A stretch of DNA of 64,000 nucleotides, taken from assembly GCF_004210375.1 (NCBI RefSeq), contig NC_134831.1:4092001-4156000 (forward strand), read 5' to 3'. Positions within the stretch are counted from its first letter, which is position 1; each line of letters begins with the position of its first letter. This document shows, piece by piece, positions 1 through 64,000 of the stretch. The position numbers and the translations under genes are program-made. The notes under the pieces were generated by a model that made no database searches, was not told the origin of the DNA, and worked only from the letters and a program-made list of their open reading frames with translations. This stretch comes from Tachypleus tridentatus. Taxonomy: Eukaryota > Arthropoda > Merostomata > Xiphosura > Limulidae.

Positions 1-1487
1 TTAGTACCTGTAAAACAGCTGCAGTGAAACTCACAGTTATTATTGTTTTCAAACTTTTATGTAGTTCGTGAACATTTCACTTGACCATAACGTCCTTTTA
101 TTGAATACAAAATTGTCGATATAAGTTATACAATGAATTATGCAAATAACGCCAGATATCACTCATCTCTCTTTAGACATTGTGTAACATTTTCAACCAT
201 GAAATTGTTTTTAATCTGTGTTTAAGGGTATATTTAATTATTCATTTATATGGTAATGTGAAAATGTTCAATGTTTGATACATCTGAGATGAGAAAATGT
301 AGCAAGTAATTATAAATAATATGATAATGTATATTTAAAAAGGCATACAGGGAAGGTCATGCTCCGTCTGCCCACCGTGCATCTTGACAATAGCCCTGCA
401 GCTTAGTTTCCAATACAAAAGGTTATAATGTCAAAGAACACCGCTCCTTCCTACATACATTTTACTATTCATCTAGTGTACGAAGACGACGGTTCCCCAG
501 CATCCATTTCAACAATCTGATTGCACAGGAACTGATAGATGCTGCATCCGGCAACTAAACAGATACGTTTTCATTTGTTTGAAGTATGTGACGATTGAAT
601 GTAAAGAATGAATGGAAATCTTATCTTGGTTAACCCATACTCTGTTGGCATTGTTTCTGTAAAAAATCAAGTATTACTGGGTGGTACAAATAATCCAAGA
701 CATTCATCTCATACTAAGTAAAGTTTGCTTTGACCTTTCCATTGATCCAATACTTGCACAGTATCCAGTAGTGATCACGAATCCCTTGGATAAAGTTTCT
801 CGACATGCCATATGGTACTTTTGGACGTTGTTTTGGTCCATGAATGGTGGAAATATCCCAGCAGTTATTACATTTATGAAGGTCTGTATTTATTTTGTTG
901 TGTCACCACTTGCTTCCACTTTTGCAGATGGAATATCTTCTTGATCACGTCTTTCTTGGCCCTCAGACACGAAGATGACGTTTTCTGTTGATATTTCTGA
1001 ATGTAAATTCTTATATCTTACAAGAACTTGCTTATCATAGCTTAGGCAAGACATGTTGCAGATCTCTTTCTGGATGGTCCCCGACTTCCAAGTTCATCCA
1101 TATTCATTCTTTCTAATGCTTCTATGAACAAGGATTATTTTATTGAAGATTCCAAATCTCCGACCGAAATTGGTCGTTTTGGAAAAGGGTAAGCAATAGC
1201 TCTTTGTCACATGAGTGTATGAATATTTTTTGCCGGAAAAAGCTATTACTTAAGCTCTCCCAAAACGACTAGTTTTTGATGATATCACACCACAAACAAT
1301 GTCAAAATATAATTTACATACATGCTGTTCCACCGCGATTTTACATTGACTGTGTTTGTCGCATGACTTGTTAATTTGCCCTCTCAAAATCGTTTAAATA
1401 TAACGTACGTAACCCTCTGTATAAACAGATACTTTAAACACTATGAAAAAAGATAAAACAGTAATTACTGGAAAGTGATTTCCTTCA
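1..1487. other. Gene-free AT-rich DNA, nothing identified
   Basis: No recognisable gene, RNA gene or known repeat. An 87-codon plus-strand frame at 681-944 begins with GTG rather than ATG and has no recognisable motif. The minus strand of the same stretch has two longer open segments separated by a stop (about 700-960), also unrecognised. It may hold an old, eroded mobile element, but nothing supports a specific call. Confidence 0.5.
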
Positions 1488-2994
1488 TATATACTCTTCA
1501 AAAAAAGAAATGCAAAAGGCAAAATATGAGACAAATTGTTAACAAGTTTATTCCGGGTAGTTCTGTATGACATGTGTGAAACTTTGCACATTCACTGCTG
1601 AACCTCCAAAGTTTGCAAAGGCGAAGTCCACGCTCACTAGGTGAAGTTTAACGTTACTCAACGTCAATAACGAGTATGCCCCCGTGAGCATCAATAACTG
1701 CTTGACATCTCCTGCCCATGGAAGCGATGAGATGACGAATCACATCCTGTGGAATGGCTGTCCACTTAGCCTGCAAAGCTGCTGCAAGCTGAGGTAGAGT
1801 CTGCGGTTGAGATTGTCGCCGTTGCAGATGTCGGTCCAACTCGTCCCAAAGATGTTTGATAGGGTTTAAATCTGGTGATCTGGAGGGCCAGGGAAGAACG
1901 TTGATGTTGTGGTGTCTCAAGAAGACAGTGGTGAGTCGGGCTGTGTGAGGACGGACGTTGTCATGTTGAAAAACGTTGTTGACGTTTACCATGATGGGTT
2001 GCACATGGGGCCTAAGAATCTCGTCGACGTATCGTTGAGCCGTAAGATTCCCTCGAATGTGCAAAAGGTCTGTTCTGGCATTGTAGGCGACGGCAGCCCA
2101 CATCATGACGCTGCCACCATCATATCTGTCAACATCCTGCACACAGTTTCCTGCAAAACGTTCACCTTGGCGACGGTAAACACGGGTCCTTCCATCCTGC
2201 CTACGAAGCATAAAACGTAATTCATCGCTGAACTAAACATGCCTCCATCGTCGATGAGGCCATACCCGATGTGCCCGAGTCCACTGCAGCCGTACTTGAC
2301 GATGTTGCTGGGTGAGGATGACGCCTCTGACTGGACGTTGAGGTCGGATTCCTGCATCTCGTAGACGGTTGCGTACGGTCTGATCGAGAATCCTACGCAA
2401 CCCTGGTATGGTTGAGGTAGTAGACGTTGCAGTGGTGGTCCTATCCCGAAGGTGACGTAACCGGATGTAGCGATCTTGTGCGGACGTGGTCACACGAGGT
2501 CTGCCAGATCGTGGACGGTCACGAGTTGATCCATGTTGTTGGTGACGATTCCATAGCCTTGTGATGGTGCTTGGGTGGACATTCACAGCTCTGGCAACAT
2601 CTGATCGAGAGTCGCCTGCTTCCAAGCGACCAATGGCGTTGTTGCGTTGTGCTTCAGTCAGTCTTGGTGTAACTGTATTGCGTGTCGGTGGCTTAACACA
2701 CAGCTATGGAAACCGAGAACCCGTCACTTTTATAGGGATTTTGCACATGTTGCACTTGCAGAACATGCAGATCTCTCAAACAAATTTATTGAACACGCAT
2801 GCGTTTTGGCGAAAAATCCGATGTTTTCCTCCGTTTTCAAAGTGCACAACTTTTATTGTCATTTTGGTCTGACAATCAGTGCTTTAACACGTGTAACATC
2901 ACATACTCTGAGCTTGTAACGTTATTACATATATTTCTCTTTAAAATTTAAAAAAAATATATCCCTTTTGCGTTTCTTGTTTTAAAGAGTATAT
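1488..2994 (-). mobile_element. Tc1-like DNA transposon, near full length, inactivated
   Basis: Tc1/mariner superfamily element of about 1.5 kb. The ends are short imperfect inverted repeats: TATACTCTTCAAAAAAAG on the left and, read on the minus strand, TATACTCTTTAAAACAAG on the right. TA dinucleotides sit at both edges, as expected for TA target duplication. The interior holds one minus-strand transposase frame (separate entry). The termini and the single frame make this one of the better preserved DNA transposons in the window. It lies just upstream of GT92-A. Confidence 0.85.
1654..2690 (-). pseudogene. Tc1-like transposase, broken by one in-frame stop
   Basis: Cut-and-paste transposase of the Tc1 DD34E type. 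The N-terminal part (about 2690-2236) has the paired HTH region: a helix-turn-helix including SDVARAVNVHPSTITRLW, then the GRPR hook motif (RPRSGRPRVT). The C-terminal part has the catalytic core: FSDELRF (first Asp), VFQHDNVRPHTA (second Asp) and SPDLNPIKHLWDEL. The two halves lie in the same frame, separated by a single TAG codon at 2233-2235. The usual catalytic Glu in NPIEHLW is Lys here (NPIKHLW). No ATG is visible at the expected N-terminus. The protein is therefore dead by at least two independent changes. The family call is firm. Confidence 0.85.
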
Positions 2995-3164
2995 TTTCTT
3001 ATTTTCAAATTAAAAAGTTTCATTTTCAATGACATTTTTCATACTACTTATTCAATTATTTAGAATCTGCTTGGACAAGATATCTGATAATTGTGAAATC
3101 TCTGCATATTTGACCGCTGTCTCCAAAGCATAAAGAAAATTAGTTCAAATATTTGAAGTCGTGG

Positions 3165-4491
3165 ATGAATTGTCGTCGTTGTTTCATTAAATACAGAGCT
3201 GCTAAACGCCAAAGATGGTTGCTAAATTGTAGTTGCTGGTCTTATTTTGTTAAGATGCTGTTTTCGCTCCTCCTTTTGTGTTGTGGATCTTATATCTGGA
3301 TGTTAGTTTTGACTTCAACCATCGTAGATCAACAGAATGTTGCAGACTTCAGTAAAAATGGACTTCATGGAGAAACGATGGGAGGGAGCTGGTTAAAAAG
3401 TCCGTCAGTAAGAGTCACCAAATCTTTAGCTAATCAGAGCGAGGATAGGCTATATACAATTAAGAATTCGAAACGTCTCTATGTGAACATTTGGAACACT
3501 CACGTAGATCAGTGGCAGCGAGCGAATATGGTTTCGGCTCCTTACAAACTAATGGTATATTCTGCTTATTTGGACAAGAGGAACCCACATGCACCGACTG
3601 TCGTAGTCATCGGAGCTACGCTAATCAAAGGTGGTCTGAAAGTGTACTGTAAACTTCAGTTCTCTCATAAAAAGCCAGTTCTAGTAGCAGCTTATAAAAG
3701 GGTCATAAATGAACACTGGAACCTCAAATACTCTGCTTGCTTCTTCTACTGCGCACTACGTAAAGGTGACCCAAAACCACTCAATGTTTCTGTCGCTGAC
3801 AACAGTCAGTTTAAAGCTGCTGCCATTCTGACAGTTTATGACAATAAGGAAGACAATGAGTCACCTCGTGGAAGAATAGCGTTGTGCGTGAAGCCCTTGC
3901 ATTATTCTTACGATAGAGCTACATGGTTTATAGAGTTCGTAGAGCTTCATCGGCTTCTGGGAGTAGAACACTTTTTTCTCTATAACCATTCAATGGGTCA
4001 TTCAGTAGAGCGTGCCGTGATGGTCTACAAACAGCTGGGAGTTGTATCACTTCTGCCATGGAACTTGGAAATTCAATCTCAGAAAGAAATCCGAACAGAA
4101 GGGCTTTTCGCTGCGCTCAACGACTGCCTCTACAGGTCAATGTGTCTTTTTAAGTACGTTCTTATGTTGGATTTGGACGAGTTCATCATTCCAAGTGGAA
4201 ACGTCACATACGAGACCTTCCTTGCGGATATTACAAAGCTCAAACGAGGGCCATACCAACCGAGCAGTTTCGTGTTTCAAAACGTGTTTTTCTATTTGTA
4301 CTGGGATAATGACACTTCGGCTTATAACGAAAAGCCGGAGACACCCCCGGCAAATATTCCGTACCTCTTGACACAGTACAAAACGAGACGACTGAAGTAT
4401 CCGATGAAACATGGAAGCAGGTCAAAATTTATTGTTGTTCCAGAAAGAGTACTGGAAGTAGGAAACCACGTTGTCTGGAGAGTCGTCCCAC
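3165..4491 (+). CDS. GT92-A exon 1
   Basis: Holds the cytoplasmic tail, membrane anchor, stem and most of the catalytic domain, including the DxD-type motif. It ends at VVWRVVP plus one base of Arg443, followed by a strong GTAAGT donor. The frame runs on 62 bases into the intron before a stop, which would give a shorter protein lacking the conserved LHHYRICE segment if the intron were retained. Confidence 0.88.
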
Positions 4492-7021
4492 GTAAGTTTC
4501 CAATTTCATTTTATCCGGATACTAACTTCCCTAATCTATTCATTTTGTCCTAAGAGCAATTACACATGAATTTTGTTTGTTTGTTTGAAGTTAAGCACAA
4601 AGCTACACAAAGGGCTATTTGTGCTCTGCCCATAATGGGTAACGAAACCGCTGTGCCTCTAGAGGGACACGTGAATTTTGCTGTATAACTTTGTCTTGAG
4701 AGTAATTCGTGTAAGTTAACGCTGTCACTTTATCCTGAGAGTAATTTCTGAAGGTTAATCGTTTAACTTTGTCAAGAGAGTAATTCGTGTAAGTTAACGC
4801 TGTCACTTTATCCTGAGAGTAATTTCTGAAGGTTAATCGTTTAACTTTGTCTTGAGAGTAATTCGTGTAAGTTAACGCTGTCACTTTATCCTGAGAGTAA
4901 TTTCTGAAGGTTAATCGTTTAACTTTGTCAAGAGAGTAATTCGTGTAAGTTAACGCTGTCACTTTATCCTGAGAGTACTTTCTGAAGGTTAATCGTTTAA
5001 CTTTGTCAAGAGAGTAATTCCACTGATTTTTTATTTATTTTCGTACGTTGAAAGTTTATATTGTAATAAAAACAAACTTCTGTTCTAGTCTTGAAATACG
5101 ACAGCGTGCTTTATCTGGTCTCTTCTATTGTCCATAATTTGACAACAAATTTTCAGAGATGTATGATATTCTGTGTATGGGGTAACGAGACAATGAGACA
5201 GATGAACCTAACATTAAAACAGTTGTCACCTTGAAGTGTTATAATTCAATTAACTGCTACCAGATATGGCACAAAACATGTCATAACTTGTTTTGCCATT
5301 ATAAATTACTCCTGTAAAGTACAACTGCATGTATGGTAACTGATGCACGTCAAGGTCATATCGACGTGAATGTATGGTAATAATACTGATGCACCATTAA
5401 GGTCTTATCGACGTAAAAGCAACAATCGAAAACGACTGTGCGATAATACAGCTTGTCGAAAATTTCTACGCAGATTTCACTAAGGTAGGTTGGTTGTGGA
5501 GGTAACTTGATAACATAATGTTTGTTCCGAAACTTGAGAGGCCATAAGTTTCGAATAAAACATCCCTCATGCAAGATGGAGGATTTGACCCCCATTATCA
5601 ACTCTCGATACATTACTGGGGCAGGGATTGAGTAACCAATAGAGTTTTTCCAAATCACACGAAACGAGGACCGTCTACACTTCCCTGTCTTGTTAAATAT
5701 TGTGCATGGGACTATCTTAAAACTTCTTAGTGTTCATGGCGCACTTGATACCTTAGAAGATCAGAGATGATTTGGGGACAATTCGTTGCACTCCAGATTC
5801 GTCACAATAAATTACAGTTTTTATTCGATAGCTGAGCTCAATTTGTATTTTCACTTTTAAACTTTTTTCTTAAGCCTACTTTTCGATTGTAAAAAAATGT
5901 TTAGCCCAGTAATTATTACAAATTGAATTGTGACCAACTATCTGTGTGACGAATAAATACTGTAATCTATTTTTACTATAACGAATACAGGTGCGACGAA
6001 GACCTTAAAGATATCACGAGACGCTAAATAAAATGCAACTGTTACAAATCAGACAGTATCTTTCAGTTCTGTTTCGTGTTCTGGTGGTTGCACGTTGTTC
6101 TTATGTTAAATGTAAGGGTTTCGCGCCTTGATAATTATTTTCGTCTTTCTAATCGTCTTATATGTGTAATTGTAGTTGAGTATTTGTTTGAAATATTTTA
6201 ACGTAACTGACTATCTAGTTATACGGTGTCTAGTTCTATCAATCAAAATGGCTATTAAGAAGTTAAAACTATTTTATTTGTTTTTCATACAATGCATATC
6301 AACTACACAAAACTTAAGTGCATTGTATTTCGCTCTGTATTATATTCATGTTAACTTAACATTATTTAAATGTGTACAGATAAGAGAACCTGTTCTAAGA
6401 AACAGTTCTAATAATAATATAATAAAACAGATTTTTAAACATGAACAGTTTATTGGATGAAACAGTAGACTCAGTACACGTTGCTAAAATTGAAAGACAC
6501 TGACCATATAAAGTGCTTAACAATGTATATTTAACTTATTGTTTAATATAGCAAGGCCTTATCTAAGGAGCTATTTTATCATGTTTTTATTAACCTTCAG
6601 CACAGAGTGCTTTTCAAACGGCATAAATACAATCCAGCTTTCTGAAGTAAAATCTATGAAAATATAGTACAATGAGAACACGCACTGATGTAATTGTATT
6701 TCACTTAAACTATCTTAAATTATGAATAGTTTGGGAACATTATAAAAAGTTACAAGTGTTTTAAGTTATTATATATTCATGGTTTATTTGCTATATGTAG
6801 GTTCGCAAAACATCAAGGTACCATTTTCCAAAGCTAGTCTTCACCATTATCGGATATGCGAAAACGGCGGACACCGATGTCTGAAGCAACCTTCTGTTGT
6901 TGATAGGACAGCCTTACGCTTTAACTCCACATTGTTATCACGTGTGCAATACATCTGTCACCGAAGTTTCGTAAACGTTAACACGTGCCCTGTTGTACCA
7001 CCTCTCGGAAGTGAATGGTAG
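3165..7021 (+). CDS. Glycosyltransferase family 92 protein (GT92-A), two exons
   Basis: Join 3165-4491 and 6801-7021; 515 residues. GT92 (DUF23) enzymes are Golgi type II membrane glycosyltransferases. The studied nematode member, GALT-1, adds beta-1,4-galactose to core fucose of N-glycans; the substrate here is inferred only. Seen: a basic N-terminus, one hydrophobic anchor at about residues 27-52, the VYSAYLD motif near residue 130, then HYSYDRATWFIEF, EIRTEGLFAALNDCLYR, the DxD-type metal site in LMLDLDEFIIP (D336, D338), and after the intron LHHYRICE (456-463). The start is the ATG at 3165: an upstream TTG at 3153 is in frame but a TAG lies at 3141. The intron has GTAAGT at 4492 and TATGTAG before 6801; it splits Arg443. 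AATAAA occurs at 7169 and 7261. Confidence 0.9.
4573..4665 (-). repeat. SINE family C fragment
   Basis: Minus-strand 3' part of the tRNA-headed family C: tail TTTGTTTG, then AGCACAAAGCTACACAAAGGGCTAT and TGCTCTGCCCA, cut off inside the tRNA-like head. Lies in the GT92-A intron immediately before the 78-bp minisatellite. Confidence 0.65.
4686..5020. repeat. 78-bp minisatellite (two diverged 39-bp halves)
   Basis: About 4.3 copies of a 78-bp unit. Each unit is made of two related 39-bp halves that both begin AGAGTAATT; one continues CGTGTAAGTTAACGC, the other TCTGAAGGTTAATCG. As 78 is divisible by three, the minus strand reads open through all copies (a 26-residue repeat); no other sign of coding is seen. 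Within the GT92-A intron. Confidence 0.9.
6801..7021 (+). CDS. GT92-A exon 2 (C-terminal)
   Basis: Completes the GT92 domain. It starts after TATGTAG, supplies the last two bases of Arg443 and then reads SQNIKVPFSKASLHHYRICE, which aligns with the C-terminal end of GT92-B (LHHYRICEFGG, then TTSVVDR). Ends at TAG 7019-7021. The tail after SVVDR is diverged from GT92-B. Confidence 0.87.
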
Positions 7022-7340
7022 CAACAACGTTTCTTTCTCTACACTAAACCGTAGCCTATGTATCATTTCTGAAGCACTTAGTTAATGAATTTATTTCATG
7101 CTAAAAATTCCAAGAGAAGTCGAAGTTCCTTCCAAACGTGTTTTGCAACCAAATTTAACTGAATTTCAAATAAAACGTAGTACATGGATAAAACTTTAAA
7201 GTTGAATTGATCCTGAGATTATTTAATATTTCTATATTGAAACGATAGAAATATTTGTATAATAAACATGGCAGTAAGTCGATGACGCCACTTTGATCTA
7301 TTTAAACTGTAGAGTTACCATAATGTTTACTGATTTTATC

Positions 7341-7460
7341 GCCCCTACAGTGGCTTAGCGGTAATTCTGAGATAGAGCTTTAAATATTAAACATCTGGTT
7401 TCGATACCCAGAATGGGTAGAACATAGATTACCCATTGTGTAGCTTTGTGTTTAACAACA
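7341..7460 (+). repeat. SINE family C copy
   Basis: tRNA-like head with GTGGCTTAGCGGTAAT (A box region) and GGTTTCGATACCC (B box), then the shared tail TAGATTACCCATTGTGTAGC and TTTGTGTTTAA. Moderately diverged. Confidence 0.7.
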
Positions 7461-7792
7461 AAAATAACTAAGTTTCTACACTTTTCTCATTGAAAGCACT
7501 AACACTAATTAAAATATTTCATGATTCAGGGTTTTTGTATAGTTTTCAGAATTTCATGTTGGGAGATATTTGTATTTACCAATTTTTATTTATGAAGTTA
7601 TCGTCAAACAAATAAAGTTATATGTTAACACACATGAACATCTTTTGTAAATGTGTGCCAACTAAGCAATAATTTCTGGTATAGTTCTTGCAGAAGATTA
7701 AGACAATTTTGGACATTACGTTTCGCCTTTTATACAGCGCAGAACTTTTGATATTAAGAGCAAAAAAGTAGTTTTCATTTCTCTTCATGAAT

Positions 7793-7928
7793 GATCCCCA
7801 CTAGTATAGTGATAAGTCTACGGATTTACAATGCTAAAATCAAGGGTTTGATTCCCCTCGGTGGGCTCAGAAGATAGCCCAATGTGTGTATGTGTGTTTT
7901 CTTCGCTATAAGAAAACACACATACACA
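7793..7928 (+). repeat. SINE family B copy with 3' hairpin and target-site duplication
   Basis: tRNA-like head (CCCCACTAGTATAGTGATAA, B box GGTTTGATTCCCC), then CAGAAGATAGCCCAATGTGTG. The 3' end is a perfect 20-bp inverted repeat around a six-base loop (arms 7884-7903 and 7910-7929). Flanked by CTCTTCATGAAT at 7781-7792 and 7929-7940. Confidence 0.85.
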
Positions 7929-8452
7929 CTCTTCATGAATACCACCGAAACAAGCTAGTTTTCTAATAAAATATTTAAGAGAATAAAAATGGTCTCTCCA
8001 GCTTCTGTAACTTGTCTTAATATTTTAATTTTACAAATCTCCAACTATCTAAAACACAACAAAAAAAAATCTGCGTTTTTTTTCCATGTAACAGAAATTT
8101 GAATGAATAAATTCGTAGAATTAGGGACTTTTTCTGCGAACTAAAACCCGAGAAACTTAAATTTAATTTTTTTTCCCACAGATCCCCAAACGTATTGATC
8201 AAATTTGTTTTAAAAAACTATTACATGAAAAACAGAACTCCATCGTAAAAGTTTTAATTCGTATAAATTTTATTTTATGAAAAAATATTCTTTAAGTAAT
8301 ATGTTTTAATATTTTTAATAAAATGATGGAGTTGACTCGCAGTCCTCAGTGTGAGAAACGCTGTTTTATCCGTTAATAGTATAATAACAATAGACACACA
8401 CACATGTATATACGAAATTGAAACAGAATTTGATAGGAATATTTCATTTTTT

Positions 8453-9023
8453 AATTTGGCAGGTGGTTAAGACACTCAACTCGTAATCTAAGGGTCGCGG
8501 GTTCGAATCCCCGTCACACCAAACATGCTCGCCCTTTCAGCCGTGGGGGCGTTATAATATCACGACTAGTCCCACTATTCGTTGGTAAAAGAGTAGCCCA
8601 AGAGTTGGAGATGGGCGGTGATGACTAGCTGCCTTTCCTCTAGTCTTACGTTTGTTTCTTTTGTTTGTTTTTAAATTTCGCGCAAAGCTACTCGAGGGCT
8701 ATCTGCGCTAGCCGTCCCTAATTTAGCAGTGTAAGACTAGAGGGAAGACAGCTAGTCATCACCACCCACTGCCAATTCTTGGGCTACTCTTTTACCAACG
8801 AATAATGGGATTGACCGTCACATTATAACGCTCCCACGGCTGAAAAGACGAGCATGTTTGGTGCGACGGGAATTCAAACCCGCGACCCTCAGATTACGAG
8901 TTGCACGCCTTAACCCATCTGGCCATGCCGGGCCTTTTCTAGTCTTACACTGCTAATTTAGTGACAGCTAGCGCAATTAACCCTTGTGTAGCTTTGCGTG
9001 AAATTCAAAACAAACCAAACCTT
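8453..9023 (+). repeat. SINE family A copy, split by a second SINE
   Basis: Outer plus-strand SINE: tRNA-like head GGCAGGTGGTTAAGAC, B box GGGTTCGAATCCCC and the family body up to 8649. It resumes at 8938 with TCTAGTCTTACACTGCTAA and the tail TTGTGTAGCTTTGCGTGAAA. The split is caused by the insertion of 8650-8937. Confidence 0.9.
8650..8937 (-). repeat. SINE family A copy nested in another SINE
   Basis: Complete minus-strand copy running from its tail (GTTTGTTTCTTTTGTTTG) to its head (TGGCCATGCCGGGCC). An 11-bp duplication, TCTAGTCTTAC, at 8639-8649 and 8938-8948 marks insertion into the body of the outer SINE. Confidence 0.92.
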
Positions 9024-9334
9024 TCCTTAACTACAACGTTGTGTCTGTAAAAGTGAGTGATTACAACGTATACGTATGTTTTACTTGATGTTCTCGGAGT
9101 GTGTATGATGTATGTATGTTGTAATGTATGATGAATATACGCTGTAATCCATTGTAGTATTTTTTGTCTTTTACTTTCTTTAGTAAATATTTTAAGTAAC
9201 AATTCGAAACTTATTTTCAACGTCATTAGGGTCACCAGTTTCGATCTTCATATCAGCGAGTTTCCATTATGGCTATTTGATATTTTTATAAAACACACAG
9301 ACAGAAAAACAAAAGTATTTAGTTTGGTTCTTTG

Positions 9335-9490
9335 TTTTGAACTTCGTGCAAAGCTACTCAAAGGCTATCCGCACTAGCCGTCCCTAACTTAGCAATGTAA
9401 GACTAGAGGGAAGGTAGCTAGTCATCTCAACGAATAGTGGGATTGACCGTCACATTATAACATCTCCACTGCTGAAAGGGCGAGCATGTT
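9335..9490 (-). repeat. SINE family A, partial
   Basis: Tail and body with an internal deletion (the segment between AGCTAGTCATC and CAACGAATAGTGGG is missing) and no tRNA-like head. Confidence 0.75.
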
Positions 9491-9632
9491 AGAAATATCT
9501 ATTACATTTTAATTTGTTACCAAATATAGTGTGTTTTATTTGTTCTATTACTATGGTAACAGTGTTTTATCTTCCCGTCTTTTAACGTTCACAACAAGAC
9601 CTAAAGAGGCCTCTTAAAGGTTTTAATGTGTG

Positions 9633-9757
9633 TGGGTGTTTTCTCATAGCAAAGCCTCATCGGGCTATTTAGTGTTTCCACTAAAACGAATCGAACCCCT
9701 TATTTTAACGTTATAAATCCGTAGACAGTTGCTGTCACAGCGAAGGATTAGGTATTA
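9633..9757 (-). repeat. SINE family B copy
   Basis: Minus-strand copy with GCAAAGCCTCATCGGGCTAT (tail side), AATCGAACCCCTTATTTTAACG (B box region) and ATAAATCCGTAGACAG in the head. Confidence 0.7.
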
Positions 9758-9771
9758 CTAAGTCTATTATT

Positions 9772-9890
9772 GGGTTAAGAGAAAAGCTACACAAAAAACT
9801 ATCTGCGCTTTCTCAACCACAGAGATTCAAGTCCCAGATATCAGTGGCTTAAGTCTATAAACTTCCCACTCACCACTTAGGGACAGCTCT
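9772..9890 (-). repeat. Degraded SINE, probably family C
   Basis: Only the tail (AAGCTACACAAAAAACTATCTGCGC) and a weak B-box-like segment (GATTCAAGTCCCAGATA) remain. Confidence 0.4.
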
Positions 9891-10017
9891 GATACATTCA
9901 AATCAACAAAAAAAAAATGTGCGTATGGATAATGAAAAACTTTGTCAAATAAACTGTTGAATTAAATGTTGCAGAATAAATTTACAGTTGGAAAAACAGA
10001 GACAAACAATGAAACAT

Positions 10018-10372
10018 AAACTTACTTAGAGACTAACAACAATACTTAAATATTCTTAGAGACTAACAACAATACTTAAACATACTTAAAGACTAACAAC
10101 AATACTTAAACTCACTAAGAGACTAACAACAATACTGAAATGTACTTAGAGACTAACAACAATACAGAAACGTGCTTAGAAACTAACAACAATACTTAAA
10201 CATACTTGGAGACTAACAACAATACTGAAACGTACTTAGAAACTAACAACAATACTGAAACTTACTCAGAAACTAACAACAATACTGAAACTCACTTAGA
10301 GGCTGAAAAGTATACTTACTTGGAGACTAAAACAGTACTTATGTTTATTTAGAGACTAACAACAATTCTAAG
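10018..10372. repeat. 30-bp minisatellite
   Basis: About twelve head-to-tail copies of a 30-bp unit with core GAGACTAACAACAATACT. Copies differ mainly in the bases between the cores. There is no spacer between units, so it is not a CRISPR-like array. Confidence 0.9.
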
Positions 10373-10702
10373 CTAAGTGAGGAAAAATCTTGATGAATTC
10401 TTGGAGAAATATAAAGAATTAAGTTGTATTTACTCACCGTAAGTGTCTTAAGTTAAGAAAACATTTTCTATGGTTTTTCATTTTTTTACTGTTTTCATAC
10501 GCGTAATTTGTCTGAAAAAGCCATTTTTATAATCTGTGGCTTGTTTTCCTGCGACATTCAGAGTACAGAGAGTCTACTGTGTAACTTTACAATAAGAAAA
10601 CAACACAACATTAGACTGTAAGTTTGAACAGGAATAACACAATTCTCTACTGTTGTAATAAGCTTCGAATGTTAAAACGATAACCTTATTTTTTTTGTCT
10701 CT

Positions 10703-10775
10703 CAGTGACATAGCAGTATGTGGTGGGCAGAGCACAGGTAGCCCATTCTCTAGTCCTTATGCTTAGTAATAAACA
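10703..10775 (+). repeat. SINE family C fragments
   Basis: Head start (CTCAGTGACATAGCAGTATG) joined to GGTGGGCAGAGCACAGGTAG; the middle of the head is deleted. A further weak relic at about 10830-10925 has AGTTCGATTCCTGTTGGTGG. Confidence 0.55.
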
Positions 10776-11037
10776 AACATTTTCTTTTTCGTTGTTTGAA
10801 TAACGACCTTAAATTTTTATCTTTCACTTTTTACTATGTTTTGATTTACAACGCGACAATCAGAGAGTTCGATTCCTGTTGGTGGACACAGCAAATAGTT
10901 TGATGTAGCTTTTTTGTAGGAAAAGACTATACATGGATTTTAATTTCTTACACACTGACTTTGCTTTATGACACATATTTCTGCTGTTATTATTGGAATT
11001 ATGTTAATATCATAATATATTTCCTACTTATAAGTAG

Positions 11038-11315
11038 GAGGCATGGTCAGGTGGGTTAAAGCGTTAGACTCGTAATCTGAGGATCGTGGGTTCGAGTCCC
11101 GTTCGCACCAAATATGCTCGCCCTTTCAGCTGTGGGGGCGTTATAATGTGACGGTCAATCCCATTATTCGTTGGTAAAAGAGTAGCCCAAAAGTTGGCAG
11201 TGGGTGGTGATGACTAGCTGCCTTCCCTCTAGTCTAGCACTGCTAAATTAGGGACGACTAGCGCAGATAGCACTTGAGTAGCTTTGCGCGAAATTGAAAA
11301 CAAACCAAACCAAAC
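11038..11315 (+). repeat. SINE family A, full length with target-site duplication
   Basis: tRNA-like head with GGTCAGGTGGGTTAAAGC (A box) and GGGTTCGAGTCCC (B box), family body, and tail CTTTGCGCGAAATTG followed by CAAAC repeats. Flanked by CTTATAAGTAG at 11027-11037 and 11316-11326. A good reference copy for the family. Confidence 0.93.
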
Positions 11316-12411
11316 CTTATAAGTAGTGTAGAATATGAATTTAAGTTTAGGCTACTTCTATAAGTCTTCGTGCAGGCTTTGCATGTAGTCAATGTCTTTC
11401 CAGTGAACAAGGCGCACGAAAGTCATAATAATGTCTTACTTATCATTACTTATAAATAGAGATTGCACACTACAACGGTCATCTCGCATGAAAGCTTGAC
11501 CATGGGCCTCCCTCTAGTTCCTGAGATTTTATAAAGCCGGTTGAAAGGGGTGACACACATACGTGGACTAGTTAGTATAAAATGAATGTGCTCTTTTCTG
11601 ATAATGTTTATTTTTAAATAAGTCGTTAACGTAAAGAATTGTGGGATATCAAAGAAGGATCTCGGTTTGACATAAAACCGATTAGCTCCACAACTCACTG
11701 GCTGTTTTGATCTTGTAGTTTTACGATGTTTCGGTCCTGTTCTACATTCCAACAGCGTAACTACACAGTTTTACTGTTGAAATAAAACCCGACCGGTTTT
11801 TTTATAAGATTTTCAATTTCGTGAATAAAAATTTGTTTGAACTATTCACTTGTGTTACTTCTCTTCCTTTACCGTCGGGGTTCACTTTAAACCCTGGATA
11901 ATGTTTCTGGAACCTGCGTTTCCCGATTTTTTTTTTTTTTTTGGCGTACTGGAGTAACTAACACTTTATTGCGTGTCAGAAAGAAAAAAAATCACAAGTT
12001 AATCGAAAGTTTACCGTCCACCGTGCCATCTTTTAAAAGTAAAAATACCGTTCACCAGAAACTTATATTACAGCAATATTATCCAATTTCAAAACCATTT
12101 CAAGGAACAATTTATAAAGTAGTAATTCTACAATCAATTCCACGACACTAAGTTTAAAGTGAAAAAACACTTAATGAGTGATTTTTTCAGAAATAAACAG
12201 TTTTAAAATTTACAGAATCACAGCAAACAGTGTTTATAAACGTCGAGCGAAAGAAAAGGAAATTATCTGTTTTTCTAGACACTATCGGACGATCGATCAA
12301 TATAGATAAATAGTTGGCAGAATTACAGAGTTATAACTATATACGTTTAAAGATTTTCGCACAATGTTCAAATCACACAATTTGATGATTAGATTTAGTT
12401 TGTTTTACATT

Positions 12412-12950
12412 TCGTACACGAGGACTCTTTGCTTTAGCCGTCCCTAATTTAGCAGTAAAAAACTAGAGGGAAGGTGGCTAGCTAGTCATCACCACCCACT
12501 GCCGGGGCCGACATGACCAGGTGGGTTGAGGCGTTCGACTCGTAATCTGACATCGAGGGTTCGAATTCCCGTCGCACCAAACATACTCGCCCTGTCAGCT
12601 GTGAGAGCGTTATAATATGACGGTCAATTCCACTATTCGTTGGTAAAGAGAAACTCAAGAGTTGGCGGTGGATGGAAATGACTAGCTGCCTTCCCTATAG
12701 TCTTACACTGCTAAATTGGGGATGGCTAGCACAGATAGCCCTTGAGTAGATTTGCGCGAAATTAAAGAAAAACAAATAAGCCATCTACTGCCAACTCTTG
12801 GGTTACTCTTTTACTAATGGATAATGGGATTGACCGTCTCTTTATAACGCCCCCACAGCTGAAAGGGCGAGCATGTTTGGTGTAACGGGGATTCGAACCC
12901 GCGACCCTCAGATTGCGAGTCGAGCACATTAACCACCTGGCCATGCCGAG
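12412..12950 (-). repeat. SINE family A copy, split by a second SINE
   Basis: Outer minus-strand copy in two parts: tail side 12412-12503 and head side 12781-12950, the latter with GGGGATTCGAACCCGCGACC and CTGGCCATGCCGAGCC. Confidence 0.9.
12504..12780 (+). repeat. SINE family A copy nested in another SINE
   Basis: Plus-strand copy, head GGCCGACATGACCAGGTGGG to tail TTTGCGCGAAATTAAAG. Flanked by a 12-bp duplication with two mismatches (CCACCCACTGCC at 12492-12503, CCATCTACTGCC at 12781-12792) derived from the body of the outer SINE. A minus-strand frame at 12762-12944 is just tRNA-like head sequence read as protein. Confidence 0.9.
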
Positions 12951-13103
12951 CCATTGATTATTAGAGTGGTCTAACTTTTCAAGTGGGTACAGTTAGTCGT
13001 TTGCCTCCCCTGAAACGTCCAAAGAGTTTAGTATTGAATGATGCCGAAATGATAAATATATCATTGTTTTGTTTCAATTTTATTGAAATGAAATTCTTAA
13101 AGA

Positions 13104-13381
13104 GCTGAAATGGCCAGGTGGTAATGGCGATTTACTCGCAATCTAAGGGTAGCCAGTTCAAATCTCTCTCACACCATATATGTTTGCCCTTTCGGCAGTG
13201 GTGGTGGTGGGTATAATGTCATGACCAATCCTATTATTCGTTGGTAAAAGAGTACCCCAAGTGTTGGCGGTAGACAGTGATGACTAGCTGCGTTCCCTCT
13301 AATTCTTCACTACAGGATTAGAAACAGCCAGCACAAATAGTCCTTGTGTAGCTTTGCGCAAAATTCAAAAACAAACGAACA
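13104..13381 (+). repeat. SINE family A, diverged
   Basis: Head TGGCCAGGTGGTAATGGCG, weak B box (CCAGTTCAAATCTC), body TATTCGTTGGTAAAAGAGTA and tail GTGTAGCTTTGCGCAAAATT. A short minus-strand tail fragment of the same family lies at 13413-13452. Confidence 0.85.
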
Positions 13382-13911
13382 GTCTGACATATTCATGAAT
13401 AAGTAATGGTTTAGTTTTAATTTCGCGCAAAGCTACTCGAGGGCTATCTGCGTATAAGTAATGGAGTAAATGACAAATTAATATATTTATGTACACTTGT
13501 GAAAATCTGAGCAAAAATATCATTTTTCGCATGTAAATAATGATGCTAATATGGTTAGAAAGAGGGGCAAAATACAGTTTTATCTTCCTAAATTTTGGAC
13601 ATTCAAAGTGGTTTACTAATATTATCTTTGTTTTTGGAGAGACATGAAAGTATGCATTATTGTTGTGTTCTAGAAGAGTTGCAAAGAACAGTGAAAATTG
13701 TTTCCTTTATTTTGTAGAGTATATAATTTCACAATAATATAAATTATAATGTGTTTCTATCACATTGTTGATAAAGTGCATCAAAAAGCAGCGATATAAC
13801 TTTGCTAGGTCAATAATAAAGGCTGGCAAGGCTTTATGTTTTTTAAGTGCTATACCAGAAAATTTCGGATCGTAGAATCGACATTCGTCACCGAACATAT
13901 TTCTTTTCTAA

Positions 13912-14053
13912 TTCGGGGTCGTTATAACGTGATGTTCAGTTTTTCAGAAGTTGGCAATGAATTGAGTAGCTCCCTCTGATAGTTCACTTCAAAATTACAT
14001 ACGGCTAGATAGTACGGTTTGAATAGCTTTGTGCGAGTTCTGGAAAACGAACA
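13912..14053 (+). repeat. Eroded SINE family A 3' part
   Basis: GGGGTCGTTATAACGTGATG, then AGTAGCTCCCTCTGATAG and AGCTTTGTGCGAGTTCTGG in the order and spacing of the family body, with many changes. Confidence 0.5.
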
Positions 14054-15282
14054 ATTAGCAAAATTATATAAATATTTCGGGGTTTTACACTTCTTACAAT
14101 TTGAAATCATTCAAGGGAAAAAAAGAGTAATTTAGATTTACTTCGATTTTTTTTTTTTTTTGGTGATTACGAGGTCGGTGAAATTGACCAATCTTGTATA
14201 AAGTTTTTGGTAGAGAAATTAACATAAAATCTATAAATTTTAGTGAAAAAGTTTTAAAATGTGTTTATGGTTTAGGGATTATGCCAATGGGATTTGATAT
14301 TTTTGAGATGAAGAAAAGTATTTTTAATCATAAAATAAAAATCACTTTGCACTTGGACTAGAAAAAAAAGGCTCATCATATTCACGGTCACGAACATATA
14401 TTTTTTTAGTTTATTTAAAAATACTTCACTGAGAGATATATTGTTTTTGTTCTATAACAGACTTCAAATGTTTAGTGAAAGTCTGCCAAGTTTTGTGAAT
14501 ATACATATAATATATCAAAAGTTAATAGTATTAGAACTACAATACGTACAAACTAAACTCTCTCTACAAGAAATTGGTCGAATTAACCATCAATAGACCT
14601 TCCTTTTTACTCAGTTCTTGTGCCATTTTTGTCCTTGCAGGGAGTTAAGTTGTCCCCTACCAATAAGGTCATTACATTCATTCAGCCCTTCTTTCTCAAT
14701 ACTTAGAAATGGTGTGGTGCTCAGATTAACATGTTCTTGTATGCGAACTGTTAATCACCTAGTGGTGGAAAAAGTATAAATTAAAGAATATTTACGACAT
14801 TTATATACATATACCACATTATAATTTTTCAAGTTAAGTATACATTATTCATATCTGATTAAACAAATGGTTAAAAAACAACTCTCAAAACCTGAGATTT
14901 TTTTATGATAATTAAAGTACCGTATGAATATATTTTAAGAAATATTGATTTAAACTGAGAAGGATATTCTCCAAAACAACACGTTTCACAGTGGCGCAGA
15001 AACAAATTGTGAGTAAAGTGAATGATCTAGATCCTACACCAACACCATTAGCTTGATCAAAAGTATCATAACGAATAAAACGTAGAACTCTTCGGTGGGA
15101 AAGTTTACAAGATTCTGAAACACGTGCTTAAGAAAGCTTATTTCATCTTTTTCATTTTGATACAGAAGTTCAGTACGTGAATTTGTGGTTCTCAACTAAC
15201 AGTACGTTGGTAAAAGGAAAACTTTGTATGAAAACTAGGACAACATACTCCATCATTAAACGTTCTCCAGTGGTAAGTCTGA
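14054..15282. other. AT-rich intergenic DNA, nothing identified
   Basis: No frame with recognisable motifs and no known repeat seen. A poly-T run lies at about 14148-14161. Confidence 0.5.
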
Positions 15283-15297
15283 TAGGTTGATTAATAT

Positions 15298-15467
15298 ATG
15301 TGTAAAAACGGCTGGTTTGGGCTGAGAAAATTTTTATGTAGAGGAACGAACAACGTTTCGACCCTCAAAACGTTGTTCGCTCTTCTACATAAAAATTTTC
15401 TCAACCCAAACTAGCCGTTTTTACATACATATTTTTCTCTTCAAGTGGGTTTTCTCGTCATCACTGG
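15298..15467 (+). mobile_element. Small palindromic retroelement, Penelope-like ends, complete with 15-bp duplication
   Basis: About 170 bp. Two arms of roughly 58 bp (15301-15358 and 15368-15426) pair almost perfectly around an eight-base loop; the right arm reads AACGTTGTTCGCTCTTCTAC and TCTCAACCCAAACTAGCCG. A single-copy tail follows: TTCAAGTGGGTTTTCTCGTC. The insertion is flanked by TAGGTTGATTAATAT at 15283-15297 and 15468-15482. The same sequence recurs at 21846-22030 and 32463-32561. The tail and the GTCGAAACGTTGTTC-type motif also occur at the end of the Penelope-like element at 17.2-20 kb, which suggests the parent family. Confidence 0.8.
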
Positions 15468-15482
15468 TAGGTTGATTAATAT

Positions 15483-16120
15483 TTTAAAAAACAGTAAAAT
15501 ATTTAAAAATAAAGTTAGCATCAAAATAATATAAATCTTCTTATGTGAGGAAATGATAATAAATTATTTTTTATTTTAAGTTATAGAGAAAAAAATTATA
15601 TTAAAATTATAAAAATAAGAATGACTGGCTTTATTTAAATAAACCTCACAATAATTAAAAAACAGGAAGTTGTGACATACCTGCTGCTATCTGGTGAGCC
15701 GATTTGACATTTTAACCTTTGTCGCTATTTACACAATAGCTTTACAATTTAAGTTATACAATCTGTATTACTTTAAAAGTTTCACATGAAAGCGTATAGC
15801 CGTGTACCACTTCTGAAAGCTTACTTGTCTTAAAAAAAAAATACATACAGTACCAACTGTACTAACAGTGCGCCTTTAAAACTGTTTCCAGTGAAATGGT
15901 TTTATGTTTACACAGAATCTACATTAACGGGGTAATGAGAAGAAAGTGTAGAATAAAACTGAAACTATCGTATAATTGTTATGCACAAGATATGTAGTCA
16001 TTCTTTATATTAACGTCCAACTTACGTGGAAAACTCAGTCTATGAAGGGAAGAAATTTGTTCTTTTTATTGCGGATATAGTATTTGTCGTTTCTTTGTAG
16101 TGCAGAAAATGTCATTATTG
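15483..16120. other. AT-rich intergenic DNA, nothing identified
   Basis: No recognisable gene or repeat. Confidence 0.5.
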
Positions 16121-16386
16121 GTTTGTTTTGTTTTGAATTTCACGCGAGACTACGCGAAGGCTATGTACACTAGCCCTCCGTAATTTAACGGTGTAAGACT
16201 AAAGGGAAGACAGCTAGTCATCATCACCCTCTTCAACTCTTGGGTGACTTTCGCCAACTAATAGTGGGATTGACTGTAAATTTATAACATCTCCACAGCT
16301 GAAAGGGCGAGTATGTTTGGTAGGAATGTGGATTTGAACCCGCAACCCTCATAATGCAAATCAAGCACTCTTAACACATGGCCATT
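16121..16386 (-). repeat. SINE family A copy, diverged
   Basis: Tail TTTTGAATTTCACGCGAGAC, body CCACAGCTGAAAGGGCGAG, head GTGGATTTGAACCCGCAACC to ACACATGGCCAT. A second, much older relic of a related SINE follows at about 16425-16620. Confidence 0.85.
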
Positions 16387-16424
16387 TCATTATGAATTGC
16401 GTGTTTCTGATATTTAAGCAAATC

Positions 16425-16620
16425 TATTAAATGAATATTTGTGCTAACCGTTCATAATTTTGAAATGATAAGCCAAAGGGAAAGCAGTTAGTCAACATAA
16501 CTCACCATCAGCTCTTATGCTAGTATTGTCTTACCGAATAGTAAAAATTTGACGATCACTACTATTACGCATCCATGTCTCCTTCGAAGTACAAAGAGAG
16601 TTTTTTTTTTTTATATAACG
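16425..16620 (-). repeat. Old SINE family A-like relic
   Basis: Recognisable only by order: GTGCTAACCGTTCATAATTT, AAAGGGAAAGCAGTTAGTCA and ACCGAATAGTAAAAATTTGA. Confidence 0.45.
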
Positions 16621-17212
16621 AGACGTGGGCGTTGAAGTTGCAGGTGCAACAAGTTAGACGTTGAGCCACACTCTTAATTAAACATATTTTTTCGTTTTAG
16701 CATATTATTATTATTAACAAACTGATATATATTAACTACCATCTAAGTTATTTTAACCAATAAAATCAGATGGTTTTATTTGTTCCTCCATACAAACCCG
16801 GAGCGATCTGCTGGTACTATCTTTATATTATTATCTATATTTCTATTTCACTGTAAACTTTGCAAAATTGTGTTGTTGGTTATGCATCTACTGTTTTAAA
16901 TAACTTGGTTGGTAGTTTTTGTTGTTGTTTAGGATTAACGTTTAGTACTAAGTTCTGGAGGACACAACAGTTGATGGTCTGTCAACTTCAAGGTTGTCGT
17001 TGAAGTTCCTTGTGGTTTAACTTGTTTGTTGAGGAGTGGTGTAGATAAACAAACTGATGGAAAAACCGTAAAATATGACTCAGCTCACAATCCAACAACG
17101 CAAGATTACGGGAAACCTGATGCCATTTTTCTTAACAACCCAACTTCCTTAAAAATGACTCATCTGATTATCAGATATTTATATGTGAAACAACTGAGTT
17201 ATAACCAGTTCT
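16621..17212. other. Intergenic DNA, nothing identified
   Basis: No supported feature. A 69-codon frame at 17026-17235 has no motif and runs into the Penelope-like element. Confidence 0.45.
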
Positions 17213-17216
17213 ATAT

Positions 17217-17475
17217 CTCAGAATGGCTGGTATGAGTATTAACACTTTTATTGATAAGCAGAGAACAACGTTTCGACTTTCCCAGGTTATCTTCAGGTGA
17301 ACAAAGGGAGTTTGCAGCTGATCGTTGCCGGATACATGTCTTTAGGGACGAGAGTATAAACGGGTACGGGACTGTAGGAAGCGTTACAGTTGGATGTTAG
17401 GCTATTAATTAGTATAGGTATAAGTATAAAGATGTTTCTTTACATTGCTTTAATTCTGGTTTTAGTTGCTGTATA
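17217..17475 (-). repeat. Left inverted arm of the Penelope-like locus, with hammerhead-like core
   Basis: Inverted copy of 19727-19980. Read on the minus strand it contains CTGAAGA (17296-17290), a short imperfect stem, then GTCGAAACGTTGTTC (GAAAC at 17274-17270). CTGANGA and GAAAC are the invariant parts of the hammerhead ribozyme, a motif known from Penelope-like elements. The stem II spacing is not ideal here, so activity is unproven. Confidence 0.6.
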
Positions 17476-18269
17476 ATGACATTTTTATAACACAAATTGA
17501 ATATAAAGCGATCACTTCAGCCTTACACACACCACTATACTAGTACAGATATGATCATACAGTTGCTGAATTCACATCTACAGAACACACTTAATTTTTT
17601 CAATCACGTTAACTCAATACACCCCAACATAAAGTTTACCTGTGAACAGGAAAAAAAACACTAACCATATAGCATTACTAGATTATACATTCCCTAGGAC
17701 TTAGTACATAAAACAAAACAAAAACTCAACATATTAAAAAACCAAATAAATACAGCCACAAAACTATGTTCACCCAATAAAATTAATGATGAAATCAACA
17801 AATTAAAACAACACTTCATCAACATCAACAAATTTCCTAAAAAAACCGTTGAAAAAATTATACGCACACACCTAGACCAACAACAAACAAACAATGATAA
17901 ATCCCAAGATACAACAAACTACAAAAACTTATACTGCTACATACCATATGTTCCCGACATCAGCGAAAAAATAACAAACATTTTGAAAAACTTATAACAC
18001 AACATTACATTCCAGTAAACACCAAATTTATTCAAAAACTAGGTACAAAACTAAAGTCCATACTATGTAAAATCTACACTGACAAACACAACACCAACAT
18101 TATTTATTAGATACAATGCAACAACTGCCACGACTTCTGTATTGGAGAAACAAGCAGAAAAATGGAAACTAGATTAAAAAAACACCTTTACACGTTTTTG
18201 AACACTGCAGATCAAATAAACACAACATAATTCTAGAAAATACCCAGATATTAAGTAGGGAAACAAATA

Positions 18270-19487
18270 CAGTGGTACCTCGGTTCTCGAACGACTCCTT
18301 TCTCGAACAATTTGGTTTTCGAACATATAGTTTGAGAAAAAAATGTCTCGGTTGTCGAACATAAACTCGGTTTCCGAACCAAGCTGTCGTGGCCCGAACC
18401 CCCGAAATAACCCGATTGATAATCCAAACGACCCTTCGACCATTTTCGGCCCACGCCAAGCTTGCCCAAAACATTTTACCCGCACCTGTCGCTCAGTCCA
18501 CACCCCCGCTAAAATCTGCTGTGAACGTTCTCGTTTTACTTTTTGTTGTTTTTCTAAATATTCTGATTAAATAAACCAGAAAGGGGTCAAAGAAGGATAA
18601 TGAAAGCAGCAAACCAAAAAGAAAAACTGTTAGAGCCACAATAGAGGTGAAAAAAATCTCGTAGCGAAGTATGAGAGTGGTGTTCCCGGGTCTGACCTTG
18701 CTACACAGTTTGATATGGTGAAGTCTACAGTCTGCACCATACTGAAAAATAAAGAGGTCATCAAAGGAGCTGATGTTGCAAAAGTAGTGACAGTGCTTAC
18801 GAAACAAAGATCACAAACAATTGAAGAGGTAGAAAAACTGTTTTTGATTTGGGTAAACAAAAAACAGTTAGCTGGTGATAGCATTTCTGAGACCATTATT
18901 TGTGAGAAAGCACAGCAGTTGCATGCTAACCTCCTGAAAAACACCCCTGGAACGAGTGCTGATACAAGTGATGCCATTAAGGCTAGTAAGGGTGGTTTGA
19001 AAAAATTAGGAAGAGAAGTGGCACACATAGTGTGATGAGACATGGGGAGGGTGCCAGGCAGAAACAAACCTCATTAGACAAGTTTTTAGTGAGAAATAAG
19101 TCCAGCGAGTCTCAAGCAGGTTGTAGCGGTGCAAAGAGACAGAAAAGAAAAAGAACCCCAGAAGGAGAGTTACCTGACGTTTTTGTGGAAGGTGACTCCC
19201 CTTCGAAACAATAATAACCCTCCTACTCTCCACGTTCCTCACCACCTTTCACTTACACCATCACCTCTCCTCAGCACAGGTAAAGTGCAGTTAAATTTTC
19301 ATTTATTGTTTTTTTATTGTGTTTACAGTTTTTGTGGTTGGCATGTAAGTATTATTATACAGGTATAAATAAGCAATATTTTTACTTAAAATGCTTCACA
19401 ATGCGTAATTTTTGGAGGTCTGTAACGGATTAATTTAATTTACAGTATTTCTTATGGGAAAAATTGATTCGGTTTTCGAACAGCCTT
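18270..19487 (+). mobile_element. Tigger/pogo DNA transposon relic, lacking its DDE core and 3' end
   Basis: The left end CAGTGGTACCTCGGTTCTCG is the typical Tigger/pogo terminus and follows a TA. The inside carries the CENP-B-type DNA-binding region (about 18606-19035: NLVAKYESGVPGSDLATQF, then MVKSTVCTILKNKEVI and VEKLFLIWVNKKQLAGDSIS). It then jumps to a C-terminal-like tail (19041-19214, KQTSLDKFLVRNKSSES). The catalytic DDE domain is missing. The right side has ATTGATTCGGTTTTCGAACA but stops about 40 bp short of the expected mirror terminus. Confidence 0.8.
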
Positions 19488-19990
19488 CATTAGTTTTATT
19501 GAGTGAGCATAGTTTTGTGGCTGTGTTTATTTTGTTTCTTAATATGTTGAGTTTTTTTTGTTTCATGTGCTGAGTCCCAGGAAAAAACAAGCAGGGAAAT
19601 GGAAACCAGATTCAAAAAATACCTTCACACATTTTTGAACACTGCAAATCAAACACAACATAATCTTAGAAAAAACCTAGATACTAAGAGGGGAAACAAA
19701 TATAAACAAATGCAAAATCAAAAAAGTCTTGCTTATACAACAACTAAAACCAAAATTAAACCAATATAAAGGAACACCTATACAAATCAATAACCTAACA
19801 TCCAACTGCAACTCCCCCTACAGTCCCGTACCCGTTTATACTCTCGTCCCCAAGACGTGTCCGACAACGGTCAGTTGCAAACTCTTTTATTAACCTGAAA
19901 ATGACTTAGGAAGGTCGAAACGTTGTTCTCTGCTTTTGAATAAAAGTGTTAATACCCATACCAGCCGTTCTGAGATACATTTCTATTTCA
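19488..19990 (+). mobile_element. Second Penelope-like piece with an inverted 5' segment
   Basis: 19488-19578 is an inverted copy of about 17695-17785. It is followed directly by 19579-19710, a direct copy of 18148-18270, and then by the right inverted arm with a hammerhead-like segment (CTGAAAA at 19895-19901, GTCGAAACG at 19914-19922). The GIY-YIG-adjacent segment is thus present twice in the locus, on either side of the Tigger relic. Confidence 0.65.
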
Positions 19991-20552
19991 TGTGGGTTTC
20001 TCGTCACCAAGAATTACAAAAACCAATTCTTCCCAAAAATATATACTTATATCTTTTACAAACCAAGAAGACACGGACGAAGGGAATGATTTATGAAGGA
20101 AGACAGATTAGATGTTATTATTGGAGAGTTGTATACCATACTTAGTGTTTCCACGTATTGTTGGATAGCAAACTGAAAAAAAAACCAAGAGAAAGAGTTT
20201 TTAAAAGTAAGTTTGCCAGTATCCTTTCTCAAGCTGAATGTTATATCAATGTTAATATGTTTAAGAAATATTTTAAAAATCACACAAATGAAATAAGTTT
20301 GTTTAAGAATTACATTTTTTTTTTGCTATAAAGCTTTCAACAGTCGTGGTTAACTGGTTTGAAATCTGACGAATGAATGAGGAGAAAAGAATTCTGAAAT
20401 GTTAAGTTCCAATAGAAACCGCTTTTTCATTTGTTTTTATTTTTGGTCTAATTTGATTAATAATTGGTTATCAATTGGTTGATTGAATGGATTCTAAGAC
20501 TCCCAACTTTAACTGAAAATAAATTCTATTTTTTATTATTCACTCGATACCT

Positions 20553-20802
20553 GGTCCGCCATGGCCAGGTGGGTTTAGACGATCGACTCGTAATCTGAGG
20601 GACGCGGGTTCGAATCCCCGTCGCACCAAAGATGCTCGCTCTTTCAGCCGTGGGGGCGTTATAAAGTGACGATCAATCCCACTATTCATTGGTAAAAGAG
20701 TAGCCCAACAGTTGGCGGTGGGTGGCGATGAGTAGCTGCCTTCCCTCTAGTCTTACTCTGCTAAATTAGGTACGGCTAGCGATATTAAAACAAACAAACA
20801 AT
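20553..20802 (+). repeat. SINE family A, with target-site duplication
   Basis: Head CCATGGCCAGGTGGGTTTAG, B box GGGTTCGAATCCCC, body as usual, tail shortened (GGCTAGCGATATTAAAACAA). Flanked by ACTCGATACCT at 20542-20552 and 20803-20813. Confidence 0.92.
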
Positions 20803-20813
20803 ACTCGATACCT

Positions 20814-21137
20814 TTTCGTGACATGTTTAGCATGAAGGTTCAAAGACATCGCAGTATTGAAAACAAACTCTTATAAATAATAAAATACGATAACAGTTAT
20901 TTATCGTATCGTCCCAACTGCCGCACGGACTTTCATTCGTGTTTCCTAATACTTTTCTCATCACGAACAGGTGTGGTATTTTTTCTTCTCTTATCATGAA
21001 CACACTTATTATTTATACTTCTGTCATAACGTGTACATGCGCTATTTTTACTTCTCTCATCATGGACAAACGTGTTATTTTCTCACAGACTTTATTATAA
21101 GTCGTGTAGACCCTCAATTTGAAAACGTAACATTATT
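20814..21137. other. Short intergenic stretch with a loosely repeated pattern
   Basis: About three loose copies of a TTCTC(T/A)TCATGAACA...TTATTTTTACTTCT motif around 20950-21090. Nothing else seen. Confidence 0.4.
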
Positions 21138-21147
21138 CACATGGTAA

Positions 21148-21428
21148 ATTTGTTTGTTTTTGCTTTGAATTTCACTCAAAGCTACACGAGAGCTATCTGC
21201 GCTAACCGTCCCTAATTTAGCAGTTTAAGACTAGAGGGAAGGCAGCTAGTTATCACCACCCTCCGCCAACTCTTGAGCTAATCTTTTACCAACGAATAGT
21301 GGGATTGAATGTCTCATTATAACGCCCCCACGGCTGAAAGGGCGAGCATGTTTGGTGAAACGGGGATTCAAACCTGCGACTCTCGGATTACAAGTCGAGT
21401 GCCTTAACCACCTGGCCATTCTGGGCCC
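21148..21428 (-). repeat. SINE family A, full length with target-site duplication
   Basis: Minus-strand copy from tail TTTGTTTGTTTTTGC to head CTGGCCATTCTGGGCCC. Flanked by CACATGGTAA at 21138-21147 and 21429-21438. Confidence 0.93.
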
Positions 21429-21696
21429 CACATGGTAAGAAAGAAAGCATTAGTTTCATAGTGTGCACAACCATGCATACAGAGATATATACCTATTTCC
21501 TGGTTTGAAGAAATAATTTTATAGAGAATAAATGGAAAAACGTTAATTTTACCCATGTCTTTTTTGAGAATACTACTTGTGATAACATCATGTGAACTGT
21601 TGACGAATTTTCACATTATTCTTAATCTGTTCTCTTCAAAATCAAATCAGAAAAAAGAACAAGCATTTCAGAACCACTTTTTGTCTCTCACAAATA

Positions 21697-21822
21697 GCCC
21701 CCCACTGGCTCAGCGGTATGTCTGCGGATTTACAAAGCTAAAAACCGGGTTTCGATACCCGTGGTGGGCAGAGCACAGATAGCCCCTTGTGTAGTTTTGT
21801 GCTTAATTCAAAACAACAACAA
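21697..21822 (+). repeat. SINE family C, with target-site duplication
   Basis: Best family C copy: CCCACTGGCTCAGCGGTATG (A box region), GGGTTTCGATACCCGTGG (B box), GAGCACAGATAGCCCCTTGTG and a TTTGTGCTTAATTC tail. Flanked by CTCTCACAAATA at 21685-21696 and CTCTCACTAATA at 21823-21834. Confidence 0.88.
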
Positions 21823-21845
21823 CTCTCACTAATAATTGTACGATA

Positions 21846-22030
21846 ATCAGTGATGTCGAGAAAACCCACTTGTAGAGAAATATATATCAAAACGGCTCGT
21901 TTGGGTTGAGAAAATATTTTACATAGAAGGTCGAACAACGTAAACCTGACGTTGACCGAAGAAGGTCGAAACGTTGTTCGCTCTTCTATTTAAAATATTT
22001 TCTCAACCCAAACGAGCCGTTTTTGCATAT
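21846..22030 (-). mobile_element. Small palindromic retroelement with hammerhead-like core and 14-bp duplication
   Basis: The longest of the three related insertions, tail on the left (CAGTGATGTCGAGAAAACCC). Inverted arms lie at about 21889-21940 and 21969-22025 and pair through GGTTTGAGAAAATATTTT-type sequence. The unpaired middle reads CTGACG (21946-21951), then TTGACCGAAGAAGGTC and GAAAC (21968-21972), a degenerate hammerhead-like arrangement. Flanked by ATAATTGTACGATA at 21832-21845 and 22031-22044, directly against the preceding SINE. Confidence 0.78.
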
Positions 22031-22263
22031 ATAATTGTACGATAGTTTACAAATGTAAACATTTTTAGTAAATTATGTTTATTTTACACAGCTGCAGGCA
22101 GATCAATAAATTTGCATATGAATTTATATATCTTCGTGAAATGTGTAAGTCTTCCAGGGGATTTAATAGCATGAAGTGTAGATTATAAGTTGTCATGTAC
22201 GTTTAATAAATCCACAGTTACATTGCTCAACCAGCTTGTGAAGTTACAAATAGTAGTTGCCTG

Positions 22264-23447
22264 CACTATATGGCCAAAAGTATGTGGACGCCCGATTATC
22301 ACAACCATATGTGTTTGTTGAACATTTCATTCCAAAACCATGATCAACAATAAGGAGTTGGTCCCTTCTTTGGTGCTATAACAGCCTCCACTCTTCTCGG
22401 AAAACTTTTCACTAGATTTTGAAACATGGCTGTGGGGATTCTCTCCTACTCAGCCACAAGAGCATTAGTAAGGTCAAACACTGGCGTTCCAATTCATCCC
22501 AAAGATGTTCGATGGGGTTGAGGTCAGAACTCTGAGCAAGCCAGTCAATTTCTTCCACACCAACCTCGGCAAACCATGTCTTTATGGACCTCGTTTTGTG
22601 CACGGGGCCATTGTCATACTGAAACAAAGAAGGGTCTTCCCCCAAACTGTTGCCACAAATTTTGAAGCACACAATTCTCTAGAATGTCATTGTATGTTGT
22701 AGCATTAAAATTTCCCTTCACCGGAACTAAAGATTCTAGCCCAAACCATGAAAAACAGTCTCATACTATTATTCCTCCTCCACAGGCAGGTAGCGTTCTA
22801 CTGGCATTCGCCAAACCCTGATTCGTCCGTCAAACTACCAGATAATGAAGCGTCATTCATCACTTCAGAGAACGCGTTTTCACTGCCCCAGAGTCCAATG
22901 GTGGTGTGTTTTACACCACTCCCGCCAACGCTTGGCATTGTGCATGGTGATCTTATGCTTGTGTGCGGCTGCTCGACCATGAAAACTCATTTTATGAAGC
23001 CCCCGACGAACAGTTCTTTTGCTGACGTTGCTTCCATAGGCAGTTTAAAACTCGGTAGTGAGTGTTGCAACTGTGGACAGACGTTTTTTACGCTCTTCAA
23101 CACTCGACAGTCCTGTTCTGTGAGTTTGTGCAGCCTACCGCTTCGTGGCTGAGCTGTTGTTGCTCTTAAGCATTTCCACATCACAATAACAGCTCTTACA
23201 ATTGACCGGAACAGCTCTAGCAGGGCAGAAATTTGAAGAACTGACTTGTTGGAAAAGTTGCATCCTATGACAGTGCCACGTTGAAAGTAACTGAACTCTT
23301 CAATACGATCCATTCTACTGCCAGTGTTTGCCTATGGAGATTGTTTGGCTATATGCTTGATTTTATTCACCTGTTAGCAATGGGTGTAGCTGAAATAGCC
23401 GAACCCACTAATTAAAGGAGTGTCCACATACTTTTGGCCATGTAGTG
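22264..23447 (-). mobile_element. Tc1-like DNA transposon relic with matching ends
   Basis: Terminal inverted repeats: left CACTATATGGCCAAAAGTAT, and right (read on the minus strand) CACTACATGGCCAAAAGTAT. Both continue GTGGAC. The transposase on the minus strand is degraded: an N-terminal HTH region (about 23313-22990: EFSYFQRGTVIGCNFSNKSV, ATTAQPRSGRLHKLTEQD) and a C-terminal catalytic segment (22672-22412: SLFQYDNGPVHKTRSIKTW, SSDLNPIEHLWDELERQ). These include the second Asp and the final Glu of the DDE triad. Frames change between the two parts. Confidence 0.88.
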
Positions 23448-23671
23448 TAGATAAAGTGGGTGTATCATACATAAATGTAATTTAAATTACAAGTTTACAA
23501 TTGACGTATCATACATTCACACGAATAAGTTTTATCTTACAGAAAAAGAAGACTGAATGATTAGTTATGTGATTCAAACCTAGATGGCACTAAAACCTTA
23601 AGCAAAAAAAGTAGGAATTACTACAGGTAATACCACTTGATTATTTGCGACAGAAGTAGAGCGCTCCACGT
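23448..23671. other. Short intergenic stretch
   Basis: Nothing recognised. Confidence 0.4.
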
Positions 23672-23957
23672 TAGGTTTGGTTTGGTTTGGTTTTGGAATT
23701 TCGCACAAAGCTATTCGAGGGCTATCTGTGCTAGCCGTCCCTAATTTAGCAGTGTAAGGCTAGAGGGAAGGCAGCTAGTCATCACCAACCACCGCCAACT
23801 CTTGGGCTACTTTTTTACCAACGAATAGTGGGATTGACCGTAACATTATAACGCCCCCACGGCTGGGAGGGCGAGCATGTTTAGCGCGACTCGGGCGCGA
23901 ACCCACGACCCTCAGATTACGAAGCGCACGCCTTAACGCGCTAGGCCATGCCGGGCC
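23672..23957 (-). repeat. SINE family A, full length
   Basis: Tail side GGTTTGGTTTGGTTTGG and GAATTTCGCACAAAGC, body well conserved, head CTAGGCCATGCCGGGCC. The flanking CGTTAG may be a short duplication. Confidence 0.88.
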
Positions 23958-25375
23958 TTACTTCCCGTTAGAGAATTGTAAGGATAAAAGGCTGTTACAC
24001 TACTAGTTACCATTGAAAAAGGAAGATTATAAGAAATATTACCTATGTGATTCTTTGGGTATGATTTAATTATTAAATTACTTATTCCATTAATTAAACA
24101 GTTATTAAAGAATGCGAGAAGTCATAAGTTTTAGCGTATTAAAAATTATTAAATTTTCATTTTATAAATCGTTTGTGTGGTGTGCTTATAAGTTTTAATT
24201 TGTTCTACAATTTTTAATTTTTTCAAATTGGTTTACTTCCTTAGTTATTTCAAACAATTTGTTTTTCTAGGTTTCAAATCTTGGAACTATGTGCTATAGT
24301 AAAAATGAGTTTACGATTTAAAATATGTAAGCTTAATAACAATCGTTCAAAATAAGACAGAACTGTATATCCTCCGATTCGCAGTCTGGTATGCTATCTA
24401 CTAAGCCTCGTACAGCCCAATAATAATGGTAAAATTGAAATAATGATTGACTAAATACGTAACAAAAACAGCATAAATGCTTACAGAAAGCTGACTGTAT
24501 TTTGGTAAAAGGTTTTAGTGCTAGTTTTAGCAGTTATAAAACTATTTGTGCAGTATTGATATCTCAAACTGAACGCGCCATGTAGATAAACGGCCAGGGA
24601 AAAGATCCTCAAAATTCAGGCACAGCCACCTCTAATTTAAAATTACCTATCATATAGAGAACACCAATCAATATCACCCATCGCCTCTTCTGCGGTTACT
24701 CTTAAACGGATGGCGGAATCGACTGTTATACTTATAACGACTTTGTAGCCAAAAGTACAGGAAGCGATCAGTAAGCAGCCCGTGTAGGAAGTTATTTAAG
24801 ATACTTTGAAAAGTGCTTGTAAAAGCTATTAAGGCGTCGTATGGATAACAAAGAAAAGTGTTTTAAGTTGTAAACTGTGGAGAAACATACAGAATTCAAA
24901 ACATTTTGCTACCGACTCATATTTTCACAATTACAAACAAATAATTTCTTTTTTTAAGTATTTTATTTGCAGTACAATATACAGTTTTTATTTAATTATA
25001 AGCGACTAATTATGACACAGTAGTAAATGTAACCAATAAAAGGCACGAAAAACTCGTCGTATTTCTGAAACTATAGAATCACCATTCTGCTTCCTCTGCA
25101 ATAACTTAGAAAAAACAAATCTTAAATGACCTGAACAGATCTCTTGGAAGAAGAGTTGGCACTCTAAATATACATGTGTGTATAGTAAATAAATAGCTTA
25201 AAAATACTAGCATTTTGTACATAATTATTCTTGGTACGCACTTCAAACCCATTTTTAACAGTCGGGTACAAATGATGCCACCTATCATATTTGACTTACT
25301 ATAAAAGAAATAAACGAATGATTCTTTCTGTGCTATACATTCGGAGCAGTTTACAACTTTATGCCTGTTATAAGT
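23958..25375. other. AT-rich intergenic DNA
   Basis: No gene seen. A weak minus-strand SINE-like order is visible at about 24595-24760 (TCACCCATCGCC, TTACTCTTAAACGGATGGCG, GGAATCGACTGTTATACTTA). A short tRNA-like half lies at about 24363-24412 on the minus strand. Both are too eroded for a firm call. Confidence 0.4.
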
Positions 25376-25770
25376 TAATTTACTTTTTTTCAATTTACCA
25401 TTTTATACTAGTTACAAGTGAACTGACTTTCCCGTTACCAGTTTAAACTAGTTCATGCTAGCTTACTTTCCTTTAATTTACTAGTTCATACCAGTTACAA
25501 GTTATTTTATCTTCCTGTAATTTACCAGTTTATATCAATTTCAAGTTAACTTACTTTCCTTTAATTTACCGGTTTCTATCAGTTATAAGTGAACTTACTT
25601 CATTTATCATTTTATATCGGTTACAAGTAAACATACTTTTCTTCAGTTTATTATTTTATATCAATTACAAGTTAACTTACTTTCCTTTAGTTTACCAGTT
25701 TATATCAATTACAAATTAAATTATTTTCCTTCACTTTATACCAGTTACAAGTTCACGTACTTTCCTTAAG
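25376..25770. repeat. Degenerate tandem repeat
   Basis: About eight to nine imperfect copies of a roughly 45-bp AT-rich unit with the pattern TTTACCAGTTTATA, CAGTTACAAGTTAACTTAC, TTTCCTT. Unit length and sequence drift. Confidence 0.75.
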
Positions 25771-26047
25771 ACTAACTCCCATGAAGGCCGCATCCGAAAT
25801 TCTGATTAATGGCAGAAAACAAACAGTCTTTGTTTATGTTTTGTATTCTAAGTTATTGTTCTAACGGCTATCAAGACTGCCAGAGATGGTTTCAAGAACA
25901 GTGAGTGTACATAAAATGATAACTTCAAAGGCGTTAAACTACTTTTGTTATCAGTGTGGAGAAACATCTACAAGTAAAGGGAAGGTGAAATGTTCTATGA
26001 AAATTCTCATGCTATTCAGTAGCTTATGGTAGAAAACCTACTACTAA

Positions 26048-26390
26048 TGGGTTTGTTTCTTTGTGGTTAAGCACAAAGCTACACAGTGGGTTATCTGTGT
26101 CACGGGGTTGGAGGCGAGTAAGATGAACGTTAAAGGGGTACGTCACACTTTGCTCTGTCTTCTTTTCTTATGAATGTTTTTTTCCCTCAATACCACACTT
26201 CAGACTATATTCCCATGGCTGTCCTTAATTTTGAACTGATAGACTAGAGAGAAGGTTACTAGTCAACTGCATACACAGCCAGTTCTTGGGCAAATAATAA
26301 AATTTGTCCGTCACCATTATAGTGCACCCATAGCTCAAAAGTATGGAGTGTATTTCTGAGACAGCACGAGTTGCGAACCATAAATTATTA
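26048..26390 (-). repeat. Eroded SINE relics (family C tail, then family A-like)
   Basis: 26048-26102 has a TTTGTGGTTAAGCACAAAGC tail. 26200-26390 keeps the family A order (TGGCTGTCCTTAATTTTGAA, CTAGAGAGAAGGTTACTAGT, CAGTTCTTGGGCAAAT) with heavy divergence. Confidence 0.5.
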
Positions 26391-26475
26391 GGTTTACGGT
26401 CCGAAGAAATTAAGTACTAGAATACTTCCGTGAATTATTGTAAATGGATGTGTTCTTAAACTGTAATTAGTCCTT

Positions 26476-28008
26476 TCAGTGAGAGATGTTGATGTTTATG
26501 TCTGATGAAACGGTGGAGAAGTTACACACGAACTCCCAGTTTCTCAGACGTGCCTGTACTGCTTGAACTAGTTGGTCCTTCCAACGATAAATCCTGCGGT
26601 CCACCACGGACGTCGTGTTGACACAGTCGTTTCCTCCGAACTCACAGATTCGGTAGTGATGTAGAAATCCAATGTCCGAGGGAATGTTGACCATGGCCCG
26701 ACCTGGGAGAAATTCCCACACGAAATGGTTACCCATTTCTACCACTCGTTCTGGAAGCATGATACACTTGGAGCGCTGCTTGTGAGGGTGAAACTTCAGT
26801 TTCCGAGTAGTTCTTTCTAGCGTTACCAATGGAAGAGGCAGACTTTTGGACTTAGGATCTTTAGGCCACGGAAGATAAAAGAAAGAGTTTTGGAAAGAAT
26901 AAGCACCTGTTTTCAGAGGTTTGTTTTTAGTAAGAACTTCCAGCATTTCGGTGAGGGATTCGCTCTTGTGAGGAACAATGAATTCATCAAAATCGATCAT
27001 TAAGACGAACCGAAACCTATACATCGTTCTGTACAAACAGTCGTTTAGAGCAGCGAACAAGCCCTCTGTCCGGATCTCCTTCTGGGACAACATGTCTAGT
27101 TTCCAAGGAAGAACAGTCATAATTCCGTTTGCCATATATTGTCGCATAACACACGCAACGTCACGACCGATTGTGTTATTATATAAAATATAATGTTCAG
27201 CGCCAAAAATCCTGTTTAATTCAATAAATTCGATAAAGTTCAACAGTTTGTTGTAACTGTAATGCATGGGCTTCACACAAACTGCTATTCCGTGAGAGGA
27301 AGTGGAGTTTCTTTTATTGTTATGTACAACCAGCCAGTTCGTAGTTTCAGCGTTTTCTGAACTAATTATGGACACCCTTTCTGGCAATGCGGAAAGACCA
27401 TTACTTAACGGACACAGCACAAAATAAGCACTGTACTTCAAGTTCCAGTTTTCTTGTATTAACTTGTTAAATGCATGAACAGTTTTGGGAGGATAACCAT
27501 CTGTAAACCAAAACTTACATATTACTTTATCCGCTGTTCGCGTTCGTGCGGCTGCGATTACTCGAACTAAACGAACTCTTCGAGTATCTAAATAGGCTGA
27601 GAAAACAAAGAATTTATCTTTCGTACCCCTAACCGGTTGCCAGTGGTCGACAAGTTTACTCCCAGGTAATTCTTCATCCTCTGCCATAAAATCTTGTTGA
27701 GAATCATAGTATAGATTCACAACGACGTCCAAATCTTCCTGTACAGTATCAGTTATGACTCGTGCAAGCTCTCGTGCCAGGTGAGAGGGCAGCACTATCT
27801 CTTTATTCATGTCTTTCTTCCACCTCAGCCTTTCAAACAAGCTAAATTCCGTGGAGGAGTTCTCTTCAACGAAAAATATTTCGGTAAAGAGAATACTAAG
27901 AAAAAAAAGCATAAACATCAAAACAAAGTAAAATGACTTGTTTCTCCTATCGTTTATACGACTGATACCCGCCATTTTGTCTAAATGAATCCTTCTCCGA
28001 ACAGGCAT
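26476..28008 (-). CDS. Glycosyltransferase family 92 protein (GT92-B), single exon
   Basis: 510 residues, intronless. Type II Golgi membrane glycosyltransferase like GT92-A. Seen: basic N-terminus (MPVRRRIHLDK), membrane anchor at residues 25-47, Asn-Ser/Thr glycosylation sites, FVFSAYLD, ENWNLKYSAYF, HYSYNKLLNFIEFIELN, KEIRTEGLFAALNDCLYR, a DxD-type metal site in VLMIDFDEFIVP (D339, D341) and LHHYRICEFGG near the C-terminus. ATG at 28008 is the likely start: an in-frame TGA lies two codons upstream; Met12 is an alternative. The reading frame is intact. The 5' side abuts a 50-bp tandem repeat. Where GT92-A has its intron this gene reads straight through (FLPGRAMVNIPSD). Substrate not known. 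Confidence 0.92.
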   Translation of the reverse strand: MPVRRRIHLDKMAGISRINDRRNKSFYFVLMFMLFFLSILFTEIFFVEENSSTEFSLFERLRWKKDMNKEIVLPSHLARELARVITDTVQEDLDVVVNLYYDSQQDFMAEDEELPGSKLVDHWQPVRGTKDKFFVFSAYLDTRRVRLVRVIAAARTRTADKVICKFWFTDGYPPKTVHAFNKLIQENWNLKYSAYFVLCPLSNGLSALPERVSIISSENAETTNWLVVHNNKRNSTSSHGIAVCVKPMHYSYNKLLNFIEFIELNRIFGAEHYILYNNTIGRDVACVMRQYMANGIMTVLPWKLDMLSQKEIRTEGLFAALNDCLYRTMYRFRFVLMIDFDEFIVPHKSESLTEMLEVLTKNKPLKTGAYSFQNSFFYLPWPKDPKSKSLPLPLVTLERTTRKLKFHPHKQRSKCIMLPERVVEMGNHFVWEFLPGRAMVNIPSDIGFLHHYRICEFGGNDCVNTTSVVDRRIYRWKDQLVQAVQARLRNWEFVCNFSTVSSDININISH

Positions 28009-28012
28009 ATTT

Positions 28013-28362
28013 CAAAATGTTGGTAACAAACAAGGTTTCAAAGTCTCCACGTCACTTCTTGTCAAAATGTTGGTAACAAACAAGGCTTCAAAGTCTCCAC
28101 TACGCTTCTTGTCAAAGTGTAGTTAACAAACCAGGTTTCATAGTCTCCACGCCACTTCTTGTCAAAGTGTTGGAAACAAACAAGGCTTCAAAGTCTCCAC
28201 TACACTTCTTGTCAAAGTGTTGGTAACAAACAAGGCTTCATAGTCTCCACGCCACTTCTTGTCAAAGTGTTGGTAACAAACAAGGCTTCATAGTCTCCAC
28301 TACACTTCTTGTCAAGTGTGGTAACAAACAAGGCTTCAAAGTCTCCACTACACTTCTTGTGT
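28013..28362. repeat. 50-bp tandem repeat upstream of GT92-B
   Basis: Seven copies of a 50-bp unit with TGGTAACAAACAAGGCTTCA, AAGTCTCCAC and CACTTCTTGTCAAAGTG. It begins four bases upstream of the GT92-B start codon, so it forms the 5'UTR and/or proximal promoter. Copies alternate between CCACGCCAC and CCACTACAC variants; the last copy is two bases shorter. Confidence 0.92.
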
Positions 28363-29041
28363 GTACAGAAAATAAATCGTCAGGAGGTGCTTCTAATGCA
28401 AAACTACATCTCAAAATCTTTGTTTCTTTTACTGTCTCTAAACCACTTTCTTCTCAGTCAGATTGTAGAACCTGAAAAGGACACATATATGTTTATACGA
28501 ACAAAATTATTTGATTTCAAAACCAATGTATTTCAGACAACAATAACAGGTCTAATTATAACGAAGTAACTTTAAAAATAAAGGATTTCTGTGTTTCGGA
28601 GCTGGCTAACCGGATTCGAATCTGTGCGACATCACGAAATATTCCTCTCACTTGACATCTTGAATGCGTTACAAAAGTGACAGTTAATTCCTCAAGGTTG
28701 TTGGTAGCGTGTTGCTGATTAACTGTTTTGCTTCTGGTCAACAATTCGAAACAATAAAAAAGGTTTTAATCAATAAAACATGACTATCGTTAAGAAAAGA
28801 GTAATAAGCTACAAAAACTTTTAACACCTTAGCAGTGGTAGGTACAATGAATAAATTGGAATGGCTGTTGACACAAAATGGAAACCGAATGAACTTACTG
28901 GGAGCAGTAAGATACTAGTGAGCTGGCGAGATATTTCTGGGTTTTCTTATTAGAAAAGTTCGATTTTGTACACAAGCGTTACATTGTAATAAGTAGAATA
29001 TGTTGTTGTCGTTCCCTTTTTCGAAAGTTTTATGTAAGTAT
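28363..29041. other. Intergenic DNA, nothing identified
   Basis: Upstream flank of GT92-B. Two short unrelated frames (28309-28569, 28556-28744) have no motif. Confidence 0.45.
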
Positions 29042-29150
29042 TGCTCCCAGTGGTTCAGTGGTAAATCTCGAGGCTTATAATGCTAAAAATTGGAATTCGA
29101 TACTCAATGTGGGAAGATAACCTCTTGTGAAGATTTGTGCTTAACAAGAA
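29042..29150 (+). repeat. SINE family C copy
   Basis: CTCCCAGTGGTTCAGTGGTA head, GGAATTCGATACTCAATGTG B-box region and TTGTGAAGATTTGTGCTTAA tail. Confidence 0.7.
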
Positions 29151-29339
29151 ACGAACAGCAGGCACATAATGTTTTTTCAGATGGAAGGCTTGTAACTCCG
29201 TGTTGTTAGCAAGCCACTTAAACACCAGAAAATTATAGTTTAAAACTGTTGTTAACAGTGTATTGCACATGCTCAAGAACAGAGAACCAGCACACGCTAT
29301 CATGAAGCATGCTCCTTATCAACAGATAGCTTGTTTTGT

Positions 29340-29458
29340 TGAGTGTGTGTTTTCTTTTAGCAAAGCCACAAAGGCTATCTGCTCAGCCCACCGAGGGGAA
29401 TCGAACCCCTGATTTTAGCGTTGTAAATCCGGAGACATGCCGCTGTACTAGCGGGGGA
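29340..29458 (-). repeat. SINE family B copy
   Basis: AGCAAAGCCACAAAGGCTAT tail side, CAGCCCACCGAGGGGAATCG, AACCCCTGATTTTAGCG and head CCGCTGTACTAGCGGGG. Well conserved. Confidence 0.85.
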
Positions 29459-29459
29459 C

Positions 29460-29640
29460 TTGTTTTGTTGAATTTTGCATAAACCTACACAAGGCCTATC
29501 TGCGTTAGCTGTCCCTAATGTTTCAGTGATAGAACAGATGGAGGGCAGCTAGTCAACATCACCCACCACTAACTCCTTGGCTATTACTGTAGAATTGAGT
29601 AGTGGAATTTGACCTTTACCCTTTTAGTGTATCCATAGAA
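29460..29640 (-). repeat. Eroded SINE family A 3' half
   Basis: Abuts the family B copy. Tail TGAATTTTGCATAAACCTAC, then GCTGTCCCTAATGTTTCAGT, GAGGGCAGCTAGTCAAC and GAGTAGTGGAATTTGACC; no head. Confidence 0.65.
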
Positions 29641-29949
29641 AATGTTGATTGAGTTGACATGTATAAAATAAGAATACAGTATACAGAGCTCGGGCAACTT
29701 ATTAACACTTTTTAACTCAAGTTTTAAGATGAATTACTGATAAATATAAACATAACCCTTACTGTGAACCACGTGTTGATCCCATCTGCCTGATTGGAAA
29801 ACAATGTTAATGTTTCACATGATTTATTATTATCCAACATGTGCTGAACTCTTCATAACCAATAGTAAAGAGCAAATAAACGCTCTAAAGTGATTTGATA
29901 TGTTAAACCTTATTAGCATCTTAAGTGGCATACGGAATAAACGTCTATT

Positions 29950-30272
29950 TCAGGAACCACGTGACGACACATGGGCTACATGGCTAGGTAAGGAACTCTG
30001 TGACGATACATGGGTTAAATGGCTAGGTCACGAACTCTGTGACGACACATTAGCTAAACGGTCAAGTCAGAAACCCCATGACGACACACGGTATAAATGG
30101 ACAGGTCAATAATCCTGGGGCTACACACGGGCTAAATGGACTGATCATGAACCCCGTGATGACACACTGGCTAACCGGGCAGATCAGGAACCCTGTGGTG
30201 ACACACGAGTTAAACGGCCAGGTCAGGAACCCAGTGACGACATACAGGTTAAATATACAGGTTATGAACCCC
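29950..30272. repeat. 39-bp minisatellite
   Basis: About eight copies of a 39-bp unit: GTGACGACACATGGGCTA, AATGGCTAGGTCA, GGAACCC(C/T). Because 39 is divisible by three, frames stay open (13-residue repeats beginning DDT at 29900-30112) without other evidence of coding. Confidence 0.9.
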
Positions 30273-30476
30273 TCAGTTAAGGCATAGTTATATTTAATTT
30301 AGAATTTTGACATGAAGGAATTATTCAGCAGCATCCAGCTACTCTTAACATAATAATGGTTTTACATTTTAACGCCCCCACCCACGCACAGCTGATAGTT
30401 GAAGTGTGTTCAGTCATCTACTACACTGCAAGACAAAATCTAGGCCCTCTCTTAATGTGGGTAAATATATAAACAC

Positions 30477-31110
30477 ACTGGCTGACAACTTTATTAGAAA
30501 CTATACTTAATAATGGGCTGGGCTACTTTTTGCCATAATAACAGCCATAGAATGATGTGGTGTATAATCCATAAGATGTTAGAGGGCGTTCTGAGGAGTT
30601 TTCCTCCATTCAGTCATTACTAGTGTATCATCCTTACCGCATTCAAAGCATGTTTTCTGGATAGTAACGAAATCTAGCGACTCATTCAATGACCCCCTAC
30701 TGCCAGAATCCATTACTTGTTGCAATGTTCTTCATGAGGTACAACTGAAGATAAATGTGGATCGCCATGTACTGATTCTTTCTGATGACAGTTGGACTTT
30801 ATCATCCTGTCATTACGTGTTTGCGGCCATAATTTGCTCTCGCAGCAGACACATTAATCTCTTTTTTTACACTGATGATAAATTGGAATGACCAATGGCT
30901 TGGAGCAGTCTGTCAATGAAACTTCCTTGAACAACGACACATGTTAGACAGACACCCAACATCCCGTTCCTCTTTTGAGCGCTGGATATTTTTACTTTTC
31001 CACATATCTGTTATTACTGTAAACGCAAGTGTACTAGTCATGCACAGGGATCACCTAACACACCTAAGCCTAAAATGGTATATAGGTCCTATTAATGTGG
31101 TCAGCAAGTG
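30477..31110 (-). mobile_element. Tc1-like DNA transposon relic, shortened
   Basis: Ends are imperfect inverted repeats: left CACTGGCTGACAACTTTATT, right (minus strand) CACTTGCTGACCACATTAAT. Both continue into AGAAAC/AGGACC-type sequence, and TA follows the right end. The minus strand near the left end keeps a Tc1 transposase C-terminus-like string (MTEWRKTPQNAL, then HLMDYTPHHSMAVIMAKSSP). The remaining coding region is missing or unrecognisable. Confidence 0.65.
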
Positions 31111-31126
31111 TAGAGGTATCGGTCGT

Positions 31127-31330
31127 AGAATTTTCGCGCAAGGCTACACAGGGACTATTTGCGCATAACTGTTATTAATTTTAAACTTATGAAGTGCAAG
31201 TAAGGTATTTAATTAACATCACTTGGACAACTTTGTGTGATTGACCGTCTCTTTTTTTAACGACCCTCGACCCCTAAAGTGCAGAAAGCAGTTTTGTGGC
31301 AGAGAAAGGCGAACCACGAATCCACGGACT
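31127..31330 (-). repeat. Eroded SINE family A copy
   Basis: Tail AATTTTCGCGCAAGGCTACA, then TGTGATTGACCGTCTC and ACGACCCTCGACCCC; the rest is heavily changed. Confidence 0.55.
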
Positions 31331-31566
31331 TACAGACTGTCCAGTTATGCTAGCCTCTAGATCAGTCTCATTCATCTCTCTATCTCCAGAGATAGATACA
31401 AGTCATCAGTCAGTATACTCGCGTTATCATGTAAGTCATAAATTGGGTTTGAAAAACACATCTTTGGAACAAGACCTACCTGAGGTCTAAAATTTCTCAT
31501 TTTATTCTGATAAAAATTAAACTGTACAACAATCTTTAACAATAGTGTTCCTTCAATTATTTTTAG

Positions 31567-31826
31567 GGCCAGGCATGGCCAGGTGGTTAGGGTCCTCAAC
31601 TCGTAATCTTAGGGTTGCATGTTCGAATTCCTCGCCCTTTCAGCTCTAGGGCGTTATAATGTATGGTCAATCCCACTATTAATTAGTAAAAGAGTAGCCC
31701 AAGAATCGGCGGTGGGTGGTAATGACTAGCTGCCTTCCCTCAAGCCTTACACTGCTAAATTAGGGACGGCTAGAGCAGATAGCCTTTGTGTAGCTTTGTG
31801 CGAAATTAAAAAAAACAAACAAACAA
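31567..31826 (+). repeat. SINE family A copy
   Basis: Head GGCATGGCCAGGTGGTTAGG, B box GTTCGAATTCCTCG (several bases deleted after it), body and tail GTGTAGCTTTGTGCGAAATT plus CAAACAAAC. Confidence 0.88.
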
Positions 31827-32447
31827 TTTTTTTTGGAGAGGGAGTGATTATGTATTGTACTGGAGCTATTAATATTTTCCTATTTTCAATTATCATTTCT
31901 AATGCTTGCTGACCAAAGAAGAAACAAAATTTGTTTTATGCTGTTACAAAATATGTATGTAGTTAATAAAGACATAATTCAGAGAGGTTACATCACCTTC
32001 CTGATGAGAAAGTTAGTCTACATCTACTGAGCACACACAACTTAAAACCAGCTTTAACAACAAACATCTCATCAGAATGTTCAACATTGTCTGTATACAA
32101 AGTCCAAAAATTATTTTTTTGTTGGATGTAAGGAGCTATAGGGAATGTTAAAGGCGCATTTTTTTGAGTAGGCTCAGCCCCAGCAAGCCCCCTTCACCGA
32201 CCCCAATCCCTGTATAATATATATACCCGAGAAGAAACTTTATTAAATATGAACATAAAGTTTCAAGTACTTCGACGACAAGTATAATGCGGTAAAAGAA
32301 TCATGTAAATAGATAATTAGTTTTGCGATGGCCAGAAAGATAAATTGATTACTATTATATGAGTGCATGCAGCCCTCGAACACCTATTTTTAGTATTATA
32401 AGCCTTCAAACTAATCATTAAGCCGTCGTGGGTGGGAAGAGCTAACA
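31827..32447. other. AT-rich intergenic DNA, nothing identified
   Basis: No supported gene or repeat. Confidence 0.5.
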
Positions 32448-32462
32448 TAAAGGAAACATTTC

Positions 32463-32561
32463 TATAAATGTAAAAACAACTGGTTTGGGTTGAGAAAATT
32501 TTCTCAGCCGTTTATACATATATATTTTTCTCTACAAGTGGGTTTTCTCGTCATTACTGAT
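32463..32561 (+). mobile_element. Small palindromic retroelement, shortest copy, 15-bp duplication
   Basis: About 99 bp. TGTAAAAACAACTGGTTTGG and GTTGAGAAAATTTTCTCA form a shortened fold-back with the left half. The tail CTACAAGTGGGTTTTCTCG follows as in the copies at 15298 and 21846. Flanked by perfect TAAAGGAAACATTTC at 32448-32462 and 32562-32576. The inner, hammerhead-like part is absent in this copy. Confidence 0.8.
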
Positions 32562-32711
32562 TAAAGGAAACATTTCGTAGTCGAAAATTTAAACTTGTAA
32601 ATAAGTGACATTTTTCGTCCAATAAAATTAGGTATTTTCAAGCACTAAACATTAACCACCTGTATCTTATTACTGTGTCAGTCAATAGAACTACAGTGAT
32701 GGTCTGAAAAA

Positions 32712-32846
32712 ACTAACCTCTCACTGGTAGAACAACGTTAAGTTTGATGAACTTACAACACTAATATTCGAGGTTCGATTCCCCGCTATGGACACAGCCG
32801 ATAGTCCAATATAGGTGGCTACACTCTAAATTCAAACAAACAAACA
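32712..32846 (+). repeat. Eroded tRNA-headed SINE (family B/C)
   Basis: CTCACTGGTAGAACAACG, CGAGGTTCGATTCCCCGC (well-kept B box), GGACACAGCCGATAGTCC and a CAAACAAAC tail. Confidence 0.6.
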
Positions 32847-32977
32847 GATGAGCCAAACATTATATTATTATTTCAAGATCACCCTTTAACCTTTAGTTTT
32901 GTATGTGTGACGTCTCCACATTCAAATAAACGTATTGAAATATATGTCGGGGGGCCGAATCTTCACCAAATCTACAG

Positions 32978-33248
32978 GCCCGACATGGCTAGATGGATAA
33001 GGCACTCGACTCATAATCTGAGGTACGCGGGTTCGAACCCTCGTCATACCAAACATGTTCGCCCTTTCAGCCGTGGGGGCGTTATAAAGTTACGGTCAAT
33101 CCCACTATTCATTAGCAAAAGAATAGCCCTAGAGTTGGCGGTGGGCGGAGATGACTAGCTGCCATTACTCCAGTCTTACACTGCTAAATTAGAGACGGCT
33201 AGCGCAGATAGCCCTTGTGTAGGTCTGCGCAAAATTCAAAACAAACAA
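32978..33248 (+). repeat. SINE family A, full length
   Basis: Head GGCCCGACATGGCTAGATGG, B box GGGTTCGAACCCTCG, complete body, tail TGCGCAAAATTCAAAAC. Flanking ACCAAATC on both sides is a probable duplication. Confidence 0.9.
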
Positions 33249-33796
33249 ACCAAATCAAGTACTACATTGCATATACAAACTAAGTCTCGGAGTAGAGTTA
33301 TAGACCTCAACTAAACCTTAATGCTTAACTTGTTACTGAAAATGTTATAAACAAGAAAGATAACAAGAAAGTACATTAAACCTATGTTTTTGGATCGAAC
33401 TCGACGAGATCTGTTCAAATATTATCTCAAATTCTAATATTTAACACTGGCTTTCGTAAATATCTGAACTTTATGATACGAGTTACATTTTCTATTAAAA
33501 TGTGTTGTTATAGTATCTTATATCTTCTTATTACAGTTAGCCTAAAACATCAACAAATGCTGTAATAAGTAGTAACAGTTACAATATATGCAAGCGAAAG
33601 GAAACAGGGCCGCCCAGGAGGAAGAGGGAAGCATCTGGTACACTTCACACCATCTTTCAAATAAAAACTGCCACCTAATATACAAATTATTGTTTAATAA
33701 AAGCTGAAAAAGAAGCTAGAAGCGGACCAGAAAAACAAATTTTGATTAAAAAAAAGGCCCTTAAAACACAAAACAGATTTAAACTACCTGATTGGA
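33249..33796. other. Intergenic DNA, nothing identified
   Basis: No supported feature. Confidence 0.5.
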
Positions 33797-33807
33797 ATTC
33801 GGAGAGG

Positions 33808-34063
33808 TTTGTTTGTTTTGAATTTCGCGCAAAGCTACATGAAGGCTATCTGTGCTAGCCGTCCCTAATTTAGCAGTGTAAGACAAGAGGGAAGGCAGCT
33901 AGTCATCACCACCCATCGCTAACTCTTGGGCTACTCTTTTACCAACGAATAGTGGAATTGATCGTAACATTATAACGCCCCCACGACTGAATGGGCGAGC
34001 ATGTTTGGTCTAACCGGGATTCGAAACCGCGACCCTCGGATTACGTTTGGCCATGCCGGGCCT
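33808..34063 (-). repeat. SINE family A, with target-site duplication and head deletion
   Basis: Minus-strand copy, tail TTTGTTTGTTTTGAATTTCG, body conserved; part of the tRNA-like head between GGATTACG and TTTGGCCATGCC is deleted. Flanked by ATTCGGAGAGG at 33797-33807 and 34064-34074. Confidence 0.92.
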
Positions 34064-34074
34064 ATTCGGAGAGG

Positions 34075-35804
34075 AACCAGCTCAGAGATAACATTTCTTG
34101 TGATGTTTATAAAGTTACATTTGTTTCACATCCAAAATATAACATAATTTGATTATCGTTATTGAATATGCTAATGAATCAATTTTCAAGACATTTCATA
34201 CAGTATATACAAAACTATTTTGGAGAAGTCCCCACCTTTTTAACTGTGTCTTGGACCCCTTCAGACCTCTGGATAATTCTGTAAAAGTCTAAAGATGTAT
34301 TGCAACATAAAGCTATGCGGAATATACTGTAAGATAGTTTTAACATACAGACACAAAGTGTCAATACTAAAAAAGGCGTCACGTAGAAGGCTGAAGATAT
34401 CGTGTCCGGGGTCGATGGAAACTTCCACGAGCTCCGGAAAATGATTATTAAATTATGTTGGCTTCTTTCTCCTAATCAATTTATCTCCTGCCTTTTTCGG
34501 AGTCCTCTTCAGATCAGTGGGTATTGGGAAATGGCTCCGACCTCTCGGTGAGACTGGTCATGCGACAGACGGTTTTACAGAATATCTTCTAAAATAACTT
34601 AAGCCTAAATAACAATATTAGCCCGACCTCCAATAAACCTACTGACAATGAGGGGAGGACACTCTTTATTTACTGATTTTTTAAATTCGTATATTTATCT
34701 TCACATATCAGTTTCACGTAGCACGAGTTATTAAGCCATATTGATTAAAATGAATACTCTAGAAGGAGGATTGACACATAAGATGGTGCTGGTTGATGAC
34801 AAATAAAGTTACAACAGTTTCCATGTGTGTATGGTCTTCAAAGTTGCTATCGTTAACAGTGAATGATTTCATAGGGCAGTTATAAGCTGACGTCAGCATG
34901 TGATAATACTCTTAAACGTTTTATCGGTGGAAAGTGAAGACAGGATGTCCGATTCGTTATTGTTTATATATATGTCACAAGCAATTGTAATATGTCATAC
35001 CATTAGTCGAGCTGAGGGCACGGAGATACCTACTCCTAACTGCACTGCCTTCTCCCAACGTGTGGTGATCTCTTTCTATCCACTCCACGTTAGCGAGTAG
35101 TTCAAGAGAGGAAATACACAACAATGAAAAATTGTTAACAAATACGTTTACATAATAATAAAACACCACTTACTAGTCACTCTGATCTGATCTTAACCTC
35201 CATGACAGAGATGATCACGACTTCCCTGTTTCTCTACACTGCAGATTCACCTTTTTCCCTACACTGCACATGCTCATGTATCGATTATCTTATGGGTTAA
35301 GTCGCCTCTGCTCATGTCCACACACACACAAAGCATTGCATCTGGTCGTTTCGGGGGCTTACCGTTAGTGACTCAGTATTATAAAAGAGGAAGTTTAACG
35401 AGGGCTAGATTACAGAACTTTCAAAATGAGAGAACAGGAGTAAATAATAATATTATGGATGTCGAATTGACCAGTCGGTAGGGTAAAGAGATTCATAGAG
35501 TGAAGCAGCCTGCAACATAAAAATTAACAAATATTTACTGTCGAAATACCAACTGACAATCTTATTTGCGTGTCTATCTCTCGCGTTATTTCATGAGGAA
35601 ATGTTTATTAAAGTTTTACGATTATTTATGGTATTTCCATTGCCTTCTGGAAATTTCTTTATCGTTGTGGTTTTTGCAAACTACAAAATGACGTAAAAAC
35701 AAAGTTAGAATGAAGAATCGCTAAAAATAGCAATCCGTTAGGCTTAACACTTTTCAGGTGTGAGCTGTGCAAATAACAATGTCAATAATACAACTAAAAT
35801 GAAG
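34075..35804. other. Intergenic DNA, nothing identified
   Basis: Slightly less AT-rich at 34380-34580 (GTGTCCGGGGTCGATGG, GGCTCCGACCTCTCGG), but no frame, RNA or known repeat could be supported. Confidence 0.45.
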
Positions 35805-35895
35805 GATGGCTTATAACGTTAAAAATCGAGTTTCGATATTCGCAGTGGGCACAGCATCGATAGCCCATCGTGAAGTTTTCGTAAAAAACTGAATT
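35805..35895 (+). repeat. SINE family C fragment
   Basis: GGCTTATAACGTTAAAAATC, GAGTTTCGATATTCGCAGTG, GGCACAGCATCGATAGCCCA; the first part of the head is missing. Confidence 0.6.
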
Positions 35896-38501
35896 AGACT
35901 TAGTAAAAAAACAATGGGTTAATTTCCAGAAGTATTTTAAGACGATTAATTTTTTTTTTACTTTCAACAGACTCGCGTTTTCTGATAACATGTTTGATAA
36001 ATATGAAACAGATAAGTTTAAAATTAGCACGTTTGTTCTGAACGTAAGCAACATTATATATCGCAACAATACGAATATCATTTTATTTTTCACACATGTT
36101 AAAAGGGTACAAAACATATCGATTATGAATTACATATACGTTTCATGTAAAGTATTAATGAAATTAATATGCTATATTCATTACAAATTAAATAAACGTA
36201 TCGGACCGTTCATTAAGAAATAACACGAAGCAAATCTATACGCGTGAGCAAACTAATCACACAGATTAGAAGTGACTGTTTCAAAATGTTAAAAAAACAA
36301 GAACCGATATTGGTTATAAAGTAAATAAAAACCAAACATTTAATTTTAAACATTTATTTTGACTAGGAGTCATACATGACACATTTACACGCATTATGTT
36401 TACACACAGTAATAATAATAATGGAATAAAAGTGCCATATAGTCGTCTAAAATGGCAGCATTTGTATTTCATACGAGACTAAACCTAAGCATGTGCAACT
36501 GGTTATCCCATTAACATATAATACACCAATCCAGCTTCTTAGATTAAACTGAAATATCGTAGTCATAATAGAAAATACGTCAGTCACGAATTCTGAGGTT
36601 ATACGTTAACTAGGAAGTTTTCACAAACGTAAATTTGACTGACAAACACACACAAAAGGTTGTGTTTTTATACGATACTCCTAGGTTTTTATAAATTAGA
36701 AACTTGTATGATCTTGTGAAATATTTAATTATAAAAATCATAAAAACGTCTCTGCCTGCAAAAGTATTAAATATAATTATGATACGAACCTCCATAAGAA
36801 CAACATATTATTGGGTGCTGAATTAAAGTTCTTTCGCAAAGCGTGTATAATTGTAAACTATACGGCTAGGCTGTCATTAAACTATTAACATAATTATCTT
36901 TTGATGTTGTTAAACCTTTGTACAAACTGATTCACTTACAACATCCAGTAGAATATACTTAACATAACTAACAACTTTTTACAATCCTTTAAAATGTAAT
37001 TCTTTGTACTACACGTTTTTAATAACTAATGAAAGGCTTAGAAATCTCCAGTTATTTAAATCTACAAACCATTCTACTTCCATGTTTTAAAAAAGGTTAT
37101 TTTCTCTTATAGGTACAGAAGGTAACACTGTTATTTGAGAATCCAATTCAAGCAATTAATAACTGATAGACTTATTATATTTAACTATTTATATTAAATA
37201 TAATAACAAAACATAACAGCCATTCACTCCAGATAAACTGGAATATAGTTTGTCCAATATTTACCATCTTCAAAATGTACATAAAACTAAATTACAGTTT
37301 TAATCAAGAGTCCTAAAGAAACCATAATGGGAAAACATTAGACAAACTAAGTCCCAATTAACTTAGAGTAAATGATAGTTTTTATCCAGTTTTGCAAATG
37401 AAAAATATTTAAAACTAAAAACTGTAAACATATTCATTACAGTTTTCTTGAATCTTTTAATTGATAAAAGAGGGTGCATCACATACAGAAACATAAAACC
37501 TGAAACACAAATCAACCAAACAATAAACAACTATTTGAGGTAAATTTTTTTGGAACCAAAACTAAAAATCACGAGAAAAACACTGATGAATAGAACATTT
37601 AGAAAATTACACATTTATAGTGAGACATAAGCTTCTCTTCTCAGCTTTATTGGCAAACATCCTAATAAAAATCTAACTGAAAGTGAGCTTCCAGATGTAA
37701 CTGTCTTGTGAAAGATACAAGATTTTAATAATATCTAACAAGGGAGAAATATTGGCAAAATGTTTGTCTGACAACCACTCCAAACTGTTGAAATATTTCA
37801 GTTTTAATGAAAATAAATCTTCAACAAATAAAACAAGTTCACATCACTTGTTAAAGTTCTGATAAAATAAATGGGTATTTCCCCTTCAACACCAAAATCA
37901 CACAACTAACAACATACAATGCACATGTCTCTGCCACTATTTATCCCACTATTGTGGCTTTAGGTATATGTGATGTTGAAGTCTGTTCAACGTGAAGCGA
38001 GTAGTTATTATTACCTTTGTAACACCTGTAACTCACTAACTATGCTTAAGTTATGCTTTGTGTGTAAGTATCAAGAAGAAAACTAGTGAGTCCTATACTT
38101 ATATCAACACAATGTTGGCAGACTGTACCAATACTCGTGGCCTTCTTGAATGAAGACTTGCATTTTACAATTATGACCAACCAACAGTACTTTGACTCTT
38201 TGTCCATTGGTAACATTTTTAATGAGTTATGTAAACTGTAGTGCAATATTTGTTGAAAATAACTTTACAATAAAGTTAGTACCATATAAATTAGTTTTAT
38301 TTAATACACTTTTACAAAAATTGGTAAAAAAAGAACCAAAAATTTAGCTAATTTCTTTATGAGCAAAAATATATAAATTCACATAATTTCTCTATATATA
38401 AATCATTTCTTTTGAAAGTGAAAAATAACATCACTAGTGATTTCCTTGTTATTTGATTACAATACTTAAACAATCAGCTTTAACTATAACTTTCATGTTA
38501 T

Positions 38502-38527
38502 TACACACACACACACACACACACACA
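38502..38527. repeat. (AC)n microsatellite
   Basis: Uninterrupted AC run of 13 units. Confidence 0.95.
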
Positions 38528-38775
38528 AAAGTTTCAAACTCTGGTTGAATTTTTCATAGATCTTACACCAGAAGAATGTAGTTTTAACAAAAACATGATC
38601 TTAGACTCATTAAACCTGAATAAAACCATTTAGGAACTTTATGCTTTAGCCAACAATCATAAACACATACTATTAAACTTACCAATTCCATTACACAGCA
38701 AATACCTGTCTGAAAAAATGGTTAGGGCTATCTTACACATGCTTAGTTCTGCTAACCAAGAAAATAATATTAAGA

Positions 38776-38998
38776 GTGGCACACAAGTGTAACAAGTGAT
38801 AGTTACCTTTCTTTAAAAACACCAACAGTGACACACAAGTGTAACAAGTGATAGTTACCTATCTTTAGAAACACCAACAGTGACACACAAGTGTAACAAG
38901 TGATAGTTACCTATCTTTAGAAACACCAACAGCGACATACAAGTGTAACAAGTGATAGTTTTGTTTCTTTAAAAACACCAGCACTGATATACAAATGT
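38776..38998. repeat. 52-bp tandem repeat
   Basis: Just over four copies of a 52-bp unit: GTGACACACAAGTGTAACAA, GTGATAGTTACCTATC, TTTAGAAACACCAACA. The last copy is the most diverged. Confidence 0.9.
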
Positions 38999-40483
38999 CA
39001 CTATGCTGACACCCTGTTCCAGTTCTTTACAAGATAATTGATTTTGTTTCCATATGCACCAGGTCCTAAAATGTACTTTTGTTATTCTTGAGAAACCTAT
39101 ATAGTCAATATGACTACCATGTTTGATTTTCTTAACAAGAACACGAAACACCCAGATATGAGGAATAATTTTCTCTGTATCTCAATGATATGTTGATAAT
39201 ATTAAAACATTAATATTTATAAATATTACCATAGAAATACTATTTAAGGAATGTCTAAAATAATTTGAGAAATACATATCACAATGTACTTTTAAAATAG
39301 AACTTACTGAATGGTGAGAAGAAATAATAAAACTTAAAAAATGTGGCAGCTTAGAGTTGTTCTAGTTGATGCCATTATTAATTCTTTTAACATGCACACT
39401 TGCAACATAATTTGCCATTTGTGAAAAATATGACCTAACTATATAAATGACAAGTAAACTGAAGGATGTGTAATAAATAAATTAAAGAGACAAACACAGT
39501 CTGTTTATTAAATCCACAGAACTGGTAAAGAAGAGCAGATAACTAAAGCAAACAAAAGATTAAGTGAAAGAAACAAAGCTGTGCATGTACAATTAAGAGA
39601 AGTACAATGTTAAAATAATTCCATAATAAATTATTTAATGTGTAATCACTTAAACATTGTAATCCTTTTAATTTCATATGCTGGTTGAACAAATGTGTTC
39701 TTGTTGAAAATTAAATGACTGAACACACTGCAAAATCACTAATTATCTAAAGCTGGTCATTGTTCTTTAGATTCAGAAAGTATTAAACATTTACTCCATG
39801 AAAGCTATGCCTTCTAGTCTACTGTTCTAAATATGGAAACAAACAACAAGAACATTCTAATAATATTTTAAAGCATTCAAAAAAACAAATCAGTTTTGCT
39901 ATTGCATTGGAAACTAGAATTTAGAGAGTACAACGAACATGTGAAAATAATTATATGAAAATTACACCCTTAAAGTCTACTTAGATACAAATGTATTAAT
40001 CAGTAATGTGAAAAATGAATTTTATGAAAAACAATTTTTTTTATATTTTTAGTGTTAGTATAACCTTCAATACAACACTTAATAATTAAAATGCCAATAA
40101 TAATAATATATTCATATTTATTAAATAATTTATTATTTAGACCTTAGAAAAAGGTAATAGCTTTTTAAATTTCCTAGTTTATTTTCAGAACTTTTATTTT
40201 TAATAAAATAACTACAAATAATTCCTGTTTCTGAAATTATGCAGGCACAGAAATTTATTTAATAGACTAGTTTTCATTTTGTACATTAAAGCAGAATATG
40301 AGAGGCCATTGAACATGCATGCACAAATATTCTAATTATTTTTGAACATAATTTGCTTATTGACAGTTCTTACCTAGAATATTCCCATTTATTTAGTCCA
40401 CTAAATCATTTGGTAGTGGTCAAGTATAAGCATTATAATTTCTTCTTACACTTTGCACATATAATACCCACCTTGAGTAAAGT

Positions 40484-40593
40484 GTTTTGTTACAGCAAAG
40501 CCACATCGGGGTATCTGTGAGTACACCGAGGGGAATCGAACCCCTGATTTTAGCATTGCAAATCCACAGACTTACTGCTGTACCAGTGGGGGA
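40484..40593 (-). repeat. SINE family B, with target-site duplication
   Basis: GCAAAGCCACATCGGGGTAT, ACCGAGGGGAATCGAACCCC, GATTTTAGCATTGCAAATCC, GCTGTACCAGTGGGGGA. Flanked by CTTGAGTAAAGT at 40472-40483 and 40594-40605. Confidence 0.9.
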
Positions 40594-40867
40594 CTTGAGT
40601 AAAGTATTATACAAAATAGGATAAAGAGTAGACTTTTGTGTTTGTGTAAGGATATTCTAATGTTCCAGAAAAACAACAACTAGGTCTACAACTAGCTACA
40701 TTTCTAGGACTGTATCATTCAGTATCTAGTCCAATAGCTACCACTTAAATTTTGGTGAGAATGGTAATAAAATAGCATGCAATACAGAAGATAAATGAAG
40801 GTGTTTTTTGAATACTTGGCCTTGGCAACAAAATGGAAGTTAGGTATACAGTAGAGCTACATTTATG

Positions 40868-40944
40868 CAGGGTGTTTGGAAAGTCACTGTGCACTTACAT
40901 ATTTAATAACAGACAAAACTCCACAGTGACTTTCCAAACACCTG
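40868..40944. mobile_element. Tiny fold-back (MITE-like) element
   Basis: Inverted arms of about 23 bp, CAGGGTGTTTGGAAAGTCAC and its near-perfect complement GTGACTTTCCAAACACCTG, around about 30 bp. Terminal inverted repeats without coding content suggest a miniature DNA transposon; the family is not identified. Confidence 0.6.
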
Positions 40945-41970
40945 TATAACCATCCAGAGAGGGCAATATAATTTTAAAATATATTTTATTAAGAATTTCA
41001 ATAAGCATACTCATTTTTAATCACAGAATTCATTATACTGAAGTTGAAAAAATATATTATTTCCGTCTTTAGTGACATAGTAAAAAATTTTCAGGTCAAC
41101 AGTGTAAAACAGTTGTACAAAAATATATGAAAAGATTTTTACAAAATTGTTACAGAAATACCTTTCTTGATGGGAATAGTTTGAAACATGTTTGCTAACA
41201 CTTAGCCAGGGAACAACTTAGGGCAACACTGCAGCATGCTTATATTTATTTTTATTAGTATAGCAATAAACACAAACTGATATAAATGTCAATCACATGT
41301 TTGTGTCATTTTGACATGCAATATATTCTAACTTCTTCCATTTTATCACAGTTTGACATTTTATGTATTGTGGCATGTAATTTGAGCTAGATTGTTATGT
41401 GAAAGAAATTTCACTCATCTAATCATTCAAAATTTTGATGAAGTATATTCCACAGATATATAAATCTACCAAAATAATTATGATACCCCTGTACAATAAA
41501 ATACAGGTCCCAGTTAAAAATAACTTTATGTTTCGACTTTAAAAAAAAAATTTAATTAATCCAAATCTATGGTCCCAGAAACAATTAATACATATTATAA
41601 CATGTTTTACTATAAGCAAAATAAGTTCAATAACTTAGTAACTCTTAATAACTCTCAGACGTGTAGATTCCTGAAACCAAAAAATCAAGTGTTTGATACA
41701 GTTCATCAGATACACAAACTATCAGCTCCACTAGTATTTTAAACAAAGCACTCCATAAAAGTATATACACTATGAATATGATAGTTTTTACCTTTTAAAA
41801 CTAAACAACAGTTAACAATCTTAAATTCCAAGAGCTCACTCATAAAAATACACACATCGTGAATGCCCTCACCACCTCGAAGGATCCTCGGAAGAGAATA
41901 AAGAGAAGTTGGTTTGGATATCTTCTTCCTGCAGTCCGGATTATGAATATGAACCAAAATAGTCCATTTT
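40945..41970 (-). other. Probable synaptogyrin 3'UTR / downstream DNA
   Basis: Directly downstream of the synaptogyrin stop codon, AT-rich, with no gene on either strand. Minus-strand AATAAA-type motifs lie around 41244-41256. Confidence 0.45.
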
Positions 41971-42174
41971 TTAGTAAGAAACTTGGAAGTTGGGACCTCC
42001 TACATTTATTTTGCTTTCTTGAGGAAGTTGTGAGAAAGGTGGCTCTTCGTATGCTTCATTCATGTCTGGACCACCTGGGTAACTATCATATGGACTTCTT
42101 GAATTATTGCCAGTACCAAATGACGCATCTGCATCTTGATAGTAACGTCGATAAGCAAGATATGCACATCCAGC
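41971..42174 (-). CDS. Syngr: Synaptogyrin exon 4
   Basis: Starts after TTTTAG with AGCAYLAYRRYYQDADASF, encodes the end of span four and the whole cytoplasmic tail, and ends ...GGPNFQVSY then TAA. Confidence 0.88.
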   Translation of the reverse strand, partial: AGCAYLAYRRYYQDADASFGTGNNSRSPYDSYPGGPDMNEAYEEPPFSQLPQESKINVGGPNFQVSY

Positions 42175-45100
42175 CTAAAATATTAAGTAATCATTATTTT
42201 CAGTTACTAAATATAAAGTTGTTTCATTAGGATACAGTAACTTGTAAGGTCTTATACTGAAACAAACAATATTTAAACTGGTTTTAGTTGTGTTCATAAT
42301 ACATTTATTTAGTGCCAGCTATTTGGAACACAGTGCAAGTAAACTTCAATAGACTGGGTAAAAATAAACACAATTCTATATAGGACATTCATGCTTAGTT
42401 TCAGGCATTAAGACTGGACTTTAGGTTAAAACTAATTTGCTTCACACAAATTACCAGTGCTGAAAATGGAACCCGAGTGGTTTTGAATAACATGAAATAG
42501 CTATTTTAAAAAATCATTAACTGTCTTTCATAAAACTAAAACATTACACAAAAACTGATTAAATTAAATGAGGTAAAGCTTGTACTACTATAAATTTCAC
42601 CTCATGAACTGTATCAAGAACATTCAATCTTGCTAATTTATTCAGTTACATCAATATTGTACGTTCAAGTTCTACCATAATTAACTACCAGATATTTTAA
42701 GACTTACCCATGAAAAGATAGAAAAAAAACTGAAAGCAATGGATGCCTTTGCATTTCCAACACCAAAACCTCCTATAGGGTTGATCGACTTACGCCACGC
42801 ATCACACAAGTAGCAAAACCCAATAAAATACAAGAAGGACCAAAAAACCTAAATAAAATAATGTACGAATACTGTAACTGAAAGCAATAATAATACCAAA
42901 TTAGGTTTTTTACCATAAAATAATAACAGAAAACATTTGAAACTGATTACTATGTTATGATAAATTCAAATTTTCTGTGAGAGTGTGTGTGTCGCTGTAT
43001 AAACAATGCAGAATGTGTTATGGTGTGTATTCCTTTTGCAAGCTAGCAAATAATAATTACAATCATACTTGTCATAAGACACTACATTCATTATATCTAC
43101 ACACTCTTACAATTCTTAAGTGACTAAATAAAAATAATGTATTAAAAATGTAATACACTTAACACTGATGTCTTACAACACATATAACTGTGCTTATTCT
43201 TTACCAACTAACAAGTGGGGCATGTGCCACAACAACTGTCGTTGTAATAAATGGCTTGTATAAATAGTTAGAAATACTATGTTTTTTGTATCCCACACAG
43301 ACTGAAGAGCTTTGGATTGAGTGAAACACATCATTAGAAATAGATATAATTAATATAACATGGTTAAACACTTATTATATACTTTTATAATTCTTGGAAA
43401 TGCCTGAGAGACTAGATCAAAACAGCATAATACTTAAAAATGTAATAGGCTTAATACTAATATCTTATGACTAGCATAATTGTAATCATTTTTTGCCAAA
43501 TTACAAGGGTCCAACACACAATAACACATTTTGTGTGAACAAACTTGTACAGTGATACACAAACACACACAGAAAGTTGATATTTATTGAAACACAAATA
43601 ATCAGTGCATGTAAAAAAGAAAAGCTGTATTTGCTTTTAAGTCTTAGAGTTACTTTACTTCAATGTAAGTATCACATAGAATACATTAATATATACAAAT
43701 ACAGGACAGTATTTTAATATTACACACAAAAAACCTTTTTCCCAAACCTCAAAATTCTATTTAAAAAGGAAATACTCTTTCATCTTTATGGAAAGCTATT
43801 TTCTTAATAATGCACCCAGGTTAAAATTTATTTGTAGTATGCAAAACACCTGGAAAGTTCTCTACACATTCTCACTGATCTGTCATTTCAATAATTAACA
43901 AATTTAAGAAAACTTGTTCAATTAAAAACACTCAAACATTTATATAAAATGTTATAGCATTCATAGTAAGAATAGTTTAATCCATAAAAAAATATTTTAT
44001 TATTCATTTCTAGTTTCTGTTAAACTTATTATACAAATACAGAAGAGATTATAAATTAATTATGCTACAGTAGTTGCTAATGTTCCTAATGTGAGCTAGA
44101 GAACCAAATATTACAAAGTTATGGTGGTACTAAGTTCAAGCTCAGTACAAACAAGACAATATTAAACAATTATTACTGCACAGACCTCTTACTTAAAAAT
44201 GATCCAGGCAAATAAGTAAAGCTCACAAAAATATTTCTTCCTCATTACAAAAACTCCACTACATATGTAGAAATAAATTACATTTTGTGATAAAATATTC
44301 TACAAATGTGCACACATTTTTTTAAAAATATACCAAAAGTAATTAAAGTGAAACTCACCTGAAACTGCTAAATCACAAAGGACCAGTTGCTTACGAAGTC
44401 TGATGCTTGAGATAGTTTCAAACATTACTTCACCCACTAAAAATACAGTACTAGCTAAAAATGCAAATACACCTATGACAACTCCATAGTTGCATGCATG
44501 GATGTCACCGTTGAAAATACACTTCCCATTCACCCACCCTTCATCAGAAATACATCCAAAAACAACAACAGCAGAAAGCTAATAAAAAACAGAAAACAAA
44601 AATTAAATATTTTGTACACTAATACATATTGCAAGGAAAACATTAAGCAAATAACACTAATACTGTGTCAAAGGTATCATGAGAATGACAAGATATATAA
44701 CACATCCAAAAGTATACTGTGTTCTGCTTTTCCAGGTTCATATAAGATGAAAAGTGTATCTACAAATTATTACAGTAATGTTTTTATATGTTCAGAACTC
44801 TTCATACAGATTATTATACTAACTCTTTTATAAATACAGAACTCTTCAAATGGATTATGAAGATTTAGGCTTTAAGAAACAAACCATACAACATGCATTA
44901 CTGTCATCCACTTAAAAGGATCACACCTAGTCCACATCTCATCTAGCATCACTGTCATCCAATTATAGGATTATGTGTACACTGTTAATTCTGTGTCTGA
45001 TGTAACATCACTCTTTCACAGCCTCATGCACTATTCAAACTTGAATAAACTTACAGTTGTCATTCTGATGAAGACCTCAATGATCAAGCACAAGGATTAC

Positions 45101-47484
45101 ACAGTATATTTTAACATATGTTAATAGATGTAATACATTACCAGAAATAGACCACTGCCAGAAATGTGTGGACTGGTTTGATTATCTTATCAGACCTTCA
45201 TACTTGTCTGTTACTGAATTATAACATTCCTGTTTCTACAAGTATAACTTATAAAGATTAAAAATCCTCCTAAAGTGGTTAAGTTGCACTTTCACATTTT
45301 AACCAGTACAATATTTAATTTTAAAATGCATAGTTACAGATATTTATCATTGTGTTTAATCACACCATACACAAACATGTTAATGTCAAGTTATGTCTAA
45401 CAGTTTGCACAAACAAGAACAGAATGGATAGAAAAGCTAATTAGTTTAAATGTAAGAGATGTGGTCAGATATACTGGAAATGTGGTGCAATACAATAATA
45501 AATTAATTAAACTATTTTACAAAAATTGGTAAATATATGAGTGGTCATTGCTTAATTAATTTACTCTAATCATGCCTAAAAGAACTTCAACTGCCATGAT
45601 TATTGAGGATTCCCTCTTGTTTTATCAATGTGTGATCTCTAATGTACTTTCTTCCATCCCTAAACCCACACTTTACATCTCACAAAATAACTGAAACCCC
45701 TCTTAAATGTCTATGATTTCTAAGATTCACTACTTCTCACAGTAACTTATTCCATAAGTCAACCACTCTGTAAAAAACAATAAAACCATTTTAACTGAAG
45801 CATGTCTGTCTTTCCAAATCTTAAACCTGTGTCCTCTATTTCCATTATAGTCACCTTTTACTCTCTTAAAGAATAATAATGAAGTTTTCAAAAGCACTCA
45901 TGTTTTGGGTCTTGTTCAAAAACCACTACAAGTTTTGTGTGTAATCCTGTGTGCTAACTTCTTAATGATAATCAGTTATATTCCCAACATAACACAAGCA
46001 GTCAGAGGTCTTTATCCATCTGATCCCTGAATAATCTTTAAAATTTCAATACCACCACATTATCCATTTTATGTAAGACCAAAACTGTACACAGTGCAGT
46101 GTTCAAACTGAGTTCAAACTGAAACCAAACTATTAATTTTTATTGATAAACAATTACATTTTTTGACATATAGATGCACCCTAAAACTATACTAGCATTA
46201 CATTAGTTATTAGGATTCCCTCTTATTTTATCAATGTGTGATCTCTAATGTACTTTCTTCCATCCCTGAACCCACACTTTACATCTCACAAAATAATTGA
46301 AACCCCTCTTAAATATGGTTCCAAAGGCTTGAGTAACTAACCTTACTACCTATTACTATCCTTTTCTTTGGTATGCCCATTGTAATACTTTTCCATTTTC
46401 CAGAGTGAAAGTTTTTTTTTTCATGTGGAGTGATACTATAATAACCTTGAAACATTAAATCACATCACACATTTGCCATTTGTTAAATAACATAGTGCTA
46501 ATTGCACTGCATCTTAAGACAAAACAAAATTCTAAGAGCTTATATAGTTAAAATATTGATAAATAAAGTATCCAGGTATGAGCTGTTTTGAATCTACTCA
46601 CAAAAAAAACTCATTTTCTTTTCCATAGTTGATTTTCAAAACTCATTTCCCAGCAGTGTGTTCCAATTTGTTTTGTCAAATGATTATACAAGTTAAAAGA
46701 GCCATGAATAATGACAAGCCATACTACGTATGAAATTCACACTAAGATACAGAGTAAATGGGACAAGAAAATTAAAACTAAAAACTGGAATGACTACAGT
46801 CTTACTGGTTATGTCAGGCAACTTTAATCACATTACTGTTTGTTTCCATGTACATTTATATTGGATGTACAATTCAAATTACAATAACCTAAATATATTA
46901 CATGAAACTTACTATATTTAATAAACGTCATTTGCTAAATATTTATTACTATTTCTACAGATCCAAACATATCATATTACTAGTTGTAATGCAACTTGTG
47001 TTATTAATATCAGTATTAAATGAAAAATATTAACCTTTCAGCTTTACCATTTGCTTACTGTGTTACTCATTTTTGGTTTCAGTAACATTTAAGTGCTACT
47101 TCAATTTGAGGCAGTCTTAAAAAACTTTAAAAAGCTACTTAAGTAACATGATGGTTGTTAACGTTGTTTCTACTAGTTTATTATAAAAATTATGTTAATA
47201 TAATATGGTGTTCAATTTCGACAAACAATGGTTAGCGTTAAGCCTTGACCACTGTTAGTCGAATGCTAAAACTGATATGATCTTAAGTTTAAGGTTTACT
47301 TTTGAAACTGAAATAAATATATTGTTACCACATGTATTTTCAATTGCGTTAATTATTTCAGTTATAAAATTTCAACAGCAACTGTTCTTACCCAGCATAG
47401 TAGTCTTAATATAACTTGTGGCTTTTTGATGAATGATAAAGGATCAAACGATTCCCTCGGATTAACTCCCCCACGTCCTTCCAT
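41971..47484 (-). CDS. Syngr: Synaptogyrin (four-pass synaptic vesicle MARVEL protein)
   Basis: Complement of join 41971-42174, 42708-42848, 44359-44578, 47392-47484; about 218 residues. Synaptogyrins are tetraspan MARVEL-domain proteins of synaptic and secretory vesicles. Seen: the family N-terminus MEGRGGVNPRESFDPLSFIKK, first membrane span across the exon 1/2 join, luminal loop KCIFNGDIHACNYG, second span (GVVIGVFAFLASTVFLVG), third span (FWSFLYFIGFCYL), fourth span (ASIAFSFFSIFSWAGCAYLAY) and a Tyr/Pro-rich cytoplasmic tail (AYEEPPFSQLP). All splice sites are GT-AG, but the exon 2/3 join is one base out of frame: six Ts in the T run at the start of exon 3 where five would give SGFWSF. The likely cause is an assembly indel. 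Head-to-head with ZNF598. Confidence 0.9.
42708..42848 (-). CDS. Syngr: Synaptogyrin exon 3
   Basis: 141 bases, reads FWSFLYFIGFCYLCDAWRKS and ends IFSW before GTAAG. The acceptor is TTATTTAG followed by G and a six-T run; keeping the frame from exon 2 needs one base fewer. Confidence 0.87.
42849..44358 (-). other. Synaptogyrin intron 2
   Basis: AT-rich, GT-AG. Two distantly similar stretches (about 43110-43220 and 43385-43500) share an AAAAATGTAATA(C/G)(A/G)CTTAA pattern and look like an old local duplication. Confidence 0.6.
44359..44578 (-). CDS. Syngr: Synaptogyrin exon 2
   Basis: Starts LSAVVVFGCISDEGW after TTATTAG, runs through the luminal loop and second span, and ends ...LCDLAVS plus one base before GTGAGT. 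Confidence 0.88.
45590..46115 (-). mobile_element. CR1/L2-like LINE 3' fragment
   Basis: On the minus strand, in several frames, the C-terminal end typical of CR1/L2-type reverse transcriptases can be read: RGHRFKIWKDR-like GHRFK pattern, FYRVVDLWNKL and EVVN. It is heavily eroded. Confidence 0.5.
46205..46320 (-). repeat. Direct duplicate of part of the LINE fragment
   Basis: About 110 bp nearly identical to 45608-45718 (TTATCAATGTGTGATCTCTA, ATGTACTTTCTTCCATCCCT). Confidence 0.8.
47392..47484 (-). CDS. Syngr: Synaptogyrin exon 1
   Basis: 31 codons, MEGRGGVNPRESF to VILRLLCW, followed by GTAAGA. The start matches the conserved family N-terminus. Confidence 0.9.
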
Positions 47485-48028
47485 TTTGAAATCTAATAAC
47501 CACCAACGTACGATAAGAACGAGAATGTTGGAATTGAAGGTTTGATTTTGCCTGTAGAAACTGTAATCTAGTTCACAAGTTTTTCTTAATAGCTCTCCTT
47601 AGTTCGTAAATATCAAGTTACTCGAGTCTACCAAAGATAACAACCGAAAATCAAATACTATCACTCCAACGTCATTTCCTGTATTTGAAACCATATTAAT
47701 TAAGTAAAAGTTATAATTTTATAACTTTTATAACAGTTATAATGTCAAACTAATTCGCAAGAAATTATTTTTAATAGCATCTAAAAATTTTCAAAAGTTA
47801 AATATATACAAAGTAATTCAATTAAGGTTTCATAGTAAGAATAATTTACGAAAGTCTTGTTTCTTCATAAAGAGCAATTTCCGTTTTCAAACGAGGTGAT
47901 GTGTAGATTACTTTTGTGGAATAGGCTTCATTAAGAGCAAGTAGGAGTTAAAGGCTTAATGCATATTTGTAATTAATACATCATTTAACATCTACTTTCA
48001 ATAGAAAAAAAGGAAAGATTAGCTAAAA
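47485..48028. promoter_or_regulatory. Shared intergenic region of a divergent gene pair
   Basis: 544 bp between the start codons of synaptogyrin (minus) and ZNF598 (plus); both 5'UTRs and promoters must lie here unless there are unseen upstream exons. No clear TATA box was picked out. An AT palindrome-like stretch lies at 47706-47744. The bidirectional promoter is inferred from the layout. Confidence 0.55.
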
Positions 48029-48199
48029 ATGAATTCAGATGACCTATCAAGTGATGATAATTGTGTAGTGTGTTGTCGCAAATTGAACATATTTGCGGTT
48101 GGTATTTGCGACCATCCTGTTTGCCACGAATGTTCAACGAGAATGCGTGTACTTTGCCGGCAAAATGAATGTCCCATATGTAGAAGGGAGACGCCCAAG
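48029..48199 (+). CDS. Znf598: ZNF598 exon 1 (RING finger)
   Basis: 57 codons from MNSDDLSSDD to CRRETPK, phase 0, donor GTAGGC. Carries the entire RING domain. Confidence 0.94.
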
Positions 48200-51100
48200 G
48201 TAGGCTTATTTTAATTTTTAATAATATTAATATAAACTAGAAAGGTGTGTAACCTCTGCAGTGGAAGCGTTTCGTATGCCATATCTGCCATCTTGTGAGT
48301 ATTTTGACAACCCTTGTCCTATGAAAGCAACTGCAAGCCTCGAAGCATTTTTAAGGTTGCTTTGTAATGTTACTTTGTCTATATCACAACCACAATGATA
48401 GTTGATACTACACATTGATTACTCCAATCTGCTTAAATTTAACTTGAACGAGAAACAATAACATAAATAGCCATGTAATTAGAAATAATGTTAAAAATCT
48501 TATGTGCGTGTGTTATAAAGACTTATCAAATCATATCACAGTTAAGATAATATATTTTAGTGATTGAATGTACACCTTCTAATGGAATTATGTTAAGTAG
48601 TAAGGTGTTTTTGAGAAGCTGTGAACAAATTAATTAAAGATAATTAAATGTTTGTAGTAGTGAGTGGGCCTGGGTACTTTAGTAAACAAGTTGACAAGAT
48701 AGCAAACACAATGAAAAATTAAAAATAGGAAGTTATGAGCATATGTTAAATAGTAAAATAAAAATATTCAAGTGTGTGAACTTTAAAATAGTAAGATGAA
48801 TATTAAACTTGGATGCATTTATTGCATTTCTTTTTTGATATCAAGAATTATTGGGAAAAAGTAAATACCTCAAGGTTGTAGTTAAAATTTAAGAATATGA
48901 ATATGATATAAAGGAAATTAGTGCAACTTGGTTAGATTTGGAGAATGGTGGTTATATTAACAGGAATTATTTTGCAAGTCTAGGTTTTAAGTTATTTAAT
49001 GGCCATGGACTTTTGAACAGGAGTTGGGTGGCTACCTGTGTGAGTAATTAACTGTAGTCTGATAAACATAAAAAGTGGTAGTCAAGAGATTGAATACAAT
49101 TGTATGAGTAATAATTAGGGTTTTAAGGGTAGTGCATTTTTAGTGGATAATGTTACAGTCTACCTGATTGGAAAGAAAGGGTGAATGATAAAATGTGTAA
49201 TGTTATCATTTTTGTTAGTATAAGGATGATAGTGTAATAACTGTCTCTAAATACACCCTAAAATTCTATTGCATTCACGACTAGTCATAGAACAATGCAC
49301 TGATGGGTTGAATGACCCATTTGCCACTTTTCCAAGTTCTTTTTATTCAGTTGTGCTTTTGAGCAAATTTCCATAAATATTAAATATGTGATTAAAATTC
49401 TGATAATATAAATGTACTATTTTGTGCTAACTATAAGTGTTTCCATTGGTAACACAGCTGTAATCTCATGTAAATTCTTATTGACTTCATGAAAAACAAA
49501 TTCAAATAATGAGATTTATTAAGAAGTCTACTTGTGGTAAAGAAACTTAAATTTAACTTTTTATTTTAGTTTTGTTGAAAGGGGGAGAGAAGTATTTAGA
49601 TGTAAATGTCTATAAAATTCTTAGTTTTTTTTTTATCCTTGCTGAAAAGAGTAAAGAGAAGCATTGAATCTATATATAGGAATTTTGAATTTAGGAACAA
49701 AAACGTTGTTTGAACAAAGTTGTAGTCTTCTTACTATAATAATAAGGATACCAGTGTGTTGTAATGAGTGTAGACAGGCTATGATAATTATTTGTGCTTT
49801 AGGTACATTACAATAAGTGTAGGTTTGTAAACTTTTCTCTCTCTTTTGAAAGCCAAGTAATTAATCTTTTCAACTATCTAAAATGTTTTAGGGTTTATAC
49901 TTTCAGTCTTTCTTTGGGTTGCCTATTTAAGTGGCAAAATGGAAAAGTTAGAAATATAAAATGGAATATTAATAACATAATGCCACAAGTTGATATCAAA
50001 TTTGTCTCCTCATTACAATCTTACAAAGAAAGTAACCCCACCTAATAGCACCTCCTCACATCCATATAATTATCAAGCAAAATACTTGAAGAAAATCAAA
50101 CTATCAACATATAATGTACCACTTGGAAACCATTTCACAACCTAAGTCTAAGAGATAAGTGTTTTTTCAAATATCTGATTTGAACCAGTGGCTTCCATCG
50201 CTTGTATTTAAGTTCTCTAGTACTCGGGATTTCATCCCCACCACAACTTCAGCACAACTTCCTTGAGAAATTTATCAAAGTCTCTGATAATTTTAAAAAT
50301 CTGACTCAAGTGGCTTTTCACTCATCTACATTCTAGAGAAAACAAGTTTAAACCAGAAATAATTTTGATAGCTCATTTCTTAACTGTTGTCAAGGAAATT
50401 AGTATCTGTTTTATAATATGGGGACCAGATCTGGACACACTACTTTAGTTAAGATCTTACCAACTGTAAGGATAACCTGTCTTTTCAGAAACTTAAAATT
50501 TCTTTATATAGATTTTTGGAGCATTTTGCTCTTTTTATCACTTCCAAATGTTCAGCAATGACTTTCAAGCATGAAAACACTTTCATGAACAAAAAGAAAT
50601 TTTAAAACTCCAAATGTTTGTTTATAAATCTTTTAACTGTAAGTAGGGGTGGTGGTTCAAAGGGGCTCTTGGAGAGTTACAAGCAGTTAGGATTGAAGGT
50701 GGGTAATTGATAGAAATAATATTAATAATCAGGAACACTAATTTTTGGTCATTTTATTTTCCGTGGTTATATCGTTGAACAGTCGTATTGAAACTTTGAG
50801 TTAATTGGAAGTAATAATGACAAATCATAATGACAGTGTTTTGATTATGTGGGGCAGGTGGAAACAGTAAGTTTGATTACATTATAATTTTCATGACATA
50901 ATTCAGTTGTAATTTTGATTAATAGATTATTTTGCATGACACTAATTGCTGCAATAATCCAGCTGTATATACCAGTGTATATAACACTATGATTTATTAC
51001 CTTGGATCTGATAGTTATCCAAATAAGGCCACCCCAAAATTATTTGCTGGTCAGAATTTGTACTTTATGAAGTACTCTACATTAAATTTATATTGTGTTG

Positions 51101-54100
51101 ATTTATTTACTGGAAAAATTTTATAGAAAAAAATGTTGATACCTATATGATTTTTACTAATTTACATTGTAGTTCAACCCAAAAAGCAATGAAAATATTG
51201 CAAACTGATTTTAAGAAATTCCAACCTCATGTTTTGTGATGTTTGAATTCATGTGTGAAACACCTACACATTGATCGTAAATATTTATCAGTGGTAACAA
51301 CAAGTAAAGAATCCATCTAAAGCTAATAACTTTCTTAACTCACCAGCAAAACAACAAAACAAAACATAATTAATGTTTAAAACTGTCTTGAATCAAGTTT
51401 AATTTGTAACTCATAGAACTTTTGTTTTAATACAGACCACACTGGTGTTTTTAACTAATTTTGAAACAAAATACTATAATTAATAATTTACAGTTCTGTG
51501 AAGATTATTTCATCTAACTTGAACTGTTTTTTGTTTAAATAATTTCCACATCTTAATGCTTCAATTTATTTTTGTATTTGAATAAAAAATGGATACTGAA
51601 TGGTGAGGCTTGAATTGTATCTGTTTAATTGCATACAGTACAGAACAAAATTTTTATAATAAAGTACAAAATGAATGATTATCTTAAAATTTTCTTATAT
51701 TTGCCCTAATATTTAAGGGAAAATCAGTTTAAAAAACCAAAAGTTGAAAGTGTTTGACATAGAAAAATGGAAATTATTTTATTGTAATGAAGTATTGTAA
51801 TTTTATGTAAAAAGTATTTTAATTAGCATTACAGAAAATTTCCTCAATACTATTATGTACTTCAAAGAGCACAAAAATTATGTGTCTCAAGTGAAGGTAT
51901 GAAGCTGAAATGTTCTTCCATTAAAAGAATGACAAAAATCTTCCTTACAATTTTGGAATTTTTAAATCAATGTTGAAGGTAAAATTGAAAGCCTAAAACA
52001 AAAAATTGTATTTTTAACATTTTCAAGTGTCTTGACAAAATTTTGAACACGTCACAACATGATGATGTGAAAACTGAATCTAATTGTTTAAGCCTAAACT
52101 AGATACTGTAGGTTGGATCAGAGGTTCACTGTATAAAAACTAAAATCTTGTGTTAGTAATAAAGATGTTGAACCTTATCTTACTTTATCAGGGCATCTGT
52201 TTCCCATTTTTATGTATCTTGTGAATTCAGCATAATTTTTATTTATTTTGTTTTCAGGCCACAGTGTTGTACATTACACAACTACTGTAAGTCAAGTTTT
52301 CTAATTATTCATTTTCTGTATTTACATTTTCTTTGCATCATGAATAATACAAGTTGTATATCTGTTATATTCAGATGAGCTTTAACAAAAATTAGAGTAC
52401 TTAGGTTTATTTTGTATTTATTATAAGAGTGAATGTCATATTGGGAAATTTTTACATGTAATTTTTTTGATACATTCTGTATCTCAGAAAAAAATAGTTT
52501 CATGAAAATAATCAACTAATTAATATTTGTTTCAGTTTATTACTGTTTTTAATTATTCTGACCAACCAAATAATTGAAATATTTTCTTTATCATTTCTCA
52601 TTGGTTAATTCAAAAATAATAAACTAAACAAAATTGGTGTTTTGTTTATTACTATGTTTGATTATTCCATATATACGAGCTTCAAAGAATAATTAACAAA
52701 TGTAATTGGCTTATAGGCCTGGTGGTTAATAAATTAGTCAGCATTAATAATTACTTTATAAAGGTGAAGTGGTGGCATTCTTTGTGGACTGTAATTTTAA
52801 TATCTGCAGCACTATTTGTAAAGAGTTCAGCAATACTATGTGTATAGAACCTAGATTATTAATATTCAGTATACATTCACACACAGTGTGATCCCACCCA
52901 ATAGTTTTTGCTCACATCCAGTATCTCTGATAAATTAGTGTCACAGATACACTGCTTAGTATTCTGAGAAAACATGATATCCAAAATAATCTAAATTGTA
53001 TTATAAGGTGTAGTGAGACAGAAGAACATCTGTGAAACATTTTTTTTAATTGGATGCTGTAATGTACTGATGATTAATTTCAATATGCAAATTTAAATAA
53101 TTTTTAGTAGTTTTACATATTCAGAAATTAGAAAAAAAATTTCTTTATAAAAATTCTGTAGATCACAAAATGTAGGATTTATAGTCATCTGCTTTGTATA
53201 CAGGCAACTGGAGTAATATCCAGATGTGAGTAAAATGCCAGTCAAGTCCTTTAGCTCGATAACAATAAGGGAAACACTTAAGTGCTAAATTTAACCTTCC
53301 TGCAGCTAAAACACCAAAAAGAACTATTTTTATCTAAACTCTTTTTAAAAGGAAAAAGTAAAGATTACTTATTTTATGGTAAAATAAACTGATAAAAATT
53401 GGAAGAAATGTCAAGAAAACAATCTGTGGAAGGCAAAGCGATGAGAGACAAACAGGATAATTATCCACAAAGTTATCTTTAAATCATTTTTAAAATGATC
53501 ATTCTTATGAGTGTTTTAAGGAAGTAGGATATTACTTTTAAAACAAGCTTAAATTACCTGTTCATGTATAGCTTCTTGTTGTTAAATATAAGTTATATAT
53601 TTTTGTAAATATTTATTTCATCTGTTGTTCAAGAAAATGAAGGGAATTACTACTAAATGTTTCTAGTGTGAAAAACAACTCTAAAATATTTATAGTACTT
53701 AAATATATAGCACAAGTTACAAATGTGTATGTACCTATGAAAGAAACATAAAAATTAGCACTTGTTCTATACTGTAAGCTCATATTATAAACAATCACTA
53801 GTAAAATTAGGATTATGTCATCAAATGTTACTTGTCGCAGTGAGTTTGTGATGTGGCATTCAAGCTAAGAGAGCTAAGAATGATAAGTAATGCAAAAAAG
53901 TCATTTTGAAAAAGTAATATTTGACCATATGAACAAAAAAACTGATAAGTATTTGCTGTTTCGATGTATTTCATAACGCAAATATATACAAAGAAAAATT
54001 TCATAGTAGCTAGTCCGTACCTACACTTTAATACTGTAACTTATTCTTTTCTTTTAGTTACACTTCTACTATTACAGATTAATGTTAGTTTATCTAATAT

Positions 54101-57100
54101 TTTAACCACTTCAGTTAAAGCACTTTTATTTGTACATTACTCTATAGAAGATAATCTCTTATTTTTGAGCCACTGAATTTTTTAAAGCAAATAATTATAT
54201 CAATTAATTAATTATTATTATGACTGGCAGTGCTTGAACTTCTAATTATAACCTCAACAGAACAAAAAGAGTAGACTTTATAAATATTTGAATGATAAGG
54301 GTTCACTTTGAAATGTTTTGGAAGGACATCCTAAATGGATCAACATGTTCCTTTTTGCCCTGAAATTTTAGGTTAAAAGCAAAGTGTAGTATCTGTTTCA
54401 TAGTCTATATCCCTTGTCACTTGGGCTTGGCCTGATAGTTAGAATGCTTAATTTGCAATTCTAATCAAGGGATTAAAAATTGGCATGAAACATGCGTGCC
54501 ATTTCAGCTGTGAAGGCATTATAATTTTATTATCAATCCCACTGCTCATTGACAAAGGGTTCAAAAAGAGTTGACAGTAGATGGTGTTGACCAAGTGCAT
54601 TCCCTATAGTCTGTCACTTCAAAGTTAAGAATGGTTAACACAAATAGCTTTTGAATGACCCTGAGCAAAATTTAACAAATAAACTCTTCAGGCTTATCTG
54701 AAGTCTATAAATGAATGTTTATGTTAATATTGATTTAAAAACTTAAATTTAAAGGATTGTTATTTATCTTTATATAAAAGTATGGAAAAAGAAGTAAAAG
54801 TAAACTAAATTTAATAACAAATATTTAAAAAAGAATCTAGTAACTGAGAAGTAGTAATTAATATACATCTATCACTTTAGGCTTAAGTCTTAAAAACTAA
54901 GAACTAAGAAATAGGTTGGTTGGATATGTGGAATAATTTTTATTAAATGATGGCTTTCATTTAAACAACACATGGACTAGCATGTTAACAAGGCTATTAA
55001 CTCAGCTGGCTATAGTATTAGTAAAATAGGAAATATAATTCCTAAGAAACATTCTACATGAGACATAAAACTTGGACATATTTTAAAATATATGATTAAT
55101 TGTTACTATTCTAATGCTAGGAGTATTGGAAATAAAACTGAGGAGTTCACAGTAGTTGTGGAAACTGAGGATTCTGATAGTATGGGTATCACAGAGACTG
55201 TTGGATTTCAACAATTTTGATGAGAGAATTTTTTTTTTTTAATACCAGACTACAGTTATTACTAGAGATAAGGTGTTAAAAAGGGGAAGGAATAACTTTA
55301 TGTGTTAGGAGTGAATTGAATCATGTTGTGTTAGAGCATATTAAATAAAATAGAATTGAGGTTGTATCAGTTTAGGTTGATTTTAGTGGATATAAAGGGG
55401 AATGTCATGTAATTGGAATTTGTTATAGACCACCAGGTTAGAATGTAGAAGTTAATGAGAAAAATTGCATAGTGAGATCAGAATGGTAGTTGAAAAAGTC
55501 ATTGTTATTGTAGTAGGTTTTAATTTCAGGGGTATTGATTGGGGAAATTTCGAGTCTGACGGTGAGGGGGACAGGTTTTTTGGAAACTTTTCAGGATACT
55601 TTTATACACCAATTGGTGATGGAACCTACAAGAAAGGAAATTAGATTTAATCAATGTGAGTATGATAGAGTTATGGTTGGTGATCATTTACGTACAAGCA
55701 GCCATTATACTATTAGTTTTGGGATTTTACTGCATGTGGAACTAAAAAGAATAGTACCCTGATTTCAGGAATATCAGTTTTGGTGGAATGAAACATGATC
55801 TGCTTTCTGGAGATTGAACTAAACAGTTGAGAGGGGAACAGATGTGGAAAGTGCATAAATAAAAACTAATATGAGAGCATACATATTGTCTACAGTAAAA
55901 TAAAAGGCAACAAAGAGTAATAAGCCATTATAGTTTAGTAAAAGATTTAAAAGATCATATTAGGTGTAATGATTAAGCATGCATTTAAGGCACTTAAAGC
56001 AGCTTCATATAGTGTCAAAAAGCCAGCATGATTTCACTAAAGTTTCACTTGCTTAAAAGATCTGACATTCTTTGAGGATGTTACTGTAAGTGTTGATGAA
56101 GGAAACACTGTGAATTTGGTTTATCTTCATCTTCAGAAAGCATTTCATAAGGTGCCTCACAAAAGACTAAATCTGTAGATGTGGGGAAAATGTTAAATTG
56201 GATAAAAATTGGCTGGAGAGTAGAAAGTAGGAGGGAGTGGTAATAGATGGGGTTGGATATGACTGGATCACAGGTGTGCTTCAATGTTCTGTGTTGGGTC
56301 TTTTGATGTCTGTGATTTATGTTAATGATGATGACTCTGGAATGATTATCAAAATATTGATGTTTGCAGATGATACTAAGATTTTTGGAGTGACTAACTG
56401 TATCAGAGCTGCTGCAGACTTGCAGTTAGATTTAGGTCATTTGGTGCATTGGGTCAATACATGACAGATGATGTTAAACAAGGTAGTTTTCTTGGTCTCC
56501 ATATGTTTATTGATTTCCAAACTTCTACAGCAAGCTCTACTGCATTCCCAGTATACCTGTTAGTTTACTAAACATACTATAAATGAAAGCAAAAACCATC
56601 TTTTGCTACCACAGATTATTTTTTTAGAAATAATAAAAAAAAAAATTAATTTTATTATATGCCTCCTAATTTTGCATTGTTTCTTTGTTTGGTTTTCAGA
56701 CATTTAATATTCATTTTCTCTTTTCCAGTATTCTGTATTTCTGCAACCAGTATTTTAGTTCAGAATTTAAATTATTTTTGTGATTATAAAGACACTTGTT
56801 CTTGTTGCAGGTCATCTTCACAAGGAACTTACATCCATTTGCTGAGCTTTCTAAGAGCACATACCCAATGGACCAGAAATATAAGATTATGTTTGAAGAC
56901 AAATCAGTTCAATCAGATTATGAAAAGTTGTTACAACATGTTTGTAGCGTGTGTCATACAAAACCAACCTTTCGAAATTTCAGTTTGCTAAAAGATCACA
57001 TGAGACGATACCATGAACTCTTCTTCTGTGATCTGTGTGTGGAACATCTGAGGGTATGTTTGAAGTCTGTGTGTTTTTAATTTTTAATAGAACTAGTGTT

Positions 57101-60100
57101 ATTTGTTGGAACTGCTGAAAACATTTCTATAATAACAACAGTGCTAAATATCATGCAAAGTACTTTACCATTATGCAACATAAAGATGAGCAAAGTTAAA
57201 TAAAGCATATTTATCATTTAGTTCCACACACACACACACACACACACAAACATCATAAAGTTCAACCCTTCGCTCCATAAAATAAAATAAATCAGTAAAG
57301 TTTTAGCATAAAATCATATAACTATGGTCAATAAACATATGAGTTCCATTCCAAGTTGTGCCCTTCAATGAAACCTTGAAGTGAAACTGAACTTTGTTTC
57401 ATAAATATATGTATTTATAATTACACCAAGAAATTTAACCAATGTAATTGATTACACATTAGCAGAGATTGCATTAGTTGAGTGTCTTGCAAGCTGACAA
57501 TTTAGTATAAATAATGAAAGTAATGAAACTGTTGTCATTATGATTTCATGTTATTCTTTATGATTAATGACGTTACTCAGTCATGACTTCTTAAAATAAT
57601 CAGTTGATCAAAACTGACATGTACAATTATTAGTTTTTAATTAATCTGATAATTAGTTATTCAAAATTAGTTGTTCCAGGTTTAACTGTGTTTCTTTATT
57701 CCATCTGTTGAAGTAATCAAAGTATTGTCATTATGTGTATTGTTAAGAATAAAGCTGCATAACTGCAGGTGCCTCACGATTAAAGAGTTTCTGGTTCCAG
57801 TCTCATTACTGCTAAACTTGATTAAGTGTTAAATAATACTGTATAAAAATTTATTATTTGTCTCCAATGTGTTATGTTTCTAATTTATAATTGTTTAACA
57901 AATCTTTAATGTTGTAGAAGCAGATAAGAGTCTACAGTTGGGTCTTGTCTTTATTTTTCAGAAATTATTAATGTATTTTCTGTTGTACGAGTACACACAG
58001 CAATTCATAAAAAAAACATCCAGATGTGTTTACAACATTAAAGAGAAACATTAGATATTTGTTGTTGTTTTTCTGTTATGTAATTTGACTGTTTATTATC
58101 AGATTTGTTGTGGGTTTTCTGAAATTGATAAAACTGCAGTCTACAGCCAATAAATGATTACTTCTGAAATGAACACTAGTTAATTAAACAATGCTTTGGA
58201 GAATATTTATGTCGTGTCTTTTTACCAGCTGCTCTAAGAATTGCCGTGATCTTTAGAAATTTGCTTTTGTTAAAGTTAAGAATGTCTGGAAGTGCATAGT
58301 AATTAGTTAATTAATTAGAAAGTCCCACAAATTGCTCATCTTTGTTAACCAAAGTGAACAATCCTAGAACAATTTGGATCAAAAGTTTATAGTTTGTTCT
58401 TGATACTTCCATTATTCAGAAACCATTTCCAGCCCTTTTGTCCATGATTTCTTACAAATGTAGACAGCAAGTTGAAACTCCAACCAGCATTCTTGGTTGT
58501 CATAATTAAATTACTTTATAGGCCAAATATATTTAACATTTATCAAAGTACTCAAAAACCAAAATTTCTCAAATATGATTTAAACAGCTTTCTTTTGAAA
58601 GCACAAGTTCAGAGGTTTATTTTTGATTTTTTTGTCTTTTTTTAAAAATTCCTGCATTAATTTGCTCATATTTCAATGCTGAAACCTTTCAGACATGCAA
58701 ATTTAAAATCTTGCCCTTATGATAGAGGTTTAGTACATTTGTTTCTCACTGTTGTCTTCTTGAGATGTACACTGTAGAATTACATTATTTTTATTGAAAA
58801 CAAATATTTGTCACAAGTTGGAGTACCTGTCCCATAGATGGAAGTTGTGTAAGTTTATGACTAATAAAAAGTTACCTTAGAATATGAAAAGTTGCTTCCC
58901 TTGTATGTAATTGTAAAAAATGCAAAAAGAAACCATGCAAACTGCAAAACATAAAATATGAAACTGAAAATTTTTATACATCTCTCCATGGACACAACAA
59001 ACCTCCATGTCAGATTTGATGAAGTAGTGGTAAGAAACACAAAAATATCTATAAAAACTGCACACTGTAAAACTGAAAATATACATATACACCCATATAG
59101 ATCTATTGAGCCTTCATACCAATTTTGGTGAAGATCCATCCACACCTAAGTCTTTACATGGATATAAAATAGATGCTACTATTATATTTATATTGACAGA
59201 CAACAGATGCTACTATTATATTTATATTGACAGACAGCAATATTATATTTATATGGATATACAACAGGCATCACTATTATGTTTATCATTTACTTTGCTT
59301 AGTAATCAGTCCACAAAATAACCAGTGGAATCTTAAATGTGTTATTGAGATCTGAAATGTTTGAGTCTCATCTTGTTTGTTCTCATCAGCACAAACATTT
59401 CTAACCTTGGAATCTTTCTTAATTCACTTAAACTACAGATTTCTGGACGTGTGCATTTGGATTGGTAAAACAAATTTGTAAATAGTGAACATTTGTTTTC
59501 CAAAAGTTTATTTTAACAGTATTACTTAAGCATTTATTTCATGTAACAACAACAAAGAATCAATGAAATTGAAAGATCTTTAATTGATTAGTAAGACAGG
59601 CTAATACATACAAAGTAGAACATAGTTAAACATACATAATGTAATTCAAAGTGGGGAAAATAAGCAATTATTAAAAGAAAAATTTTTAGGTAAGAAAAAT
59701 GTGATATTAATACAGGACTTTTTTTGCTACATTCACCAACCAAATACTAGCTGAAACATGCTGTGTATGTGTATATATGTCTTTGTTTCTGTATAAGGAA
59801 ATAATTCATTCTTTATACATATGTAACATAAAAATAGTGTAATTTTTAACTAAAAAATATTAATTTTCGAGCATTTTATGTGCATTGCACTTTTTTCTCT
59901 TTTATTTCAAATCCTGCATCAATAAACAAAAAAAAAAAAATATATTTGTGAGTATCTATAAAATGCCAACTATTGACTTGCTTTTAAAAACAATTCAACA
60001 GATATTCAGTTTTGAACGAAAGTGTTACACCAGAAAGGAACTTGGACGGCACCGAAGAACTGGAGACACTGATGATACTTCACACAGAGGTCACCCTCAG

Positions 60101-63100
60101 TGTAAATTTTGTGACGAACGTTTTCTCGACAGCGACGAACTGTTTCGACACCTGAGAAGAATACATTACTTCTGCCATTTCTGCGATGCTGATGGACTTC
60201 ATCAGTTTTATAGGTATTTTCGTTACCTAAACTATCCTGTAAACAGAGAACAACCAGATGTACATGCCAGATGTATTAATGTTGTTTGAGTGTTTATAGA
60301 TTTTTTTACATAATGTCTGTGAATCTGTGAATAAATGTGGTGAAGATAAAGTTCATGTGTCAGTTTTGTTAAATTCTGCTGGGAACCTGCTAATCAGTAG
60401 TATGTATAACACACAAATAATATTTCTTGTTTGAAGACCTCTTTCTTTAGAATAGATGAAATTTATGTATGCATATTTTTTGATTGTCAAATACTGTATA
60501 TGTATGTATTTTTTTGTGCTATTCTTCAACTTTTATAAATAAAATAGAAGTCACAGTAAAACAAAAATATCTCCAAAATAATTCACTGTCTTCCTTTTTA
60601 GTTACCACTTATTTTATTATTTCCATGAAATATATGAAATTAATATTTTATCTTGAAAAATATTGAGGCGTGTGTTTATGTAACGATTATATAAGGAACT
60701 TTTTTAATTAAATATTTTTTATCTCACATTTTGAAGTGTCTGATCCATGTAGCATTATTAGTTGTAATTGAAAAGAAATTCAAATTGGTGACTAGCCTAA
60801 TAAATGACTATTATTTATTAAGATTCTTTTTAACATTCAAGTGACTATGAAGAATTGAGAAGACATTTTCGTGATGAACATTATTTGTGTGAAGAAGATT
60901 CATGTCAAGAGGAGAAGTTCACATCAGTGTTCAGGAATGAAATAGATTTGAAAGCCCACAAAGCCCAGAACCACAGCAAAAACATGACAAAGATGCAAGC
61001 TAAACAGTCCAGAACTCTAGAACTGGAATTTACTATCACTCCTCGAAATTCAAAACCAAATGGTGATTACTTATGTTGCAGATTCTTCAAAATGTTTTTC
61101 TTGTTGTTGTATTATTAGGCCTCTGAGATAAATTAAACGTGGGCTTTTATCAAGTGATTGATTGGACTGTACTGATTGTTGATGTATGTTATGGCTTCAC
61201 TTTCCAAGTGTGAACGTAACTGTATCTAGTGACTGACTGATTGTATTGATTGGTAGTATAGAATATGATGGTCCAAGTGTGGTTGACAGTTGTGTATTAC
61301 TTGTTGATCTATAATGTAGCTATCCAAGTGTAAACTGACTGTATCCTACGGTTGACAGGTTTGTACTGATTGTTGATGTATAGTGTAGCTATCCAAGTGT
61401 AAACTGACTGTATCCTGTGGTTCACGGGTTTGCATTGATTGTTTATGTATAGTGTAGCTATCAAAGTGTAAACTGATTGTATCCTGTGGTTCACAGGTTT
61501 TTACTGATTGTTGATGTATAGTGTAGCTATCCAAGTGTAAACTGACTGTATCCTACAATTGACAGGTTTGTATTGATTGTTGATGTATAGTGTAGCTATC
61601 CAAGTGTAAACTGAATGTATATCAGCTCTACATGCTTGTATTGATTGCTGACTTACATTGCATCTGTGTAATCATACATTTACTATATTTGGTGAAATTC
61701 AGTATTGTTGTTTGTTTATTAATACAGAAGTAATTAATATTTATCATAATCATAATTTTGATTCCATCATACTAGTTATTTTTAGGCCTTGTTAATAATC
61801 ATTAGCTACTGTAAAAATAAACAATTACAACAGTTTTGTGTGTAGTTTAACACTAATATTAATACTCATTGTTACACTCAACATTTCAAAGTTTCAAATA
61901 CAAGTAACGTTTTCTTAATATGGAAGGTGGTTGTGTGATGAGAGTGTTTTTATCGTGGATTCGTGTGTCAAGATGTACTGTACTATTCATGTTTGTTTTA
62001 AACCCAATGCTTTGTTTGTTCATATTTTCTGTGAGTGAAAAAAGAAAAAGAAACAAACTTTTGTCAGAACTAAAATCAATATTTATTAAGTAGCATTTAA
62101 CAATGCTATTAAAAATGCAGGAACTGGGAATACTTCAGATCTGAACGTTGCTCACAGGGTTAATATTCTACATCTAAGATAAATGGTAAATATTTCAGTC
62201 CTGTGCTTAAAAATACTTTGGTGTAATTTGTTTTCACATTGCTTTGGGTACCAACTATTAAGAGAGACTAAATGTTAAAACCTGTTGGATTCCCTTATGT
62301 CAGCACCATCCTTTCACTCATTTTCTCCATGGTGTGTACATGGACCAGTTGAAGGTGGATGTTAATTTGTAACATTTTCTGTGTTATATTAAAGTTCTCA
62401 GTAAAAAAAAATACCAGATATTAAAGAGATTGTTTGATAGTACTGTTTTTGTATTTGTTTCAAATTTTAATATAATTTGATCTTCTATTTTTGCTTGGGT
62501 CTCTTACAATACAATTAATGTAATTTGTACAGTTATGTGCTATCATTTTTTACAAACAAATAAATTTGTAGTTAATGCTATTTCTTTTTATTTTAGAGCT
62601 AAATTCAGATTTAGTACTTGAACTAAGATTAATCTAGTAGTTTTGGGCTACCACCATAGTATTATTATAATTGATGTTCCAGCTTGTTCCTTTCTAATTA
62701 TTTAGTGTGTTCTAACAAATTGTAGAAATACTAAAACTGCAATAGTAAGAGAAGTTAATACAATTGTGAATGTTTTGATTGCATACAAGATGTTTTTATG
62801 TTCGTCAAGATGTTCCTAGTGTAAAATGCACAAAAACTAACAGACAAGCTCAGTTTTGCTTGTTTTAAGATCATACCAAATTAAAAAAACAAAACTTCAC
62901 TCAGTTACAGTCAATATTATAAATTTTACCATCAATTAAATGAGTATGGTATTGAGAATTGTGTTTCTTGAATGAATGTTAACCTTGACCTCTGTTAAAC
63001 CATTAGAGACAAATGTGGATCTATTTGCAGGAAATATTACTGCAGCTGATTATGAGGATTACCACATGCAGAACAGAAGAAGTCGACGAGGTAATCCGCG

Positions 63101-63136
63101 TGGCCAACCGAACACTAAACCACAAAGGCAGAAAGG
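48029..63136 (+). CDS. Znf598: ZNF598/Hel2-type E3 ubiquitin ligase, 5' part of gene
   Basis: Join 48029-48199, 56811-57053, 60002-60213, 60842-61062, 63031-63136, continuing past the window; about 317 of roughly 850-900 residues usual for the family. ZNF598 senses collided ribosomes and ubiquitinates 40S proteins (eS10, uS10), starting ribosome-associated quality control. Seen: an N-terminal C3HC4 RING with C12, C15, C27, H29, C32, C35, C48, C51 (CVVCC, CDHPVCHEC, CPIC); a C2H2 finger at C102-H125 (CSVC...HMRRYH); FFCDLCVEHLRIFSFERK; DTDDTSHRGHPQCKFCDERF; HLRRIHYFCHFCDADG; DYEELRRHFRDEHYLCEE; and FRNEIDLKAHKAQNHSK. All five exons join in frame with GT-AG sites. Confidence 0.95.
54420..54690 (+). 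repeat. Old SINE family A copy
   Basis: Order of the family preserved: TTGGCCTGATAGTTAGAATG head, CATTTCAGCTGTGAAGGC, ATCAATCCCACTGCTCATTG, CCTATAGTCTGTCACTTC, AGCAAAATTTAACAAATA. It is far more diverged than the copies in the left half. Confidence 0.7.
55095..56485 (+). mobile_element. CR1/L2-like LINE relic (endonuclease and reverse transcriptase)
   Basis: Begins with an AP-endonuclease N-terminus-like CYYSNARSIGNKTEEF. It continues through a GICYRPPG-like stretch, NFRGIDWGNFESDGEGDRFF, QLVMEPTRKE and VGDHLRTSSHY. A deletion follows, then reverse transcriptase motifs: VYLHLQKAFHKVPHKRL, GVGYDWITGVLQCSVLG and the catalytic FADDTKIFGVTN. Read in several frames with internal stops and missing the middle and 3' end; a dead partial copy inside ZNF598 intron 1. 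Confidence 0.82.
56811..57053 (+). CDS. Znf598: ZNF598 exon 2
   Basis: 81 codons, VIFTRNLHPF to CVEHLR, acceptor TTGTTGCAG, donor GTATGT, phase 0 on both sides. Includes the first C2H2 finger. Confidence 0.94.
57225..57248. repeat. (CA)n microsatellite
   Basis: Uninterrupted CA run of 12 units in ZNF598 intron 2. Confidence 0.93.
59165..59290. repeat. 34-bp imperfect tandem repeat
   Basis: Units share ATGCTACTATTATATTTATA followed by TTGACAGACAAC; later units are diverged. Confidence 0.7.
60002..60213 (+). CDS. Znf598: ZNF598 exon 3
   Basis: IFSFERKCYTRKELGRHRRT to GLHQFY plus two bases of Ser209; acceptor TTCAACAG, donor GTATTT. Contains the highly conserved DTDDTSHRGHP segment and a C2H2 finger. 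Confidence 0.94.
60842..61062 (+). CDS. Znf598: ZNF598 exon 4
   Basis: Completes Ser209, then DYEELRRHFRDEHYLCEEDS to PRNSKPN; phase 1 at its end, donor GTGATT. Confidence 0.93.
61063..63030 (+). other. ZNF598 intron 4
   Basis: Two kilobases with the 69-bp minisatellite near its 5' end; otherwise AT-rich with nothing recognised. Confidence 0.75.
61180..61660. repeat. 69-bp minisatellite
   Basis: About five clear copies (plus diverged edge copies) of a 69-bp unit: GTGTAGCTATCCAAGTGTAA, ACTGACTGTATCCT, GTTGACAGGTTTG, TTGATTGTTGATGTATA. As 69 is divisible by three, the minus strand reads open as a 23-residue repeat; no coding role is suggested. Confidence 0.9.
63031..63136 (+). CDS. Znf598: ZNF598 exon 5
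   Basis: NITAADYEDYHMQNRRSRRG to NTKPQRQK; basic linker downstream of the finger region, acceptor ATTTGCAG, donor GTAACA, phase 2 at its end, so the gene goes on beyond 64000. Confidence 0.88.
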
Positions 63137-63760
63137 GTAACATGAGGCTTTGTTTTTTATACCAAGTAATAAAGACTTTTAGTAGAAATTGTATTTTAAC
63201 ACTTGGAGGACTGAAACTTTTTTTGAAATCCATCCATTCTGTTGTCATGCTCACAAGCTATTAACTATCCAGTCAAAAGATCATTGATTTTGTTATGTTG
63301 GGCACTGTTGTTTACCCAATAAAATAACATATTCAAAAAGGATATCCAGTATAAAGATCATTGATTTTATTATGTTGGACCCTGTTGTTTGCCCAGGAAA
63401 ATAACATATTCAATAAGATTATTATTAGTTTATGTTCAATATATCATTGCTGTTTAACACATTTTAAGACTAGTTTATATAAAACTTAATCCTGACTGTT
63501 AATTCTTTCACCAAGGCAAGAAAACCTAACCATATAATATCTCAGTCTAAATTATTAAGTGGTATAAAACTAAATAATCATTTCAGTGCTTAGTTTCACA
63601 TTACTTTTGTTGTGGGATTTGACTTACCTTGGTGAACATTATGCTGGACTTTGAGTCTAGGGTTCCATTGTTCACACCCTGTTGCTATAACATTGATCTT
63701 TATACTTTAAGATTGTGGGTACGTCATTGTTAAAATAAAATTGTAATGTTTGATTAGAGT
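63137..63760 (+). other. ZNF598 intron 5 (start)
   Basis: A pair of 77-bp direct repeats (AAAGATCATTGATTTTGTTA at about 63277 and again at 63354). No further exon seen. Confidence 0.6.
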
Positions 63761-64000
63761 AAGTAGTTCAAGATGTCTTCTGTCTAGTGTATCAGTTCAA
63801 CAATTAGTGCCACAAACCCTCTTGTAGCTTAACACAAGTACCTGAAACAAACAGTTGTTATTTTGTAAGTAGTTCAAGATGTCTTCTGTCTAGTGTATCA
63901 GTTCAACAGTTAGTGCCACAAACCCTCTTGTAGCTTAACACAAGTACCTGAAACAAACAGTTGTTATTTTGTAAGTAGTTCAAGATGTCTTCTGTCTAGT
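63761..64000. repeat. 106-bp tandem repeat, running off the window
   Basis: Copies start at 63761, 63867 and 63973 (AAGTAGTTCAAGATGTCTTC) and are nearly identical, so the array is young or homogenised. Its full length is not visible. Confidence 0.92.

Follow-up and report, generated by a model that had tools for sequence, protein, structure and literature searches.

Three small insertions in the 64,000-nt stretch of Tachypleus tridentatus DNA analysed here (the window) raise the question of how a short palindrome with a tail at one end only comes to sit between long direct repeats. All three were found, at 15298-15467 (E1), 21846-22030 (E2) and 32463-32561 (E3), and share a common plan of inverted arms, a one-end tail and direct repeats of 14-15 bp. 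The shared one-sided tail noticed in the first-pass annotation is present in 3/3 insertions, and its reading of the repeats as target duplications outside the element holds; they are different in each copy. One outer end is the tail end of the RNA of a Penelope-like element (PLE), designated start site 1, and the other lies about 30-40 nt further in, at start site 2. The features of the three insertions are as follows.

15284..15297, no strand: E1 left target duplication, AGGTTGATTAATAT, with possible extension to 15279
15298..15363, minus strand: E1 inverted arm lacking the tail; its outer end falls on start site 2, and the inner end is approximate
15365..15438, plus strand: E1 direct arm; inner end approximate
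15439..15466, plus strand: E1 tail; outer end at start site 1
15469..15482, no strand: E1 right target duplication
21832..21845, no strand: E2 target duplication, ATAATTGTACGATA; second copy at 22031-22044, match 14/14
21846..22030, minus strand: E2 whole insertion, reversed; tail-bearing end 21846, tail-less end 22030
21848..21875, minus strand: E2 tail
21880-21941 and 21971-22032: E2 arms; the second extends 2 nt into the duplication
32448..32462, no strand: E3 target duplication, TAAAGGAAACATTTC; second copy at 32562-32576, match 15/15
32463..32561, plus strand: E3 whole insertion, with short arms; shortest of the window
32532..32559, plus strand: E3 tail

The direct repeats of E1 (15279-15297 and 15464-15482) measure 19 nt with one mismatch, the final 14 nt being perfect, and overlap the tail end in part. 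Inverted arms span 69 nt at 90% in E1 and 62 nt at 90% in E2, and E1 has a folding z-score of -15.7 relative to 200 shuffles; only 12 nt of arm were detected in E3, so that the near-perfect hairpin ascribed to all three insertions applies to E1 and E2 alone. Similarly, the one sequence said to be common to them proved to be a common RNA 3' end with differing junctions and arm lengths. E1, E2 and E3 are not duplicates of a single hairpin but appear to be independent Penelope insertions of very small size; single copies may have shrunk later on. An Rfam search of window positions 15000-33000 (E ≤ 5) gave nine matches, every one under its family cut-off. Five such sub-cut-off models suggested a miRNA precursor reading of the E1 and E2 hairpins (best mir-973, 37.1 bits against a cut-off of 63); this was rejected and taken as shape likeness only.

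The 28-nt tail occurs at 646 exact places in the T. tridentatus assembly, and its backwards control at 0. We sampled 70 of the 646 places in coordinate order, or 65 once duplicates were dropped; this tail sample was chosen by exact tail and misses insertions without one. Loci with a target-duplication score of 12 or more are called anchored and numbered 24/65, against 0/65 in the control. Twenty-one of them consist of a tail-less inverted arm, a junction and a direct arm with tail, and three are plain 5' truncations (60-143 bp, with duplications). Anchored insertions measure 60-1566 bp (median 182.5), 22/24 being at most 350 bp; the overall span begins at about 46 bp with L087, judged by eye and without confirmed duplication. 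As to the AT-rich targets preferred by PLEs, A+T content is 71% in the duplications and 67% in the flanks (n = 24). Twenty of the 65 tail loci were left unclassified by eye. An E1-guided search, which favours E1-like size, gave 40 copies of like size and shape. Duplication scores of at least 9 were reached by 30/42 hairpin copies, compared with 1.7% of 1722 swapped flank pairs; no repeat scoring at least 9 was found in 12/42. Because the control tail count is 0 and the swapped-flank rate 1.7%, the pattern of tail and duplication is not due to chance. Many palindromes are flanked by the two copies of their own target duplication, and their arms are oppositely oriented copies of a common RNA 3' end. 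A genome search as envisaged in the first-pass annotation did bring up many copies with the shared tail and duplications of 12-18 bp (22/24 anchored, the other two being longer and imperfect), with variable lengths and junctions. The share of arms that bear a tail is estimated at 37% (26-62%) or 50% (34-83%). By a rougher estimate there are 4.2 arms to each tail (1.6-18.7), against the 2 expected under strict pairing, so that some insertions may have no tail on either side. A decayed tail is present on each arm of L054 and perhaps of L019, in which the inverted side aligns weakly to the tail.

Some longer copies contain reverse-transcriptase coding sequence in either arm: in the direction of the tail (L076, L078, L091), in the opposite, inverted part (L046, L055, L057, L067, L095) or in both parts (L081). 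The L046 reading frame matches RVT_1 (E 2.1e-08), its best relatives being two T. tridentatus proteins with 88% and 82% identity, and a sequence search of the PDB found two reverse transcriptases and one unrelated enzyme, all as weak matches. A GETSRKMETR-type motif, a possible sign of a C-terminal GIY-YIG endonuclease, was seen by eye in L081 and P0001; GIY-YIG had no Pfam match. A minimal hammerhead-like motif has 40 distinct matches in 363,872 bases, compared with 1 for the reversed-motif control; 35 matches in the loci are of one conserved type, GTGAAC-CTGACGA-stem-GAAAC-GTTGTTCGC, and one window match is related. Rfam gave no match on seven loci at E ≤ 1, and RNA 3' ends folded for five individual copies gave no trusted shared structure. 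An inverted end copy, a one-end tail and a target duplication of variable length are all PLE features, and on this sequence evidence we assign the palindromes to a horseshoe-crab PLE family. Both the Penelope link and the origin by reverse transcription postulated beforehand are supported. Inverted arms and a target duplication would also be expected of a foldback or MITE-type DNA transposon, but the one-sided tail, the variable duplication length, the truncation series and the reverse-transcriptase coding relatives contradict this reading, to which we give virtually no credence. Neither like ends nor a fixed duplication length was found.

A second Penelope-like family is represented in the window by the following parts.

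17205..17476, minus strand: inverted 3'-end copy without tail; stretches of it pair with 19733-19977
17500..18269, plus strand: decayed coding remnant, by eye from the reading frame
19733..20009, plus strand: direct 3' end with related tail, ATGTGGGTTTCTCGTCACC

No target duplication is claimed for this larger locus, where 31% of 500 random pairs score at least as high as the best candidate.

There were 38 distinct junctions among 42 E1-like hairpins and 26 among the 26 clean hairpins of the tail sample, the latter mapped on one reference copy with five with larger gaps omitted. As nearly all junctions are different, the palindromes appear to arise at each insertion. Among the 42, one junction is common to three copies and two are common to two each; all of these recurrent junctions have 3-4 nt of microhomology, one spans both subfamilies, and they may reflect independent recurrence. 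Microhomology of 3 nt or more is present at 10/42 junctions, against 6.8% expected (P = 0.0004). The first-pass annotation had proposed a hairpin-shaped, non-coding family, which would have its own master copies, and the recurrent junctions and the 40 copies of like size and shape would suit it. The search behind those copies is biased to E1-like size, however, the junction is new in nearly every copy, and sizes grade up to 1566 bp into longer members, some of them coding. As a general account this reading is contradicted and hardly credible; a minority lineage could be of this kind.

The start of the tail-less arm falls inside one 12-nt RNA stretch in 37/42 hairpins, and in the 30 copies with a duplication this arm begins directly or a few nt after it. 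The further-reaching arm is the tail-less one in 28 hairpins and the tailed one in 14 (n = 42); the corresponding numbers in the tail sample are 20 and 6, an excess inflated by short left arms escaping the blast step. These counts bear on self-priming (snap-back), in which the first cDNA would fold onto itself and serve as its own template. Such a process yields palindromes with one-source arms and junction microhomology and, with an antisense template, is the explanation of inverted ends suggested in PMC3846280. It needs, however, a tail-less arm that extends no further than the tailed one, which is violated in 28/42 and 20/26 copies, and the copy should continue through the tail, whereas the second arm has none. 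We see no simple self-priming scheme by which a tail-less arm could outreach a partner that has the tail. Simple self-priming is therefore contradicted for most copies and very improbable overall, although it could apply to the minority with a longer tailed arm.

Divergence between arms is 10.4% within copies and 13.5% under random pairing, with 0/10,000 permutations as low (n = 41), and in 38/41 copies the tail-less arm and the tail carry the same subfamily base (shuffled mean 21.8, maximum 33 in 10,000). These comparisons suggest that both arms of a copy share a source. The sharing is incomplete: in only 7/41 copies does an arm find its nearest right arm in its own partner, and 15 rare bases are common to both arms, compared with 179 in one arm. 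Later conversion between arms could add to their similarity. A template jump, in which sense PLE RNA is copied from the tail before a switch to antisense PLE RNA with its 5' end at site 2, would account for the outer ends, the variable junctions and either arm being longer; Arkhipova et al. (2013, PMC3846280) propose an antisense template and point to a TATA sequence in the repeat that might act both ways. It requires an antisense RNA with that very 5' end and both RNAs to be of the same subfamily in most copies, while one added template RNA sufficed in vitro for extension of both target strands (PMC11167929). We regard a template jump as unlikely.

Large two-armed PLE insertions might instead have lost the palindrome centre by later deletion, in line with the microhomology excess at the junctions. 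Palindromes are prone to central deletion. Nearly all insertions must then have shrunk, though, given the 22/24 anchored ones of at most 350 bp, and the three plain truncations suggest that synthesis often halts this early; shrinkage as the general cause is quite improbable.

The best explanation, and probably the correct one, is double-ended target-primed reverse transcription, with one cDNA per broken end and joining mid-way. The enzyme would cut both strands in a staggered manner, leaving a free 3' end on either side of the break. Each of these ends would prime a separate cDNA on sense PLE RNA, with synthesis starting at site 1 for one and at site 2 for the other. Both cDNAs would halt early at variable points, and their ends would then be joined, often by short microhomology. 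Because both would copy the same RNA end, the product would be palindromic at any length, and early arrest on both sides would give hairpins of 50-350 bp. More tentatively, a Penelope particle may use two reverse transcriptases that work in parallel on one RNA end, each primed from its own side of the cut. One would begin at the end of the tail, and the other, which would usually get further, about 30-40 nt in front of it, with the cDNAs joined end to end; the palindromes would then be the normal product of the class and no side reaction. A purified PLE protein has been shown to cut both strands and extend them, with reverse transcription from two adjacent internal sites bounding a 'tail' (Frangieh et al. 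2024, PMC11167929). That work reports no start-site difference between strands, which does not account for the one-of-each start pattern.

The PLE class and its inverted ends are already known; new are the tiny products and the junction evidence. We found no earlier report of tiny Penelope palindromes in searches of an open-access library, and nothing on such palindromes in publications on horseshoe crabs and Penelope as judged by titles and abstract starts. PLE insertion is poorly understood, the steps after first-strand synthesis awaiting validation (PMC11167929), and the short insertions act as a record of the mechanism. With some dozens of duplication-bounded insertions read and about 650 exact tails genome-wide, rival schemes become separable by counts, namely of the start of each end, the longer arm and the mode of central joining. 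The counts argue for synthesis at both broken ends and speak against simple self-priming. They also carry a warning for annotation, in that a small palindrome taken for a MITE or a hairpin gene in such a genome can be a Penelope insertion.

Twin priming of LINE-1, which produces 5' inversions, is a related process, in that the second target strand primes on element RNA and the inverted part lies between duplications. There the inverted and direct parts adjoin on the RNA without overlap, whereas in most copies here the two arms overlap on a common RNA end, giving a palindrome. Animal retrozymes are likewise small and non-coding and occur in genomes also holding Penelope-like elements with minimal hammerheads (PMC7229834); they differ in their tandem arrangement, with repeats of 150-450 bp and canonical hammerheads, and no such tandem units were seen among the copies read by eye. 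The PLEs of Adineta vaga (PMC3846280) resemble those described here in an inverted pseudo-LTR end copy (37 bp shorter in Pen2a) and an optional 31-bp tail on one pseudo-LTR. Several inserts there have duplications of 8-10 bp, structure is variable, and solo pseudo-LTRs are mentioned, without duplications; that account rests mainly on coding copies, whereas most anchored insertions of the horseshoe crab measure 50-350 bp and have duplications, and their junctions were compared across copies. Further parallels come from Poseidon of Anolis (PAc), with two internal start sites bounding a tail and both target strands cut and extended (PMC11167929). By our own reckoning, the hammerhead-like cut lies about 92 nt before site 1 here, compared with 85-92 nt from the published PAc numbers (PMC11167929). 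The PAc products were obtained in vitro without joined insertions (PMC11167929).

The first-pass annotation described three insertions in the window, E1 (15298–15467), E2 (21846–22030, reversed) and E3 (32463–32561), as palindromic copies of one sequence with a one-sided tail and flanking direct repeats of 14–15 bp. This description was borne out, with the qualification that E3 has short arms and that the junctions, where the arms meet, differ among all three. The surrounding sequence contains the following features:

1654–2703, minus strand: Tc1/mariner-type transposase in two reading frames (DDE_3, HTH_Tnp_Tc3_2)
3144–4553, plus strand: glycosyltransferase family 92 reading frame, 469 aa
4615–5034, minus strand: open frame composed of tandem repeats (NYSQDKVTALTYTNYSLDKVKRLTFR)
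21357–21421 and 32721–32793: tRNA-like short repeats (SINE-like; Rfam tRNA, below cut-off)
~21700–21830: tRNA-like short repeat (SINE-like), recognised by eye
26476–28011, minus strand: glycosyltransferase family 92 reading frame, 511 aa

A search of the 2.17-Gb assembly with E1 gave 3023 first-look candidates, of which 40 were scored; these are 156–183 bp long, in a set biased to E1-like size. Together with the two other window insertions, and leaving out L024 (the other strand of L002), they constitute a sample of 42 copies, with E1 itself included as L001. In 37 of the 42, the start of the tail-less inverted arm falls inside one 12-nt segment of the RNA; in the remaining five the alignment continues beyond the arm, into flanking sequence or, for L019, as a weak match to sequence resembling the tail. 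The tail lies at the end of the direct arm. Target duplications scored at least 9 in 30 of 42 copies versus 1.7% of swapped pairs. The 42 copies have 38 distinct junctions, and the repeated ones (one junction found three times and two found twice) all have 3–4 nt of microhomology. One extra base is present at the junction in twelve of the 42 copies. As the junction is new nearly every time, the palindrome was formed at insertion and not inherited.

The 28-nt tail occurs at 646 exact places genome-wide (backwards control, 0) and the exact arm sequence 604 times; among the 100 arm matches listed, five opposite-strand pairs lie 98–168 bp apart, all pointing outward. A second sample comprised the first 70 of 100 listed tail places, in coordinate order on two chromosomes, with 1500 (30 loci), 4000 (20) or 500 (20) bases of upstream sequence, and was reduced to 65 loci by removal of five near-duplicates of list neighbours. 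Anchoring required a duplication score of at least 12, which 0/65 control comparisons (up to 1500 bases) reached (4/65 at 10 or more). Twenty-four loci were anchored, 21 two-armed and three plain truncations (L051, L056, L079), with insertions of 60–1566 bp (median 182.5; 22 of the 24 no longer than 350 bp). A looser rule anchored 33, including 30 two-armed, with L075 doubtful because of a simple repeat. By eye, 42 of the 65 have an inverted segment, whose outer end was not reached in some (e.g. L046, L095, L106), three are plain and 20 unclassified. Individual short forms include L087, a 46-bp copy without confirmed duplication, and L066, a 73-bp insertion with ~34 nt in the middle that could be assigned to neither arm. 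In L069 and L094 the arms are separated by extra stretches of 99 and 56 nt with no match in the reference copy, which may be captured sequence or represent an older version of the element.

The tail-less arm extends deeper into the RNA than the tailed one in 28/42 E1-guided and 20/26 tail-sample copies (pooled with one shared locus removed, 47/67, two-sided P = 0.0013), although both samples are subject to selection bias and the opposite holds for L100 and L110 at least, both short-armed. Self-priming of a fold-back cDNA should not yield such an excess. The outer ends lie near two RNA positions 30–40 nt apart, one per end. In vitro work on a Penelope-like enzyme found extension of both target strands and two adjacent internal start sites that bound the tail (Frangieh et al., PMC11167929). 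We infer that double-ended priming would unite the new junctions, the longer tail-less arms, the two outer-end positions and this in vitro behaviour: each side of the break would prime its own cDNA on the element RNA, starting at the tail end (site 1) or ~30–40 nt further in (site 2). The excess of longer tail-less arms would fit a pair of enzymes following each other along one RNA, the site-2 enzyme leading. Arms within a copy share source features (distances, subfamily bases) on average and only partly, which suggests that a single RNA, or two RNAs of similar origin, templated both cDNAs. In only 7 of 41 copies is an arm closest to its own partner, a result to be expected if much of the divergence postdates insertion.

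Doubled tails are confined to one or two (L054, perhaps L019) of ~80 two-armed copies. Under independent choice of site at the two ends, so few would mean that nearly all arms are tail-less. Instead an estimated 37–50% of arms are tailed (wide ranges), near the half that one of each predicts. By a cruder measure there are 4.2 arms to each tail (range 1.6–18.7), and some insertions may lack the tail at both ends.

Some long copies contain RVT_1 reverse-transcriptase coding sequence with 82–88% identity to predicted T. tridentatus proteins. By tblastn with two coding pieces, it runs with the tail in some loci, against it in others and in both directions in L081; the tail thus marks one of two ends and not the 'real' copy. 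The window's larger Penelope locus, with parts assigned within 17205–20009, represents another family built on the same plan, in which a target duplication was looked for and not confirmed. It harbours a DNA-transposon insert (18270–19490) with a Tc5-type DNA-binding transposase fragment (18634–19035; E 7.5e-4, just under the Pfam cut-off), and ~120 bp of Penelope sequence is duplicated on either side (18148–18269, 19585–19702).

In the literature searched, we found neither abundant tiny palindromic products with duplications nor a description of junction diversity in such palindromes, and no precedent for product abundance and junction diversity as a test of insertion mechanism. The plan of inverted end copy, one-sided tail and duplication is already known for Penelope-like elements (PMC3846280). 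A conserved hammerhead-like core, which Rfam did not recognise, is located ~92 nt ahead of the end of the tail, with the cut site positioned by eye; this distance is similar to the 85–92 nt implied by the published lizard element.
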